Positions 1 through 64,000 of a DNA stretch of 64,000 nt are shown piece after piece. Origin of the DNA: Gigantopelta aegis (Eukaryota > Mollusca > Gastropoda > Neomphalida > Peltospiridae); assembly GCF_016097555.1 (NCBI RefSeq), contig NC_054704.1:28066207-28130206 (forward strand). The letters are read 5' to 3'. The position numbers were made by a program, and so were the translations under genes. Positions within the stretch are counted from its first letter, which is position 1, and each line of letters begins with the position of its first letter. The notes beneath the pieces are model-generated. The model was given only the letters and a program-made list of their open reading frames with translations, was not told the DNA's origin and made no database searches.

Positions 1-144
1 GGGCTCTTATTTTGTTACCGACAGTTAATTTTCCAAAGTTTGTAGATTCACTTATTTTGTAATATTTGTTACGACTTGATAAGACAGGAATCTAGACCCA
101 TAAGCGTACAAGACAGTGGTGTAAGGGGGAGACCACTGCCAATT

Positions 145-428
145 CTCCATGCTGGAGCAAAACCTCAAATTCACGCAAAGATGAAATAGATATTCGGGCA
201 AAATGTGCTAACCTGAGACCTTTTTGCCATGTACTTTCATCATTCTGCACTCAAAATTAGTTGTAATAAAATTTAAAATGCGTAGTGATTCGTTTGCAAT
301 CCTATATAGCTGTTTGGTAGTAATAGTAAAATGAATAAATTTTGTTATCGAGATTCGGGCATTTTCTTTTAATTCGCGCAACATCCGGTCTGGGCCCTTA
401 CAAAACTGGGAGCCCGTACGCCTATATC
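145..428 (+). repeat. Dispersed ~290-bp repeat (GGCGTACGGGCTCCC family)
   Basis: Shares CTGGAGCAAAACCTCAAATT at one end and GGGAGCCCGTACGCCTAT at the other with copies at 30850, 13738, 10668 and 38403. Family not recognised; no coding capacity. Confidence 0.75.
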
Positions 429-545
429 TAGTTGTACTGAACGCGACTGTTTATACGACGTGGAAGTACGTTACAATTTCGAAATTCGCGAGGGTTTTCT
501 TAATGAAAGACTATGTATGGGGTCGATTAGTTTGTACTAGTCTTA

Positions 546-2446
546 CAGTTCTTGCCTTTTGAAAAACAAAGGCGAGTGAAAAATTGCACACCTCAAAACG
601 CTTAGGCGAGTGAAAAATCGCACTCATAAAAATGCTAAGGCGAGTGAAAACCAAGCATTATTAATTTATGAAGTAATTGGTACATGTAAATGCAGACATG
701 TTGCAAAAATGAACCAATAAACCAATGTTTTCTTCTAATTTTATGTTGTTTGGTTCATTAGTGTAGTCTGACTTCTTTTCCCTTTCAGGAATGGAGTTAT
801 AATTTATTTAAAAGTTTCAGGAGTAGTACTATAGAAATATAATTATGATATGTCTGATGCAGACAATTTGATTTTTGAATTACAATATGTACTATTCAGA
901 TAATTTGATGCACACAATTATATATATACCTTTTCAATATTAGATGGTTCGATGAACGTCTTGAATTTCATTATGTACAACGAACATGTTTAGGATAGTT
1001 GTGATGGGGAAAAAAACCCCACTGGTTCCGAGGTGGTTCATGAACTACGACCCAAACATCTCAGGTGTGCACTACCGACTCATATTATTAAAACATAAAA
1101 TAACTCGTGAAACGTAGGTCTACAATTACTTCAATTGACAGTGTTGATTGGGACATAGACATTCACGTGGCATTTTTAATTCAACAATTACGCAACCAGT
1201 CTCCCTCCCTCAACATTTTGTAACCCGTCATTTGACCTACCGCTACGAACTGCTCTTACAGCGTTACGTCATTGATCTAGAACCGCCCCAATGTTGTTGA
1301 TTAAAAAATATACAAAGTCTGACAAAATCTGTCATTACAAAGGATTTTAGTCCAAACGTGGGATGCCATAATAAAGATAATTAAAAAAAACAACAATAAT
1401 TTTAGACACCGTCATCAATGCGTAAAAAGTTGTCAAGTAGACCAGCGTGTGCCAAGAGTACAAATAATCTGACCCCGATAGCTCTGATTGGTTAATATGC
1501 CACGGAGTACTGCGCATCAAATCATGTTCCAGTCACATGGTCTGTGACTTTCTAACAAACGAAACAAAAATTAAATAGTCGGCAATAATCATCGATTACT
1601 GTTACTATAGTGTGTACATAGCATATGCACATTCATTAACCTCTGGCTGAAATACAAATATTTAAATGAAGTTTTATTTGATTTTTTTATTTAAGATAAA
1701 AAAGAAAAATAATAGACGTAAAAAAAATACCTAGGCTTATTCCTGCATACCTATTATCATTTCTTTTCCGTCTTTTTATTATCCCGTCTAAAAAAACATG
1801 TTTTATGTGTTTTAATTAATTTTTTTTTTTTTTTTTTTTTTAAATTTGAAAGAAAGTATAAAATTACACGATTGCCATTTTCGGTACCTCACGTAAACTT
1901 TGTAGGCTAACAGTTATGAACTAATCGAGGCAATTTTACCGACTTCGCTGAATTCCGTAACGAGTTCATTTGTGTAGGCTACATAAGTCACTATTTAATT
2001 CAATCCCGTTTCTCTTTTTGTCAAAACTATATGAACAGTATAAATGAGTTATCCTTATCAGACGTTGTGATCTATTACCTTACAAAAGTGGACTGTTTCT
2101 AATTAATAATAAATTAAATAGGCAAAGAAGTTTTGATCGGATTGGTACGTTATCGAAGATGTCTATTAAACCTGTGTTTTCCGATTTGTATAGCAAAGAT
2201 AAGTACCAGTCATATATTAAAATATTGCATGGACGCTATCGTTTTCGTAACTTCTTTTTTTCTGGTATTATTAAACGGATCTTTCTATCAGCTACATAAG
2301 GTAAATAGTGGCAATCAATATACAAAATTATTTTAGGTGCGCTGTCTGTTAAGTGTAACGTGCGTTATTTTTCACACTTGCCAGATTGAAATTACGTGCG
2401 CTGTACCAACGCGATCGCACCCGCGCACCTTAAAAGGCAAGGTCTG
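546..2446. mobile_element. 1.9-kb non-autonomous DNA transposon, copy 1 only
   Basis: The equivalent site in copy 2 (TAGTCTTATTTATG) is empty. The insert starts CAGTTCTTGCCTTTT and ends AAAAGGCAAGGTCTG, imperfect inverted repeats, with GTCTTA duplicated at 540-545 and 2447-2452. Near the left end GGCGAGTGAAAAA occurs about three times, and related TTTTTCAC..TTGCC lies near the right end. No transposase is seen. CAG...CTG ends and subterminal repeats suggest hAT-like, but a 6-bp duplication is not standard for that group. Confidence 0.75.
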
Positions 2447-2569
2447 GTCTTATTTATGACAAATTATTTTAAGTTTAGCTAAATATTACACTGTGAACTA
2501 GGATACTGCATCTTTAAAATGTATGTTTGCTAGATGACTTAGAATATGTATCTATGAATTCTTTTTGGG

Positions 2570-2872
2570 GGCAGGACGTAGCCCAGTGGTAAAGCGCACG
2601 TCTGATGCGCGGTCGGTCGATCTAGGATCAATCCCCGTCGGTGGGCCCATTGGGCTATTTCTCGTTTCAGCCAGTGCACCACAACATACATATCAAAGGT
2701 CGTAGTATGGGCTATCCTGTCTGTGCTATGGTGCATATAAAAGATCCCTTGCTACTAATGGAAAAATGTAGCGGGTTTCTTCTCTATGACTGTCAAAATG
2801 ACCATATGTTTGACATCCAATAGCCGATGATTAATAAATTAATGTGCTTTAGTGTTGTCGTTAAACAAAACA
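2570..2872 (+). mobile_element. tRNA-headed SINE (family A), copy-1-specific
   Basis: Begins GGCAGGACGTAGCCCAGTGG (polymerase III A box) with GATCAATCCCCGTC (B box), then the shared body AAAGATCCCTTGCTACTAAT and a tail ending AACAAAACAAAC. Confidence 0.85.
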
Positions 2873-3363
2873 AACTTTTTTTTCAATTCTAATTGGATCT
2901 AATCATTTGTTATATGAATATCTTCTTAGCAGCTAGACTAGAAAATAAGCCTACCTACTGACCTGGAATTCAAGTAGTTTTGTAGTTTTCATTAACTGAT
3001 AATCACACATAGACTTTCAGAGGAATTTGTTGTTCCAAAAATCCAATGACTTGTGATGTCATGTAACGCGTTTTGCTTATTTCATCCTCAAAGACTGAAC
3101 ACTATTCTAAGTTTAGTAGGCAAGACAATTTAATAGCCATCACCAACAGAATAAAATTAAATTGTACCCACCTACAAAATAATACATCTGGATACTTGCC
3201 TCTGTGTCCCCGGCTGCCACTTACACTCGTATAACATTTTTGGATTTTCCCTCCCATCACACTAAATAATTTCCTTGTGTTCTTCGTTTCATCGTTTACT
3301 GCTAGCATTTACACACGTTTATCTCAGTTTTCATTTTCGAAGGTTATCTACAGTCAAACTTAC

Positions 3364-3563
3364 GGTGGAAGGTCGGGAAATGTTTTCATGGTAGTGTTGT
3401 TTTCTTTCCATCGCATCCTCCTCAAATCGGACAAGTCTTTCAGTCTGTGGATGATCGACAGGAACTTTTTCTGAATGGGGAATTCATCAGGTTTTCCCCA
3501 ACGTTTCCACGAATCAATAACTAGGAGTTCGGTGAAATATGACTTGACTGGGACATTTTCAGT
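3364..3563 (-). CDS. OAS-1 coding exon 4: OAS C-terminal domain
   Basis: Acceptor ATTTTAG|ACTGAA and donor CCACC|GTAAGT; 200 bp, phase 0 to phase 2. It reads TENVPVKSYFTELLVIDSWK and then RWGKPDEFP, matching OAS ELLTVYAWERG. The final exon (DVMNPFNNV in OAS-2) is expected about 550 bp left of position 1. Confidence 0.9.
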
Positions 3564-6500
3564 CTAAAATTAAATCAAAAAGAGGAATAGACTAGAACAG
3601 AAACGAAACAGAAATAGAAATAAAATCAAATCAAATAAACTATCGTGTACTATAAAGAGTTTATACATACATACATACATATATATGCATTTGGCCTGGT
3701 ATGCATAGTCAACGATATATAATGCACATTATTACTTAATATCAACAAATATACTCGTATAATTAATTAATAAAACGGTTAAATGTGACGGCTATTATAT
3801 ATAACGGACGCAGCCTCTGGCGAGCCAGTGGTTACGTAATACTTAACGTTTCACGTCAGGAATTAGTCTTAGAGCTGAAGAAACAAAACGTACCTGATTT
3901 TTGCGGATGCATTGCAATGTTCTGAAATAATATCCATCCCAGTAAGCCGGCGATAAGTATATATTATTTTTCAATAGAAAATAAACCATCATCGTCACAG
4001 TGTCAAATTAACTGTATTATATTTTGTCCATGCATTAACCCACGTACTGTAATGATACTCAGAATATTTTGTTAGTTAATTGATATTTTCTTTCCGTGGC
4101 CTGTACCTGTGGTTCCTGATTGGCAGGTGTATATTTTGGACGGTCACCAGTCACGGTGTCTAGACACCTAACAAAAGACGTGCACGTTTTATTAAGATCA
4201 CAGGGTATTGTGGTGTAGCCGCGTGGCCATCCCTTAAATGATAATGGACTTTATCAGCCATCCTTCTTTATTACTGTAAATAATTCTGTAAAACCCTTGA
4301 TTAAGTAGACTTTCCCCGTCTAAAATCACAAAAGTGACCAATTACGTAGGCCCAAAGAAAAGAAAATTATCACTTGGGTATCGCGAGTGGTCGTTTTTAC
4401 TCTAACATACCCTACCAATAGGCCTAATAGTATGCCTTATTTGTCTTTGGATTTTTTAAGAGAGAAAAATACTATAACCCCATTTCGTTCTATTGATGCA
4501 AATTAAAATATATTTAGTTAAATAGTTTATTATATTCATTTAATAATTCATTTATGTTGTTTTACAAGTCAGGTTGATAAAAGCGAAACGTCTTGTCGTT
4601 AATGACTGCCTTTGTTTACACTGCGCATACTGGAGTTGGTCGTAGCTGACGTCACTTCGCCCCACAATACAATACCGGACGCATCGGAAGCAAAAGAAAA
4701 TGGCTGCCCCAGTTAGCAGGAATAATCACGGTTATTTATTAACTCTAAAATTACGCGTTTTTCATTTTTTAAAGTGTCAATATGTGTTGGTCGTCCGGGT
4801 ATGCGTCTTTCGAACACATCAGGCTCATATTTAAGTTGATCCTCCCTTTTAGGTTGATTATTACCAATGCATACGATAATATTTGAAAAGTAAAAAAAAA
4901 AAAGAGAAGAAGTAATTTAAACAACTGTAGCTTTAAAAAAGGGATATGAAGTGCAATTACGATAAAATATCTAAAACGAATTGAATACGAATGAATGAAT
5001 GAATGAATGAATGAATGAATGAATGAATGTTTAACGACACCCCAGCACGAAAAATACATCGGCTATTGGGTGTCAAACTATGGTAATGCAAATAAATAAA
5101 GTGATGATCAACATCAATATAAAAATTCAAGGTTTAAACAAAAACAGTGTAAAGAACTGTGCAAAAATACAAATACAAATATCACAGAATTTTACGGACA
5201 CCGAATTTTACTCTAAACTTCAATTTGTGCTGTATTGGCCATTCTCAACGAGAATGTTACACCCCTGCACCACGGTGAGGTTACAAGCTAAACAATTATG
5301 ACACCATGTCCTGTCATTGAGTGCAAGTTAAACTTTAACGGCTTTCGATTCGTTTTGTTTTTATGGGTTTATTTTGAGGATCGCTTTGTCAGGTATGTTT
5401 GCACAGCAGTATTATTAAATGAATGTTAATTTAATAATTAAATAAAGATAATTTTTATTCAAATTTCTTTTAAAAAGTCTATGGTCAAGTAGTTTTTTTT
5501 CTAGGACAGTTCTATCCGAAGAAATAAATTATTGCGTTACCTGTTTTCGATAGTACGATAGGATAAGAGAAAGATATTAATAAAACGCGAAAGATTTTGT
5601 CAAAAATTAGGAAAGGTGTACGTAATAAATAGACCATTTCATGGTGTTTTTTAGAATAAGATTTTTATGTCAACTCGTGATGTGTGAAAACCATATTTTC
5701 ACTCAATGCTTTGTAATTCATGAAAATATGGTTTTCACACATCACTCGTTGACATAAAAATCGTATTCGAAAACACCCCCATGAAATAGCCTCTGTTTAT
5801 TTGTTAAAGTACAGTGCTGGAGCCAATCTTCGCTTTCGGGTAAAAACAATGGAAATGTTCGGGCAAAATGAGTTGGTCTGAATACCTTTTACTATGTATT
5901 TCATCATTCTACTCATATTAGTTGTACATCTATATATGTGTAGTTATTCGATTGGAACCCTATATAGCTGCTTGGTAGAAATTGCAAATATTAATAAACG
6001 TTGTAATGCAAATTCGGGCATTTTCCTTTAATTCGGGCAAAAATCCAATCTAATTGTAATTAGCTCCACTGGTTAATTACTATACCACGATAATGTTTAT
6101 AGTGCACATATATATGTACATCCCACCACTATTACTAGTATACTATGTTAATTTTACCATTAATTCTTAAATCACTCTCCACCTGTATTTGTATATATAT
6201 ATTGTGATTATATATGTATGTATTTATGCTGATAAGGTTTTTTTTTTAACTTAAGGCAAATAAAGAACTTGAACTATTACCTGTGGATCTAACAGCACCC
6301 CGTTGGAGCTGATGTCCAGTTGACCTTTCATTCTACCAATCAAAACCTTACTTGCAAAATCATGCCAGTGATTTGAAAAGAATTTGAAAACATTCGGGAT
6401 TATGCTGAGGGTATACGAAATGATTCGGGTGAATTACGAAGTATGCCGGAAACTAATTTCAATATAAAATGTTATATAAAATTCGTTTGAAGACGAAAAC

Positions 6501-9102
6501 AAAACCCGCGATGGTATAGCCATCAAATCTATTTATACTAGTATACAATACAAAGTTTATTACTGCACTTTTCCCCCTGTATTTTAATGTTGAATAGACC
6601 AACAAGTGCGCCTATTGCATAAATAGTCTCGCCCGATATTTTTAGAATTTGTTTGCAATTCAATTCAATTCAATTCAGTTTTATTGTACAAAACACTCAT
6701 AAGGAGCAGGTACAAAAACAATAACAATTACATATTACATGAAATCTCTCAACGTATATTTTCATAATCTGCGCTAAAATTTAAAGTATTTTGGTAAGAA
6801 ACAACAAAAGTATTAAAGGTATCACCACTGATGGCACTGAATATTTAATATCACAATATGCTGATGACACTACTTCTTGATGGATCTTCTGAGTCTCTGA
6901 ACAGTACAGTGACAGTTCTTGACTATTTCGCTGAAATTTCTGGCCTAAAAATAAACTACACTAAATCTAAAGCAATTTGGGTAGGAAGCAAAAAAAAGTA
7001 TTCTAAAGATGTTTACCATCATACTCGCTGGAAGTTAAAATGGGGTAAACCAATTTATTCTGCTTGGCATAAAATATAAATAAAATCATAATATCATAAT
7101 GCTTTACATTAAATATAAATAAAATCATAATATCTAATTTTGACTCTAAAATCAAGCAAATGCAGAACCTGATAACAATTTGGTCATTTAGAAAGCTTAC
7201 AGCATTAGGAAGAATTACAATTCTCAAAACTTTAATAATACCTAAAATCGCATACTTACTAATATCATTACCAAATCCACCAAAATACATTATAGAAGAT
7301 TTAAATAAAATGTTTTTCAAATTTATTTGGCTAAATAAACCCGAAAAAAATAAGCTCGATATATTAACACAAGATTACAAATATGGTGGTTTAAGAATGC
7401 CAAATATACATCATATTATGACCTCTTTAAAATCGTCTTGGATGAGAAGACTTTTTCTAAACAACACAAAATGGGTAAATTTATTTAAGTCAACCACCGT
7501 TCTGACTACAAAAGATCTTATTATTCATGGAGATTATTTCATTACATTAAAGCAGAAAAATATTCAAAATAGGTTTTGGAAAGATGTACTTATCAGCTGG
7601 CTGTTAATACAGAAAAACCAAAATCTTAAAAATACAGAAGATATACAAGGACTGAATATTTGGTACAATACAAATATACTAAAAAAAACTATAAACCATT
7701 TGTGTATATTAATTATATAGACAAAGAGATTTTGTTCATAAATGACTTACTTGATGATGAAGGAAACATTTTTGATTATATTACTTTTAAAGGAAGATAT
7801 GACCTAAAGACAAACTTTTTAAATTACGCATCGCTAGTGAATGCTGTAAAATCTTTCAAAACATTAGCAATACAACATTGACCCCTACAAAAAGACCTAT
7901 ATTACCTTTTAAAATGAAATTATGCTGAATGAAAACACGAGAAGTAAAGATTTGTACAATATTTTAAATAATAAATATGTAATACCAAAGTCACAAACAA
8001 AATATGCATCTAAGGGTTTAACATATGATTGTTGTATGTGGGAAAGGTTTTATGCTCTACCCTTCAAATGTGTAAAAGCTACAACCCTGTTATGGTTTCA
8101 GTATCGATTGCTCCATCGGATTTTAGCTACAAATTGTTTCTTACAGATGATACACTATGTAGATTCAAATAAGTGTAGTTTTTGTAAAAATGTCCCTGAA
8201 ACATTACAACACTTGTTTTATGATTGCGATAAAATAAAATATATATGGAATTTATTGGAGGAATGGATATTTGAAAAAAATGGACGTTAGAATTTCTCTG
8301 CATAACCATACAGTTATGTTTGGTATGATATGGATATGGACCAAGCAATTAACTGGTTAATAATCAATATAAAACATCACATTTATAGTATGAAAATACT
8401 AAACAACAGTCTTAATTTTAATGTTATAAAAACGAAATTGCAAAACAAATTTCAAATAGAAAGATATATTTATTTTAAAAATTGTGAGTATCAAAAATTC
8501 GGCGAACGTTGAGGAAAGTGGCATAACCTTTTTAGTGCTGATGGGACAACATAAAATCCTAAATATTTCTTTTTATTAGGCTGGTAACCTTTTCTTTCTT
8601 TATAGTCTTCGCTTTAAAAATATATAACAAAACAAAACAATAAACAAAAAACCCAACAACTTTGTAGCTTGTTTGGAAATTAAAAAAAAAAAAAATAAAT
8701 AAATAAATAACTGTTTGCCGTACTTCGTTTTGAACCTCACCTATTTTTACCATACTTCATTCATATTTCTAGGATACCAAGTGATGTTCTTACTACATTA
8801 GACACCCACTTAAAGCAGTTATTTAAAAAAACACCAAAACATTTGGGTGTTGATAGACAAACCTTTCCTTTCTATCCTTTCTTTCCCTTTTCCCTTTCTT
8901 TTCTCCCCTCTATCCTCGTTTTATCTATCCATTTTGACCCTCAGATCATTTTTAAACCCCACCACCAAATATGGATATGCTTGTGCAATATAGACGACAA
9001 ATGTATCATATATGTATGTACGTATGTATATACCGGTATATGTGTGTATATGTGTACATGTATATGTATGTGTATGTATGTGTTTATATGTATGTATGTG
9101 TT

Positions 9103-9134
<32 letters not shown>

Positions 9135-9160
9135 TGTATGTATGTATGGGTATGTATGTA

Positions 9161-9211
<51 letters not shown>

Positions 9212-12200
9212 ATGTGCATACATGTATATATGAAATATGTTATAATTTTATTATTATTGTACATTTGTAAGACGATGACTCAAGGCACCCCAATCTTGGC
9301 ATTGCCAGTGATCTGGGGTAGATCTACTGGTAGACCAGTAGAGCTCATTTTAATCAGATTGGCAAAAATCAGACTGCTCCACCCACCCCTCCCCCACCCT
9401 ATAAAAATAGGACCTCATACATCTATCTCTTTACATGTTTTTATATACATTTTTACGTGCAATTCAATTCAATTCAATTCAGTTTTATTGTACAAAACAC
9501 TCATAAGGAGCAGGCACAAACACAATTTTTAAAAACATGTATGGTTAACACCTAATAGGTCCATGACATTATTTACATGCAAGTAGTTGACTTACTGACA
9601 CGGTACTTTACCTTTGTCCAGTACTTGACGAGTCTTGTCAGATGTTTAACATCTGGTGGAACGTACTTCACGAATTCGGTTTGCTTCTTGGCAAAACATA
9701 CAGAATAATATTGTCGTTCTTCCTCGGATAATGTTTTCATTTCTTTGTAGATGTATTTCGGTTCTTCTGAAATTTAAAAACAAGCTTAAAAGCCTAAACT
9801 TTAGCTTACGTTTATGGTTTACGCTATAACGACGTGTTAAAATATATTGTTATCATATCTCGCTCGGAAACTGGCAAACATATATATTTTTAAGCAAATT
9901 AAAGATGTCTTACCATGTGTGTATATTTGCCATTGCATTGCACTGAGCAGGACTCAAGCCACGTTTTTTTTCTTCTTTTTATAATATTGCATTAATACTT
10001 GATTGTAACTTTTGCAACTCTCCAATACAACAATATTTGCTTGTCTTCGTCATTTAGCGCTCCCCTTAACAAAGCTGCAGTGTACATGATTCAGAATTTC
10101 TAACTAATCTGACAAACTCAAAACAAAGGAACTTACATACATGTAGCAAAATCTTTAAATTATATTTTCTGCTATATTGATGACCTCGTAGACTTCGATT
10201 ATATTGCATGACAATGCCAGCAGTTCAGCTTCCATTGATTTATCAACCAAAGTTAGAAATAAAAGGTTAACAATAGAAAGTAATCCTGTTCAGGCCTTGA
10301 TCTTTATATATATAGATTCAAATCGACACTGGCTTCCAGATATATCATGCAATATTCTTCAGTATTTTGGCATAAAAGTTGCTTTATCATACCGGTTATT
10401 TCCTAGTATTTCAAAACGTTTTATGACCAACATGTAGATGCCGCTTTGATGATATGACGCATCAGTGACAAAAATGAAATGGGATGCAATACCTTATGCA
10501 ATACCTTTTGCTGAAAACGTTCAAGGACTACTACACCTTTACTGTTAACAGGAGATGCGTATGTTGGCGGTGATTCGTAATGATACATTTTTAAGACGGT
10601 AGTGTGTTTCGTTTTTCATAAATATGTTCATTAATAAAGGAAGTGATCATACATGTAGTTCTGAGGCATAGGCGTACGGGTTCCCATTTTTATAGGGGGG
10701 GGGGGGGGGGGGCAGACTGATTATTGCCCGAATTAAACAAAAATGCCCGAATCAGGATAACAACATTTATTCATATTACTATTACTACCAAGCAGCTATA
10801 TACGGTTGCAAAGGAATCACTACACATTTGTACATGAATTACAACTATTTGAAATGATGGAAATAAATGGTAAAAAGGTCTCAGGTTAGCACATTTTGCC
10901 CAGGTCCATATCCGGTTTGTTTGATTACCGACTATATGACCTAGTGTTCTAAGGCGCAGCGTAGCCTACTATTAAGGAACAGAGCACTATACCAAAGGTT
11001 CAAGTCTAAGCCTACACAATACCATGTAGTGCTTAGAATTGAATGTGTATTGAATTAATGTCAATTTAAATCTCACTGGATCCAGTTAGTATCACTGAGT
11101 GGTTTGAATGTATTTTCCTGCACATAAGACAGCACATACCACGGACTGAACTACATGTACTAGTCGGAAAATAGTCTAATGGTGAGGATTGATGCCGCCG
11201 ACCTATAATATTTGGTTCGAGAGTGAATTAGACAGAGACATTTCTAGACAATTGTGTCGTATTTGAAGCTAACATGCATCACTGAAAACAGACATTTGCG
11301 CTGGCATTGTTGGAAAGACGTGGGGGTGGAGGGGACAATGCTACATAGTGTCCAAATTTTAACGTTTAAAACATTCCTGAAAATCCAAAAAGAAAGCAAT
11401 TATATTTATTTGCTAAAATTAAATAGCTTTCCATTATTTCTATGTCCTCACCAACATCTACACCACACAAATAAATTACAAAAATAAATTAAATAAATAA
11501 AAAAATAAAAAACTTAAAAACTAAAAAGAAAAACATGTAAACCAGTGGACTACTCTCAATTTCGCAAAGAGGATATAACCAGCTTTGAATGTCATTCCTT
11601 GAACTGATCTTACTGTTTTGAAGAAGATCCGGTGCTGGCAGCAAATCCACTTTAATGGGCGCGTATCCAGGTAGTTTCACTTCAAACTGAACCGCGTGTT
11701 TCGTCGTCCTGGTGATATTCACGCCTTTAGCCCAGGTCAAGTCTTTCTTCATATGATTCGTCAACGCTTGCAAGTCCTTGGACACGTTCTTCCGGAACTC
11801 TTTCATGGTGCCGTAGCGATTGCTGTACATAACAAGATCAACATCTGAATGGCCCAGCAGATTAGTTTTTTTGCCTTGCGATCCACCCTAGAAACAAACA
11901 ATGTGATTCAAATCAAATCTTACTGTTTTTCCGCTTCGATACATAACTATTCCAAAACCATTTGTCTTTGTTTTTATATTGATAAATTAAATACACTCAG
12001 TCATGGTCTATTTTTATTAGAAATTATTTTTATCAAGGGTATATTAATACCAAGGAATCAAATGAAAAATTAGAAACAGAAAATCAAATAATGCTGTTGA
12101 AATTACGTTACGATTATAGTGAAAGGAAGGAGCGTGTTGACAAAATTTAATTTTAAAAAGTTGGGGAGGGGGGGAGGGGGGGAGGGGGGTAAATAAATTA

Positions 12201-12911
12201 TCATAGGGTCTATTAAAAAAAAAATCCTACATTTTCAGTTAAAGTTGGGGAAGAGCTAACTTATGTTATACGTTGATATCCTGGGTCCTGACTCATGTCC
12301 TGACCAATTTTAAAAGCCGGATCCCAAGGCAGGTTTAAGTGCATAACAACCTTATACACCCAGATAAATGCATTCTGTTCTGGTATGTACACCTAGATAA
12401 AAAAAAAAATACGTACAACAAACAATTCTTTGATATTGTATCCTGTGTTGTGCTGCACAAACATCTTCAGACGATCCACGACTTCCTTACTTTTTGTCTT
12501 ATACTCTTTGTCAGGAAAGACGTTCTTCTGCATGAAGTCATTCAGATTTTGCCCCTTCTGTCCTCCCTTAAGTACGCCAGAAAGCCATGAGTTGGTACTG
12601 GATGTGCTTTGGCTGATGTAATGATTCATGTTGCCCGCGTGCTTAAGAAGATCGCCTCTAGTTGGGAACGATGTTCTGCACACCTTACAACTATTCGTTT
12701 TGTGGTCAGCTTTAGTAGAATGCTGGTCTAGAGCATGTTGGAGGAAGAAGTATCTATCGCAGCTTGGGCATTCGTAAATGAGATGTTTATCCAGCATGTG
12801 CGCTCGCATAACATCTATGCTGACATCTGTGATCTTGAAACTGCATTTAGAACACTGTCCGCTATGAAGTGACTTTCTGAATCTGCAACCTTCCCCCGAA
12901 TCTGAAGTCAT
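3364..12911 (-). CDS. OAS-1: zinc-finger / 2'-5' oligoadenylate synthetase-like protein (4 of 5 coding exons, 3' end off window)
   Basis: Likely a cytosolic RNA-sensing nucleotidyltransferase that would make oligoadenylate or a related messenger when activated. Coding exons are 12911-12417, 11887-11554, 9766-9612 and 3563-3364, joined in phases 0, 1, 0 and then 2; this gives 394 codons before the missing last exon. Residues 20-97 hold three C2H2-type fingers: C20/C23/H38/H43, C48/C51/H64/H70 and C75/C78/H91/H97. The last two are CX2CX12HX5H, the spacing of double-stranded-RNA-binding fingers. Residues about 122-165 match the N-terminal OAS helix, and fingers and helix share one exon. Then come GGSQGKK at 166, catalytic D180 and D182, and D246 in IKVDLLPAPD, followed by LVKYW and ELLVIDSWKRWG. 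I chose the ATG just after the TTTACAG acceptor, because the upstream in-frame ATG lies before that acceptor. The fusion is seen directly; the function is inferred from the family. Confidence 0.88.
3600..4980. other. OAS-1 intron 3/4 spacer, no gene recognised
   Basis: AT-rich, with (CATA)n at 3665-3690. Copy 2 differs almost wholly here from about 3640 to 4830. At 4640-4740 a TGACGTCA-bearing stretch with ATGGCTGCCCC looks like a repeat rather than a gene start. Confidence 0.4.
4990..5095 (+). mobile_element. SINE tail fragment (family D) with (GAAT)n
   Basis: About nine GAAT units followed by GTTTAACGACACCCCAGCAC and ATCGGCTATTGGGTGTCAAA. The same tail occurs at 13025, 14830, 47075 and 57310. 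Confidence 0.7.
5636..5787. repeat. Fold-back (near-perfect palindrome) element
   Basis: Arms of about 65 bp pair almost fully: ATTTCATGGTG...GTGTGAAAACCATATTTTC against GAAAATATGGTTTTCACAC...CCATGAAAT. The equivalent hairpin in copy 2 is at 35970-36118, so it predates the duplication. Confidence 0.8.
6655..6740 (-). mobile_element. LINE 3' tail fragment, (CAATT)n end
   Basis: CAATTCAATTCAATTCAG is followed by TTTTATTGTACAAAACACTC and ATAAGGAGCAGG. The same tail is at 9461-9530 and 36453-36520. Confidence 0.7.
6785..8555 (+). mobile_element. 5'-truncated LINE: reverse transcriptase C-terminal half to 3' end
   Basis: Begins in the reverse transcriptase palm (SIKGITTDGTEYLISQYADD), continues with SGLKINYTKSKAIWVGS, then LTALGRITILKTLIIPKIAY and a C-terminal CX2CX8HX4C knuckle (CSFCKNVPETLQH). 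A frameshift follows YADDTT at about 6873, another lies near 7080, and more follow near 7700 and 7880, so it is dead. The motif set resembles L1/Tx1-type LINEs; the clade is not certain. It lies inside the 3.3-kb element. Confidence 0.85.
8559..9361. repeat. Right part of the 3.3-kb element with (GTAT)n/(GT)n microsatellite
   Basis: Positions 9005-9225 are GTAT and GT repeats; long frames here on both strands are low-complexity artefacts. The remainder, up to the terminal AGATTG, shows nothing recognisable. Confidence 0.8.
9461..9530 (-). mobile_element. LINE 3' tail fragment next to OAS-1 exon 3
   Basis: CAATT repeats, then TTTTATTGTACAAAACACTC and ATAAGGAGCAGG. Orthologous to 36453-36520, so inserted before the duplication. 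Confidence 0.7.
9612..9766 (-). CDS. OAS-1 coding exon 3: OAS helical spine
   Basis: Acceptor AAATTTCAG|AA and donor ACAAAG|GTAAAG; 155 bp. It reads EPKYIYKEMKTLSEEERQYY, then CFAKKQTEFVK and HLTRLVKYWTK, which matches the vertebrate OAS stretch ending LIRLVKHWYQ. It lies just right of a 3.3-kb transposon insertion. Confidence 0.9.
10668..10905 (-). repeat. Dispersed ~290-bp repeat, interrupted by poly-G
   Basis: GGCGTACGGGTTCCCATTTT, a run of about 16 G, then GCCCGAATTAAACAAAAATG. The equivalent copy is at 38403-38690. Confidence 0.7.
11554..11887 (-). CDS. OAS-1 coding exon 2: nucleotidyltransferase catalytic core
   Basis: Acceptor TTTCTAG|GGTGGA and donor GAGA|GTAGTC; 334 bp, phase 0 to phase 1. 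It carries GGSQGKK, the DVD catalytic pair and the third aspartate in IKVDLLPAPDLL, the pattern of OAS and cGAS enzymes. The donor is the only one of the GT choices kept in both copies that also fits the next exon's phase (E-K-EPKY). Confidence 0.93.
12417..12911 (-). CDS. OAS-1 coding exon 1: three zinc fingers plus OAS N-helix
   Basis: The acceptor TTTACAG is followed by CA and the ATG at 12911; the exon itself begins at 12913. The donor is GTT|GTACGT, phase 0. It encodes 165 residues: three CX2C/H-H fingers (20-43, 48-70, 75-97), a Ser/Thr-rich linker, then the helix LNDFMQKNVFPDKEY. This is one uninterrupted frame, so the fusion needs no splice guess. Confidence 0.9.
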
Positions 12912-13024
12912 TGCTGTAAAGGAGTGAAGCAATCAAATCTACAAATAGAAACGTGTTACAGTATATTTATCAGCTCATCCCTCAATACAAAATCCACTAT
13001 ATAACCACTAGGCCTTTATCAAAT

Positions 13025-13105
13025 GGGTACCATAGTTTGACACCCAATAGCCGGTGTATTTTTCGTGCTGGGGTGTCGTTAAACATCTAATCTAATCTAA
13101 TCTAT
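13025..13105 (-). mobile_element. SINE tail fragment (family D)
   Basis: CATAGTTTGACACCCAATAG, TGCTGGGGTGTCGTTAAACA and (TCTAA)n. Same tail as at 4990. Confidence 0.65.
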
Positions 13106-13408
13106 CAAATGGATTGGGCGCACGTTTTACATGTTAAATTAGTGTAATAACAACAGCGTTGTAATAAAAACTTTGCTGGGACGGATTTAGGGGGGAGGTC
13201 GACCCGGTACCGGACTTGGGTCATATTTACAACAAATATTTCCTCACCACATTCATGTTTCAGTTCCTTATTTCAAAAATTCCTGGACACCCCACCCCCA
13301 CCCCTTAGATATTTCAGTCATTCTGCACCGATTGTAGGCCTGCGTAACAGTTTGCGTGTATATGTGTGTTCGTATGGGTGGGAATAAGACATCCGATTTG
13401 TAAGCTTT

Positions 13409-13685
13409 TTCATTTTATTTTCAACTTATTTTCGTGCTTATGAATGAATACCAGTCAATTGAGGTTCAAACACGCTCTCATTGGCACGCACATCAGTTGT
13501 ATGAACTGTCTGTGCAGGACAGTGGGTTAGTGTTAGTTATAGAGGCACCTACGCAGTGGCCTTACGTAGGTCTTTCCATTAAGTCGTTAAAACTCGCTCT
13601 ACGCGGTAGCGGATACCGGCATGCGAACACAGTACCTACCAGCCTTAAGCCCAATACGTTAGTCACTACACCACAGAGGTACAAG
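13409..13685 (-). mobile_element. tRNA-headed SINE (family C)
   Basis: Reading the minus strand, a head with GTAGTGACTAACG and a CTGTGTTCGCATGCCGG B-box region runs to a tail AATAAGTTGAAAATAAAATG. Ortholog at 42577-42755. Confidence 0.65.
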
Positions 13686-13737
13686 CGTACGAGACGTGGG
13701 GGAGGGGTAGAGGGGGGGGGGGACTGTAAATCCTGAA

Positions 13738-14002
13738 ATTCGGACAAAAGCGATAAAATGTGCTAACCTGAACCCTTTTTACCACGGTGATATTACATAT
13801 ATTTCTATCATTCTACCCTCAACATTAGTAATTCATGTAAAAATGCGTAGTGATTCGTTTTCAGCCCTATATAGCTGTTTGGCAGTAATGTTAATATGAT
13901 AAAACGTTGTTATCCAGATTTGGGCACTTTCGTTTAATTCAGTCCCAAAAAACAACAACCCTGCCCCACCTTGCAAAAACGGGAGCCCGAACGCCTATGC
14001 AC
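13738..14002 (+). repeat. Dispersed ~290-bp repeat
   Basis: AAATTCGGACAAAAGCGATA at the left and ACGGGAGCCCGAACGCCTAT at the right; same family as 145-428. Confidence 0.7.
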
Positions 14003-14404
14003 CGAAACAGAGGTAAGCTTTTTTCAGTGCGAAAGTTTAAATGTAATGTGTAATGTAATGTATGAACCTAACAGTATCGTCCTATCATTAATGTTATCAT
14101 TAAGAAAATAAATGAAACGTAATGGACTCGTGTGGGCGTGAGCGCAAAGTTCATGAAGAAAATACACTACTGTATAGGTTATTAACAGTTTGACATATAG
14201 CGCTAGGCCTACCCAAACAACCTCGACACGTGTAGGCCCTACTCACTTAATAACTCTAGGGAGGAATGCTGAAATTAATAAATATAACCTCCGAATTACT
14301 TTTATTTGGGAGTCTATCTGAACCACATCAACATCTAACCCGACATTTTAATTTTGTGACAATATTTATGTTTGAAAGGAAAGAATATCAACTCGCTATA
14401 CCAC

Positions 14405-14725
14405 CCCTGAAGCGGGACATAACCCAGTGGAAAAACGCTCACCTGATGCGTGGTCGATCTAGGGTTGATCCCCGCCGGTGGACACACTAGGATATTTCTC
14501 GTTCCAACCAGTGTTTTACAACTGGTGTCACAAAGGTCGTGGTATGTACTATCATGTCTGTGGGATGGTGCATATAAAAAATCCCTTGCTGCTAATCGAA
14601 GAATAGCCCATGGAGTGGTGGCAGCGGATTTCATCTCTAGTTATCTATATGGTCCTTAACCATGTATATAACGGTTACCGGAATTGAAAATGTGTTGAGT
14701 GTATTATTAAATAAAATATTTCTTT
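14405..14725 (+). mobile_element. tRNA-headed SINE (family A)
   Basis: GAAGCGGGACATAACCCAGT head, GTTGATCCCCGCC B box, AAATCCCTTGCTGCTAATCG body and a TTTCTTTCTTTC tail. Ortholog at 43366-43655, so older than the duplication. Confidence 0.85.
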
Positions 14726-14829
14726 CTTTCCATAGCATCCGTAGACTAGTTTGTTTGTTTTATTTTGTTTGTTGTTTGTTTTGTTTTGTTTGTAATGTAC
14801 AATATTTATAATGATGAATTTTATTTGTA

Positions 14830-14965
14830 GAATGCAGGAATAAATGAATGAATGAATGAATGCATGCAGGAATGAATGAATGAATGAATGAATAATTAAT
14901 GTTTAACGACACCCCCAGCGCAAAAATATACATCGAATTTAGGTGTCACAAAAACTAAGTATATG
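14830..14965 (+). mobile_element. SINE tail fragment (family D) with (GAAT)n
   Basis: GAATG repeats then GTTTAACGACACCCCCAGCG. Confidence 0.6.
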
Positions 14966-15154
14966 AAAATATGTTGTAGAATGCAATTTTTTTTTAATTT
15001 CATCTAGTTTTTAACAAAATTTTATGAGAGCAAGTCCCCGAACCGCTTTAGAAAGCAAGGACGTTCGGGTTCTCGCTGAAGTTTCTGCCTGTTTAGTTAA
15101 GCCTTAAAAATGTTAATTAGATCAGTCGGCTTTCTGTCTTCATTTCTTTCTTTA

Positions 15155-15420
15155 GGGGCGGGACGTAGCCTAGTGGTAAAGCGTTCGCTTAATGCGCGGT
15201 CGGTCTGGGATCGACTGGTATATCAAAGGCAGTGGTATGTGTTATCTTGGTACATATAAAAGATCCCTTGCTGCTAATCGAAAAGAGTAGCCCATGAAGT
15301 GGTGACAGTGGGTTTCCTCTCTCAATATCTGTGTGGTCCTTAACCATATATCCCACGCCGATATAACCGTAAATGAAATGTGTTGAGTGCGTCGTTAAAT
15401 AAAACATTTTCCTTTCTTAT
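15155..15420 (+). mobile_element. tRNA-headed SINE (family A), copy 1 only
   Basis: GGGGCGGGACGTAGCCTAGT head to GTTGAGTGCGTCGTTAAATA tail. Copy 2 lacks it at 44270, so it inserted after the duplication (or was lost). Confidence 0.85.
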
Positions 15421-15750
15421 TTCTTTCTTTGTTCCTTCCTTTCTTTTCTACATTTTTATTCTTTTCACCTACATACTATTTTTTTTTAAGTCAAAAAAAA
15501 TAATACATTGAAAATAATTAGGGTTGGATACCCTAAAATATATTTTTTGTACACCTTAGTACTAGATGAAACGCCCGTACTGGTAACTGGATGTCAGTCT
15601 AGATTAACTGACCTCCACCCTCTGCATAATTGCCTGCATACCAGTATATAACGTATTCAGTGATTCACATGTACGTTCTTTTTATTTTAAAGAAATAGTA
15701 TTGGTTGTAACCAAATGAAATTTTCTTTACTGTGTCATATGCATACTCAC

Positions 15751-15817
15751 TGCTTGAAATGATTGCATTCGCTTGCGATGAGGTGGCAGTTGAAGGTTCT
15801 TATAAAGAAACAGAAAC
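15751..15817 (-). promoter_or_regulatory. Predicted OAS-1 promoter and 5' non-coding exon: ISRE-like site, TATA box, splice donor
   Basis: On the minus strand GTTTCTGTTTC (15817-15807), the reverse of GAAACAGAAAC, abuts TTTATAA (15806-15800). About 50 bp further is a donor GCA|GTGAGT with the exon ending at 15751. The first coding exon has an acceptor two bases before its ATG, so a non-coding first exon is required; this site is 2.8 kb upstream and recurs in copy 2. A second GAAACAGAAAG lies just upstream. GAAANNGAAAC is the binding site of interferon regulatory factors. Start site and use are inferred. Confidence 0.6.
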
Positions 15818-16689
15818 CTGGAAATAACAGCGGACTGAAACAGAAAGAAAGGCGCGTAAGTGATATCCAAATGTCGTCTGGTACGAAATGAGGTTACTAC
15901 GGTCACGTGATTGTCGTATTTATGGACCACTGAAGTAGAAAGGCTTCATATGCCATTACACTGCTGATCTATGGCAAAGTAAGGCAGGGATGGATGCAGA
16001 ATGTTTCTATGGAGGATGTACATTATTTTAAAAGGGAACCTCCAGTATTCAGGAAGGGAATGCAGCATTTAAAAAGGGCGTCTGCAGTATTCAAACGTAC
16101 ACTGGTGTATCCGGGAGAGGAGCAATGCCCCCTCCAATCACACCTTTCTTTCCAAACCACCTATTATATTTGTCGATACATAACACGACTGTCGGTGCCT
16201 CCCAATGTGCTCCCTTCGCATATACAATTCAGGATACGCCAGTGCAAAAGTACACCAACATGTATTATCTATGAGAAGCTGAGCAAAATAGTACATGTTC
16301 AGAGACGAATCCAAAGGGGTAACCAGGGGACCCGCCCCCTAAATATATTCAAGTGCCTCTTTTTTCCTGACCTTTTACAAAACAATTCCATCGAGCTACC
16401 CCTTTTATGAGATAGTGCATGTGCCCCACCCCCCACCCCTCACCCCATATTGCATGGATCAGTCTCTGAAATAAATGCAGTATTCATCTGTTAAATACTG
16501 GATTTTTCGGGGAATTTCGAATTTTGGAGGGAAAAGGGGGATGGCATTATTTTTGTCTACCACCGAATAGACTTAGTAGGCTCAGTAGGCTCGAATACAA
16601 CAATAACCGTATGTCTAATGTAAAGGCAATTAATATCAAACATAGATTATATATATTGTTTTAGAGCGGCAGAGAGCGATTATAACCGT

Positions 16690-16860
16690 CCAAATGTATA
16701 TGCGCCATCCCACAGACAGGATAGCACATACCATACCTTTTGATATATAAGTCGTGGTGCACTGGCTGGAACAAGAAATAGCCCAATGAGCCCACCGACG
16801 GGAATCGATCTCAGACCAACCGTGTATCCATCGAGCGCTTTATCACTGGGCCTTTAATCA
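16690..16860 (-). mobile_element. SINE (family A), 3'-truncated
   Basis: CACTGGCTGGAACAAGAAAT and GGGAATCGATCTCAGACC on the plus strand mark the reversed head. Copy 2 has a longer version at 45190-45515. Confidence 0.8.
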
Positions 16861-17386
16861 TCTCGCTCCATCTCCCACAAAGAAGTCTTCGATGTGATAG
16901 CAAACTACATGCTCTCCCCTGTCAACTTCAGTCTAGTAATTGCTGTCTGCCATAAAATAATAACAAACAGCAGACTACTTGTGCGGATATATTTCCGGAT
17001 TGCTGTGATCAGTGGCCATACACTCACCGCTTTGAAGATTAACTCCACAACTCGTGCAGCTGCTAGAAATATGACAAGATTATTTTAGTCCGCTAGAAAT
17101 GTACTACTATACCTGATATATTAAATAAGCCTCGATTCATTCTACGAAACGATTGTGCCACTGATGTTTCGTGGTAAAATACGTAGCCTACTCATTATTT
17201 CCAACTTTTGGTTTAGGCTTGTTGATAAATACTTGGAACTTCGATTAACGAAAGTTAGAGATAAAGACAGAGTTTGGTAACTCATGAACAGCTGTGACAC
17301 CTACATACATCACGAGGTGATTAAAGGAACAGTATCAAGGATGGCGATTTGAAGTACATTTGTATGTCAAAGAAAACGTATTTAGA

Positions 17387-18299
17387 AAATATTTCATTTT
17401 ACAAATCTTGGACAATTCCTTTTCTACTTGGCCGAAAGAAAACTAGTGTTACAAACTACGAGCATTTGTAGCAGCCTAAAATGTCCCAACTCGCAATTGG
17501 AACATCTTGGCCGTTGGGACATTTTGGAATGCTACAAGACTACTTAGTTTTTGGCGTCACTTTGGGTTTTTTACTTACAGTCTTGAATATTTTGCTGCTA
17601 TTTAAACTATTTGACTTGTTGGCCTAAACTTTTCATTGCAGGTGGCAAATATCTATATAGCAATGGGTGTGACAAAGTTATAGTCCACACACGTTTTAAA
17701 TAATTCTATATTCAGAAGTGTTATCGGTTGTTTGTTTTGTTGGGTTTGTTTTGTTGTTGGTTTTGTGGGGTGGCCACCCGATATATAGAGAATAACTGTT
17801 ACTCTTTAAAATTCATTACATTAAAAAAACCCTGATAAAACAACGGGAAAAATCATGATTTAATATGTGTTTGGTTTCAAATACTCTTATGTACACCTAA
17901 AACATATCCATTAATGTAATCTTTAATAGATTTATTGATATTAAAACCCTAAACATCCTGCTTGAAGTGTAATACATAAACATATAATTATATATGTGGT
18001 TTTTTTGTTTTGTTTTTTAAATATTGAAGACGCCAAATCGACTGTGCTTCCTGTTTGTGTTTTATAGTGGTACTTTCTTTGTGTTAGAAAAATTGTACAT
18101 TGTGGTCTCTTTTTTCATGTGGTGAACTGTGAGCTAACTGTAATACTTGCCATCATATGTACAGTAAAATGGATTAATGTTATTTTATTTAAAATATGGA
18201 AGACATTGCACATCTTGTTTTTATTACTGTCCACATGGAGATTTTGATAATATTTGCAGTCACGTATGTTCATATCACCACAAGGACACATTAAAGATT
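17387..18299. other. Copy-1-only block upstream of OAS-1, no gene recognised
   Basis: Copy 2 runs straight from TTTAGAAAATA to AAACTCTGCAAG, so this 0.9-kb block was deleted there or inserted here; AAAATA at both edges is compatible with deletion by short homology. It holds a hairpin at 17468-17538 (AAAATGTCCCAAC and GTTGGGACATTTT). Otherwise nothing is seen. Confidence 0.6.
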
Positions 18300-18436
18300 A
18301 AAATAAACTCTGCAAGATAAAGATGGAAATTAGGGACACGTTATCATCAGTTACAATAATATTCAGGCACACTGCATTATAGAGGGCAGTGTCAATATCT
18401 ATATCTGTGCACCAGAATAAAAAAAAAAAAAAAAAG

Positions 18437-19315
18437 TTACAAGCCAAAAATTAAAATAATTGACTGCTCGGCCGAATATTTATATAATTTGGAGCATTTT
18501 AGAAGGACAGTCCAAAAATAAATAAGAGAAAGAAGAGAGAATCGGACTGTTTAATAATATTAAAAAAGAAAGTAATTTCGACATAAAATATTGAACGAAG
18601 GTCTAAACGTTCAAAGTCCGACCTATATGTCCACGTGAGTGGCCTCGTTAAGGCCGTTTGGGTGCACAGCTTATAGGGACGAGATGGGTTGCATCCCGTC
18701 AAGAAAGCCCCAGATTGACAGTCATTAGACGTTGAAGGTGTAGTGCTGTGCGGAAATACAGATCTTGAGAAGCCGGATCCGTCTTAACAAGAGAGAGTAT
18801 CAGACTAGGGTATAGTCCAGTCGTCATGGTTTCGGACGGGCCCGACTCCGGAGGATACGAGATGATATCACTATAAAGCAAAGTAGTCTAGAAAAGAGTA
18901 GTAGGGGCCGACCCCGTTTCCTATTTCTTCTTAGAGTGGAGCGGTCAATCTTCCAGTGCTGCTAGGACAGGCTAGGACATGTAGAGACTAAACGCGAACA
19001 ACCGTGGCGTTTTGCAGAATGGCCATCATACGAGTCACGAAAAAACAAGTCGACATAGTCAGCCGGAGAAATGACGTGGGAGGCAAGGAATCTCGCTAAA
19101 AAAGAATCCAACCTAGTGGTGCAGGCTGTCGAAACGAGAAGCGTCTCATCGTTCAATCAGTTCCAATGGCCGCATACATCCCAGTAGAAAACTTCATTTC
19201 GCGGTGACAAAAACAACGAAATGAATGATCCCCAAGTCGAGCACACGAAAGCACGTAGTGTGCACAAGCGAAACAAACACGTCTTACCGAGTCGAGCTCC
19301 AGACTGGGAATGTAT
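18437..19315. mobile_element. GC-richer insertion of unknown type, copy 1 only
   Basis: Copy 2 has about 25 bp at this site. The block is more GC-rich than its surroundings, has a run of about 19 A at its left edge, and has no clear inverted ends or target duplication. It could be a remnant of an LTR-type or other element; I cannot assign it. Confidence 0.45.
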
Positions 19316-19677
19316 TGTCTAGAGGAAACGTCATATAATTGTTTCATAGATTATAATAAACGTTCACCGAAATTGGCCGATAAACGAAATCAGGAAAATT
19401 AATTAACAATGTAAAAATGCATGAAATATATAGTTTTAAATATGGCGTATATAAATACTTTGTGCACATCAATGTACATGAAAATATAAATAAAATTGTT
19501 AAAAATAAATAAATAAATAAACAGAAGAATCGTTGTTAATTTTTCCAAGAAAATAAAACTGACCACAAAACAAATTATTATTATTTGTAATACTAATATA
19601 TTCCATTATAACCTTATTGTAAGTACAGTCGCGCAATTACGAAACCAATTTACTAGTAGACTTCACTGGTTGATAAA

Positions 19678-20563
19678 TGTTTTGACATGTTCTAAAAGAA
19701 TTGGTCTTCAACTTAATGATTTAAACAACAATTTAGAGAGAATAAAATGACAAATATATTTACAATCAACGTGTAATGATTCCTAGCAGAATGCGCATTT
19801 TTGTAGGTTTTACAAAACTCTTCGTGTGCAAAATGTTTGCATGTAACATGGGTCAGATATTATTGAAACAATGTTTAGAAGTTATCTGTGATTAAAACTT
19901 ACTAAAATAATATGACATTAGCAAATACTTACCACCAGTCTACTGACCCTTAATTCATTTTGTTGTGTACATTTTAAATATACAAGTAATACTACTAAAA
20001 AATGTTGAAACCAAAATCTATTGATTGATATACTTTAAATTCCACAGATATGCACGGGTAGTCAGGGATTGGGCACAAGACGACCTTGCCTACAATATTT
20101 AATGTACCAGTCCTGGGCACTGGTTGGAGTAAGATAAAAGCCGATGGGTCCTACTAAGGGCAATCAATCATATATCCCATCGTATCTACCTGTCTACTGA
20201 ACTATGCTGACATGGGTGATATATTGTATGCGTGTACAGGAATGAACTACTCTTCTAGTCTTATCATATATAAATTGAAATACATTGCGGTAACTGTAGA
20301 TTAAAAATAAGACAACTTTTCAGGTATAGTTTCATGTTTTGATCGTCAATGTTTTGAAAACATTTTAATTTGTTAATTGAATAAAGATTGTTGATTAAAA
20401 TATTTAATAAATTGATGCTATAATAATGATAACAGTGAATGATATTAAGTACAATCAGACCAGGTGTAACAAAATATCTAAATACAGTTTAATGCATTCG
20501 TCATCAGTATTGATCTGGTGCGTGATTAAGTATAATGTTTGTCTAATGCGCTCGTAGAATGAT
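19678..20563. other. Spacer right of the duplication unit, no gene recognised
   Basis: AT-rich, no open frame of note. A SINE-like remnant (CACTGGTTGGAGTAAGATAA) lies near 20110. Confidence 0.5.
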
Positions 20564-20568
20564 ATATA

Positions 20569-21712
20569 TCACGGGGATCCTATAATACCCGTAACTGAAT
20601 GAAACACGATTATCCAATCTCTCTCCTAACTGTATATCTATTAGATCTCTCTGTAACGGGCAGTTCAAAACACGCGTGGCTCGTCTAGGTATGATCAGAG
20701 ATAAGATCTTATATAAAGTATATGTAATATAGCACGTTTAGTTCACTAGAAAACACAACAAAACACAATACACTTTGGAATCTGTATTAATACTACGCTG
20801 ACAAATGTACTGCCGCAGTAGTTAATTAACAACAACAAATAATAACAACCCAGAACTGATCACTTAATTAGTTAATCACTAGGTGTCTAGTTTACACAAT
20901 ATTCTAATCACTTCACCGTGACACAACACCCACACGTGTTATAATTGAGAAACGCTTCCAGGGGAACTTAATTAATAAAGGAATTACAACTCTATTTCTA
21001 ACTGGTTAATTTTTAATTAACCCTTAACTACTCATACAGTAACCTTGTAATACAGAATTAATACTGGTACCTATCACAATAAAGCCAATAACCTACAGTT
21101 TACCTAGGTCCTCTAGGATGACTGGTTAAGCTTTATATATATCAGAACAGTGAGCCTACAGTCTACTGCGTCAGATTACCGGCAGCACCGTCTAAATAAT
21201 ATTGGTATAATACAGTATTAAAATATTTAAAGTCACATCAATCACATCAAGGTTATACAACAGAGCAGAAATAATATTTACCAAGTCCAAACGGACGACG
21301 TTCCCTCTGAAAGCCTTCCTATGTTTCTCCCTGATATATCTCAAACCCTAGCTATTTATGATAAAATCCCAGTATCGCCTGGGGGTACATCGCGGCACCG
21401 AATACCTACACGTGATATTTCCACAGCGACCAAGACGACAATTTTCCTTAGATGGCCAGACTTGATGACGCCTAGTTCGCCGGCAATACCCCGATCGTAC
21501 CGAACTAGCGGAGGTATTACGTAACTACTGGCCACATGGCCTCCGCATCTGGGCTGGGTGTGTATTAGCCACAGCTCGACCACGGTCGCGCAGAGGTATT
21601 ACGTAACAAAGTGCCCACCTGGGCTTAAGTGCATATTGGAACTGCACACGGCCCTCTAAAACAATTAATATCGCCACAGGCGAAAACTAAATTAAGAGCA
21701 TGTTCCGTCACA
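20569..21712 (-). mobile_element. Probable solo LTR of an LTR retrotransposon (fossil)
   Basis: On the minus strand it begins TGTGACGGAACATGCTC and ends GGATCCCCGTGA, flanked by ATATA at 20564-20568 and 21713-21717 (plus-strand reading). There is no internal coding region. Start and length (1.14 kb) fit a Gypsy-type LTR; the 5-bp duplication is low complexity, so the call is moderate. Confidence 0.5.
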
Positions 21713-22380
21713 ATATACATGTACACACATATTTTATTTAAACTCACTATAGCAGTAACCACTTTGTTATAATTACCAGAGATCCCTCATCATTGGAACA
21801 TGTTACAATTATTCCAGTTAATGTAGTAATATCTAGATATTTTAGCCTAGAAAATATGAATGTGCATACATTTCAACTACTACAATGAACAATATTATTA
21901 TTAATATGCATATTTATTTTGTCATTTGCATAAAGGGGTCGCTTCTTCTAACAAATTAGTTATAATATGAACTACCATGAACGGACTCTGATTTAAAGAA
22001 AAATGCTTGATCTTTATTTACTAATTCATTTTCAACTATTTGTCAAATATTATATAATGTCTATAAAATATACAATGACTAGAAAAGTTACAATCCTGTG
22101 ATGATGCCTTCGAAATAATATAAACTAATTTCCCTCTATGCTAAGTAAATTAAAACATTTTATTGCGTATGGTTATACAACATTTATCATCTTTGGGCCG
22201 GTATCCTTATTACAATAAACAATTCCCAGGAATTTTCATTTTAAAATGCAACTTAAATTTTTTTTTTTATATAATATTCAAATTGTCTACACAATACAGA
22301 CATTGCTAGTTCATCATTTTAAATTAAGGTTGTTGCATATGGGAGCCATGTTTAAGAAAATAAAGAAAGAAAGGAATGAA
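21713..22380. other. AT-rich spacer, no gene recognised
   Basis: No protein-like frame, repeat ends or RNA gene seen. Confidence 0.5.
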
Positions 22381-22685
22381 TTTTATATTTAATGACACAC
22401 TCAACACAACTACAGGTATGTCGTGTCAGACATGTGGTTAATGACCACAAATATATTTAGAAAGAAAACTATGGGCAACTATGTTTTTTTTATTAGCACC
22501 AAAGGATCTTTAATATATGCATCATCCTATAAACAGGATAGTATATATCATGGTCTGTAACACCAGTTGTGAAGCACTGGCTGGAACGAGAAATAGTCCA
22601 ATGATTCCACTAACAGGGATCGATCCTAGACTGACCGCACATCAGGCCAGCACTTTACTACTGGGCTACGTCCTGCCCCCGGCAA
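22380..22685 (-). mobile_element. tRNA-headed SINE (family A)
   Basis: Reversed: CTGGGCTACGTCCTGCCCC at the right is the head, and TTAATGACACACTCAACACA at the left is the tail. Full length, moderately diverged. Confidence 0.8.
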
Positions 22686-22949
22686 ATTAATTTAGTTGTA
22701 TTATTTTTTCTCTAATACACATAACTATTCAAACTAAAATAAGGGAAAATAACTTTCCTTTGTAACTAGTTTTCTCTATGTCTCTGTTCAGTTAATATTT
22801 TCTCAACTGCGTGTTTCTTCTGTAGAACTAAATGAACTCTGCAATCACTTCTGATTAAACTATTTACATAACCGGAATTTATTCAGCAACTAGTTAACAA
22901 CATACACATTTTATCACATGCCAGATGTTTAAGCACTACACTTCAAGCT

Positions 22950-22976
22950 CCCCCCCCCCCCCCCCCCCCCCCCCCT
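22950..22976. repeat. Poly-C tract
   Basis: About 27 consecutive C; a likely assembly weak point. Confidence 0.9.
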
Positions 22977-23101
22977 TTTATACTCTGGTGCACTTTGACA
23001 CGGAAATTTCTTCTTTGGTACAATGCAACCTCAAAATTCATGTTACAGATCACATCTACGTACCACGAATAAGTTCATACGATAACCGACTTTTATCACG
23101 C

Positions 23102-23102
<1 letters not shown>

Positions 23103-23170
<68 letters not shown>
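23103..23170. repeat. (TA)n microsatellite, target of a Tc1 insertion
   Basis: About 34 TA units, with the Tc1-like element starting at its right end. Confidence 0.9.
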
Positions 23171-23173
<3 letters not shown>

Positions 23174-23370
23174 TGAACAAAATAAGAAACTTCCGCCAAC
23201 TTTGCTTGAACATAACTTGATGAAAACAAACCGGGGGAATAATTGTTATATATGCGTTTAAAGAGTGTTCCATGATGCATCGTTTGGTGCAAAAATCATG
23301 GCCATAGGTTAACAGAAACTGGGAGAAATTTTGACCAAGTGTGGTAGGGGTTAAACAAAAAAAAACCCAC

Positions 23371-24993
23371 TTAATAACGGGTATGACCACCTCTTGAATT
23401 GACCACTGCAGTGCATCGCAGGCGCATAGAACTGACTAAAGTGTTGATTTCTGCCTGTGGAATATTGTTCCATTCCTGAATGAGCGCTTGACGAAGTTCG
23501 TTGACGTTAGCGGGTGGGTTGGGACGACGTCTCAATCGTCTGTCCAGACTATCCCAGACATGCTCGATGGGGTTGAGATTAGGACTTTTAGCGGGCCAGT
23601 CATACAATCAATGTTATTTGTCCTAAGAAAATTTACAGTGTCTCTAGCTGTATGAGAGGTGGCATTATCACAATCTAATTAAAATTAGCTCCACTATTAC
23701 ATGTGGATCTAACACCAGCCAGTTGGAGCTCATGTCCACCAATCAAAACCTTACTTGCAGAATCCGGCCAGTGATTTAAAAATAATTTGAAAACATTCCG
23801 AATTATTCTGAGGGTATACGACATGTTTCATGTGAATTACGAATGCCTTAAAACATGTTTTATTTTATAAAATAAATAATTTGTAATGTAAAACTGAAGA
23901 CTGATTTAGTTGGGGTTTTTTTATAAATAAATAAATAATTTTTAATGTGAAATTGAAGACTGATAACCCACCCCGTACGTATTGGTATGGTTCGCTGTAC
24001 TGCGGCCACTAAAATAGACTCGCCCGATATTTTTAGAATTTGTATGCTCCCAAATAACGTTATAAAAGGCGAAGTGTGATTGGTCAATATTTAAATTATT
24101 ATTTACAGATGAAATGTTACCTGGAGATTGGGCACTACGCAATGTTGTTAGTTTTAAATCACTGGCAGGATTCTGCAAGTAAGGTTTTGATTGGTGGACA
24201 TGAGCTCCAACTGGCTGGTGTTAGATCCACATGTAATAGTGGAGCTAATTTTAATTAGATTGGCATTATCATGCTGAAAAATCGAGATGTTGGCGTTGTT
24301 GTGGAACAGAGGAATGACGTGATGAGCGAGAATGTCATCGCGGTAACGTTGAGAATTTAAATTGCCATCAATGACGACTAGTGGTGAACGATAACCATGG
24401 GCAATGGCTGCCCAGACCATGACATAACCCCCACCCCCGAAACGATCTCGTTCAAGAACACAACAGTCTGCATAGCGTTCATTTCTCCTACGGTAGACGC
24501 GCACCCTGCCATCACCACGTTGTAAAGAAAATCTGGATTCATCCGAAAAAAGAACGGTATTCCAGCGTCGCCGTATCCAACGAGTGTGTACACGTGCCCA
24601 ATTAAGACGATTTAGACGATGACGTTGCGTTAAAACGCATCCGACGTAAGGACGCCGTGCATGTAAACCGTTCTCCCGCAGACGATTACGAACAGTTTGC
24701 CCACTGATTCGGTTATTATGAAGCCCAGGTGTGTTAGCAGCAGTAGCAGTGGCAGTTTGGAATCGATTGCGCAAATGCGTGTTCATGATATAGCGGTCTT
24801 GACCACGCGTTGTAACACGCGGATGTCCACGACGTGGCAAGTCGTTGGTGCTTCCTGTCGTTCGAAATCTTACGCGAAGATTTCGTATCGCTCGACTAGA
24901 ACTCCCAACATGCCTTGCAACGTCTTCTGTCGACATGCCAGCATCAAGCATGCCAATCGCCCGTTCGCGTAAATTATTGGGTATTCTTGGCAT
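23371..24993 (-). pseudogene. Tc1-like (DD34E) transposase split by insertion
   Basis: The N-terminal part (24993 to about 24272) starts MPRIPNNLRERAIGMLDAGM, with a helix-turn-helix (TEDVARHVGSSSRAIRNL), RGQDRYI, LFSDESRF (first D) and FQHDNA (second D). The 592-bp element is inserted directly after HDNA. The C-terminal part (from about 23607) has SPNLNPIEHVWDSLDRRL with the catalytic E and ends GGHTRY. Apart from the insert it is close to intact; some sequence between the two parts near 23610-23660 also looks altered. Confidence 0.9.
23671..24262. mobile_element. 592-bp non-autonomous element with 9-bp target duplication, nested in Tc1
   Basis: Starts CAATCTAATTAAAATTAGCT and ends AGCTAATTTTAATTAGATTG; the inverted repeats extend about 130 bp. 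GCATTATCA is duplicated at 23662-23670 and 24263-24271. Same end family as 6046-9361 and 48607-48677. Long inverted repeats plus a 9-bp duplication suggest a Mutator-like MITE. Confidence 0.9.
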
Positions 24994-25329
24994 ACTAAAA
25001 ATGCTACAATGTAAAAAAAACGTTAATTTTTTTTACAAATTTTGAAGCGTTTTCGTTCACTTGACAACAATGTCAGTAAGACAAGTAAAACAAATTGACC
25101 GAATACTACACGGGACATGTTGAACCATGCATGCACGTGCAAATTGAATTCCACGTTGTCGACGATTAACAGTGCAAAAATAATCGATAAAATTCATGAA
25201 TCCTGATAATACAGCTCAAGGCTAATACTACCTATATAATTTCATTACACAATGAATTCTTTAACACAACAAATACTATATGTACAAATCGGAAGTTTCT
25301 TTTTTGTTCAGTATATATATATATATAAT

Positions 25330-25460
25330 AAAAAATTAGTTTTTGTTTAACGATCCAACTAGAGCACATCGATTTATTAATCATCGGCTAGTGGATGTCT
25401 AACATTTGGTAATTTGAGAACAAACCCGCTATATTTTTCCATTAGTAGCAAGGGATTTTT
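25330..25460 (-). mobile_element. SINE fragment (body and tail)
   Basis: TGTTTAACGATCCAACTAGA, TCATCGGCTAGTGGATGTC and CCATTAGTAGCAAGGGAT. Confidence 0.75.
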
Positions 25461-26728
25461 TTTTTTTTAATTCTGCCATTTTAATTATTTATTCCACAAC
25501 GCCACAAACCTTTTCATTCTGTTCACAATGAACTTCCGAGAATACTTTTTATAAATTGAAACACGATTGGTTGGTTATCTTTACACTGAGCCAATCAGCT
25601 AGGAGTTCACTTATTATTAAGATCTCGTCGGTTTTGTTGTGTTTAATTTCGTACGATGCAGGTAACTTCGCAAAACATATTTTACACTGTCGTCGTTTTG
25701 ATCACGTACAGAAAACATAATACGGTTGGTGTGTTGTCCAATAATTCTATGATGTGTATAATGTTTATACATGTTGATATCACATTAAACGCGTACACCA
25801 ACAAAAAAACAAATTTAGTAAAGCAGGTTTTGTTTTCGTTAATAGCATAGCGACGTACTCCAGATATTTCTACTTTCTATTTCACGATACTGTCACGTGA
25901 TTTAAAGCCAAGGACATTGACGTTGGTAGAGTCAGATTTCTAGTACATGTAATCGGTTGACGGGCACCTAAAACAAACCTACACCGATTTAATTTCAACT
26001 CAGTAATTCGAATTTACCGAGTGTACAGCATGTATATTTTTAAATTAAATTTACATTAGGTTGGGGGTTTTTTTTGGTGTGGGTTTGTTTTGTGTTTTTT
26101 TGTGTTATTTTTTTTTTTTTTTTGGGGGGGGGGGTATGGGTTGCTGTGATTCGAGTTAGTAGTATAATAAATGACGTGTTAACTACAGTACACCGATAAT
26201 CAAAGTTAATTCTGTTTGTAAAAATATATATTTATAAAAATTGTAGTAAGATATATTTGGGTAGAAAACAATAGATGTTGACATTTTCTCAGTTATGACA
26301 TTATTATTATTATTTAAAATAGAGAATTTACAGGTACATAACATGTATATTATGATATTATGATAAATGTGATAACCCTGTGCCATGTGGTTGTTACACT
26401 TTTACATTCAGTTCACAGGTTTGTGTCCATGAAGAAATCATATCATTTTGTGATGAAAACTAAAATTATTGTACTTGTTTAAATAAAACAGAATAAGTAC
26501 AAACAAATCAGTTTCAATTCCTTATTCATAAACAGTCAACAGATTATCATGATCAGAATTTTAATGCAACATGATATGCATATAATACATAAGAAATCGA
26601 CAAATGTCGTGTTCATGGTGGGGTTTTTCTTGTGTAAGACTGCAATGACCCATTCCTTCCATCTTTGAGAACAATCATCATATTAGTTAAATTAGGATAT
26701 TTATTTTGAAAACACAAAACATTAACCC
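25461..26728. other. AT-rich spacer, no gene recognised
   Basis: Poly-T and poly-G runs at 26100-26135. The short frame at 25656 has no recognisable similarity. Confidence 0.45.
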
Positions 26729-26732
26729 TTAA

Positions 26733-27075
26733 AGGGACATTCCTGAGTTTGCTGCAATTTTTAAGATGCTATCGACTAACAGAGACTTTTTAACAATTGT
26801 AATTACATATCAAATATATTTTTATGCATAAAATATTAATAGCTGTATATTAAATGTGTTTCTGATCGTTCTAATATTTGTACTAGGTTAAATTTTATTT
26901 TATTTCCTAAAATCCAGTTTGGGCTTCTTACAAATATTAAGACGGCCAGAAACACATTGAATATACAGACGCTGATATTCTAAACAAGAAAATATATTTA
27001 ATATGTAAGTTTAATCGTAGAAATATTTTATTTTTCGAAAACATCTAACAATGCAGCAAACTCGGGAATGTCCCT
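26733..27075. mobile_element. 343-bp MITE flanked by TTAA
   Basis: Left end AGGGACATTCCTGAGTTTGC and right end, reversed, AGGGACATTCCCGAGTTTGC, with TTAA at 26729-26732 and 27076-27079. A TTAA target is used by piggyBac and Kolobok elements; this end sequence suits a Kolobok-type MITE (inference). Confidence 0.85.
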
Positions 27076-27499
27076 TTAAAATATTTAATTTAGAAACTAT
27101 TACTCCTCAAACTTAATCATGTTCATGGGTGCAATTCCTCACGGTCTCTTGCTTCTAATTCTGATTATTTTGAGGAGTGTGCTTTCCACCACCACCCCTC
27201 ACCCTCACCCCCACCCTCACCCCCCTCGTAAGCATTTTGAGGAGTGCGATTTTTAGCACTCCTGGAGTTTTTAAAAAAACGAAAATCTGGGTATTACCAT
27301 GTAATATAGTGGGCCCCACCTTTCTGACATCCACTCCACTCGACCACCACCACCACCCTCATTAGTTATTTCCTTGCTGAGTTGACTAATAAACACGAGA
27401 TGGCGAGCTTGGTGACTCGGGAACATGACGTTACGGATTTAGACATAAATAAAAATAAATATCGAGCGGTTTTTAATATACTGTATGTTGAGCATCACC

Positions 27500-27620
27500 T
27501 ATCAATACAATATAACACAATACAACAAAATACAATACAATGCAATACAATACAATACGAGCTTTATTTCAACCACTGTATGAGTACAGTGGTTAAGAGG
27601 ACAGATTCCCATTTCAAAAA
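27500..27620 (-). mobile_element. LINE 3' tail fragment, (ACAAT)n end
   Basis: ACAATACAATGCAATACAAT repeats run into GAGCTTTATTTCAACCACTG. Clade not determined. Confidence 0.5.
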
Positions 27621-27699
27621 GAAAAAGAAAGCAAACATCAGAACTAGTTATAGCAACAGGAAACAACAGCTTTAATACACATACCTGCATACATATGCT

Positions 27700-28020
27700 A
27701 CACAGACATACAGTGATAGAAATAAGCAAAACAATTTACTAGTCCATCTAGACATCTACTTGTCCGTCAATATTTTCACTCGTCCAAATAAACGGATTGT
27801 TTTATTCAAAATGCTAAAAATGAAACTGCACTGAAAGTTTTTACTTGTCCACTGGACAACCACCAAGGCACATTTTGCTTGTCCGAATAAATTTTCACTT
27901 GTCGGGACAAACGGACAAGTGCTTATTTCGAACACTGACATAAATATACATACACACACGTACGCACGTACATTCACGCACACACACATTTACATTCATA
28001 CACACGTCCACACACACACG

Positions 28021-28061
<41 letters not shown>

Positions 28062-28140
28062 GCACACATACACATACATACACACAGGACACACACAATA
28101 AGCTAATAATATAGTAATGACATGCCAAACAGCTATATAC
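27700..28140. repeat. Low-complexity (CA)n block and repetitive TTGTCC motifs
   Basis: CACA and ACAC repeats at 27945-28085. Several CTTGTCC/CTCGTCC motifs lie at 27740-27920; nothing coding is supported. Confidence 0.6.
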
Positions 28141-28231
28141 AACAAGAGTACCGGTGAGGTACATGATACGCCCGTCAGGAGTGTGATGGAAAACCATATG
28201 ATATTCAGAATATAGACAAATTATTTGATTT

Positions 28232-28640
28232 ATTTGTATCACAGTGACCTAGTAATTGTATGTGACACGCCACCATCCCAAGTTGTTCTTATATTATGTG
28301 AGGTTTGATGGTCCTGTATGCATCTGTCCGGACAAGGATTTACTGTTATGTGCAGTAAACCGTGAAAAGTATGTCACATTGACCTAGTAATAGTATGCGA
28401 CACACCACCATCCCATGTTGTCTCTACATGTGAGGTTTGATGGTCCTGTATGCATCTGTATGCAAGACATGGTCCGGACAAGGATTTACTGTTGTGTGCA
28501 GTAGACCGTGAAAAGTAGGTAACAGTGACCTTGTAATAGTACTCAACACACCACCATCCAAAGTTGTTTCTACATATGAGGTTTGATGATCCTGTGTGCA
28601 TCTGTATATAAGATATGGTCCGGACAAGAAAACGTTAACC
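28232..28640. repeat. ~145-bp tandem repeat, about 2.8 units
   Basis: Units start with (CAGTGACCTAGTAATTGTA) at 28232, 28377 and 28523 and contain ACACCACCATCC, TGAGGTTTGATGGTCCTG and TCCGGACAAG. Confidence 0.85.
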
Positions 28641-28649
28641 AACGGACAA

Positions 28650-30000
28650 CGCCATACCATAATAGGACCAATCATAGACGGGCGTACAATTACTCAACCA
28701 ACTCCTGTGATTTGGCCAAGGGATCTGCATAAGTTTTATCTTTGTACTATTAATTCGTGTATGAATTTTGATACTCGCTGCGTGGTGTTTGGATTATATT
28801 CAATAATAAGTTTTACTTTATCAGAATCACTCAGTGATTCGAAATGTTTATGTTCTACTTTTATGTATGAGAAAAGTTTATTATGTGTATTTTCCAGTAT
28901 GGAATATTTCCATATAAAATGGATTTCGCTCTATATATCTTTACCACATATTTTTTAAAGTCTGAATTCTCTAGCAACATTTTTCGGAGGTCCTTTTTTA
29001 TTTCCAGGTTCTGTGCAGATATACGTAGTTTTGTTAAAGCTTACCTATAGTTTTGGTTTTTGATAGTGTTTAAGCAATGCAGACGCTTGTCAAAGTTGTC
29101 CGTCATAATTTGTATGTTTCAGGTTTCGGAGAATTATATATTTTGTTCGTTAAGACAGTTTTTGAATGATGTAGACTGTTTATCTTTAAGGATATGTACA
29201 ATGTGTGTGTTAAATGAACTTGGAACTGGGATATCTTGTTGCTCTGCAGCTCTGGCAGCCTTTGAATATAGGTGTCCCAGGTTGGATAGTTTGCTGCATG
29301 TAGTAATTTGTTATATTGATAGGCGCCATTAAGCAGTCTGCTAACGTTTTAATCGATTAACCGCTTCAAGTGACTCTTACATGGCTATTGCATAACTGCC
29401 TCCCTAGTACTAGAGCAAAACCTCAAATTCGGGCAAAAATGATGCAGATATTCGGGGGAAATGTGCAAAGCTAAGACCGTTTTACCTAGTGGGTGGGTGT
29501 GGGGGTGTGGGAGTATTTTCAATAAATACTTAATATACATAGTTCTAGGTAATATTACATGCTTTTTTAAACATAGATGCAACTGTGCCTAGCAGATCTA
29601 CCTTATTATATTAGCTATAATAAAGTCCTCTACATCATTTCTAAATACAGAAATTTAAAATAAAAAGAAAGAAATAGCTTTTTTTTGTTTTTTTATTTCA
29701 CACCAATTCAAAAATTCAGATTAAAAATAATTTGGTATCTTTTTGCATATTATTATTATTATATTAAAATATTTCCCATTTATCTCAAATCACTTCTTCC
29801 ATAGACCGATTCTTCAAACATCATCAAATCAAAATCTATAAAGGCAATAAAGTTTGTATTCAACAGCTGTTCATTAAAAACAATTAATGAATGTAAAATG
29901 ATAACATCACGAGTACAGTAATAATTGTTTCGAATTAGTAGACATGTTGTCACCAAGCCTTATTCGGGAAAATGGCCGACTAAACCTGGCTGGTTGATGT
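28650..30000. other. Spacer downstream of OAS-2, no gene recognised
   Basis: A fragment of the dispersed 290-bp repeat lies at 29413-29500 (AAACCTCAAATTCGGGCAAA). The part nearest 30008 should be OAS-2 3' untranslated region; I see only the weak signal AATAAG soon after the stop. Confidence 0.45.
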
Positions 30001-30008
30001 GATATGGT

Positions 30009-30138
30009 TTACTCTGTACTCCACGTTGGTTTTCTGACGAGAAGACTGGTGGCTTTTTCCTCAACTTCACGCACATCCTCACCAGTTGGCGCCACATTGT
30101 TAAACGGGTTCATCACATCCAGCAATACCGGCCCCTCT
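30009..30138 (-). CDS. OAS-2 coding exon 5 (terminal)
   Basis: Acceptor CAATTAG|A; 130 bp ending in TAA. It reads EGPVLLDVMNPFNNVAPTGE and then DVREVEEKATSLLVRKP. The single first base completes the proline codon left by exon 4. The acceptor's pyrimidine tract is replaced by a (TTG/TTA)n microsatellite at 30147-30205. Confidence 0.88.
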
Positions 30139-33100
30139 CTAATTGAAAATAATAACAATAACAATAATAACAATAATAATAATAATAACAATAATAATAA
30201 CAACAAAAATAGGATAACCTGTGTGTCTGTCTTTCCACACTCATATACGAGATGGTTAAATCAAACCAATTAATTTCTTACAACGAAAGACGGTACGATC
30301 TATTCGCTACAGCCATAACTGCAAGTATAAAAATATTAGTAACGAAAAGGTAATTATACCGTCAACATTGTATTTTAAACCATAAGGTAATCGATTATTG
30401 TCTTGCCATTTCATGAACATTCACATTACCTTGGATAAAGCAGTCGACTAGTTTCGTTTCATTCCGTAATAATCCGTATAAGAATTAAAAGTGCAATGTC
30501 AAAGTTACATAATGGTAATTTCCCGCCAACATTATTTAGTAACTTTTGCTTTAAAATGTGCACATAAAAAATTTAAAACCCAATCATTTAATTTACTAAA
30601 AGAGTATTTAGGGAACGATCGACGAAGTACGATCAATTAAGTAATAACGCACACACGCCGTAACGTTCCTTTGTTCAACTCGTCTCTTTCCTAGGGCTCT
30701 TATTTTGTTACCGACAGTTAATTTTCCAAATTTTGTACATTCACTTATTTTGTAAGATTTGTTACGACTTGATAAGACAGGAATCTAGTCCCATAAGCGT
30801 ACAAGGCAGTGGTGTAAGGGGGAGGCAAACGCCCCCGCCCCCACCCCCACCCCCAGTGCTGGAGCAAAACCTCAAATTCGCGCACAAATTATGCAAATAT
30901 TCGCGACAAAATGTGCTACCGTGAGACCTTTTTACCATGTACTTTCATTATTCTACACTCAAAATTAGTTGTAATTAAATTTAAAATGCATAGTGATTCG
31001 TTTGCAATCCTATATAGCTGTTTGGTAGTAATGGTAATATGAATAAATGTTGTTATCGAGATTCGGGCATTTTCCTTTAATTCGCACAACATCCAGCCTG
31101 GGCCCTTACAAAACTGGGAGCCCGTACGCCTATATCTAGTCGTACTGAACGCGACTGTTTATACGACGTGCAAGTACGTTACAATTCGCGAGGTTTTTAT
31201 TTAAAGACTATGTATGGAGTCGATTAGTTTGTACTAGTCTTATTTATGACAAATTTTTGTAAGTTTAGCTAAAATTACACTGTGAACTGGATATGGAATT
31301 CAAGTAGTTTTAGTAGTTTTCATTAAATGATAATCACACATAGACTTTCAGAGGAATTTGTTGTTCCAAAAATCCAATGACTTGTGATGTCATGTATCGC
31401 GTTTTCCTTATTTCATCCTCAGAGACTGAACACTATTCTAAGTTTAGTAGGCAAGACAATTTTATAGCCATCACCAACAGAATAAAATTAAATTGTACTC
31501 ACCTACAAAATAATACATCTGGATATTTGCCTCTGTGTCCCCGGCTGCCACCTACACTCGTATAACATGTTTGGATTTTCCCTCCCATCCCACTAAATAA
31601 TTTCCTTGTGCTCTTTTTCTCGATTTTCATTTTCGAAGGTTATCTACAGTCAAACTTACGGTGGAAGGTCGGGAAATGTTTTCATGGTAGTGTAGTTTTC
31701 TTTCCATCGCATCCTCCTCAAATCGGACAAGTCTTCCAGTCTGTGGATGATCGACAGGAACTTTTCCTCAATGGGGAATTCATCAGGTTTTCCCCAACGT
31801 TTCCACGAATCAATAACTAGGAGTTCGGTGAAATATGACTTGACTGGGACATTTTCAGTCTGAAATTAAATCAAAAAGAGGAATAGACAAGAACAGAAAC
31901 TAAACAGAAATAGAAATCAAATCAAATCAAATAAAGGATCACACAGATAGCAACAACAAACAATGACTGCATCAAAAATCAATTCATATTGTCCGAAGTT
32001 GACTGGGAACATATAGGCAGCTCATTCAACACTACAGACATTCAATCCCACATTACAACTTGGTATGAAATACAGACATTACTACGCTAGTAGTGAATTA
32101 AATTTGGTCTACAAATTGATGTGTTCCCTTATTTCTTTCCATCAGTATATATAGATAGATAGATAGATAGATATACAGTGGACTGTCTAAAGCGGCCTTC
32201 ACATATCGGTCGCGGCGCCCGCGCGACTCCTAAAACAGGCCAAAAAGGACATTTTCGCGAGGCGCCCGGCTGGACGCTGCCCGACTTATACGAGCTCCGC
32301 TGCGATTTTCAGGGGTAGCCCGAAACCCGCGGGTGTGAAAACCTGACTCCCAAATCTGCGATTTTCCAAGCGTGATTTTAGGTCGTGGCAATCCCGTAGA
32401 CATGTGGCTAGGGCCCCGCCCGGCGGCCTGCCGGAAAACGACCGGTGATCTGGCGGCCGCCTGAAGATTTTGACGAAAATTATTGCGAAAAAACCGCCGG
32501 GCGTCGTGGGATTTTCACAGGCCCCTCACGGCCACCCTGCGATAGCCTCACGGTCCCCTCACGGATCCCGGGCGATTTGTACAACATCGGCCGGGCGCCC
32601 CGCTGGTCCCGACCCCACCCACGACGGCTTCTAAACGGCCCCCATGCGGGCCCCAACTGCCACCCCAAGATTTGGGCTCTGTTCTTTGATCAGCCGGCGC
32701 CCGCCAGATTATCTAGCGGTGTCCGGCCGACGCCCTGGCCGCCGCACTGTCTCCATTGCGATCCAATGTTCAAAGGGCACCGCCCGGGCCCCGTCGTAAT
32801 ATGTGAGGGCACACGTCGCAGACATGAAATTCGCCTGATTCATCCACGGGCTCTAAATCCAGCGGCGACTCCTGCGATTAAAAAAATCGCGCGGACGCCG
32901 GCTGATATGTGAGAGCCGCTTAAACCGGACTCACTTCGTACCGACAAACTAGTCCGGTTTACATAGAGGACCGGTTTAGACAGAGTTCATCCAGAGTTAT
33001 GGTTCTTGAATGATCGACAACTCGCGATCAACAATGACATTTGAACCCATGGATGATTGGGGAACAAGTTGACAAGTATAACTCGCCGAATTCACAAGAG

Positions 33101-36100
33101 TGAAATCAGTTAGGTATCAAAGAAAGAAATGTTTTATTTAACGACGCACTCAACACATTTTATTTACGGTTATATGGCGTCAGACATATGGTTAAGGACC
33201 ACACAGATTTTGAGAGGAAACCCGCTGTCGCCACTACATGGGCTACTCTTTCCGATTAGCAGCAAGGGGTCTTTTATTTGCGCTTCCCACAGGCAGAATA
33301 CCACAAACCATGGCCTTTATTGAACCAGTTATGGATCACTGGTCGGTGCAAGTGGTTTACATCTACCCATTGAGCCTTGAGGAGCACTCACTCAGGGTTT
33401 GGAGTCGGTATCTGGATTAAAAATTCCATGCCTCGACTGGGATCCGAACCCATTACCTACCAGCCTGTAGACCGATGGCCTAACCACACACACACTAACA
33501 CGTGCGAGTACATTTTGTATTTGATCTTGAGACGGCGTCCTGATTACTTGGCAATTGACGATCATTGTTCAACTAATTAAGCAGCCCGTCGTTCAGTCAA
33601 ATCCCAGTCCGGTGTAGACAGAGGTAATTAATGCATGAACGGTTCTTTCATTCTTGATTTTAGATCCGGAGTCCGGAGTAGACAGAATACGGATTAGGCA
33701 GAGATTTATACCCAAGAGATAAACGGTAGCTGGACGGGGCTTTAGGAATGGACCGGTTTACGCAGAGATCCGGATTACACAGAATCCGGTTTAGACGGAG
33801 TCCACTGTATATATATATATATATACTCTTCAAAAGAAGAAACGCAAAACCACATTGTCGTAACATTTGGAGAATTGATTTAATTATTGAATGGTGAGTC
33901 CGATAATTACCAAATGTTGCAGGATTGTTCACAATTCACTCTAGTCCATTGTGAGTAAGTGATAGGACACACCACCAAGGTCAAGGTCATCTGGAGTCAA
34001 TACCGGGTGTGGCCTCCGCGTGTGTTGACAACTGCCTGGCACCGCCTGCCCATTGAAGCAACCAGAGTACGGATGACGTCCCGTGGGATGGTGGCCCACT
34101 CGGCCTGCAAGGCTGCTGCCAGCTCGGGCAGGGTCTGGGGCTGTGGTTGTCGCTGTCGGAGGCGTCGGTCCAACTCGTCCCATAGATGCTCAATTGGGTT
34201 CAAATCCGGTGATATCGATGGCCAAGGAAGGACATTAATATTGTTGTTCTGTAGGAAAGCCGTTGTGAGACGTGCTGTGTGAGGCCTGGCGTTGTCATGT
34301 TGGAACACTGCGTTGGCGTTGGCCATAACTGGAACGATGTGTGGCCGGAGGATCTGGTCAATGTAGCCCTGTGCATTCAGGTTGCCCTGCACGTGGACCA
34401 GGTCAGTTCTGCCAGTGTGTGAGATGGCTGCCCACACCATGACACTACCCCCGCCGAATCTGTCCACTTCCTGCACGCAGTTTGCCGCATAACGTTCACC
34501 ACGACGCCTATACACGCGACATCTTCCATCATGACGTCGGAGCAGAAATCGGGACTCGTCACTGAACCACACCTGTCTCCATCGCAGTTGAGGCCATTGT
34601 CGATGGATCTGGCACCACTGCAGTCGGAGTCGACGGTGTTGTGGTGTTAAGATGACACCTCGAACTGGACGTCTGGCACGAATTCCTACCTCACGTAGGC
34701 GGTTCCGTACGGTCTGGTCGGATATCCTGCGCAAACCTGGTATTGCTGCGGCTGTGGAGGTGGCAGTAGTCAATCGTTCCCGAAGGTGGCGTACCCGGAT
34801 GTAGCGGTCCTGCCCGGGGGTAGTGACCCGTGGTCGACCGGATCTAGGGAGGTCACGTGTTGATCCATGTTGCTGGTAACGGTCCCACAGTCTGGAGATG
34901 GTGCTTGGGGACACATGGAATGCCCTGGCAACGGCCGTTCTGGATTCGCCTGCGTCTAGTCGGCCGATGGCATTGTTTCTCTGCGGTTCACTGAGACGTG
35001 ACATGTCCTGGATTGTCAACTGTCGGCCAGATACAGAGGCCAGGCAAGCGAACACCCTGCACTTTTATACTGTCGGTGTTCATGTTGCACGTGCAGACAA
35101 CGCACGTGCAGTGGTGACATGGTTTGCACGTGGCTGCGTTTTTGCGAATATTCACATTTTGGAACTTTATTGTACAGTAGCTGCGTTTTATCGAATGTAA
35201 CCGTGGGAATGTGTTTGGGACATGCAATGACCTTATATTCACAAAGCATGAACCGGTAGGAAACATAAAATCGGAGTTATAACCCATTTGTACCCTTTTG
35301 CGTTTCTTTTTTAGAAGAGTATATATATATATATATATAGCAATGAAATATATAGATCTACAGAAACCATAAAAGTGATATCAGGTGAAAAGTCATATTT
35401 TAGCTACAGTGACAATATACAAATCGTATTTACTTTTTTTTTTAAAGTTCATCATTAAATTATCTCCCTTTCTGTCATTTCTTCGTATTTAAGTTTAGTT
35501 ATTACCAACGCATATGATAGTATTTGAAAAGTAAAAAAGAAAAGAGGAGTAGTAATTTAAACAACTGTTGCTTTAAAAAAGGGATATGAAGTGCAATGAC
35601 GATAAAATATCTAAAACGAATTGAACACGAAGCTAAATAATGATGACACCGTGTCCTGTCATTGAGTGCAAGTTAAAATTTAACGGCTTTCGATTCGTTT
35701 TGTTTTCATGGGTTTATTTTGAGGATGGCTTTGTCAGGTATGTTTGCAGAGCAGTATTATTAAATAAATGTTAATTTAGTAATTAAATAAAGATAATTTT
35801 TATTCAAATTTCTTTTAAAAAGTCTATGGTCTAGTAAATGTTTTCTGGAACAGTTCTATCCGAAGAAATAAATTACTGCGTTACCTGTTTTCAATAGGAT
35901 AAGAGAAAGATATTAATAAAAAGCGAAAGACTGTCAAAAATTAGGAAAGATGTACGTAATAAATAGACCATTTCATGGTGTTTTTTAGAATACGATTTTT
36001 ATGTCAACTTGTGATGTGTGAAAACCATATTTTCATTCAATGCTTCGTAATTCGTGAAAATATGGTTTTCACACATCACTCGTTGACATAAACATCGTAT

Positions 36101-37490
36101 TCGAAAACCCCCATGAAATAGCCTCTATTTATTTGTAAAAGTACAGTGTTGGAGCCAATCTTCGCTTTCTGGCAAAACCAATGGAAATGTTCGGGCAAAA
36201 TGAGCTGGACTGAATACCTTTTACTATGTTTTTCCATCATTCTACTCATAATATGAGTTGTACATCTATATAAATAGATGTAGTTATTCGAATGGAACCC
36301 TATATAGCTGCTTGGTAGAAATTGTAAATATGAATAAACGTTGTAATGCAAATTCAGGCAGTTTCATTTAATTCGGGCAAATATCAGACTGCTCCACCCA
36401 CCCCTCACCCACCCTATAAAAATAGGACCTCATATCTTTACATGTTTTTACAATTCAATTCAATTTTATTATACAAAACACTCATAAGGAGCAGGTACAA
36501 AAACAATAACAATTACATGTACGTAAAACATGTATGGTTAACACCTAATAGGTCCATAACATTATTTGCATGCAAGTAGTTGACTTACTGACACGGTACT
36601 TTACCTTTGCCCAGTACTTGACGAGTCTTGTCAGATGTTTAACATTTGGGGAAACGGACTTCACGAACTCGGTTTGCTTCTTGGCAAAACATACAGAATA
36701 ATACTGTCGTTCTTCCTCGGATTTTGTTTTCATTTCTTTGTAGATGTCCTCCGGTTCTTCTGAAATTTAAAAACAAGCTTAAAAGCTTTAACGTTAGCTT
36801 ACGTTTATGGTTTACGCTATAACGACGTGTTAAAATACATTGCTATCATATTTTGCTCGGAAACTAGCAAATTAAAGGTGTCTTACAATTGCAACCATGT
36901 GTGGGGTTTTTTATGCCATTGTACTGCACTGCACTGAGCAGGACTCGAGCCACTTGGGGGGGGGGGGGGGGGGGGGGGCATAGCCCAGTGGTACAGTGTT
37001 CGCTCGATGTGCTGTCGCTGTTGGGTCGATCCCCGTCGGTGGGCCCATTGGGCTATTTCTCGTTCCAGCCAGTGGACCACGACTGACATATCAAAGGCCG
37101 TGGTATGTACTACCCTGTCTGTGGGATGGTGCATATAAAAGATCCCTTGCTGCTAATCGGAAAGAGTAGCCCATGAAGTGGCGACAGCGGGGTTCCTCTC
37201 TCAATATCTGTGTGGTCCTTAACCATATGCCTGACGCCATATAACCGTAAATAAAATGTGTTGAGTGCGTCGTTAAATAAAACATGTCTTTCTTTCTTTC
37301 AAGCCACTGGATGAATTGGTTAAGTCAACACTGAGAGATTGTTTTTCAAACATCGCCTGAACTGACAAGATATATGCTTTTGCCACATATATGAGGGGCA
37401 CCTATCTTAAAATTGCCCACCGATGTAATAGTCAATCTTTCATGGTCAAACCTGTGTCGCTCTATGTCTACAGTGAAAGGGTTTTAACTC

Positions 37491-37564
<74 letters not shown>

Positions 37565-40500
37565 AAGCCAATTCATTCAATCATTTGCCTTCGTTAATAT
37601 TCTTGAAGTTGGTGAAAGTTACACAATTAAGAGCAGTAGAGTCCAATAAAATAATGCCAGGCCCGTATTTAAGGGGGGTGAGGGTCGGGGTGATTCGTCC
37701 GAACCTTCCCGCAAACGCTGAGGTCCACTTTTTTCTTTTCGTTTTATAATATTGCACTAATACTTGATTGTAACTTTTGCAACTCTCCAATACAACAATA
37801 TCTGCTTGTCTTCGTCATTTAGCGCTCCCCTTAACAAAGCTGCAGTGTACATAATTCAGCATTTCTAACTAATCTGACAAACTCAAAACAAAGGAACTTA
37901 CATACATGTAGCAAAAATGTTTAATTGTATTTTCTGCTGTATTGATGACCTCGTAGACTTCGATAATATTGCATGACAATGCCAGCAGTTCACATTCCAT
38001 TGATTTATCAACCAAAGTTAGAAAGTAATCCTGTTCCGGCCTTGATCTTTATATATAGAGATTCAAATCGACACTGGCTTCCAGATATATCATGCAATAT
38101 TCTTTAGTCATTTTGGCATAGAAGTTGCTTCATCATGCCGGTTATTTCCTAGTATTTCAAAACGTTTTATGTCCAACATGTAGATGCCATTTTGATGATA
38201 TAACGCATCAGAGACAAAAATGAAATGGGATGTAATACTTTATGCAATACCTTTTGCTAAAAACGTTTAAGGACTACTACACCTTTACTCCATGCGTATG
38301 TTGGCGGTTATTCGTAATGATACAATTTTTAAGAAGGTAGTGTCTTTCGTTTTTCATAAATATGTTCATTATTAAAGGGAGTGATCATACATGTAGTTCT
38401 GAGGCATAGGCGTACGGGCTCCCATATTTGTAGTATTTGGGGGGAGGGGGGGGCAGACTGGTTATTGCCCGAATTAAGCAAAAATGCCCGAATCAGGATA
38501 ACAACATTTATTCATATTACCAAGCAGCTATATAAGGTTGCAAAGGAATAACTATGCATTTGTACATGAATTATTTTTGCTGGTGGAATGATGGAAATAA
38601 ATGGTAAAAAGATCTCAGGTTAGCACATTTTGCCCGAATATCTCCATCATTTTTGCCCAAATTTGATGTTTTTCTCCAGCACTGGGGGGAGGGGGGGGGG
38701 GGGTAATCCTCCCCCGTTCCGCCTGCCCACTGTCTTGTACGCTTATACACATACCTTTTATGTTACTAACGTTATAATAAGTAATTGCCAATACCCGTAA
38801 CTTCTGTTGTGTGCTAGAATTTCATTATCTTAAAACATAAATAAATAACAAAAATACAATCTACAAAATAGTCGAAATGCATTGTTTTAAAATATCGTTT
38901 TTTAAGTTCCAGATGCCAGGAACATGCCCCTGGACGCCCACACACCCCCACCCCCACCCCCACCCCCACCCCCATACAACGCTCGAGGGCTTCACGCATT
39001 CAGGTAACTTCATATCCGAAAGGCCTCAGCAAATACCTAGTCGAACTCTTCCACTCGAAATGCTGGCTACGGGCCAGAATGCGTTACAGTAACGATCACA
39101 AGAAATAAAATGATAATAAGCGTACCAGGACTGACGCTGCTTCCAGTAGGGTAATCGATTATGTACGTTTCATTCTGTCAAAACGAATAACTTCGTCCAA
39201 CAGAGTAGTTCACTATTTTCATTAACTATAGACTCCGATCGCCAGATATCTGCCCAGGATGGATATACCTGAGCTTTAATTGGATATGGGCATATTAAAG
39301 AGAATCCAGGTCCATATCCGGTTTGTTTGATTACCGACTGCATGACATAGTGTTCTAAGGTGCAGCATAGCCTACTATTAAGGAACAGAACACTATATCA
39401 AAGGTTCAAATCTAAGCCTAGACGTAGTGCTTAAAATTGAATGTCTATTCAATTAATGTCAATTTAAATCTCACTGCATCCAGTTAGTATCACTGAGTGG
39501 TTTGAATGTATTTCCCCGCACATAAGACAGCACATACCACGGACTGATCTACATGTACTAGTCGGAAAATAGTCTAATGGTGAGGATTGATGCAACTGAG
39601 CTATAATATCTGGTTCGAGAGTGATTTAAACAGAGTAGAGACATTTCTAGACAATTGTGTCGTATTTGAACCCAACATGCATCACTGAAAACAAACATTT
39701 GCGCTGGTATTGTTGGAAAGAAGTGTGTGTATGTGTGTGTGTGTGGGGGGGGGGGGGGTACAATGCTATATAGTGTCCAAAATTTAACGTTTAAAACATT
39801 CCTGAAAATCCAAAAAGAAAGCAATTATATTTATTTGCTCAAATTAAATAGCCTTCCATTATTTCTATCAGATGTATGTCCTCACCAACCCCACACCACA
39901 CAAATAAAATTAAAATAAATTTACCAAAAAAAACAACTAAAAAAAACTAAAAAGGAAAATATGTAAAATAGTGGACTACTCTCAATTTCGCAAAGAGGAT
40001 ATAACCAGCTTTGGATGTCATCCCTTGAACTGATCTTACTGTTTTGAAGAAGATCCGGTGCTGGCAGCAAATCCACTTTTATGGGTGCATATCCAGGTAG
40101 TTCTACCTCAAACTGAACCGCGTGTTTCGTCGTCCTGGTGATATTCACCTCTTTAGCCCAGGTCAAGTCCTTCTTCATATGATTCGTCAATGCTTCCAAA
40201 TCCTTGGGCAAGTTCTCCCGGAAGTCTTTCATGGTGCCGTAGCGATTGTTGTACATAACAAGGTCAACGTCTGAATGGCCCAGCAGATTAGTTTTTTTGC
40301 CTTGCGATCCACCCTAGAAACAAACAATGTGATTGCTATCAAAACTTACTGTTTTTCCGCTTCGATACATAATGTTGGACTACTAGATATACGCTCTGGT
40401 TGTAAGCTTTTTGAACTGATCCTACTGTTTTGAAGAAAATCAGGTGTTGGTAGCAAATCCATGGGTGCGTTTCCAGGTAATTCCACTTCATACTGTCATT

Positions 40501-41686
40501 TTTATTGATAAACTAAACACAAATAATCATGGTCTTTTTTAATTATAAATGATTTTTTATATTAAAAACAAACAACCAGATAAAAAGCCAGTTACAGAAA
40601 ATCACATAATGTTGGTTAAAAAAGTAGGTGACATTGAAAGTGAACGAAGGGCGTCGTCTTGGCAAAACTTTTACTTAATTATGGAGGAGCGGTCTTAGTA
40701 TTACAAACGCTATATGAGGGATCATGTACAAAAATGCCCACATTTTGCATGAACGAGATCAATCAAAATAATAAATGATTTTCATGAATTATCATACAGT
40801 CGTAAAGAAAGTTTTAATTTAATTAAGTTAACATTAACAGATGATTTACGTGTTCCTTTCTCAAGTCTCTGTTATTTATTACAGCCGAGACCCTAGGCAG
40901 TTGGCCATACTCACCAGCACTATCGACGCTATTGGATGCATGGATGGATGGATAGATGATAAATAAATATAGATAGATAGATATAAAGAGTAACGCCGAC
41001 AGACGGGCAAGCAGGCTTGTCAGAAAGACATAAAAGAAAGGCACATAGATAAACAAAGACTCACAGGCTATAATTAACTAATATTGCAAAAGATACAATC
41101 AACTGGTTAAATAATAAAAATACCATAGAAACAAATGTATTCTTTAATATACACCTAAATAAATAAACAAATAAAGACATACAACAAATACTTCTTTGAC
41201 ATTGTATCCTGTGTTGTGCTGAACAAACATCTTTAGACGTTCCACGACTTCCTTGCTTTTCATCTTATACTCTTTGTCAGGAAAGACGTTTGTCTTCATG
41301 AAGTCATTCAGATTGTCTCCCTTCTGACCTCCTTTTAATACGCCAACCATCCAAGCGTTTGTCCTGGATGTGCTATTGCCTTGTAAACTAATATGGTGAT
41401 TTTTGGCATTCACATGTTCCAGAAGATCGCCTGCAGTATCGCGTGATGTTCTGCAGACTCTACAGGTATTCATTTTGTGGTATGCATTGTTAACATGATT
41501 GTGCAGAGATATTTGGAGAAAGAAGCCTTTACTGCAGCTTGGACATTGGTAATGGTGGTGCTTCTTCTTCATATGCTTTCGCATGGCGGTTCTTCCGGCA
41601 CCTGGATCCTCGAACGTACATTTGGAACAACTTCCGCTTTTAACTGATAATATGTATCGGCAATGCGCTCCTGAATCCGAACTCAT
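30009..41686 (-). CDS. OAS-2: zinc-finger / 2'-5' oligoadenylate synthetase-like protein (complete, 5 coding exons)
   Basis: Paralogue of OAS-1 in the second half of the tandem duplication. Coding exons are 41686-41183, 40313-39980, 36759-36605, 31859-31660 and 30138-30009. Phases 0, 1, 0, 2 agree at every junction, giving 440 codons and a TAA stop. Three fingers keep all ligands (C20/C23/H38/H43, C48/C51/H64/H70, C75/C78/H91/H97). The core has GGSQGKK at 169, aspartates D183 and D185, and D249 in KVDLLPAPD, so it looks catalytically competent. The last exon holds GPVLLDVMNPFNNVAP, equivalent to vertebrate ILDPADPTNNV. The C-terminus is short compared with human OAS1. A second-messenger enzyme role is inferred from the family; mollusc OAS products and effectors are not shown by sequence. 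Confidence 0.92.
30147..30205. repeat. (AAT/AAC)n microsatellite at the OAS-2 exon 5 acceptor
   Basis: On the gene strand this is TTG/TTA repeats immediately before the CAATTAG acceptor, in the place of the usual pyrimidine tract. Confidence 0.85.
30850..31137 (+). repeat. Dispersed ~290-bp repeat
   Basis: Ortholog of 145-428 within the duplication. Confidence 0.75.
31660..31859 (-). CDS. OAS-2 coding exon 4: OAS C-terminal domain
   Basis: 200 bp, acceptor AATTTCAG|ACT and donor CCACC|GTAAGT. It reads SYFTELLVIDSWKRWGKPDE followed by FPIEEKF. The large gap to exon 3 is filled by copy-2-specific transposons. Confidence 0.9.
32191..32920. mobile_element. 730-bp GC-rich element nested in the pogo-like element
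   Basis: Ends AGCGGCCTTCACATATCGG and, reversed right, AGCGGCTCTCACATATCAG, with related bases for about 45 bp. TAA is duplicated at 32188-32190 and 32921-32923. A 3-bp TWA duplication points to PIF/Harbinger. The 155-codon frame inside is compositional and not a recognisable protein. Confidence 0.75.
33125..33495 (-). mobile_element. tRNA-headed SINE (family B) with the shared body
   Basis: Reversed head contains GGGTTCGGATCCCAGTCG; the body includes GCGGGTTTCCTCTCAAAATC and the tail GTTGAGTGCGTCGTTAAATA. A similar full copy is at 53445-53840. Confidence 0.8.
33824..35319 (-). mobile_element. Apparently intact Tc1-like transposon (DD34E), copy 2 only
   Basis: Ends CTCTTCAAAAGAAGAAACGC and, reversed, CTCTTCTAAAAAAGAAACGC, with TA on both sides inside (TA)n tracts. 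It is 1.5 kb, with a single uninterrupted transposase frame filling the interior. It is absent from copy 1. Confidence 0.93.
33997..35055 (-). CDS. Tc1-like DDE transposase, full length
   Basis: Cut-and-paste transposase of the IS630/Tc1/mariner superfamily. It has 352 codons from the first ATG; the methionine at residue 18 (MSRLSEPQRN, about 335 residues) matches the usual start better. Residues about 30-65 form the first helix-turn-helix (AVARAFHVSPSTISRLWDRY) and 72-85 hold the GRPR hook (RSGRPRVTT). Catalytic residues are D166 (FSDESRF), D254 (FQHDNARPH) and E289 ([12 protein letters not shown]); the D-E gap is 34, so DD34E. It ends GGHTRY. No stop or frameshift is seen, so it could be active; nothing in the sequence shows that it is expressed. 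Confidence 0.95.
   Translation of the reverse strand: MFACLASVSGRQLTIQDMSRLSEPQRNNAIGRLDAGESRTAVARAFHVSPSTISRLWDRYQQHGSTRDLPRSGRPRVTTPGQDRYIRVRHLRERLTTATSTAAAIPGLRRISDQTVRNRLREVGIRARRPVRGVILTPQHRRLRLQWCQIHRQWPQLRWRQVWFSDESRFLLRRHDGRCRVYRRRGERYAANCVQEVDRFGGGSVMVWAAISHTGRTDLVHVQGNLNAQGYIDQILRPHIVPVMANANAVFQHDNARPHTARLTTAFLQNNNINVLPWPSISPDLNPIEHLWDELDRRLRQRQPQPQTLPELAAALQAEWATIPRDVIRTLVASMGRRCQAVVNTRGGHTRY
35970..36118. repeat. Fold-back element, copy 2 ortholog
   Basis: Same hairpin as 5636-5787 (GTGTGAAAACCATATTTTC and its complement). Confidence 0.8.
36453..36520 (-). mobile_element. LINE 3' tail fragment next to OAS-2 exon 3
   Basis: CAATTCAATTCAATTTTATT followed by ACAAAACACTCATAAGGAGC; ortholog of 9461-9530. 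Confidence 0.7.
36605..36759 (-). CDS. OAS-2 coding exon 3: OAS helical spine
   Basis: 155 bp between AAATTTCAG and GTAAAG. It reads EPEDIYKEMKTKSEEERQYY, then CFAKKQTEFVK and HLTRLVKYWAK, colinear with OAS-1 exon 3. Confidence 0.92.
36960..37310 (+). mobile_element. tRNA-headed SINE (family A), copy 2 only
   Basis: Poly-G run, then CATAGCCCAGTGGTACAGTG head to TCTTTCTTTCTTTC tail. AGCCACTTG precedes and AGCCACTGG follows, a probable target duplication. Copy 1 lacks it at 9955. Confidence 0.85.
37494..37562. repeat. (TA)n microsatellite
   Basis: About 34 TA units. Confidence 0.9.
38403..38690 (-). repeat. Dispersed ~290-bp repeat
   Basis: GGCGTACGGGCTCCCATATT to TTTGATGTTTTTCTCCAGCA; ortholog of 10668-10905. 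Confidence 0.7.
39980..40313 (-). CDS. OAS-2 coding exon 2: nucleotidyltransferase catalytic core
   Basis: 334 bp with the same acceptor and donor as the OAS-1 exon. GGSQGKK, DVD and IKVDLLPAPD are intact. I count about 102 of 111 residues identical to OAS-1. Confidence 0.93.
40376..40495 (-). pseudogene. Decayed partial copy of the OAS catalytic exon in OAS-2 intron 1
   Basis: On the minus strand it reads QYEVELPGNAP, then MDLLPTPDFLQNSRISS, clearly related to QFEVELPGYAP and VDLLPAPDLLQNSKISS of exon 2. Two codons around the third aspartate are missing, and the GGS/DVD part is absent. OAS-1 has no such piece at the matching site, so it arose or was lost after the duplication. Confidence 0.85.
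41183..41686 (-). CDS. OAS-2 coding exon 1: three zinc fingers plus OAS N-helix
   Basis: The exon begins at 41688 after acceptor TTTACAG; the ATG is at 41686 and the donor is GTT|GTATGT. It has 168 codons. By my count only about 51 of the first 97 residues match OAS-1, although all 12 zinc ligands are kept. From residue 115 on (LKGGQKG, LNDFMK, FPDKEYK) the two are nearly identical. Confidence 0.92.
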
Positions 41687-42079
41687 TGCTGTAAAGGGGT
41701 GGAGCAATCAAATCTACAAATAGAAACGTTCCATAATGTTTTTTTATGACTTGATCCTCCTCGGTGAAAAATCCACTTACTGACCTCGATGCATGTGTAA
41801 AATGGATTGGGAACACGTTAACCACGATGCATGAATTAAATAGAGTGGGCACACGTTTTCTAACCCAATTTATTATTTTTCAAAAACAGATAGCGCATAA
41901 GTTGTAATAATATCTTGGTAGGAGCAGATTACAGAGGAAATCGAACCGGCACTAGACCTGGGTCATATTTACGACCAATATTCCCGTCAGAGCGTGCCCC
42001 TGCCTCGTCATATTCACGTCCCAGTGCCTTATTTAAAACAAATTAGGAACTGTCCCAATTTGAATTAATAACTCAACAG

Positions 42080-42400
42080 AAGAAAACAAAAGTTTGTTTG
42101 GTTGGTTTAACGACACAACTAGAGCACATTGATTAATTAATCATCGGCTATTGTATGTCAAACATTTGGTCATTCTGACACGTAGTCATCAGAGGAAACC
42201 CGCTACATGTTTCCTAATGCAGCAAGGGATCTTTTGTATGCACTTTCCCAAAGATACTACGGTATTTGGCCAGTTGTGGTGCATTGGTTGGAATGAGAAC
42301 AAAAGCAATCAGTTAAATGGATCAACCGAGGTGGTTCGATCCTGCGACGCAAGCACCTCAAGCGAGCACTCAACCGACTGAGCTAAATCCTGTCCCCTCA
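42080..42400 (-). mobile_element. SINE (shared body and tail, diverged head)
   Basis: GTTTAACGACACAACTAGAG tail, CATCGGCTATTGTATGTC and AGCAAGGGATCTTTTGTATG body. Confidence 0.75.
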
Positions 42401-42576
42401 ATAAAAAAACAAAGACAACGAACAAATAAAGTAGTTAGAGCTGATATTTACTACGTATTATATGCAATTTGCAACAGACAGGTCATTCTGCATTGGCTGT
42501 CTGCCTGTGTGACAGTTTGCGTTTATATGTGTGTGTGTATGGGGGAGGAGCGATAAGACATCAGATATGTAAGCTT

Positions 42577-42755
42577 TTTCATTTAATTTTTAAACTTATT
42601 TTCGTGCTTATATCCAATTAAAGTTCAAACACGCTGTTCCTGGCTATATGAATATCATTCAGTAGTTAAAACTCGCTCCAAGCGGTAGCCAATACCGGCA
42701 TGCGGACACGGTATCAACCAGCCCGATGACTTAGCCATTGCATCACCGAGGATGA
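42577..42755 (-). mobile_element. SINE (family C), shortened
   Basis: ATTTTCGTGCTTATATCCAA tail and TACCGGCATGCGGACACGG in the head. Ortholog of 13409-13685. Confidence 0.65.
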
Positions 42756-42794
42756 GGTAAGCTTTTCTTTTTCACTTGAAATGTTTAAATGAGT

Positions 42795-43050
42795 TAAAAG
42801 TTTGTTTTGTTTAACGACACCACTACAGCATATTGATTTAGTAATAATCGGCTATTGGATGTCAAGCATTTGGTAATTTTGACATTTGGTCTTAGAGAGG
42901 ACTCCCGCTGAATGTTTCCATTACTAGTAAGAGATCTTTTACGTGCACCATCCCACAGTCAGAATAGTACATACTATAGCCTTTGATATACCAGTCGTGG
43001 TGTACTGGCTGAGAGCGCTTTACGCCTGGGCTACGTTCCACCCCTGTTAA
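42795..43050 (-). mobile_element. SINE (family A), copy 2
   Basis: GTTTTGTTTAACGACACCAC tail to CTGGGCTACGTTCCACCCC head. Confidence 0.8.
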
Positions 43051-43365
43051 TGAGATGCTTGAATCTAGCAGTATCGTCTTATCATTAATGTTATCATACA
43101 GAAAAGAAATGAAATGGAGAGAGGATCCTTGCACTCATGTTGCTGACCCAGCCAGTTTATCATGTGGAAGTGAGCGCAACGTATAACACCACTCAAACAA
43201 CCCCGCCACATGTAGGCCCTACCTACTAAATAACTCTAGGGAGTAATCTGAACTTTATAAATATACCCTCCGAATTAACCCCAGGATTATCATTTGGGGG
43301 TCCATGTGAACCACGTCAGCATCTAACCCGACATGTAGTTTTGTGACTAGCTATACTACCCGTGG

Positions 43366-43655
43366 GGCGCAACATAACCCAGTGGTAAAACGCTCGCCTG
43401 ATCCCCGCCGGTGGACACGCTGGGCTATTTCTCGTTCCAATCAGTGTTCCACAACTGGTGTCACAAAGGTCGTGGTATGTTCTATTCTGTGGGATGGTGC
43501 ATATGAAAGATCCATTGCTGCTAATCGAAGAATAGCCCTTGGGAGTGGCGGTAGCGGGTTTCATCTCTAATTACCTTCGTGGTCCTTAGCCATGTTTCTC
43601 CTAACCGTAACTGAAAATGTGTTTAGTGCGTCTGTCTTTCTTTCCATAGCACTCT
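43366..43655 (+). mobile_element. SINE (family A), ortholog of 14405-14725
   Basis: GGGGCGCAACATAACCCAGT head and AAAGATCCATTGCTGCTAAT body. Confidence 0.85.
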
Positions 43656-43683
43656 TAGCTAAAGTTTTTGTGAGTTTTGGGAT

Positions 43684-43770
<87 letters not shown>
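43684..43770. repeat. (CT)n microsatellite, about 43 units
   Basis: Uninterrupted CT run. Long Leu-Ser frames across it are artefacts. Confidence 0.95.
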
Positions 43771-43861
43771 TATGGATAATATTTGTAATGATTAGTTGTA
43801 TTTGTCATTTCAAGAAATCTAGTTTTCAGAATTTTCCGGGGGAGCATGCCCCGAACCACTT

Positions 43862-44140
43862 TAGAAACCGGCCTCGGTAGTGTCGTGGTTAAGCAATCGG
43901 ACATAAGTCTGGTAGGTACTGTGTTCGCAGCCCGGTACCGGCTTCCACCCAGAGCGAGTTTTAACGACTCAACGGGTAGGTGTAAGACCACTACACTGAC
44001 TTCTCACTCACTAACCAATAACAACTAACCCCTAACCCGCTGTCTTTGACAGACAACCCAGATAGTTGAGGTGTGTGCCCAGGACAGGGTGTTTGAACCT
44101 TAATTGGATCTAAGCATGAACATAAATACAAATGAAATGA
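43862..44140 (+). mobile_element. tRNA-headed SINE (family C), full length
   Basis: Head CGGCCTCGGTAGTGTCGTGG, B box TGTGTTCGCAGCCCGG, and tail GTGCCCAGGACAGGGTG..GAACCTTAATTGGATC. Confidence 0.75.
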
Positions 44141-44501
44141 AAGAAACCAAGGACGTTCGGGTTTGAGTTTGAGTTTCAGCGTGTTTAGTTAAGTTAAGCC
44201 TAAACATAAGTGCACTTCCGGAAATGTGGCAAATAAAAAAATAGTTTGGGTCAGTCGGTTTCTTTCTTTTCTACATTTTCTACATATTAATTTTTTTTAA
44301 CCGAAAACCAAAATACATCAAAAAACAATTAGGGTAGGATTTTTAGATCTTAGTACTAAATGGAACGCCCGGTCTAGTAACTCATCCTTAGTTTTGACCT
44401 AACCCACCCCACCCCCTGCAAGTATGTTCTTTATATTTTAAAGAAATATTATTGGTTTTAACCAAATGAAATTTGTTTTAATGTGTAATATGTATACTCA
44501 C

Positions 44502-44568
44502 TGCTTGAAATGATTACATTTGCTTGCGATGAGGTGGCAGATGAATGTTGTTATAAAGAAACAGAAAC
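44502..44568 (-). promoter_or_regulatory. Predicted OAS-2 promoter and 5' non-coding exon
   Basis: Same layout as at 15751-15817: GAAACAGAAAC (plus-strand reading) at 44558-44568, TTATAAA at 44551-44557, and donor GCA|GTGAGT with the exon ending at 44502, 2.8 kb upstream of the ATG exon. The motif core is unchanged although flanking bases differ. A GTCACGTGAT E-box about 110 bp upstream is also kept in both copies. Confidence 0.6.
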
Positions 44569-45189
44569 CTGTAAATAGCAGAGGACTATAGCGAGATAGT
44601 CATTTTGAAAGAAAGGCGTGTAAATGATATCCGAATGTCGTCTGGTGTAACAAACGAATGATGTTACATTCGGTCACGTGATTGTCGTATTTAGGAACTA
44701 GTGAAGTAGAAAGGTATGCTAGGTAAACATTGTGTCGCATCATATTCCATTACACTGCTGATCTATGGCAACGTAATGCGGGGATGCGGAAGGATTTTTC
44801 TATGGAGAGACTGCATCATTTAAAAAGAGTGCCTACAATATTCAAACGCACACTGGACCCCTCCAATCACAACCTTTTTTCCAAATCACTTCTTATATTT
44901 GTCACCCCATAACACGACTCGTAAACATTGTGGGTGCCTCCCAATGTGCCCCCTCCCCCATATAAAATTCAGACTACGCCAGTGCAAAAGTACACCAAAT
45001 AGGCAAATATTCCCGCTCGAATACAACAATAATCTTATGTCCAATGTAAAGGTAATTAATCCCAAACATAGGATTAGTGTTATATTAGAGCTGCAGAGAG
45101 CGATTATGACCGTCCAGATGTTCGTCTAACTCTTAAACGGCAGAGTACTCAGGTACTACGTTTGTATGGGCTGGAATTACCGCAAAGAA

Positions 45190-45515
45190 GCTTTGTTTAG
45201 CTAGAGCACATTGATTTATTAATCATCGGCTTTAGAGGTCAAACAGTTGATAATTGTGATACAGTCTTAGCGAGGAAACCTGCTACATTTTTCCATTAAT
45301 TAGTAATTTAAAAAAATATATAAAAAAAGCAAGGGATTTTTTTATATGCGCCATCCCACAGAAAGCATAGCGCACATATCACAGACTTTGATATACCAGT
45401 CGTGGTGTACTGGCTGGAACGAGAAACAGTCCAATGGGCCCACCAACGGGGGTCGATCTCAGACCGACCGCGTATCAGTCGAGCGCTTTATCGCTGTGCT
45501 ACGTCCCGCCCCAAC
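45190..45515 (-). mobile_element. tRNA-headed SINE (family A)
   Basis: AGAGCACATTGATTTATTAA tail to TGTGCTACGTCCCGCCCC head. Copy 1 counterpart at 16690-16860 is shorter. Confidence 0.85.
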
Positions 45516-46584
45516 TCCTACAAAGAAGTCTTCAATGTTGACAAGTTACATGTGATAGCAAACTACATGCTCTTCCCTGTCAACTTCAGTCTAGTAATTG
45601 CTGTCTGCCATAAAATAATCACAAACAGCAGACTATTTGTGCGAATATATTTCCGGATTACTCACCGCTTTGAAAATTAACTCCACAACTCATGCAGCTA
45701 CTAGAAATATGAGAAGAGAATTTTAGTCGGCTAGAAATGTACTACTATACCTTATATAACCTCGATTCATTCTAAGAAACGATTGTGCCACTGCTAATCT
45801 ACAGTGGAATATCGATGTTTCATGGTAAAATACGTAGCCTACTTATTATTTCCAACTTTTGGTTTAGGCCTGTTGATAAATACTTGGAACATCGATTAAC
45901 GAAAGTTACAGATAAAGACAGAGTTTGATGACTCATGAACAGCAGTGACACTTACCTACATCACGAGGTGATTAAAGAAGCAGTATCAAGGATGGCGATT
46001 TGAAGTACATTTGTATGTCAAAGAAAACGTATTTAGAAAATAAACTCTGCAAGATAAAGATGGAAATTAGGGACACGTTATCATCAGTTACAATAATATT
46101 CAGTCAGACTGCATTATAGAGGGCAGTGTCAATATCTATATCTGTGCACCCGAAAATGTTTAAAATATTTTCTAGAGGAAACGCCATATAATTGTTTCAT
46201 AGATTTAATAAAAGTTCACCGAAATTGGCCGATAAACGAAATCAGGAAAATTAATTAACAATGTAAAAATGTATGAAATATATAGTTTTAAATATGGCGT
46301 ATATGAATACGTTGTGCACATCAATGTACATGAAAATATAAATAAAATAAATAATAATAAATAAAGAAGAAAGAAACACAAGAATCGTTGTTAATTTTTC
46401 CAAGAAAATATAACTGACCACAAAACAAAACGCGGACAAAATAATAATAATTATTATTTGTAATACTAATATATTATTCCATTATAACCTCCATTATAAA
46501 GTGGCGCAATTACGAAACCAATTTACTAGTAGACTTCAGTGGTTGATAAAATTGTAAAAGTTGTCATTATTCTACTCTCTGGAA

Positions 46585-46920
46585 CATGGGGGTGGACCTA
46601 GCCCAATGGTAAAGCGTTCGCTTGATGCGCGGTCGGTCTGGGATCGATCCCTGTCGGTGAGCTCATTGGGCTATTTCTCGCTCCAGCCAGTGCACCACGA
46701 CTGGTATATCAAAGGCCGTGGTATGTATTATCCTGTCTGTGGGATGGTGCATATAAAAGATCCCTTGCTGCTAATCGAAAAGAGTAGCCCATGAAGTAGC
46801 GACAGCGGGTTTCCTCTCTCAATATCTATGTGGTCCGTAACCATATGTCTGACGCCATATAACCGTAAATAAAATGTGTTGAGTGCGTCGTTAATGAAAA
46901 AAACATTTTCTTTTTTTCTC
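46585..46920 (+). mobile_element. tRNA-headed SINE (family A), full length, outside the duplication
   Basis: GGGTGGACCTAGCCCAATGG head, GGGATCGATCCCTGTCGG B box, full body, TTGAGTGCGTCGTTAATG tail. Confidence 0.88.
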
Positions 46921-48283
46921 TGGAACATTGGAATACCAAAAATGAAATTGCGCACCACTGATATACCCTCCATTTTCCATTGAACACTTCGCCGGGACTC
47001 ATAAGACTATGTACATGGGTACATGTAGAGATGTTTTAACTGATTGGGGGTTTTCTCGTTCCAACCAGAATAGAATAGAATAGAGGTTTAACGACACCCC
47101 CAGCACAAAAAATACATCGGCTATTGGGTGTCAAACTATGTCGTTCCTACGAGTGCACCATAACCGACCTGAGCACATATTTTTCACAATATTAATGTTT
47201 AAATGACACAATAGTATATGTTTCAATATAATCTCATTCAATAGCTAGTTGGCATGATAACATGTAATTCTGAAGCTGACAAAGTGGACTACTTCAAGAC
47301 AGCAGGTGAAGAAAATCACAATATATATAGATGGATTTTTTTTTTCGAATAGAAACCCATTGTCCGACAATGGAGGGACACTTGGTCCTGACAACTATCT
47401 TAAAACTAATATCGGGGTAATTTTCAAGTAGGGCACTACACTATTGCTTGTGAGGAAATTGTCATTCTGAACATCCTCAAAACAAACAATATCATTTTCT
47501 GCCAAAATAGTTTTTCCAAAACATAATTATAACTAATAACATAATTATAAAGATAATTAAATATAAACTGCATTACTTGTTATCGCAATAACGACCACAG
47601 TGCATACGCAAAACGTACCATTATCTACAATTTCGGCCAGACGAATAGATATATAAAGCCAGAGTTTTGTGTGGCAACATATCATTTCATAATGAATTCG
47701 AATACCTACACTTGTGTTGTTTTTGTTTTACTTCTACCGATCTGACTACTATATATATATATATGACACAAACGGTTTGAGACAAAATCTTATGGGCTTT
47801 TCAAGTTTTCTTCCCACATTACTGCTTTCAAGGTGAAACCTTGCATGGCATTGTTGTAAACTCTGGTAGGGAAAGAAAACTATCATATATGCCAAATAAT
47901 TATTCATTCTCATGTACACGATATTGTGTGAAAACGCAAAACACCCCCACATATTAACGATTCTTAACCCACAGGTTCTCATAGTGTAAAATATACCCCT
48001 TGAACAGCTGCTCGGAACTATTGTCTCTGGATGGCTCTGGAAACAAAACAGAGTATTAACAGAGTTTCTTCTGTTGTGTGTGCGTATGTATTGATATATG
48101 AATATCTATATGTTGTATGTAAGTCAAGGTTGACTATTACATACATAGATATTAACGCACTGGCGCATGGGATAATTGGTCTCACAAATTGTCTCATGCC
48201 GTTGCTGGGACTCGAACCTCAGGCACCGAATCACCAGCAAATTGCAGACTAACCATGATACGTTCTGAGCTATCAAGTCATCC

Positions 48284-48314
<31 letters not shown>

Positions 48315-48600
48315 TGTATCTATGTTAGTGTTCGGTATTCAACCTGAAAATGGTATTCGAATATTCGATCGAAATGACGAGCGAATATTCGATTACCAAC
48401 TAACAACAACTGACTCATAAAACTATCGGCTGTTTTTATAGTTTGTAATGTATAAATTACTTTTAATAACCCCTAAAATCAAGTTACGAAAACAAATAAA
48501 AAATCATAATGCTTTAATGACTGGTAGCTAACTTATCTATTTTTCTAGCATGGTGTCTGCACAGCTCTTAACAATTTCAAGACGTGTTTTGAATTGAATA
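46921..48600. other. Spacer, no gene recognised
   Basis: A family-D SINE tail with (GAATA)n is at 47075-47150 and (TATG)n at 48283-48320. The remainder shows nothing. Confidence 0.5.
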
Positions 48601-48606
48601 CTAAAC

Positions 48607-48677
48607 CAATCTGATTCAAATAAGCTCCACTGGTTTATAAGGTTCTATTAACAGTAGAGCTGATATCAGTCAGATCG
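48607..48677. mobile_element. 71-bp micro-element with 9-bp target duplication
   Basis: Begins CAATCTGATTCAAATAAGCT and ends AGCTGATATCAGTCAGATCG, with ATACTAAAC duplicated at 48598-48606 and 48678-48686. Ends match the 592-bp and 3316-bp elements, so this is a heavily shortened member. Confidence 0.85.
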
Positions 48678-48712
48678 ATACTAAACGGATTTGAATTTGT
48701 TAGTGAGAGAGA

Positions 48713-48830
48713 ACAGGGTGTAGTGGTCTTACACCTACCCATCGCTATGGGTGGGAGCCGGTACCGTGCTGCGAACCCTGCACCTACTAGCCTTATATCC
48801 GATGGCTTAACCACGACACCACCGAGGTTT
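48713..48830 (-). mobile_element. SINE head fragment (family C)
   Basis: GGAGCCGGTACCGTGCTGCG and GGCTTAACCACGACACCACC mark a reversed head. Confidence 0.7.
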
Positions 48831-49253
48831 TTAAAGCGAAATACGTAATATTCACTGCTTAAAATGATTACACTTGTTTGAGATCACGTGGCAGGTTTCT
48901 ATTTACCTATAAGCAACATAACACTGGAAATACTGGTCTATTAATAGCCAAATAATTGTCAATAATGTCCATTGAGTAAAACACCACGGGGGAGTCACTG
49001 TCACTATTAAGGCAAGCATGGTTGGGAAATGCAGGAAATTTAGCTTTTTATACAAATTATATTTATCTTAAAATTGTTTAACAATCAAAAGCGAGTTAGA
49101 TACGTTTTTAAACAACGTGATATAAGATAACGGTCACAAATACATGAATGTATATAGTATTATATTATATATCGTTACATTTCTCAGAGTCTTGTGAAAA
49201 TATTAAACATTTACGATGCCATGACCAGCGCCTGAAGGTTCTAATAGACCAAA

Positions 49254-49300
49254 TAAATTTCCTATTGCCAATAATAACATTATTGGCAATAGGAAATTTA
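49254..49300. repeat. Perfect 22-bp inverted repeat with 3-nt loop
   Basis: Arms TAAATTTCCTATTGCCAAT.. and ..ATTGGCAATAGGAAATTTA pair without mismatch around AAC. Confidence 0.9.
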
Positions 49301-49974
49301 CTAATAAAACTGATATAAGCAGCGTATCAACACACCCAGGAAGTAAATCAATAAAAAGTGTGGCACCTCACGTTTAATTTAACTGCGAGAAAATGGGGGT
49401 CACATACCATTTAAGAGATGTAATTAATGTTTTTATTAGCAACCGTCATTTTCGCTGAAAAATGCAGTTCCATTTTTGGGGGTACCCTGCATTGGTTTTA
49501 ACCTGCATAACAACTGTATAACAAATAAAAGTGTATTTATTTATTGTCAGTGGATAATAGTATTTGCACAACTAATCAATGTTACATATTACTACCAATC
49601 ACAGCCACAGCCGTTTGAACTCTTTTCTTTGGTACCATGAAACCTATATAATCTCAAAGGCAAAAGTTATTGTGACATGGATTGTTTGGAGTAATAAATT
49701 TGTGAATGGATTAATGGATGTAAACCAGAGAAAATGTGCATGAAACAGCTCAAAGAAATGCAACCAAGCAGTTGTTGCAGCGACTGCATGCTTTGTGCAA
49801 GAAACATGGAATATTCGGGAGAAATCCTGTCGTGTTCACCATAAAAGGCCTGACATTCAGTCGCAAATCATTGCCACTCTGTGCAGCTTTCAGAAGTCCA
49901 GAAAAACACCATTAGTGAATTGTTTGATGCAATTTCGTCATGCCACGCGTCTGTGAAAATGACAGATGGGGAGT

Positions 49975-50275
49975 CATAGGGATGCTTGAATCTGGGACCT
50001 TGCAGCGTGACGTCGCACATCGATTCAACGTCCACAGAAACACCATATGACACTTATGGCAACGATATCAACAAAACCACCACGTCAGGGACCGTCCCCT
50101 TAGCGGCCGACCACTCGTGACAACCCCTCGCCAAGACACATGAATCCGAACCACGCATAGGCGAAACAGGTTCCAGCCAGCAACCCTCACAGCCCGTACC
50201 ATACATGGCAACAGAAGTGTATCAGCGACGAGTCCGACGACGTCTACGCATCTACGGCGTCCGTGCTACTGACTG
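49975..50275 (+). pseudogene. Relic of a Tc1-like transposase N-terminus
   Basis: Reads GMLESGTLQRDVAHRFNVHR then NTI, a stop, HLWQRYQQNHH and RPLSGRPLVTTPRQDT: the helix-turn-helix and GRPR part of a Tc1 transposase. The catalytic half is missing and stops interrupt the frame. Confidence 0.85.
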
Positions 50276-50279
50276 TGCG

Positions 50280-51630
50280 AACTTCGCTCTGGATCCCCTC
50301 TAGTGATGTGGCTCATTTGCATATGGCAGATGCCATACTTTTCATGGATAACACTCGTAAAACATCATCGGACTTCTTGTGCGTGTCACATGTTTTGCCT
50401 TTTAGTATATATATAAATCATTATGATGTCTACTTTGATCTGAGATTTAATCTACTTCCTTTTTTCAACATGCATAAAGATAAATAACATTGCTTGGCTG
50501 GCTTGTGCAGTTTTTTTATGCTGCTGAGAAAATATTTCAATCTTCTACAACAAGACAGGAAAGATAAAGAAGAACTAACACTTGGAAGTAATCGAGTACC
50601 AATTACCTCTGTCGGTTGTGAAAAATGTACCTCAGCAATATTTATGTCATAATCACCAGTTGGAATTCGGCACCTCATTGAGGTGCAGACAATTACTTGA
50701 TTTTGTGTAACATCTGATTGATGACCGAACAGAACAGAACTTTACTCAGGCCGATACACAACGGCATATGAAGAACATACAATAACAATATTTTACAGAG
50801 ACTAGATGGGCTTTACAGGAGATAAGAACATTCTGTAGAATATACTGGTATTATTATCCACATAGTTCAAGATATTCAGGGAAATATAACCAGCATGACC
50901 CACATGTCATAATGATTTCAGGTGCACAGCGAATGGCGTAATTTTGTGAAGCGACGTCGTTACTTAATGCGGCTTCTCCAGTGTAAACGCTTATAAAATT
51001 TTTGGAAAATGGTGTCGTTTCGTCGTCTCGTTTTAGTTACGTTTGAAACTTTTTCAAATGGTACTAGTGTTATTCACGAAAATAATATTTTTCGAGTAGT
51101 GTGGATAATAAAGAAATTATTACACTCGCGTGTGAATCGTACTTATTTTACGAAAGTCGTGTCAGGATTCATATATTACCCTCGCTTTCGCTCGGTTAAT
51201 ACAATAATCCTGACACGAGTTTCATAAAATCAGTACGACACACAAGCTCGTATAATAATCTCTATATGCTAGACTGTACTGTGTAAGAGAGAGAAACACA
51301 AATGTTTTGGGAGTTTTCCTTAAATAATATTAATTTATTTTATAATTAAATTTTTTAATGTCATGTAGGCAATTTAAGTCGATTTCGACTATTTTCTAAA
51401 TTCATTTAACTTGGTTTGAAGTCACATTTGATAATTTGGGTCATTTGCACCATGAAAAGCTATACTAGACCAGTGTAAATTATTACCTCTCAGGCCTGTA
51501 GGACGGATTTTCAAAGTGTGTGTGGGTGGGTGGGGTGGGGGGGGTGGGGCTCATTTTTATGGTCAGGTTTCCGTATTAGCAATACAAGACATTTTAAAAT
51601 CCCGAAATAAAAACTGGCGAAAAAAATTCT
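50280..51630. other. Spacer with LINE-tail remnant and poly-G, no gene recognised
   Basis: At 50735-50790 CGAACAGAACAGAACTTTAC looks like a reversed retroposon tail. A fold-back element is at 51109-51262 and a G-rich run at 51515-51550. Confidence 0.5.
51109..51262. repeat. Fold-back element with ~65-bp arms
   Basis: GTGTCAGGATTCATATATTA and TAATACAATAATCCTGACAC are the central parts of two long arms; outer parts include CGTACTTATTTTACGAAA and TTTCATAAAATCAGTACG. Confidence 0.75.
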
Positions 51631-51634
51631 TTAC

Positions 51635-51810
51635 ACCAGCAGATGGGATAGTGCATATAAAAGATTGCTACCAATGGAAAAATGTAGCGGGTTTACTCTC
51701 CAGTACTAATAATACTATGTCATAATTACCAAATGTCTGACATCCAATAGCCGATGGTTAATAAATTCATGTGCTCGAGTGGTGTCATTAAATAAAACAA
51801 ACTTTAACTT
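51635..51810 (+). mobile_element. SINE fragment (body and tail)
   Basis: GGGATAGTGCATATAAAAGA to TCATTAAATAAAACAAAC. Confidence 0.75.
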
Positions 51811-52204
51811 TTGAAGTCACAGGCTTAGTTTAAACTCGAGAAAATGGACACTAAATCTGGTAATCTACAAACCTGTAAAACATTTGGAAAAAGTTACAAC
51901 AGAGTGAAACAGAAGTCTGTGACGTTAAAACATCAAAATACGCTTAAACAAACTAAACTCAACTGTTACTTCTCAGACACACGTGCACTTTTAAATATAT
52001 GAAAAATACATTTTGTGACATTAAAAACCCCAGGATGACCAGAAACACTTCGGATGTATGGAAAGTAATAATCTAAACAATAAAAATAAGTAAAGTATGA
52101 TTTCAGTTAACAAAAACGGCTAAAATAGTTTTAAAACTAGTCTGTCCCTTTAACATTTGTGCACGTTATTAATCATCCCACATTATAATTGGTCATTGGA
52201 GTTA

Positions 52205-52375
52205 AACCTGCATTTTTTCCCCCCATTAGTTGCTAGGGATCTTTTATATGCATCATACCACGACCTTTCATGGTGCACTGGCTGGAACAAGAACCAGCCC
52301 AATGGGCTCACATACTGGAATCGATCTTGGACAGACCACACAAAGCGATTAACCACTGGGCCAAGTCCTGCCCCT
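52205..52375 (-). mobile_element. SINE fragment (head and body)
   Basis: CACTGGCTGGAACAAGAACC and GGGCCAAGTCCTGCCCC in reversed orientation. Confidence 0.75.
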
Positions 52376-52704
52376 TGTGATCAATACAGGCGAGTGTCAA
52401 GGAGGGTTTTGTGTGAAGGAGGGTTTTGTGGTCAAAACCTTTTCAACAAGTCCCGATTTTTAACTTCATTTCAGCAGTTGTGTGCATGTGCCTTACATCC
52501 TTATCCTTACAAAATATTGGGTCAGTTTGAAAATACTTGGACATTCCCACTAGCAACATATTTGTAATATTGTGTACTATATAACTTTATTTATTAATGA
52601 AAATGACCGATATACACAAAAAGTCAACATCTAAGTGACTATTTAGTCCACACAATAGGCCATACGTTGTGACGTTGGATAAAAAAAAAAGAAACGAGTT
52701 ACGT

Positions 52705-52935
52705 TTGTTGTTTAAGAACACAATTACAGCACACTATTATTTTTCATCAGCTATTGGATGTCCAAATATTTGTTAATTGTGGCACTGGTCTTAGAAAAGA
52801 AAACCTGCTACATTTTTCCATTAGTAGCATGAGGATCTTTTATATGCACCATCCCACTGACAGGATAGTACATACCACATCCTTTGATATACCAGTCATG
52901 GTACACCTGATGGAACGAGAAATAGCCCACGTGTC
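52705..52935 (-). mobile_element. SINE fragment downstream of RPL37
   Basis: TTGTTTAAGAACACAATTAC tail and TTCCATTAGTAGCATGAGGA body; the head is cut after GAAATAGCCCACG. Confidence 0.75.
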
Positions 52936-53070
52936 TACGTTTAAAACTTTCTAAATAATAAATAAAGTAGTTTTATTAGTAAAACCAATTATGAACCTTC
53001 AGTTCAGTATATCCAATGTAAGAAATCAACAGACTTCATGTGGTCATTTCTTAAATTATTTATTTACGGT

Positions 53071-53149
53071 CTATTTAGCAACAGTGGTAGGTGCTGCAGG
53101 AGTGGTCTTCCCACGTGGCTTGGGAGTTGTCCCTTCACGGAATCCATTT
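53071..53149 (-). CDS. RPL37: RPL37 terminal coding exon
   Basis: Acceptor TTGTTTTCAG; it reads [20 protein letters not shown] then TTVAK and TAG. A polyadenylation signal AATAAA is about 10 bp downstream. Confidence 0.95.
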
Positions 53150-56100
53150 CTGAAAACAAAACAAAATTTAAATCAAGAAATGAATTGGTGCCAAAGAAAA
53201 CTACATTATATATTCCTTACCATTTCAATACAGAAAAAAATGCTAAAGTGTTATCATGCTTGGCAATTGAACAGGATATGCACCTACTTACACAAGAAAA
53301 GGCTAATTTGGCGACATCCCAAGATATTGTTTAATTTAGAAAGGAATGGAACATTTGTTCAACACATCGCCCATATTAAACCATGGCTATTTGGTGTGTC
53401 ATGTATGGTTAATTCAACACATGGTCTAAAAAGTAAAAGAGGAAAAAAAGTAAGTTTGTTTATTTAAGAACACCACTAGAGCACATTATTTTAATCTTAT
53501 CATCGGCTATTGGACGTCAAACATATGGTCATTCTGACACTGTTTTTAGAGGAAACCCGCTGTCGCCACATAGGCTACTCTTCTTTACGACAGGCAGCAA
53601 GGGATCTTTTATTTGCGCTTCCCACAGGCAGGATAGCACAAACCATGGCCTTTGTTGAACCAGTTATGGATCACTGGTCGGTGCAAGTGGTTTACACCTA
53701 CCCATTGAGCCTTGCGGAGCACTCACTCAGGGTTTGGAGTCGGTATTTGGATTAAAAATCCCATGCCTCGACTGGGATCCGAACCCAGTACCTACCAGCC
53801 TGTAGACCGATGGCCTGCCACGACGCCACCGAGGCCGGTAGTAAAAGAGGAAACCTGCTGCTGCCAAAGAAGGGATCTTTTCTATGCACTTTTCCATAGA
53901 GAACAGTATATACCAGTTCTGGGGCACCGACTGACACTGGGTAAAACAAAAACATGACCAGTCCACCTTGGACTATGAACCATACAGCTTATAACACCTC
54001 ATTTCTTTGTCTTCAGCATTAAGGTTATAGTCCGGGGATTTCCTGACTGCTTAAATCTGTAATCTGAATTTCCAACCATTTTATAAGCATAGAGCCCAAT
54101 ATTGTGGGGTGGCCGGGTATATAGCTCAATGGTAGGACACCACCAGAAAAGCACATTGATTAATTAATAATCAGCTATTGGATGTCAAACATTTAGCCAT
54201 TTTTAACTCTTTAGAGAAAACCCACTATATTTTCAATTAGTAGCTAGGGATCTTTGATATGCACCATCCCATGCAGGATAGCACATACCACGGCCTTTGA
54301 TATACCAGTTGTGGTGCACTGGCTGTAAAAAAAATTAGCCCAATGGGCCTACTGACGGGTGGATCCTAGAAAGACCACACATCAAGCAAGAGATCTCAAT
54401 ACTAAGAGTTCTTGTGTGAAGTGGGATGAGTTACAAGATAGGTCATCCTCAGTGGACCAGTGTTCCGTCGGACTGGTTTATGCGTTTCACGGTAAACCAA
54501 ATGACCACGTCGGGAACCAATCAAATAGTTTACAAACGTTAGCGAAACATTCACTGGCTGAACTTGGGGCCAGTGTTGTTTGTTTTCTTTCCTGATACCA
54601 TCAACTAGAGCTGGTCTAACCTGAATCGTCTGAAGACTTTCTTCAGATGTCTCATTCTTCCCGTGCCAGTAGTCCTCCTCCTCTTCGACTTGATACTCCA
54701 GTTATCTAAAGAAAAATATTTATTGCTCAGTTGCTTTCAATTTGAAATGAAATTTTTTTAAAAGAGAGAAGAAAAACACATACAAAAATTACATATTAAC
54801 TGTTGTCATTCTTGTAAAGATGAAAAAAAGAGAATACTATCTATATATATATGTATATATACTTAACTCCAAAAGAAACGCGAATACGTAGATTGGAGGT
54901 TTTGAGTGCACTCATTGAAATACGTCCCAAAGTTCTTAAAATAATCGTTTCTATGAAAAACTTAAACAATTCGTAAAGATGAGATTTCATGTTATTGACA
55001 TGTTAAAAATCGAGGTCGCATTGTCATTTGAAATGTCAAGGCCATGGCGCTTCTTCAATGGCGTCACATGCCACTCAAACATGTCCACTAATAGCGGGTG
55101 TGTCCGCCATAGCTGGCCATGACCGCCGCACACCTCCTACCCATGGAGAGGAAGAGGTTCCTGATAAAGGCCCTGGGCACGTTGTTGTAGGTGTCCATAC
55201 GGCCTGGCGGAGCTGCTGCTGTGGGGAGCAGGGCGTTGGTTCATCATGCGCTGAACCTCGTCCCACAAGTGCTCGATGGGGTTCAGATCCGGGCTTAAAG
55301 CTGGCCAGTCCATTGTGATATGCTGTGCCAGGAATGCCTGGGTGGCCCGTGCCGTGTGTGGCCTGGCGTTGTCGTGCTGGTAAACCATCTGACGGTGACC
55401 CGCGAAAAAAGGCACCACCACAGGCGTGAGCACTTCGTCGATGTAGCGCTGTGCTGTGACGCCCCTGCCGCGTCCTCGGCCGTTGTTGTCGAAGATGACA
55501 GTGGATCACGACGTCCCCAGGATAGCACCCCACAGCATGACGGAAGGCCCTCCCCAACGGTCCCTCTCCATAACAGACGCATCTGTGAAGCGCTGAAGTG
55601 GGACGCCTCCACACCCTCATACGACCGTCGGCCCTATCTAAGCAGTAGCGGCTTTCGTCGGAGAAGACGATGTTCTGCTACTGTCGGTTCCGCCACTGTC
55701 GATGCAGAACAGCCCAGTTGGTCGTGCAAGGCGGTGTCGCTGTGTGAACCAAATGACGGTCACGACAGTTCAGATGGATGGCGATCAGACGACGTCGTAC
55801 CGTGGTGTAGGAAACGGGGCGGTTGTGGGTTCCCACTGTCTGCCGGGCTGTTGTGGTGGCTGGTACGAACCGATCACGCATGTGAGTTCGGACGATGTAA
55901 CGGTCCTGGCGATGTGACGTCACTCTGGGACGGCCGCTACGTGGACGGTCGACGACGTTGTTGTTCTGTAGAAATCGGTCTATGAGACGGTAGATTGTCG
56001 AGACATGGACACCTCAAGCTTGCAACCTGCCTGGCATCCATTCCGGCCTCCAAGTCCCCAAAGCTCTATGTCTGGAATCAGCGTTAAGTCGTGGCATCGT

Positions 56101-57733
56101 TGTATCGCTACTCGTAAAATGAGTTGAACATTGCTGTCTGGCGTTTCTTTTATACCCAGGCCTGGTAGTGTTTCACGTGCAATTCGCATCTTTCATGATC
56201 CACCCGTTTTGCATTCCAGATCGATTTTGGTCGTCAATTTCAGCACGTGCGTGACGTCACACTGTACTCGTTTTTTTCATGCGTTATGTGGAATTGGATA
56301 CGCTGACAAGATGGCTAATGGTCAACTTAATCGATTTGTACATAGTTTATTCAAATGTGGGTTTTTTAATATTTAAAATTTTCGCGTTTCTTTTGGAGTT
56401 AAGTATATATAGCTAGCAAACAAAATTAATAAATCATGCAGTGCAACTTACTTGTCAGATTACCATATCCTATTACATTTTTTTGTGCACAACAGACTAG
56501 CAGGGTTTCTGCCAAAGGGTAAAATGGGTATGGTGCCATACCCAAAACATTATGCAGATTTTTTTTTTTATCCAAGTTAACCTTTTGGCCAAATTTATTA
56601 CTATTATCATTACTGTATGATTTTCTTAACCCTAACCCTAACCCTAAACTTAATCCATTTTCTTTCTGGGCGAGGCCCCCATACTGTTGATTGTGATTGC
56701 ATTCAACTCCATAGCACCATACCCAAAGATTTCTTTCCAGCAGAAACACTGACTAGCGATATACTTTTTTTTTTAAATGACCTTTTGTTTTCAATTTCAA
56801 AGAAGATCTAGCTAAAGATAACAAATATCTAAATGTAAATATCTGACATTCAACCAGTGAAAAATAACACCTACATCTGTTACTCATCTCTCGTCGTCCA
56901 CAGTTGGCTAGGCAACCAAACCAAATATGCAGCCACATATATTTTTAGGTGCAAATTTTAAATATAAAACTTAATTTGAATATCAACATACTCTAAATTT
57001 TATTTTAATTTGTAGACAATGAATATTATTCTCTTAAAGTTTTAAAAATCAAAGCGAAAACATAACAGCTAATGTGAAATGCTAAATCTCACCATCTGTG
57101 TCTAAGACGTCAAATTAAATTTCCAAAATAAACCTGCTGCTAAATATACAATATCAGATCCACAAAATTAAATTTCCAAAATAAACCTGCTGCTAAATAT
57201 ACAATATCAGATCCACAATATTGTGATCATCGACTGTATAAAGATGAACAGTTATATTTTATCACATAAAGAGAAACGAATTCCAAAGAATTAAATTTCT
57301 CACCTACCATGAATGAATGTTTAACACAACCCCAGCACAAAAGTACACACTGGCTATCGTAAACATTTACAGTGCACTCTGACATCCGTAAGTGCAACTA
57401 TAAACTAAAAAGGTGATCTAAATGCAAAACTATTTTATTTCAACTTATTTTCATGCTTATATCAAATTAAGGTTAAAGTACGCTGTCCTGGGCACACACC
57501 TCAGCTATCTCCATCGGAAAAGGAATATCTATATATTACCTAAAGTTTACTTTGTAAAGACAAGATATAAAAGATACAATTATATAAACAAATTTACATG
57601 TCCTTTTCCTGGGTGCAGGATAACCACAGGATGCACAATCTTTTTTCTGGATGTGATATGCACGACGGCCACATCGCCGACAGTGGGTGTGTGTCTTGTT
57701 GTGCCGCTTACCAAAACTGGACGTTCCCTTAGT
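53071..57733 (-). CDS. RPL37: Ribosomal protein eL37 (60S), start-codon exon not located
   Basis: Component of the large ribosomal subunit. Exons 57733-57598, 54705-54621 and 53149-53071 join in matching phases (Y codon split T|AT, R codon split AG|A). They give [20 protein letters not shown], a CRRC..CASC zinc ribbon, [19 protein letters not shown], then [20 protein letters not shown] and a TAG stop. This is colinear with human eL37. The residue before T is expected to be the initiator methionine, encoded at the end of an upstream exon as in many RPL37 genes; I could not pick that exon out of 57734-64000. An AATAAA lies just after the stop. A dead Tc1 element and SINEs occupy the introns. 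Confidence 0.95.
53445..53840 (-). mobile_element. tRNA-headed SINE (family B) in last RPL37 intron
   Basis: Head (reversed) includes GTACTGGGTTCGGATCCCAG and the body AGGGATCTTTTATTTGCGC; the tail is AACACCACTAGAGCACATTA. Full length. Confidence 0.85.
54115..54395 (-). mobile_element. SINE (family A) in last RPL37 intron
   Basis: AGCACATTGATTAATTAATA tail and CACTGGCTGTAAAAAAAATT in the head region. Confidence 0.75.
54621..54705 (-). CDS. RPL37: RPL37 coding exon 3
   Basis: Acceptor TTTCTTTAG and donor TTCAG|GTTAGA; 85 bp. It reads [20 protein letters not shown] then KKVFRRF, the basic middle of eL37. Confidence 0.95.
54862..56403 (-). mobile_element. Decayed Tc1-like transposon in RPL37 intron
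   Basis: Perfect inverted ends CTTAACTCCAAAAGAAACGC (over 20 bp) with TA on both sides; 1.54 kb. On the minus strand transposase parts appear in several frames: [15 protein letters not shown] near 55905, [17 protein letters not shown] and [15 protein letters not shown] near 55370-55260. At least three frameshifts separate them, so the gene is dead, although the ends still match perfectly. Confidence 0.9.
56628..56649. repeat. Short (CCCTAA)n interstitial telomere-like tract
   Basis: AACCCTAACCCTAACCCTAA: three and a half units. Confidence 0.75.
57108..57220. repeat. ~53-bp tandem duplication in RPL37 intron
   Basis: TTTCCAAAATAAACCTGCTG through CAATATCAGATCCACAA occurs twice in a row without change. 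Confidence 0.9.
57310..57500. mobile_element. SINE tail fragments (families D and C)
   Basis: GAATGTTTAACACAACCCCA at 57312 and TTTTCATGCTTATATCAAAT with GTACGCTGTCCTGGGCAC at 57445-57500. Confidence 0.6.
57598..57733 (-). CDS. RPL37: RPL37 coding exon 2 (first coding exon visible)
   Basis: Acceptor TTTTACAG|ACTAAG and donor ACAT|GTAAAT. It contains [15 protein letters not shown] and both zinc-binding CX2C pairs (CRRC, CASC). Confidence 0.95.
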
Positions 57734-60123
57734 CTGTAAAATAGAAAATTTACCATTTAATATTAAACAACTACTTGAAAATATTTACTTCAACAGGCAA
57801 TCAAGTAGTAATAAAAAAAAATTGATGTAGTAAAATAATACCAAGAGTAGCAACAAAACAGAAATGTATCAAGAATCAGTGTTTCTGTGGCATAAATACA
57901 ATCAACTTGAAAATACTCCACGATTTGATTTCAGACTTTTCTCACATTTAATTTGAATATTGCACTACAGACAAATATAAACATTACACAATTAAATCTG
58001 ACAGGTTGTACTAAAAGCTAGCATGAAATATTGGCAGGTTAGGACGTCATTAAAGATACGATCTACCAAGTGAACATTGCCACACTGTTTTCAGGTTTCT
58101 TCTTCAGCATTTATCTAAAATTTTAAATAAATTTTTTTTATTTATTTATTGGGGGGGAGGGGGGGGGGAAGAAGAGACAGACATAAAAAAACAAACAAAA
58201 AAACCTTGTTTCCATTTTAGCCATATATTTTGGTGCCATTTCTGTCAACGCTAGGTTGAATGTTTTGTCTAATGTTTATACTTGGGAGAAGTTTTGGCAC
58301 GGTTTTGTTCCAATGCGCAGAATGTTATCAGCGCATGTGCATTTCACGACCCAGTTGCAAATGGTGGACTTCTTTTCACTTTCTATTTTTGCAGACTTTT
58401 GTTTGCATGGTTTGTCTTCAATGTCTATGGAACAAGTAGTCTGCATTAAAAACATAATAACAATGATAGTTGTTCAGTGTGCGATTTTGAGGAGAGTCCG
58501 GAAGCCCGAGGTTCGCAAAAATCATGTAGGACTCTATAGCTTGGCTAGCATACGAGCCTACATGGCTCGTACAAATTACACTGATTCTTTGAAATGTAAT
58601 GTCTGTTCCACTGGAGACACGTGATAGGGCTCGCTGGGTTGGTGGCGGGCTTTCAAGATTTGTAAATAGGGAGTCCTTACAACTCTTACATTTTTAAAAC
58701 CAAAATCACACACTGGTCGTTTATATGGACATATAAGCCTTCTGTTAAGTCTAAACCAAATTGTAACATTTAAATGATAAATTACTCCACCTTTAATTTT
58801 ACCATTTTATTCAAACAAACTTTTTACAAAGCACATGACAAAATATCTGCCTGGTCCCCCCCCTATCCTTCATTCCATATATATGCCCCATCAAAAAAAT
58901 CCCTCTTTAGACTGATGAGGGTGGGGGCGACCAGGCGGATATCTTTCCCCACCTCAAACTCAATGTTGGCGAGATGGTCACAGTATTACAGAATCTGTCA
59001 TTCAACAAATCATTGTAATGTTGTTTTTTCACCATTTGTTTCTCGACTAAATCTAATGGTAATTAAATATATTAGGAGTAATTTCTCATTGTTAACAATG
59101 TCAATGTGAACTTTAGGTTAGATACTCAACATTTACGCTTTTTTACATTAGTATGGTATTGGTAACTCAAGACCAGTAGTCCTGAACGATAGATATGTCG
59201 GGGGGGGGGGGGGGGGGGGGACATTTTGGTTTAAAATTTATAGAACGAAAATAAAAACATCATTCTATGCCTTACGTTAGGGCAACAGCCCACCCTAACC
59301 ACTCTTGCTCCTAGAGCCCTTAACAGCAAGGTAAACTAATTAAATGTCAGAGACCCGAGACGAGACGGCTTAGTTTTATATACAATTTCACGTGTGGAAC
59401 AAATAGAAATAGTTTCTACTTTTTGCAAATAAGAAAAAAAAGATCATAATCATTGGGTCCTAACACATATAGTTGTCAAACCTACAATGTTTTAATATGT
59501 TTTTAGTTGTGGATTAGGGTGTGATGGCAACAGATTTATTAAATTGTCTGCATTAGACCAACCATTTTTGTCCAGCGGAAGTTAGAAAGGATTCAGCGGA
59601 TGTTGTTCTTCGCTTACATCTAACCCATTTTCAGAGAGCATTCAACAAAGCACCTGAGCGCTCTTCTACAATAAATAAAAAAAACAGAACTATTCACAAT
59701 TCATTTAATTTTTCGTGCTTATATTCAGTTAAAGGTACGCTGTCCCGGGCACACGCCACTGATATCTGGGTGGTTAGTGGTTAGTACTGGAAGCTGCTCT
59801 ATCTCCCCCATCCCCACCAATCAATGAAAAATCCCAAATTTTTCTATTACTACTTGCATATTTGTTTGCAAGAATAACACAGGAAATAATTTAGTGTTAG
59901 CCACTTTTTAGATATTGGGGATATTTTATTTTAAATTATTAAAATGTGCCAAATACTAAATCATGTAACCACTTTGCTGTGGGCAGGGTAGGTCCTGATG
60001 TTTAGAAAAAAACGTACTGCTATGCTACAGACTATGCAGTCTGGATGAAATCAAGAGGTCTTTCTTCATAGATATAACATGAGTAAAAACATTTCACAAT
60101 CAATCGATTTTTCGTTACCGTAC

Positions 60124-60169
<46 letters not shown>

Positions 60170-60680
60170 TATCAATTCAATGAGGGTAATCCAGTTAGCA
60201 TTAACTAACTTCCCTGGTGTCCAGGTTGGGTAACCTACAAGCAATACAGAATTACAATACATATCTGCATGTATGAACAAATAGAAAATACATAAAATAA
60301 AACAAATATACACAAATGGCATTATATTTTAAAAACAGCACTGATTGGCGATGATCGGATAGCTTTAGGTAGTTGGTTCCAAAGTACTGGTCCAGAGTAA
60401 CTGAAAGCATTTTAAAATAAAGACACTTTAGGTCTTGGACACTCATGCTCAGTAAACCAGTGCATGTCACTGTCAAAATGTTGGTAAAATGAAAGTGTTC
60501 TATATCACAAAGTGATGTACGGTTGAAAACACATTCGTCGTGATATAAACGGTCTTACACGGGAACTCGTTTAGTATTCTCTGTATATCTTTATATTTTA
60601 ATGACTTCAGCTTAGCTTGCTCAAAGAAATATTTGTTTGACACCTCAACACATATTAAACTATATAGCTAGTTGGTGTCT
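57734..60680. other. Region upstream of the visible RPL37 exons, no gene recognised
   Basis: Holds poly-G (59198-59220), (AAT)n (60123-60168) and a family-C SINE tail (59692-59785). The frame at 58256-58624 has no recognisable similarity. The RPL37 first exon should be here or further right. Confidence 0.45.
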
Positions 60681-60689
60681 ATAGTTATG

Positions 60690-61645
60690 ATGACACACGG
60701 TCAAGAGAAAGTGATAGAGGAAACACTGCCACAACATAGGCTACTCCTAACGGTAAACACACGGTCAAGAGAAAGTGATAGAGGAAACACACTGCCACAG
60801 TACATAGGCTATTCCTAACGGTAAACACATGGTCAAGAGAAAGTGATAGAGGAAACACTGCCACTACATAGGCTACTCCTAACGGTAAACACACGGTCAA
60901 GAGAAAGTGATAGAGGAAACACACTGCCACAGTACATAGGCTATTCCTAACGGTAAACACACGGTCAAGAGAAAGTGATAGAGGAAACACTGCCACTACA
61001 TAGGCTATTCCTAACGGTAAACACACGGTCAAGAGAAAGTGATAGAGGAAACACACTGCCACTACATAGGCTACTCCTAACGGTAAACACACGGTCAAGA
61101 GAAAGTGATAGAGGAAAGACTGCCACAGTGCACTATATAGGCTATTCCTAACGGTAAATACACGGTCAAGAGAAAGTGATAGAGGAAACACACTGCCACA
61201 GTGCACTATATAGGCTATTCCTAACGGTAAATACACGGTCAAGAGAAAGTGATAGAGGAAACACACTGCCACAACATAGGCTACTCCTAACGGTAAACAC
61301 ATGGTCAAGAGAAAGTGTTAGAGGAAACACTGCCACAACATAGGCTACTCCTAACGGTAAACACACGGTCAAGAGAAAGTGATAGAGGAAAGACACAGTC
61401 ACTACATAGGCTACTCCTAACGGTAAACACATGGTCAAGAGAAAGTGATAGAGGAAACGCACTGCCACTACATAGGCTACTCCTAACGGTAAACACACGG
61501 TCAAGAGAAAGTGATAGAGGAAACACACTGCCACAGTACACTATGTAGGCTATTCCTAACGGTAAACACATGGTCAAGAGAAAGTGATAGAGGAAACACA
61601 CTGCCACTACATAGGCTACTCCTAACGGTAAACACATGGTCAAGA
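60690..61645. repeat. Minisatellite, about 15 units of 62-74 bp, SINE-derived
   Basis: Unit: GGTCAAGAGAAAGTGATAGA, GGAAACACACTGCCAC, TAGGCTACTCCTAACG, GTAAACACA. Reversed, the unit matches the SINE body at 62275-62335 (GTTAGGAATAGCCTATGTAG, TTCCTCTATCACTTTCTCTT) and the general SINE segment GAGTAGCCCATGAAGTGG..TTTCCTCTC. Long Leu/Val-rich frames here are artefacts. Confidence 0.92.
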
Positions 61646-62214
61646 GGATTCCGAAACAATATGTAAATGTTTATAATTTGAAATTATACATTTTACGTGA
61701 ACATCAATTTAGATCTACGTGGTGGGGTTGTTCTTTTTTTAGCCGGGGGAGGGGGGGGGGAGATCCGTGCAACTGGGAAACCCCCCATAATCCTCCCCTG
61801 CATTATCACATTGACAATTGATTCAAAGCATCTGTGGGTTTTTTTTTAATATTGCTTGTATTTACAATTTTCTTTTGCATCTATTATTAATAAAACCACC
61901 GGATTTGGTATATTCCAGAGTAGGCCCTACTTCCATGTTATTTTATTTTCACATTTGTAATTTTTAAACTGCCTGAGCTCTCATTCATTATGGACCCACC
62001 ACTGGTTTCTATCCTTCGTATTATCTATGTCTGTTCATCAGTCTGAACTATTATGGGGTGGCCATGGAGATCTAATTGAAATCACATTGCTTCCAGTGGA
62101 CTTAAATCAATCAATCAATCAATCAGTTACATTGAGTTTCTTCGAATTTACTTACAGAGCCTCCAAGTTGGAGTGATCAAGATCTGAGTTCAGTCCTACT
62201 GAACTGGTACACCA

Positions 62215-62338
62215 AAGTCTGTGGCCTGTACTGTGTTGTCTGCGGGAAAGTGCATATAAAATATTCTTTGCTGCATTACCGTTAGGAATAGCCTATGTAG
62301 TGGCGGTGTTTTTCCTCTATCACTTTCTCTTGGTTCGT
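62215..62338 (+). mobile_element. SINE body fragment related to the minisatellite unit
   Basis: GGAAAGTGCATATAAAATAT, TTTGCTGCATTACCGTTAGG and TAGTGGCGGTGTTTTTCCTC. Confidence 0.75.
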
Positions 62339-62346
62339 AATACTCA

Positions 62347-62467
62347 GGGGCCTAATTCACAAAGGTCCCTTATAGGCTCTGCTAGACAACAAAGCATCCT
62401 CTTTGTAAGTCTTTTAGCACTGCACTGCGAGATCGCAAAGTTACGAGAGTTTAGTGAATTAGGCCCC
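62347..62467. mobile_element. 121-bp MITE
   Basis: GGGGCCTAATTCACAAAG and, reversed right, GGGGCCTAATTCACTAAA. Target duplication not resolved; superfamily unknown. Confidence 0.7.
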
Positions 62468-62710
62468 AGATCCGTATTAATAGTGCACAGGCCGACTTAT
62501 GTGGTTAGTGAAACTTGCATTCGCTCGATTTTCAGAGATCTCTATTTAGGTTAAGCAAACAACCAAAAAAACGTTTTACCCACAGCCAAAAGACCAAAGA
62601 GCCTGAAGCCCCTGGACCCCGGCTTCAAATTTTCTCACGCCACAGGTTGGCAGCTAAATTTTAAGGGGCGGCAAAATCTTATAAAAACTTTTTTAAATGT
62701 TTGTACCAAG

Positions 62711-63164
62711 GGACCATTCAAATATTACGTAACGCTCGAGGTGGTGTGTGGGTGTAGGTCTAAATGTTATGTAGCGTTACAGGGGGTGGGTCGGTGGGTA
62801 TATTTAAAAGTGTTACATAACGCACTTAAAACATGTTTTTATTTCTAAATTATTATTATTATTATTGTTTTGTCACAGCGAGGCCCTACTTCCATGTTAT
62901 TTTATTTTCACACTTCATTATGGACCCACCATGTTTAACGTAGGTAGTTATAGCTAAGCGTACCCATACAATATATAACGATTATAAATCGAGTTGAAAT
63001 GCGTATATATCTGCGCTTTCCATCGCATGACTTGTTTGTGAATGGGGGGGGGGGGGTGTCCAAGCGTTAAGGGTGTATGGTTCTGCGTTACCGAGCATTA
63101 CAAGGTGGAGGGAGGGTGTACAATTGTGACAAAAATAGCTTTACGTAATATTTGAACGGCCCCC
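62711..63164. mobile_element. ~450-bp MITE with ends ..TTCAAATATTACGTAA
   Basis: Left CATTCAAATATTACGTAACG and reversed right CGTTCAAATATTACGTAAAG. Interior is G-rich; a block at 62880-62935 repeats 61921-62001. Confidence 0.65.
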
Positions 63165-64000
63165 CCACCCCACCCCCACCCATAGTAGTAGAATCTACTC
63201 TTTATTCTATATGATCACCCACCCATCCTCATTATGGGTGTCCGAAGCAGGGGGCGCTTGCGCACTCCTGGATTTATACATGAAATATTTGTTTATTATT
63301 TATATATGTTAGCTTGATACATTAAAAATATTGGTACTTTTTAATATAAAGTCATTCACAGTAATTCGATCGTTTGTTATTCACATCAGTATTTGTAATG
63401 GTGAATTTTACTTGTAGAATGCAAGAAAATGCATTTCAGACAATCTTTTTCAATTTCCATGGGGGAGTAGGTCCACAAACCCCCGTAGAAAATCTCAATC
63501 AGTCAGCACCCTCCCCAAATGTTTACTTACTTTCGCCATGCCCGCATATGCCGGGCCATGCCTGTTTTAATATTAAGTGCCAACATATCTGTCTCTTCTG
63601 AAACATATTAGTGGCCGAGAGGCGCCACATACTCAAATACGTATCTGCTAACACTGGTCCACTGCATGCACGAGGGGAAACAAAGAAGAGGAAAGGCTAA
63701 TTCTGATGGAGTACTTTTATTACCATCAAATGAACATGTATAACATTGTACATGTTGAGATCATCCATAAATATCCGTTTAAAATATCCAGCTAGGACAT
63801 GACTTGTATTATTGAAAGACAACTCCCCATTTTGATTAAACTGCATTTAAAAAATCACAATAAATTCTTTGTAGAATTTCAGGAAAGTTCATACTACTCA
63901 TTTGTCAACTTACAGTTAAGAATACTGTAGTCAGAATAGAAATTATTAGGTCTTCTGATTTGTATATTGTAAATAATAGATTCCATTCTGGCAAGTACTA
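63165..64000. other. Right edge, no gene recognised
   Basis: The frame at 63374-63601 looks repeat-derived (GGGGGAGTAGGTCCACAAAC). Nothing else supported. Confidence 0.45.

Follow-up and report, generated by a model that had tools for sequence, protein, structure and literature searches.

The window, the whole stretch of 64,000 nucleotides that was analyzed, contains two tandemly arranged genes on the minus strand, A and B. Gene A (41686-30009) has five exons that encode 420 aa with the stop, not the 440 residues of the preliminary description, and its four introns are all of the GT-AG type, with the phases 0/1/0/2. Exon 1 (41183..41686, 168 aa) begins with the start Met and encodes three C2H2 fingers, a linker, and the OAS N-terminal helix region before a GT donor that follows a GTT codon. 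From the sequence, finger 1 (C20-H43, 41558..41629) was read as CX2CX14HX4H, and finger 2 (C48-H70, 41477..41545) and finger 3 (C75-H97, 41396..41464) as CX2CX12HX5H. Exon 2 (40040..40313) contributes GGS (aa 169-171), the DxD pair D183 and D185 in SDVD, and the third Asp, D249. The OAS1_C match begins in exon 3 (36605..36759), which contains LVKYW and carries Thr and Asn at the positions of R195 and K204 of human OAS1. Exon 4 (31660..31859) includes SYFTELLVIDSW and has kept E233 of human OAS1, and exon 5 (30009..30138) contains LLDVMNPFNNV, with DVMNPFNN near the C terminus, and the stop. The product unites three fingers with a full OAS domain, and the motifs claimed for it (GGS, the DxD pair, the third Asp, LVKYW, and DVMNPFNN) were all found, as were the consistent splice phases. 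Intron 1 of gene A contains a stray duplicate of the exon 2 3' end (40424..40495, minus strand); such a duplicate is also present near exon 2 of copy C of the cluster described below, and none was found in gene B. There were no Rfam matches within the 64-kb window.

Gene B is a tandem paralogue of gene A with an identical splice pattern. Its exon 1 (12417..12911, 165 aa) encodes three fingers and the OAS N-helix and its exon 2 (11614..11887) the catalytic motifs, followed by exon 3 (9612..9766) and exon 4 (3364..3563), all on the minus strand. By colinearity with gene A, the last exon, exon 5, would be located beyond position 1 and, thus, outside the window.

The domain search assigned both products to the OAS family. 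OAS1_C (PF10421, cut-off 19.9) was matched with 56.6 bits by A (E 3.3e-15) and 43 bits by B (E 4.8e-11), and NTP_transf_2 was slightly above its cut-off in both. The best PDB match of gene A was OAS2 (E 4.3e-24), the matches to OAS2, OAS1, OASL, and OAS3 covered E values of 4.3e-24 to 3.4e-4, and the alignment began at OAS1 residue 10-11, which is aa 125 of A. At E values up to 10, neither DZF nor Mab21 was listed among the domain matches of A or B, and no NF45, NF90, or ZFR chain appeared among the PDB matches. By sequence, the core is OAS, as had been proposed, and does not belong to another nucleotidyltransferase family. Membership in the ZFR/DZF group was rejected, with no DZF match, the catalytic Asp residues present, and the DZF matches of the same genome on contigs other than that of the cluster; a bacterial-type synthase was likewise rejected, with SMODS matched weakly in B (E 0.016), below the cut-off. 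When viral_contigs was scanned with exons 2-4 of gene A, 11 stretches fit a pattern and none was a relative. A search for downstream receptors gave one partial match to the RNase L nuclease family on C8, which, we presume, may be IRE1, and no match to STING, a result that does not show its absence.

Genome searches identified A and B as two members of a cluster of about 12 to 13 genes. Its 12 exon-1 copies comprise eight intact fusions, three broken copies, and one fingerless copy. In the eight intact copies, a single open frame of 163 to 248 codons contains the fingers and the OAS N-helix; the finger part opens with a start Met, and both parts are read through together up to the donor. This donor GT follows the equivalent Val/Ile codon in 12/12 copies, and AG precedes the GGS, SGS, or AGS codons in 10/10 exon-2 copies (copies C and E left out). 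A frame kept in 8/12 copies together with a donor kept in all of them indicates that the fusion did not arise by chance. The fusion in one exon, described before for the two paralogues, applies to most of the cluster. Exons 1 and 2 of copy I were paired by order, as 2.7 kb between them were outside the sequence analyzed. While A and B have three fingers, most other copies have fewer by the strict pattern. No earlier report of a finger-OAS architecture was found in the open papers searched.

The catalytic residues have been retained. D75, D77, D148, and K66 (human OAS1 numbering) are present in 11/11 aligned exon-2 copies of the cluster (C not aligned), E233 in 11/11 exon-4 copies, and GGS, SGS, or AGS in 10/11 of the aligned exon-2 copies. 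Concerning the fingers, 19 of the 28 copy pairs had an unsaturated dS, which was below 1 in five of these 19; the dN/dS was 0.16 to 0.56 in 18 of the 19 pairs and 0.97 in the pair I-M. As judged from these ratios, purifying selection is acting in most finger comparisons. This bears on two other explanations. Gene A possesses an internal Met ahead of the N-helix, and an internal start such as Met113, or a splice acceptor within exon 1, might yield a finger-free OAS, leaving fingers and enzyme in separate proteins. The selection on the fingers, the position of the start Met in the eight intact copies, and the common reading of fingers and helix up to the donor make this very improbable. The second explanation is a decaying gene array without function. 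Copy C contains a stop within exon 1, the exon 2 frame is broken in C and E (the GGS-equivalent start being out of frame with the rest of exon 2 in both), fingers 1 and 2 are in a frame different from that of the helix in D and E, and the finger is absent from F. The broken copies C, D, and E indicate that part of the array decays, but with eight intact fusion exons, the kept catalytic residues, and a dN/dS below 1 in 19/19 unsaturated pairs, decay of the array as a whole is hardly conceivable.

OAS proteins are sensors that read dsRNA with the surface of the enzyme itself. In the cluster, K60 is replaced by V/I in 12/12 exon-1 copies, R195 by T/A in 12/12 exon-3 copies, and K204 by N/D/Q/E in 12/12 exon-3 copies, in contrast to vertebrate OAS. 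The residues at positions K199 and K206 are still basic, which indicates that the groove was not simply erased. The full vertebrate set, K60, R195, K199, K204, and K206, which marks dsRNA-activated vertebrate OAS and not the OAS superfamily, was not found in the cluster copies. Contacts of dsRNA in the structure 4ig8 are reported for K60, K199, K204, and K206 (PMC8143464), R195 is one of those linked with the activation of OAS1 (PMC11359028), and OASL is described as needing the groove residues R195-K199-K205 (PMC6019448).

Five OAS-like genes are located outside the cluster in the same genome, at C10, 34.10 and 34.12 Mb, and at C6, 21.59-21.64 Mb; the finger HMM gave no match in the limited flanks of these genes. 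They share the OAS catalytic motifs with the cluster, except that gene S has Glu at the position of the third Asp. Unlike the cluster, they keep K60 (3/3), K204 (4/4), and mostly R195 (R/K in 3/4) but not K199, which is lost in 4/4, while R27 and K42 are lost in the 3/3 seen. The vertebrate groove has therefore been kept by neither group. The fingerless genes and OAS1 were split from the cluster with a support of 99; the tree is unrooted and so does not prove that groove residues were lost on the branch of the finger genes.

The spacing CX2CX12HX5H is a criterion for dsRNA-binding C2H2 fingers, and fingers 2 and 3 of both A and B possess it, as had been noted before. Among the eight intact copies scanned, only M was above the cut-off of the Pfam dsRNA-finger family zf-C2H2_jaz (23.8 versus 22.6 bits); B, G, H, and L matched weakly, below the cut-off, and A, I, and J were not listed. 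H and L passed zf-C2H2_4 and L also zf-C2H2. Net charges of +9, +4, +12, and +9 make the finger modules of A, B, I, and J basic, whereas those of G (0), H (-5), L (-7), and M (-2) have no positive net charge; the acidic module of M is the one that passed zf-C2H2_jaz. With four of the eight intact modules not basic, a single nucleic-acid reader for all copies is not favored. The linkers between the fingers have about four residues. The residue at helix position -1 does not vary (Leu for finger 2, Thr for finger 3), which is not the picture expected of sequence readers that have diversified. A search for the origin of the finger module with the fingers of L gave 37 genome-wide matches, mostly weak, and one of these, at C10:34.95 Mb, looks like an ordinary C2H2 exon.

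The preliminary description had proposed an ordinary dsRNA-activated OAS that gains a second contact through dsRNA-binding fingers. The fusion, the tandem paralogy, and the OAS family all stood; for the reading of nucleic acids or dsRNA by the fingers, there are points on both sides. The spacing of fingers 2 and 3, the zf-C2H2_jaz matches, and the basic modules of four copies agree with it, but the other half of the intact modules are not basic, the linkers are short, zf-C2H2_jaz is below the cut-off or not listed in all intact copies except M, and R195, K60, and K204 have given way to other residues across the cluster, so that an added contact of this kind seems unlikely. As none of the cluster copies examined has any of these three residues, the fingers may replace the reader instead of adding one, and the term “second reader” may be wrong in kind. 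Alternatively, the fingers may bind a protein or localize the enzyme, while the OAS domain senses RNA via the remaining basic groove, and the fusion would be a targeting device. The uncharged or acidic modules found in G, H, L, and M, the short linkers, the invariant -1 residues, and the basic K199 and K206 positions are consistent with this possibility, which is nevertheless rather doubtful with regard to the basic modules found in A, B, I, and J, the score of M, and the three replaced groove residues.

Finger and catalytic exons gave conflicting trees. With 9/12 copies, exons 2-3 rejected the grouping D+I (p-AU 7e-6) and exon 1 rejected I+J (p-AU 0.029), the exon-1 side being the weak one, also in the support of 67 for D+I. 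This conflict means that finger and catalytic exons have recombined, apparently with a reshuffling of finger and enzyme parts among the copies. The dS between A and B was 0.90 for the fingers but dropped to 0.19 for exon 2 and to 0 for exon 4. Both dN and dS of the A/B fingers were raised compared to the core (0/5000 permutations each), indicating old divergence or exchange; positive selection on these fingers was not supported (dN/dS 0.43, not significantly different from the core, permutation p 0.12). In copy H, an assembly gap separates H-type exons 1-2 from the A-type exons 3-4 behind them, and this copy was therefore not counted as evidence for recombination.

The explanation toward which we lean, if only slightly, is that of an OAS-type messenger synthase in which ligand recognition has passed, at least in part, to a finger module that can be swapped. 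The first exon joins an N-terminal C2H2 finger module to an OAS-family nucleotidyltransferase, which would make an oligonucleotide messenger from NTPs; besides the 2'-5' oligoadenylate product of the OAS superfamily, sponge OAS are reported to make 3'-5' links (PMC6307210). The fingers are attached to the helix that in OAS1 belongs to the RNA-binding face, and they would at least partly determine, in place of the altered dsRNA groove, what activates the enzyme, and swaps of finger exons over similar cores would create a new trigger with the output kept. More tentatively, the recombining array of swappable finger exons over similar OAS catalytic exons may allow germline changes of the trigger of an oligonucleotide alarm, with sensing by fingers replacing the dsRNA groove of OAS.

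Vertebrate OAS1, OAS2, OAS3, and OASL have in common with the cluster, by sequence, the N-helix, GGS, the equivalents of D75, D77, and D148, and the OAS1_C region. OAS2 and OAS3 have extra OAS units and OASL has C-terminal ubiquitin-like domains, whereas the cluster genes have N-terminal zinc fingers instead. ZFR (zinc finger RNA-binding protein) resembles gene A in having N-terminal C2H2 fingers before a domain with the nucleotidyltransferase fold, but its inter-finger linkers are long, those of the cluster genes having about four residues, and the core of the cluster genes keeps catalytic residues and matches OAS1_C, not DZF. For ZFR, three C2H2 fingers at the N terminus are described, and after them the DZF domain, which has the nucleotidyltransferase fold and lacks catalytic residues (PMC5861047). 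The cGAS and cGLR proteins are also messenger-making nucleotidyltransferases, and cGAS has a zinc site, but its zinc ribbon is reported to sit inside the Mab21 domain (PMC10855445), matches to which are absent from A and B at E values up to 10.

What invertebrate OAS proteins sense is an old question. Kept catalytic residues, the absence of three basic groove residues, and a finger fusion under selection make this question directly testable in the cluster. Judged from their sequences, the cluster genes may be an active counterpart of ZFR with its nucleotidyltransferase domain without catalytic residues, and new innate sensors could arise in a genetically simple way, through the reassortment of finger exons with catalytic exons.

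Gene A, one of two tandem paralogues on the minus strand, extends from position 41686 to 30009 of the window in five exons. All four introns are of the GT-AG type with matching phases, and translation gives 420 aa and a stop codon; the exons called in the preliminary description are real. In exon 1 of gene A, a single open frame includes the start Met and encodes three C2H2 fingers together with the OAS N-helix. Gene B, also on the minus strand, extends from position 12911 to beyond position 1, and its first four exons are as in gene A; both genes stay colinear as far as the left window edge, and the site of exon 5 of gene B is outside. The core had been described as OAS, and the domain search agreed with this: the Pfam domain OAS1_C was found in gene A (3.3e-15) and gene B (4.8e-11), NTP_transf_2 was marginally over the cut-off in both, and the PDB matches with E < 0.001 were of the OAS type, namely, OAS2, pig and human OAS1, OASL, and OAS3. 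The Pfam search at E up to 10 listed neither DZF nor Mab21 for these genes. C2H2 models matched the finger part of A and B, but under the Pfam cut-offs. Since the PDB alignment to OAS1 begins at residue 10-11, the N-helix beside the fingers is part of the OAS domain.

Intron 3 of gene A contains a Tc1-like transposase frame (34000-35064, minus strand) with DDE_3 and HTH_Tnp_Tc3_2; another such frame (24157-25032, minus strand) has HTH_Tnp_Tc3_2 without DDE_3. The 3' end of exon 2 occurs a second time upstream of this exon in gene A (40424-40495) and in the related copy C (C6:27997455-27997529, on the contig that contains the window); this duplicate was looked for in gene B and not found. A 66-bp unit is repeated in tandem in about 14 copies at 60693-61646, and an open frame of 206 codons at 7100-7717 on the plus strand, for which Pfam gave nothing at E up to 0.01, resembles a LINE fragment.

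The 1.149-Gb genome was searched with exon 2 and exon 1 as queries, and copy numbers are lower bounds. Haemocyan_bet_s, a family of the mollusc-type haemocyanin, has five matches on two small contigs, which suggests a mollusc. Genes A and B belong to a cluster on C6, where the window occupies 28066207-28130206; copies A through J are within 27.99-28.42 Mb, and copies K, L, and M within 29.1-29.17 Mb; copy K consists of exons 3-5 only and adjoins an assembly gap. Fingers and N-helix share one open frame of 163-248 codons in 8 of the 12 exon-1 copies (A, B, G, H, I, J, L, and M). As to the other four, exon 1 of copy C has a stop downstream of the helix, fingers 1-2 are out of frame with the helix in D and E, with a third finger-like stretch of D in the helix frame, and F is without a finger; the exon 2 start is also frame-broken in C and E. 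A GT follows the same Val/Ile codon at the end of exon 1 in all 12 copies, and an AG precedes the GGS, SGS, or AGS codons in all 10 exon-2 copies of a set without C and E. At C6:28309381-28311549, A-type exons 3 and 4 (96% and 88% amino acid identity to A) come after H-type exons 1 and 2, and an assembly gap (C6:28306207-28306406) stands between the two pairs. This arrangement is either a chimera or a misassembly.

The strict CX2C...H...H pattern gave three fingers in A, B, C, and L, fingers 2 and 3 in H and M, fingers 1 and 2 in I and J, and finger 2 in G; the finger 1 position in G, H, and M is a CX4C variant. Fingers 2 and 3 are spaced as in dsRNA-binding fingers. Concerning the six intact copies besides A and B, the Pfam cut-off of zf-C2H2_4 was passed by H and L, that of zf-C2H2 by L, and that of the dsRNA-finger family zf-C2H2_jaz by M, and G, I, and J passed no C2H2 model. 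An HMM of the fingers, based on the eight intact copies and run on the cluster and outside-OAS DNA, matched its source copies, by construction, and additionally C, D, and E, with E values no higher than 8e-15; further matches up to E 1 were weak and all within exon 1 of B, D, and E. The finger-part dS was unsaturated in 19 of the 28 pairs of intact copies. The dN/dS ratio was 0.16-0.56 in 18 of these and 0.97 in I-M, which indicates that the finger module is mostly under purifying selection; only 5 of the 19 pairs had a dS < 1 (dN/dS of A-B 0.42, H-L 0.48, H-M 0.34, I-J 0.56, and I-M 0.97). The module charge (K+R minus D+E) spans +12 to -7, with A at +9, B +4, I +12, J +9, G 0, H -5, L -7, and M -2. 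In finger 2, Leu occupies helix position -1 in all 9 copies; in finger 3, this position is Thr in all 6 copies, and position +3 is Asp. The basic modules of A, B, I, and J may bind nucleic acids, and the remaining modules of G, H, L, and M may bind proteins.

No match to the finger HMM was found in the flanks of the five OAS-like "fingerless" genes outside the cluster (N, P, Q, R, and S), the best being E 0.24 in two pieces. The flanks covered about 10.6 kb upstream of the exon of P (1.5 kb of this being N), about 2.4 kb for gene N, and 1.7 kb for R. In Q and S, where exon 1 was sought and not found, they covered 1.5 kb upstream of exon 2, so that "fingerless" is well tested for P only. Gene S (C6:21635247-21636813) has Glu at D148 and Ile at R195 and may be an inactive OAS.

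In human OAS1 numbering, the catalytic residues D75, D77, and D148 as well as K66 were kept in all 11 aligned exon-2 copies of the cluster (C left out), and E233 in all 11 exon-4 copies. PMC8143464 lists the residues of OAS1 in contact with dsRNA in 4ig8, PMC6019448 states that OASL requires R195 and K199 along with another Lys, named there as K205, and PMC11359028 ties K66 and R195 to activation. Residue 205 is Leu in the numbering used here, so this "K205" should be K204 or K206. K60 is changed to V (10) or I (2) in all 12 exon-1 copies of the cluster, with equivalence by core alignment. In the 12 exon-3 copies, which include F without a finger and K and H2 with an unknown or uncertain finger exon, R195 is always replaced by T (10) or A (2) and K204 by N, D, Q, or E. 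Position 199 stays basic in all of them (K or R), as does position 206 in the 10 cluster rows tabulated (likewise K or R). Of the fingerless genes, the three seen at position 60 keep K60, the four seen at position 195 have R, K, K, and I, and all four keep K204; K199 is lost in all four, and R27 and K42 in the three seen. The groove is thus changed in the cluster and the fingerless genes alike, at different sites, with R195 missing from the finger group.

An unrooted core tree of 10 cluster copies, the five fingerless genes, and two OAS1 set the cluster apart from the rest with a support of 99. Within the cluster, exon 1 of copy I is closest to D (fingers 81%, helix 95%) and its exons 2 and 3 are closest to J (97% and 99%). 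In a test on nine copies, without C, F, and H, D+I was rejected by exons 2-3 (p-AU 7e-6) and I+J by exon 1 (p-AU 0.029), the support for D+I being 67 only. The finger exon and the catalytic exons give different histories. The finger DNA of A is 94% identical to that of C and 65% to that of B, with exon 2 of all three 93% alike, and the dS between A and B is 0.90 in the fingers, 0.41 in linker plus helix, 0.19 in exon 2, 0.13 in exon 3, and 0 in exon 4. This pattern is accounted for by gene conversion or unequal exchange within the 3' part, or by an imported finger exon; rapid adaptive change of the fingers found no support.

Searches of the open PMC literature aimed at invertebrate, finger-bearing, or multidomain OAS listed no finger-OAS protein. 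PMC6307210 lists OAS genes of invertebrates that lack RNase L, oyster and limpet among them, and the word "zinc" is absent from it and from PMC10732462; for Aplysia, OAS was not found according to PMC9334734. The closest published architecture found is ZFR, in which three C2H2 fingers at the N-terminus are combined with a nucleotidyltransferase fold that has no catalytic residues (PMC5861047), whereas the core of the A/B cluster keeps the catalytic Asp. The DZF matches of this genome are on other contigs.

As judged from the sequences, the finger-OAS fusion is real and repeated; it retains the catalytic residues and belongs to a cluster that recombines. The OAS1 N-helix bears several dsRNA contacts, K14 to N31 (PMC8143464), so that the fingers are attached next to the face of the natural ligand. 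This is the main reason for reading the fingers as a sensor part, which would act on the activation of the enzyme.
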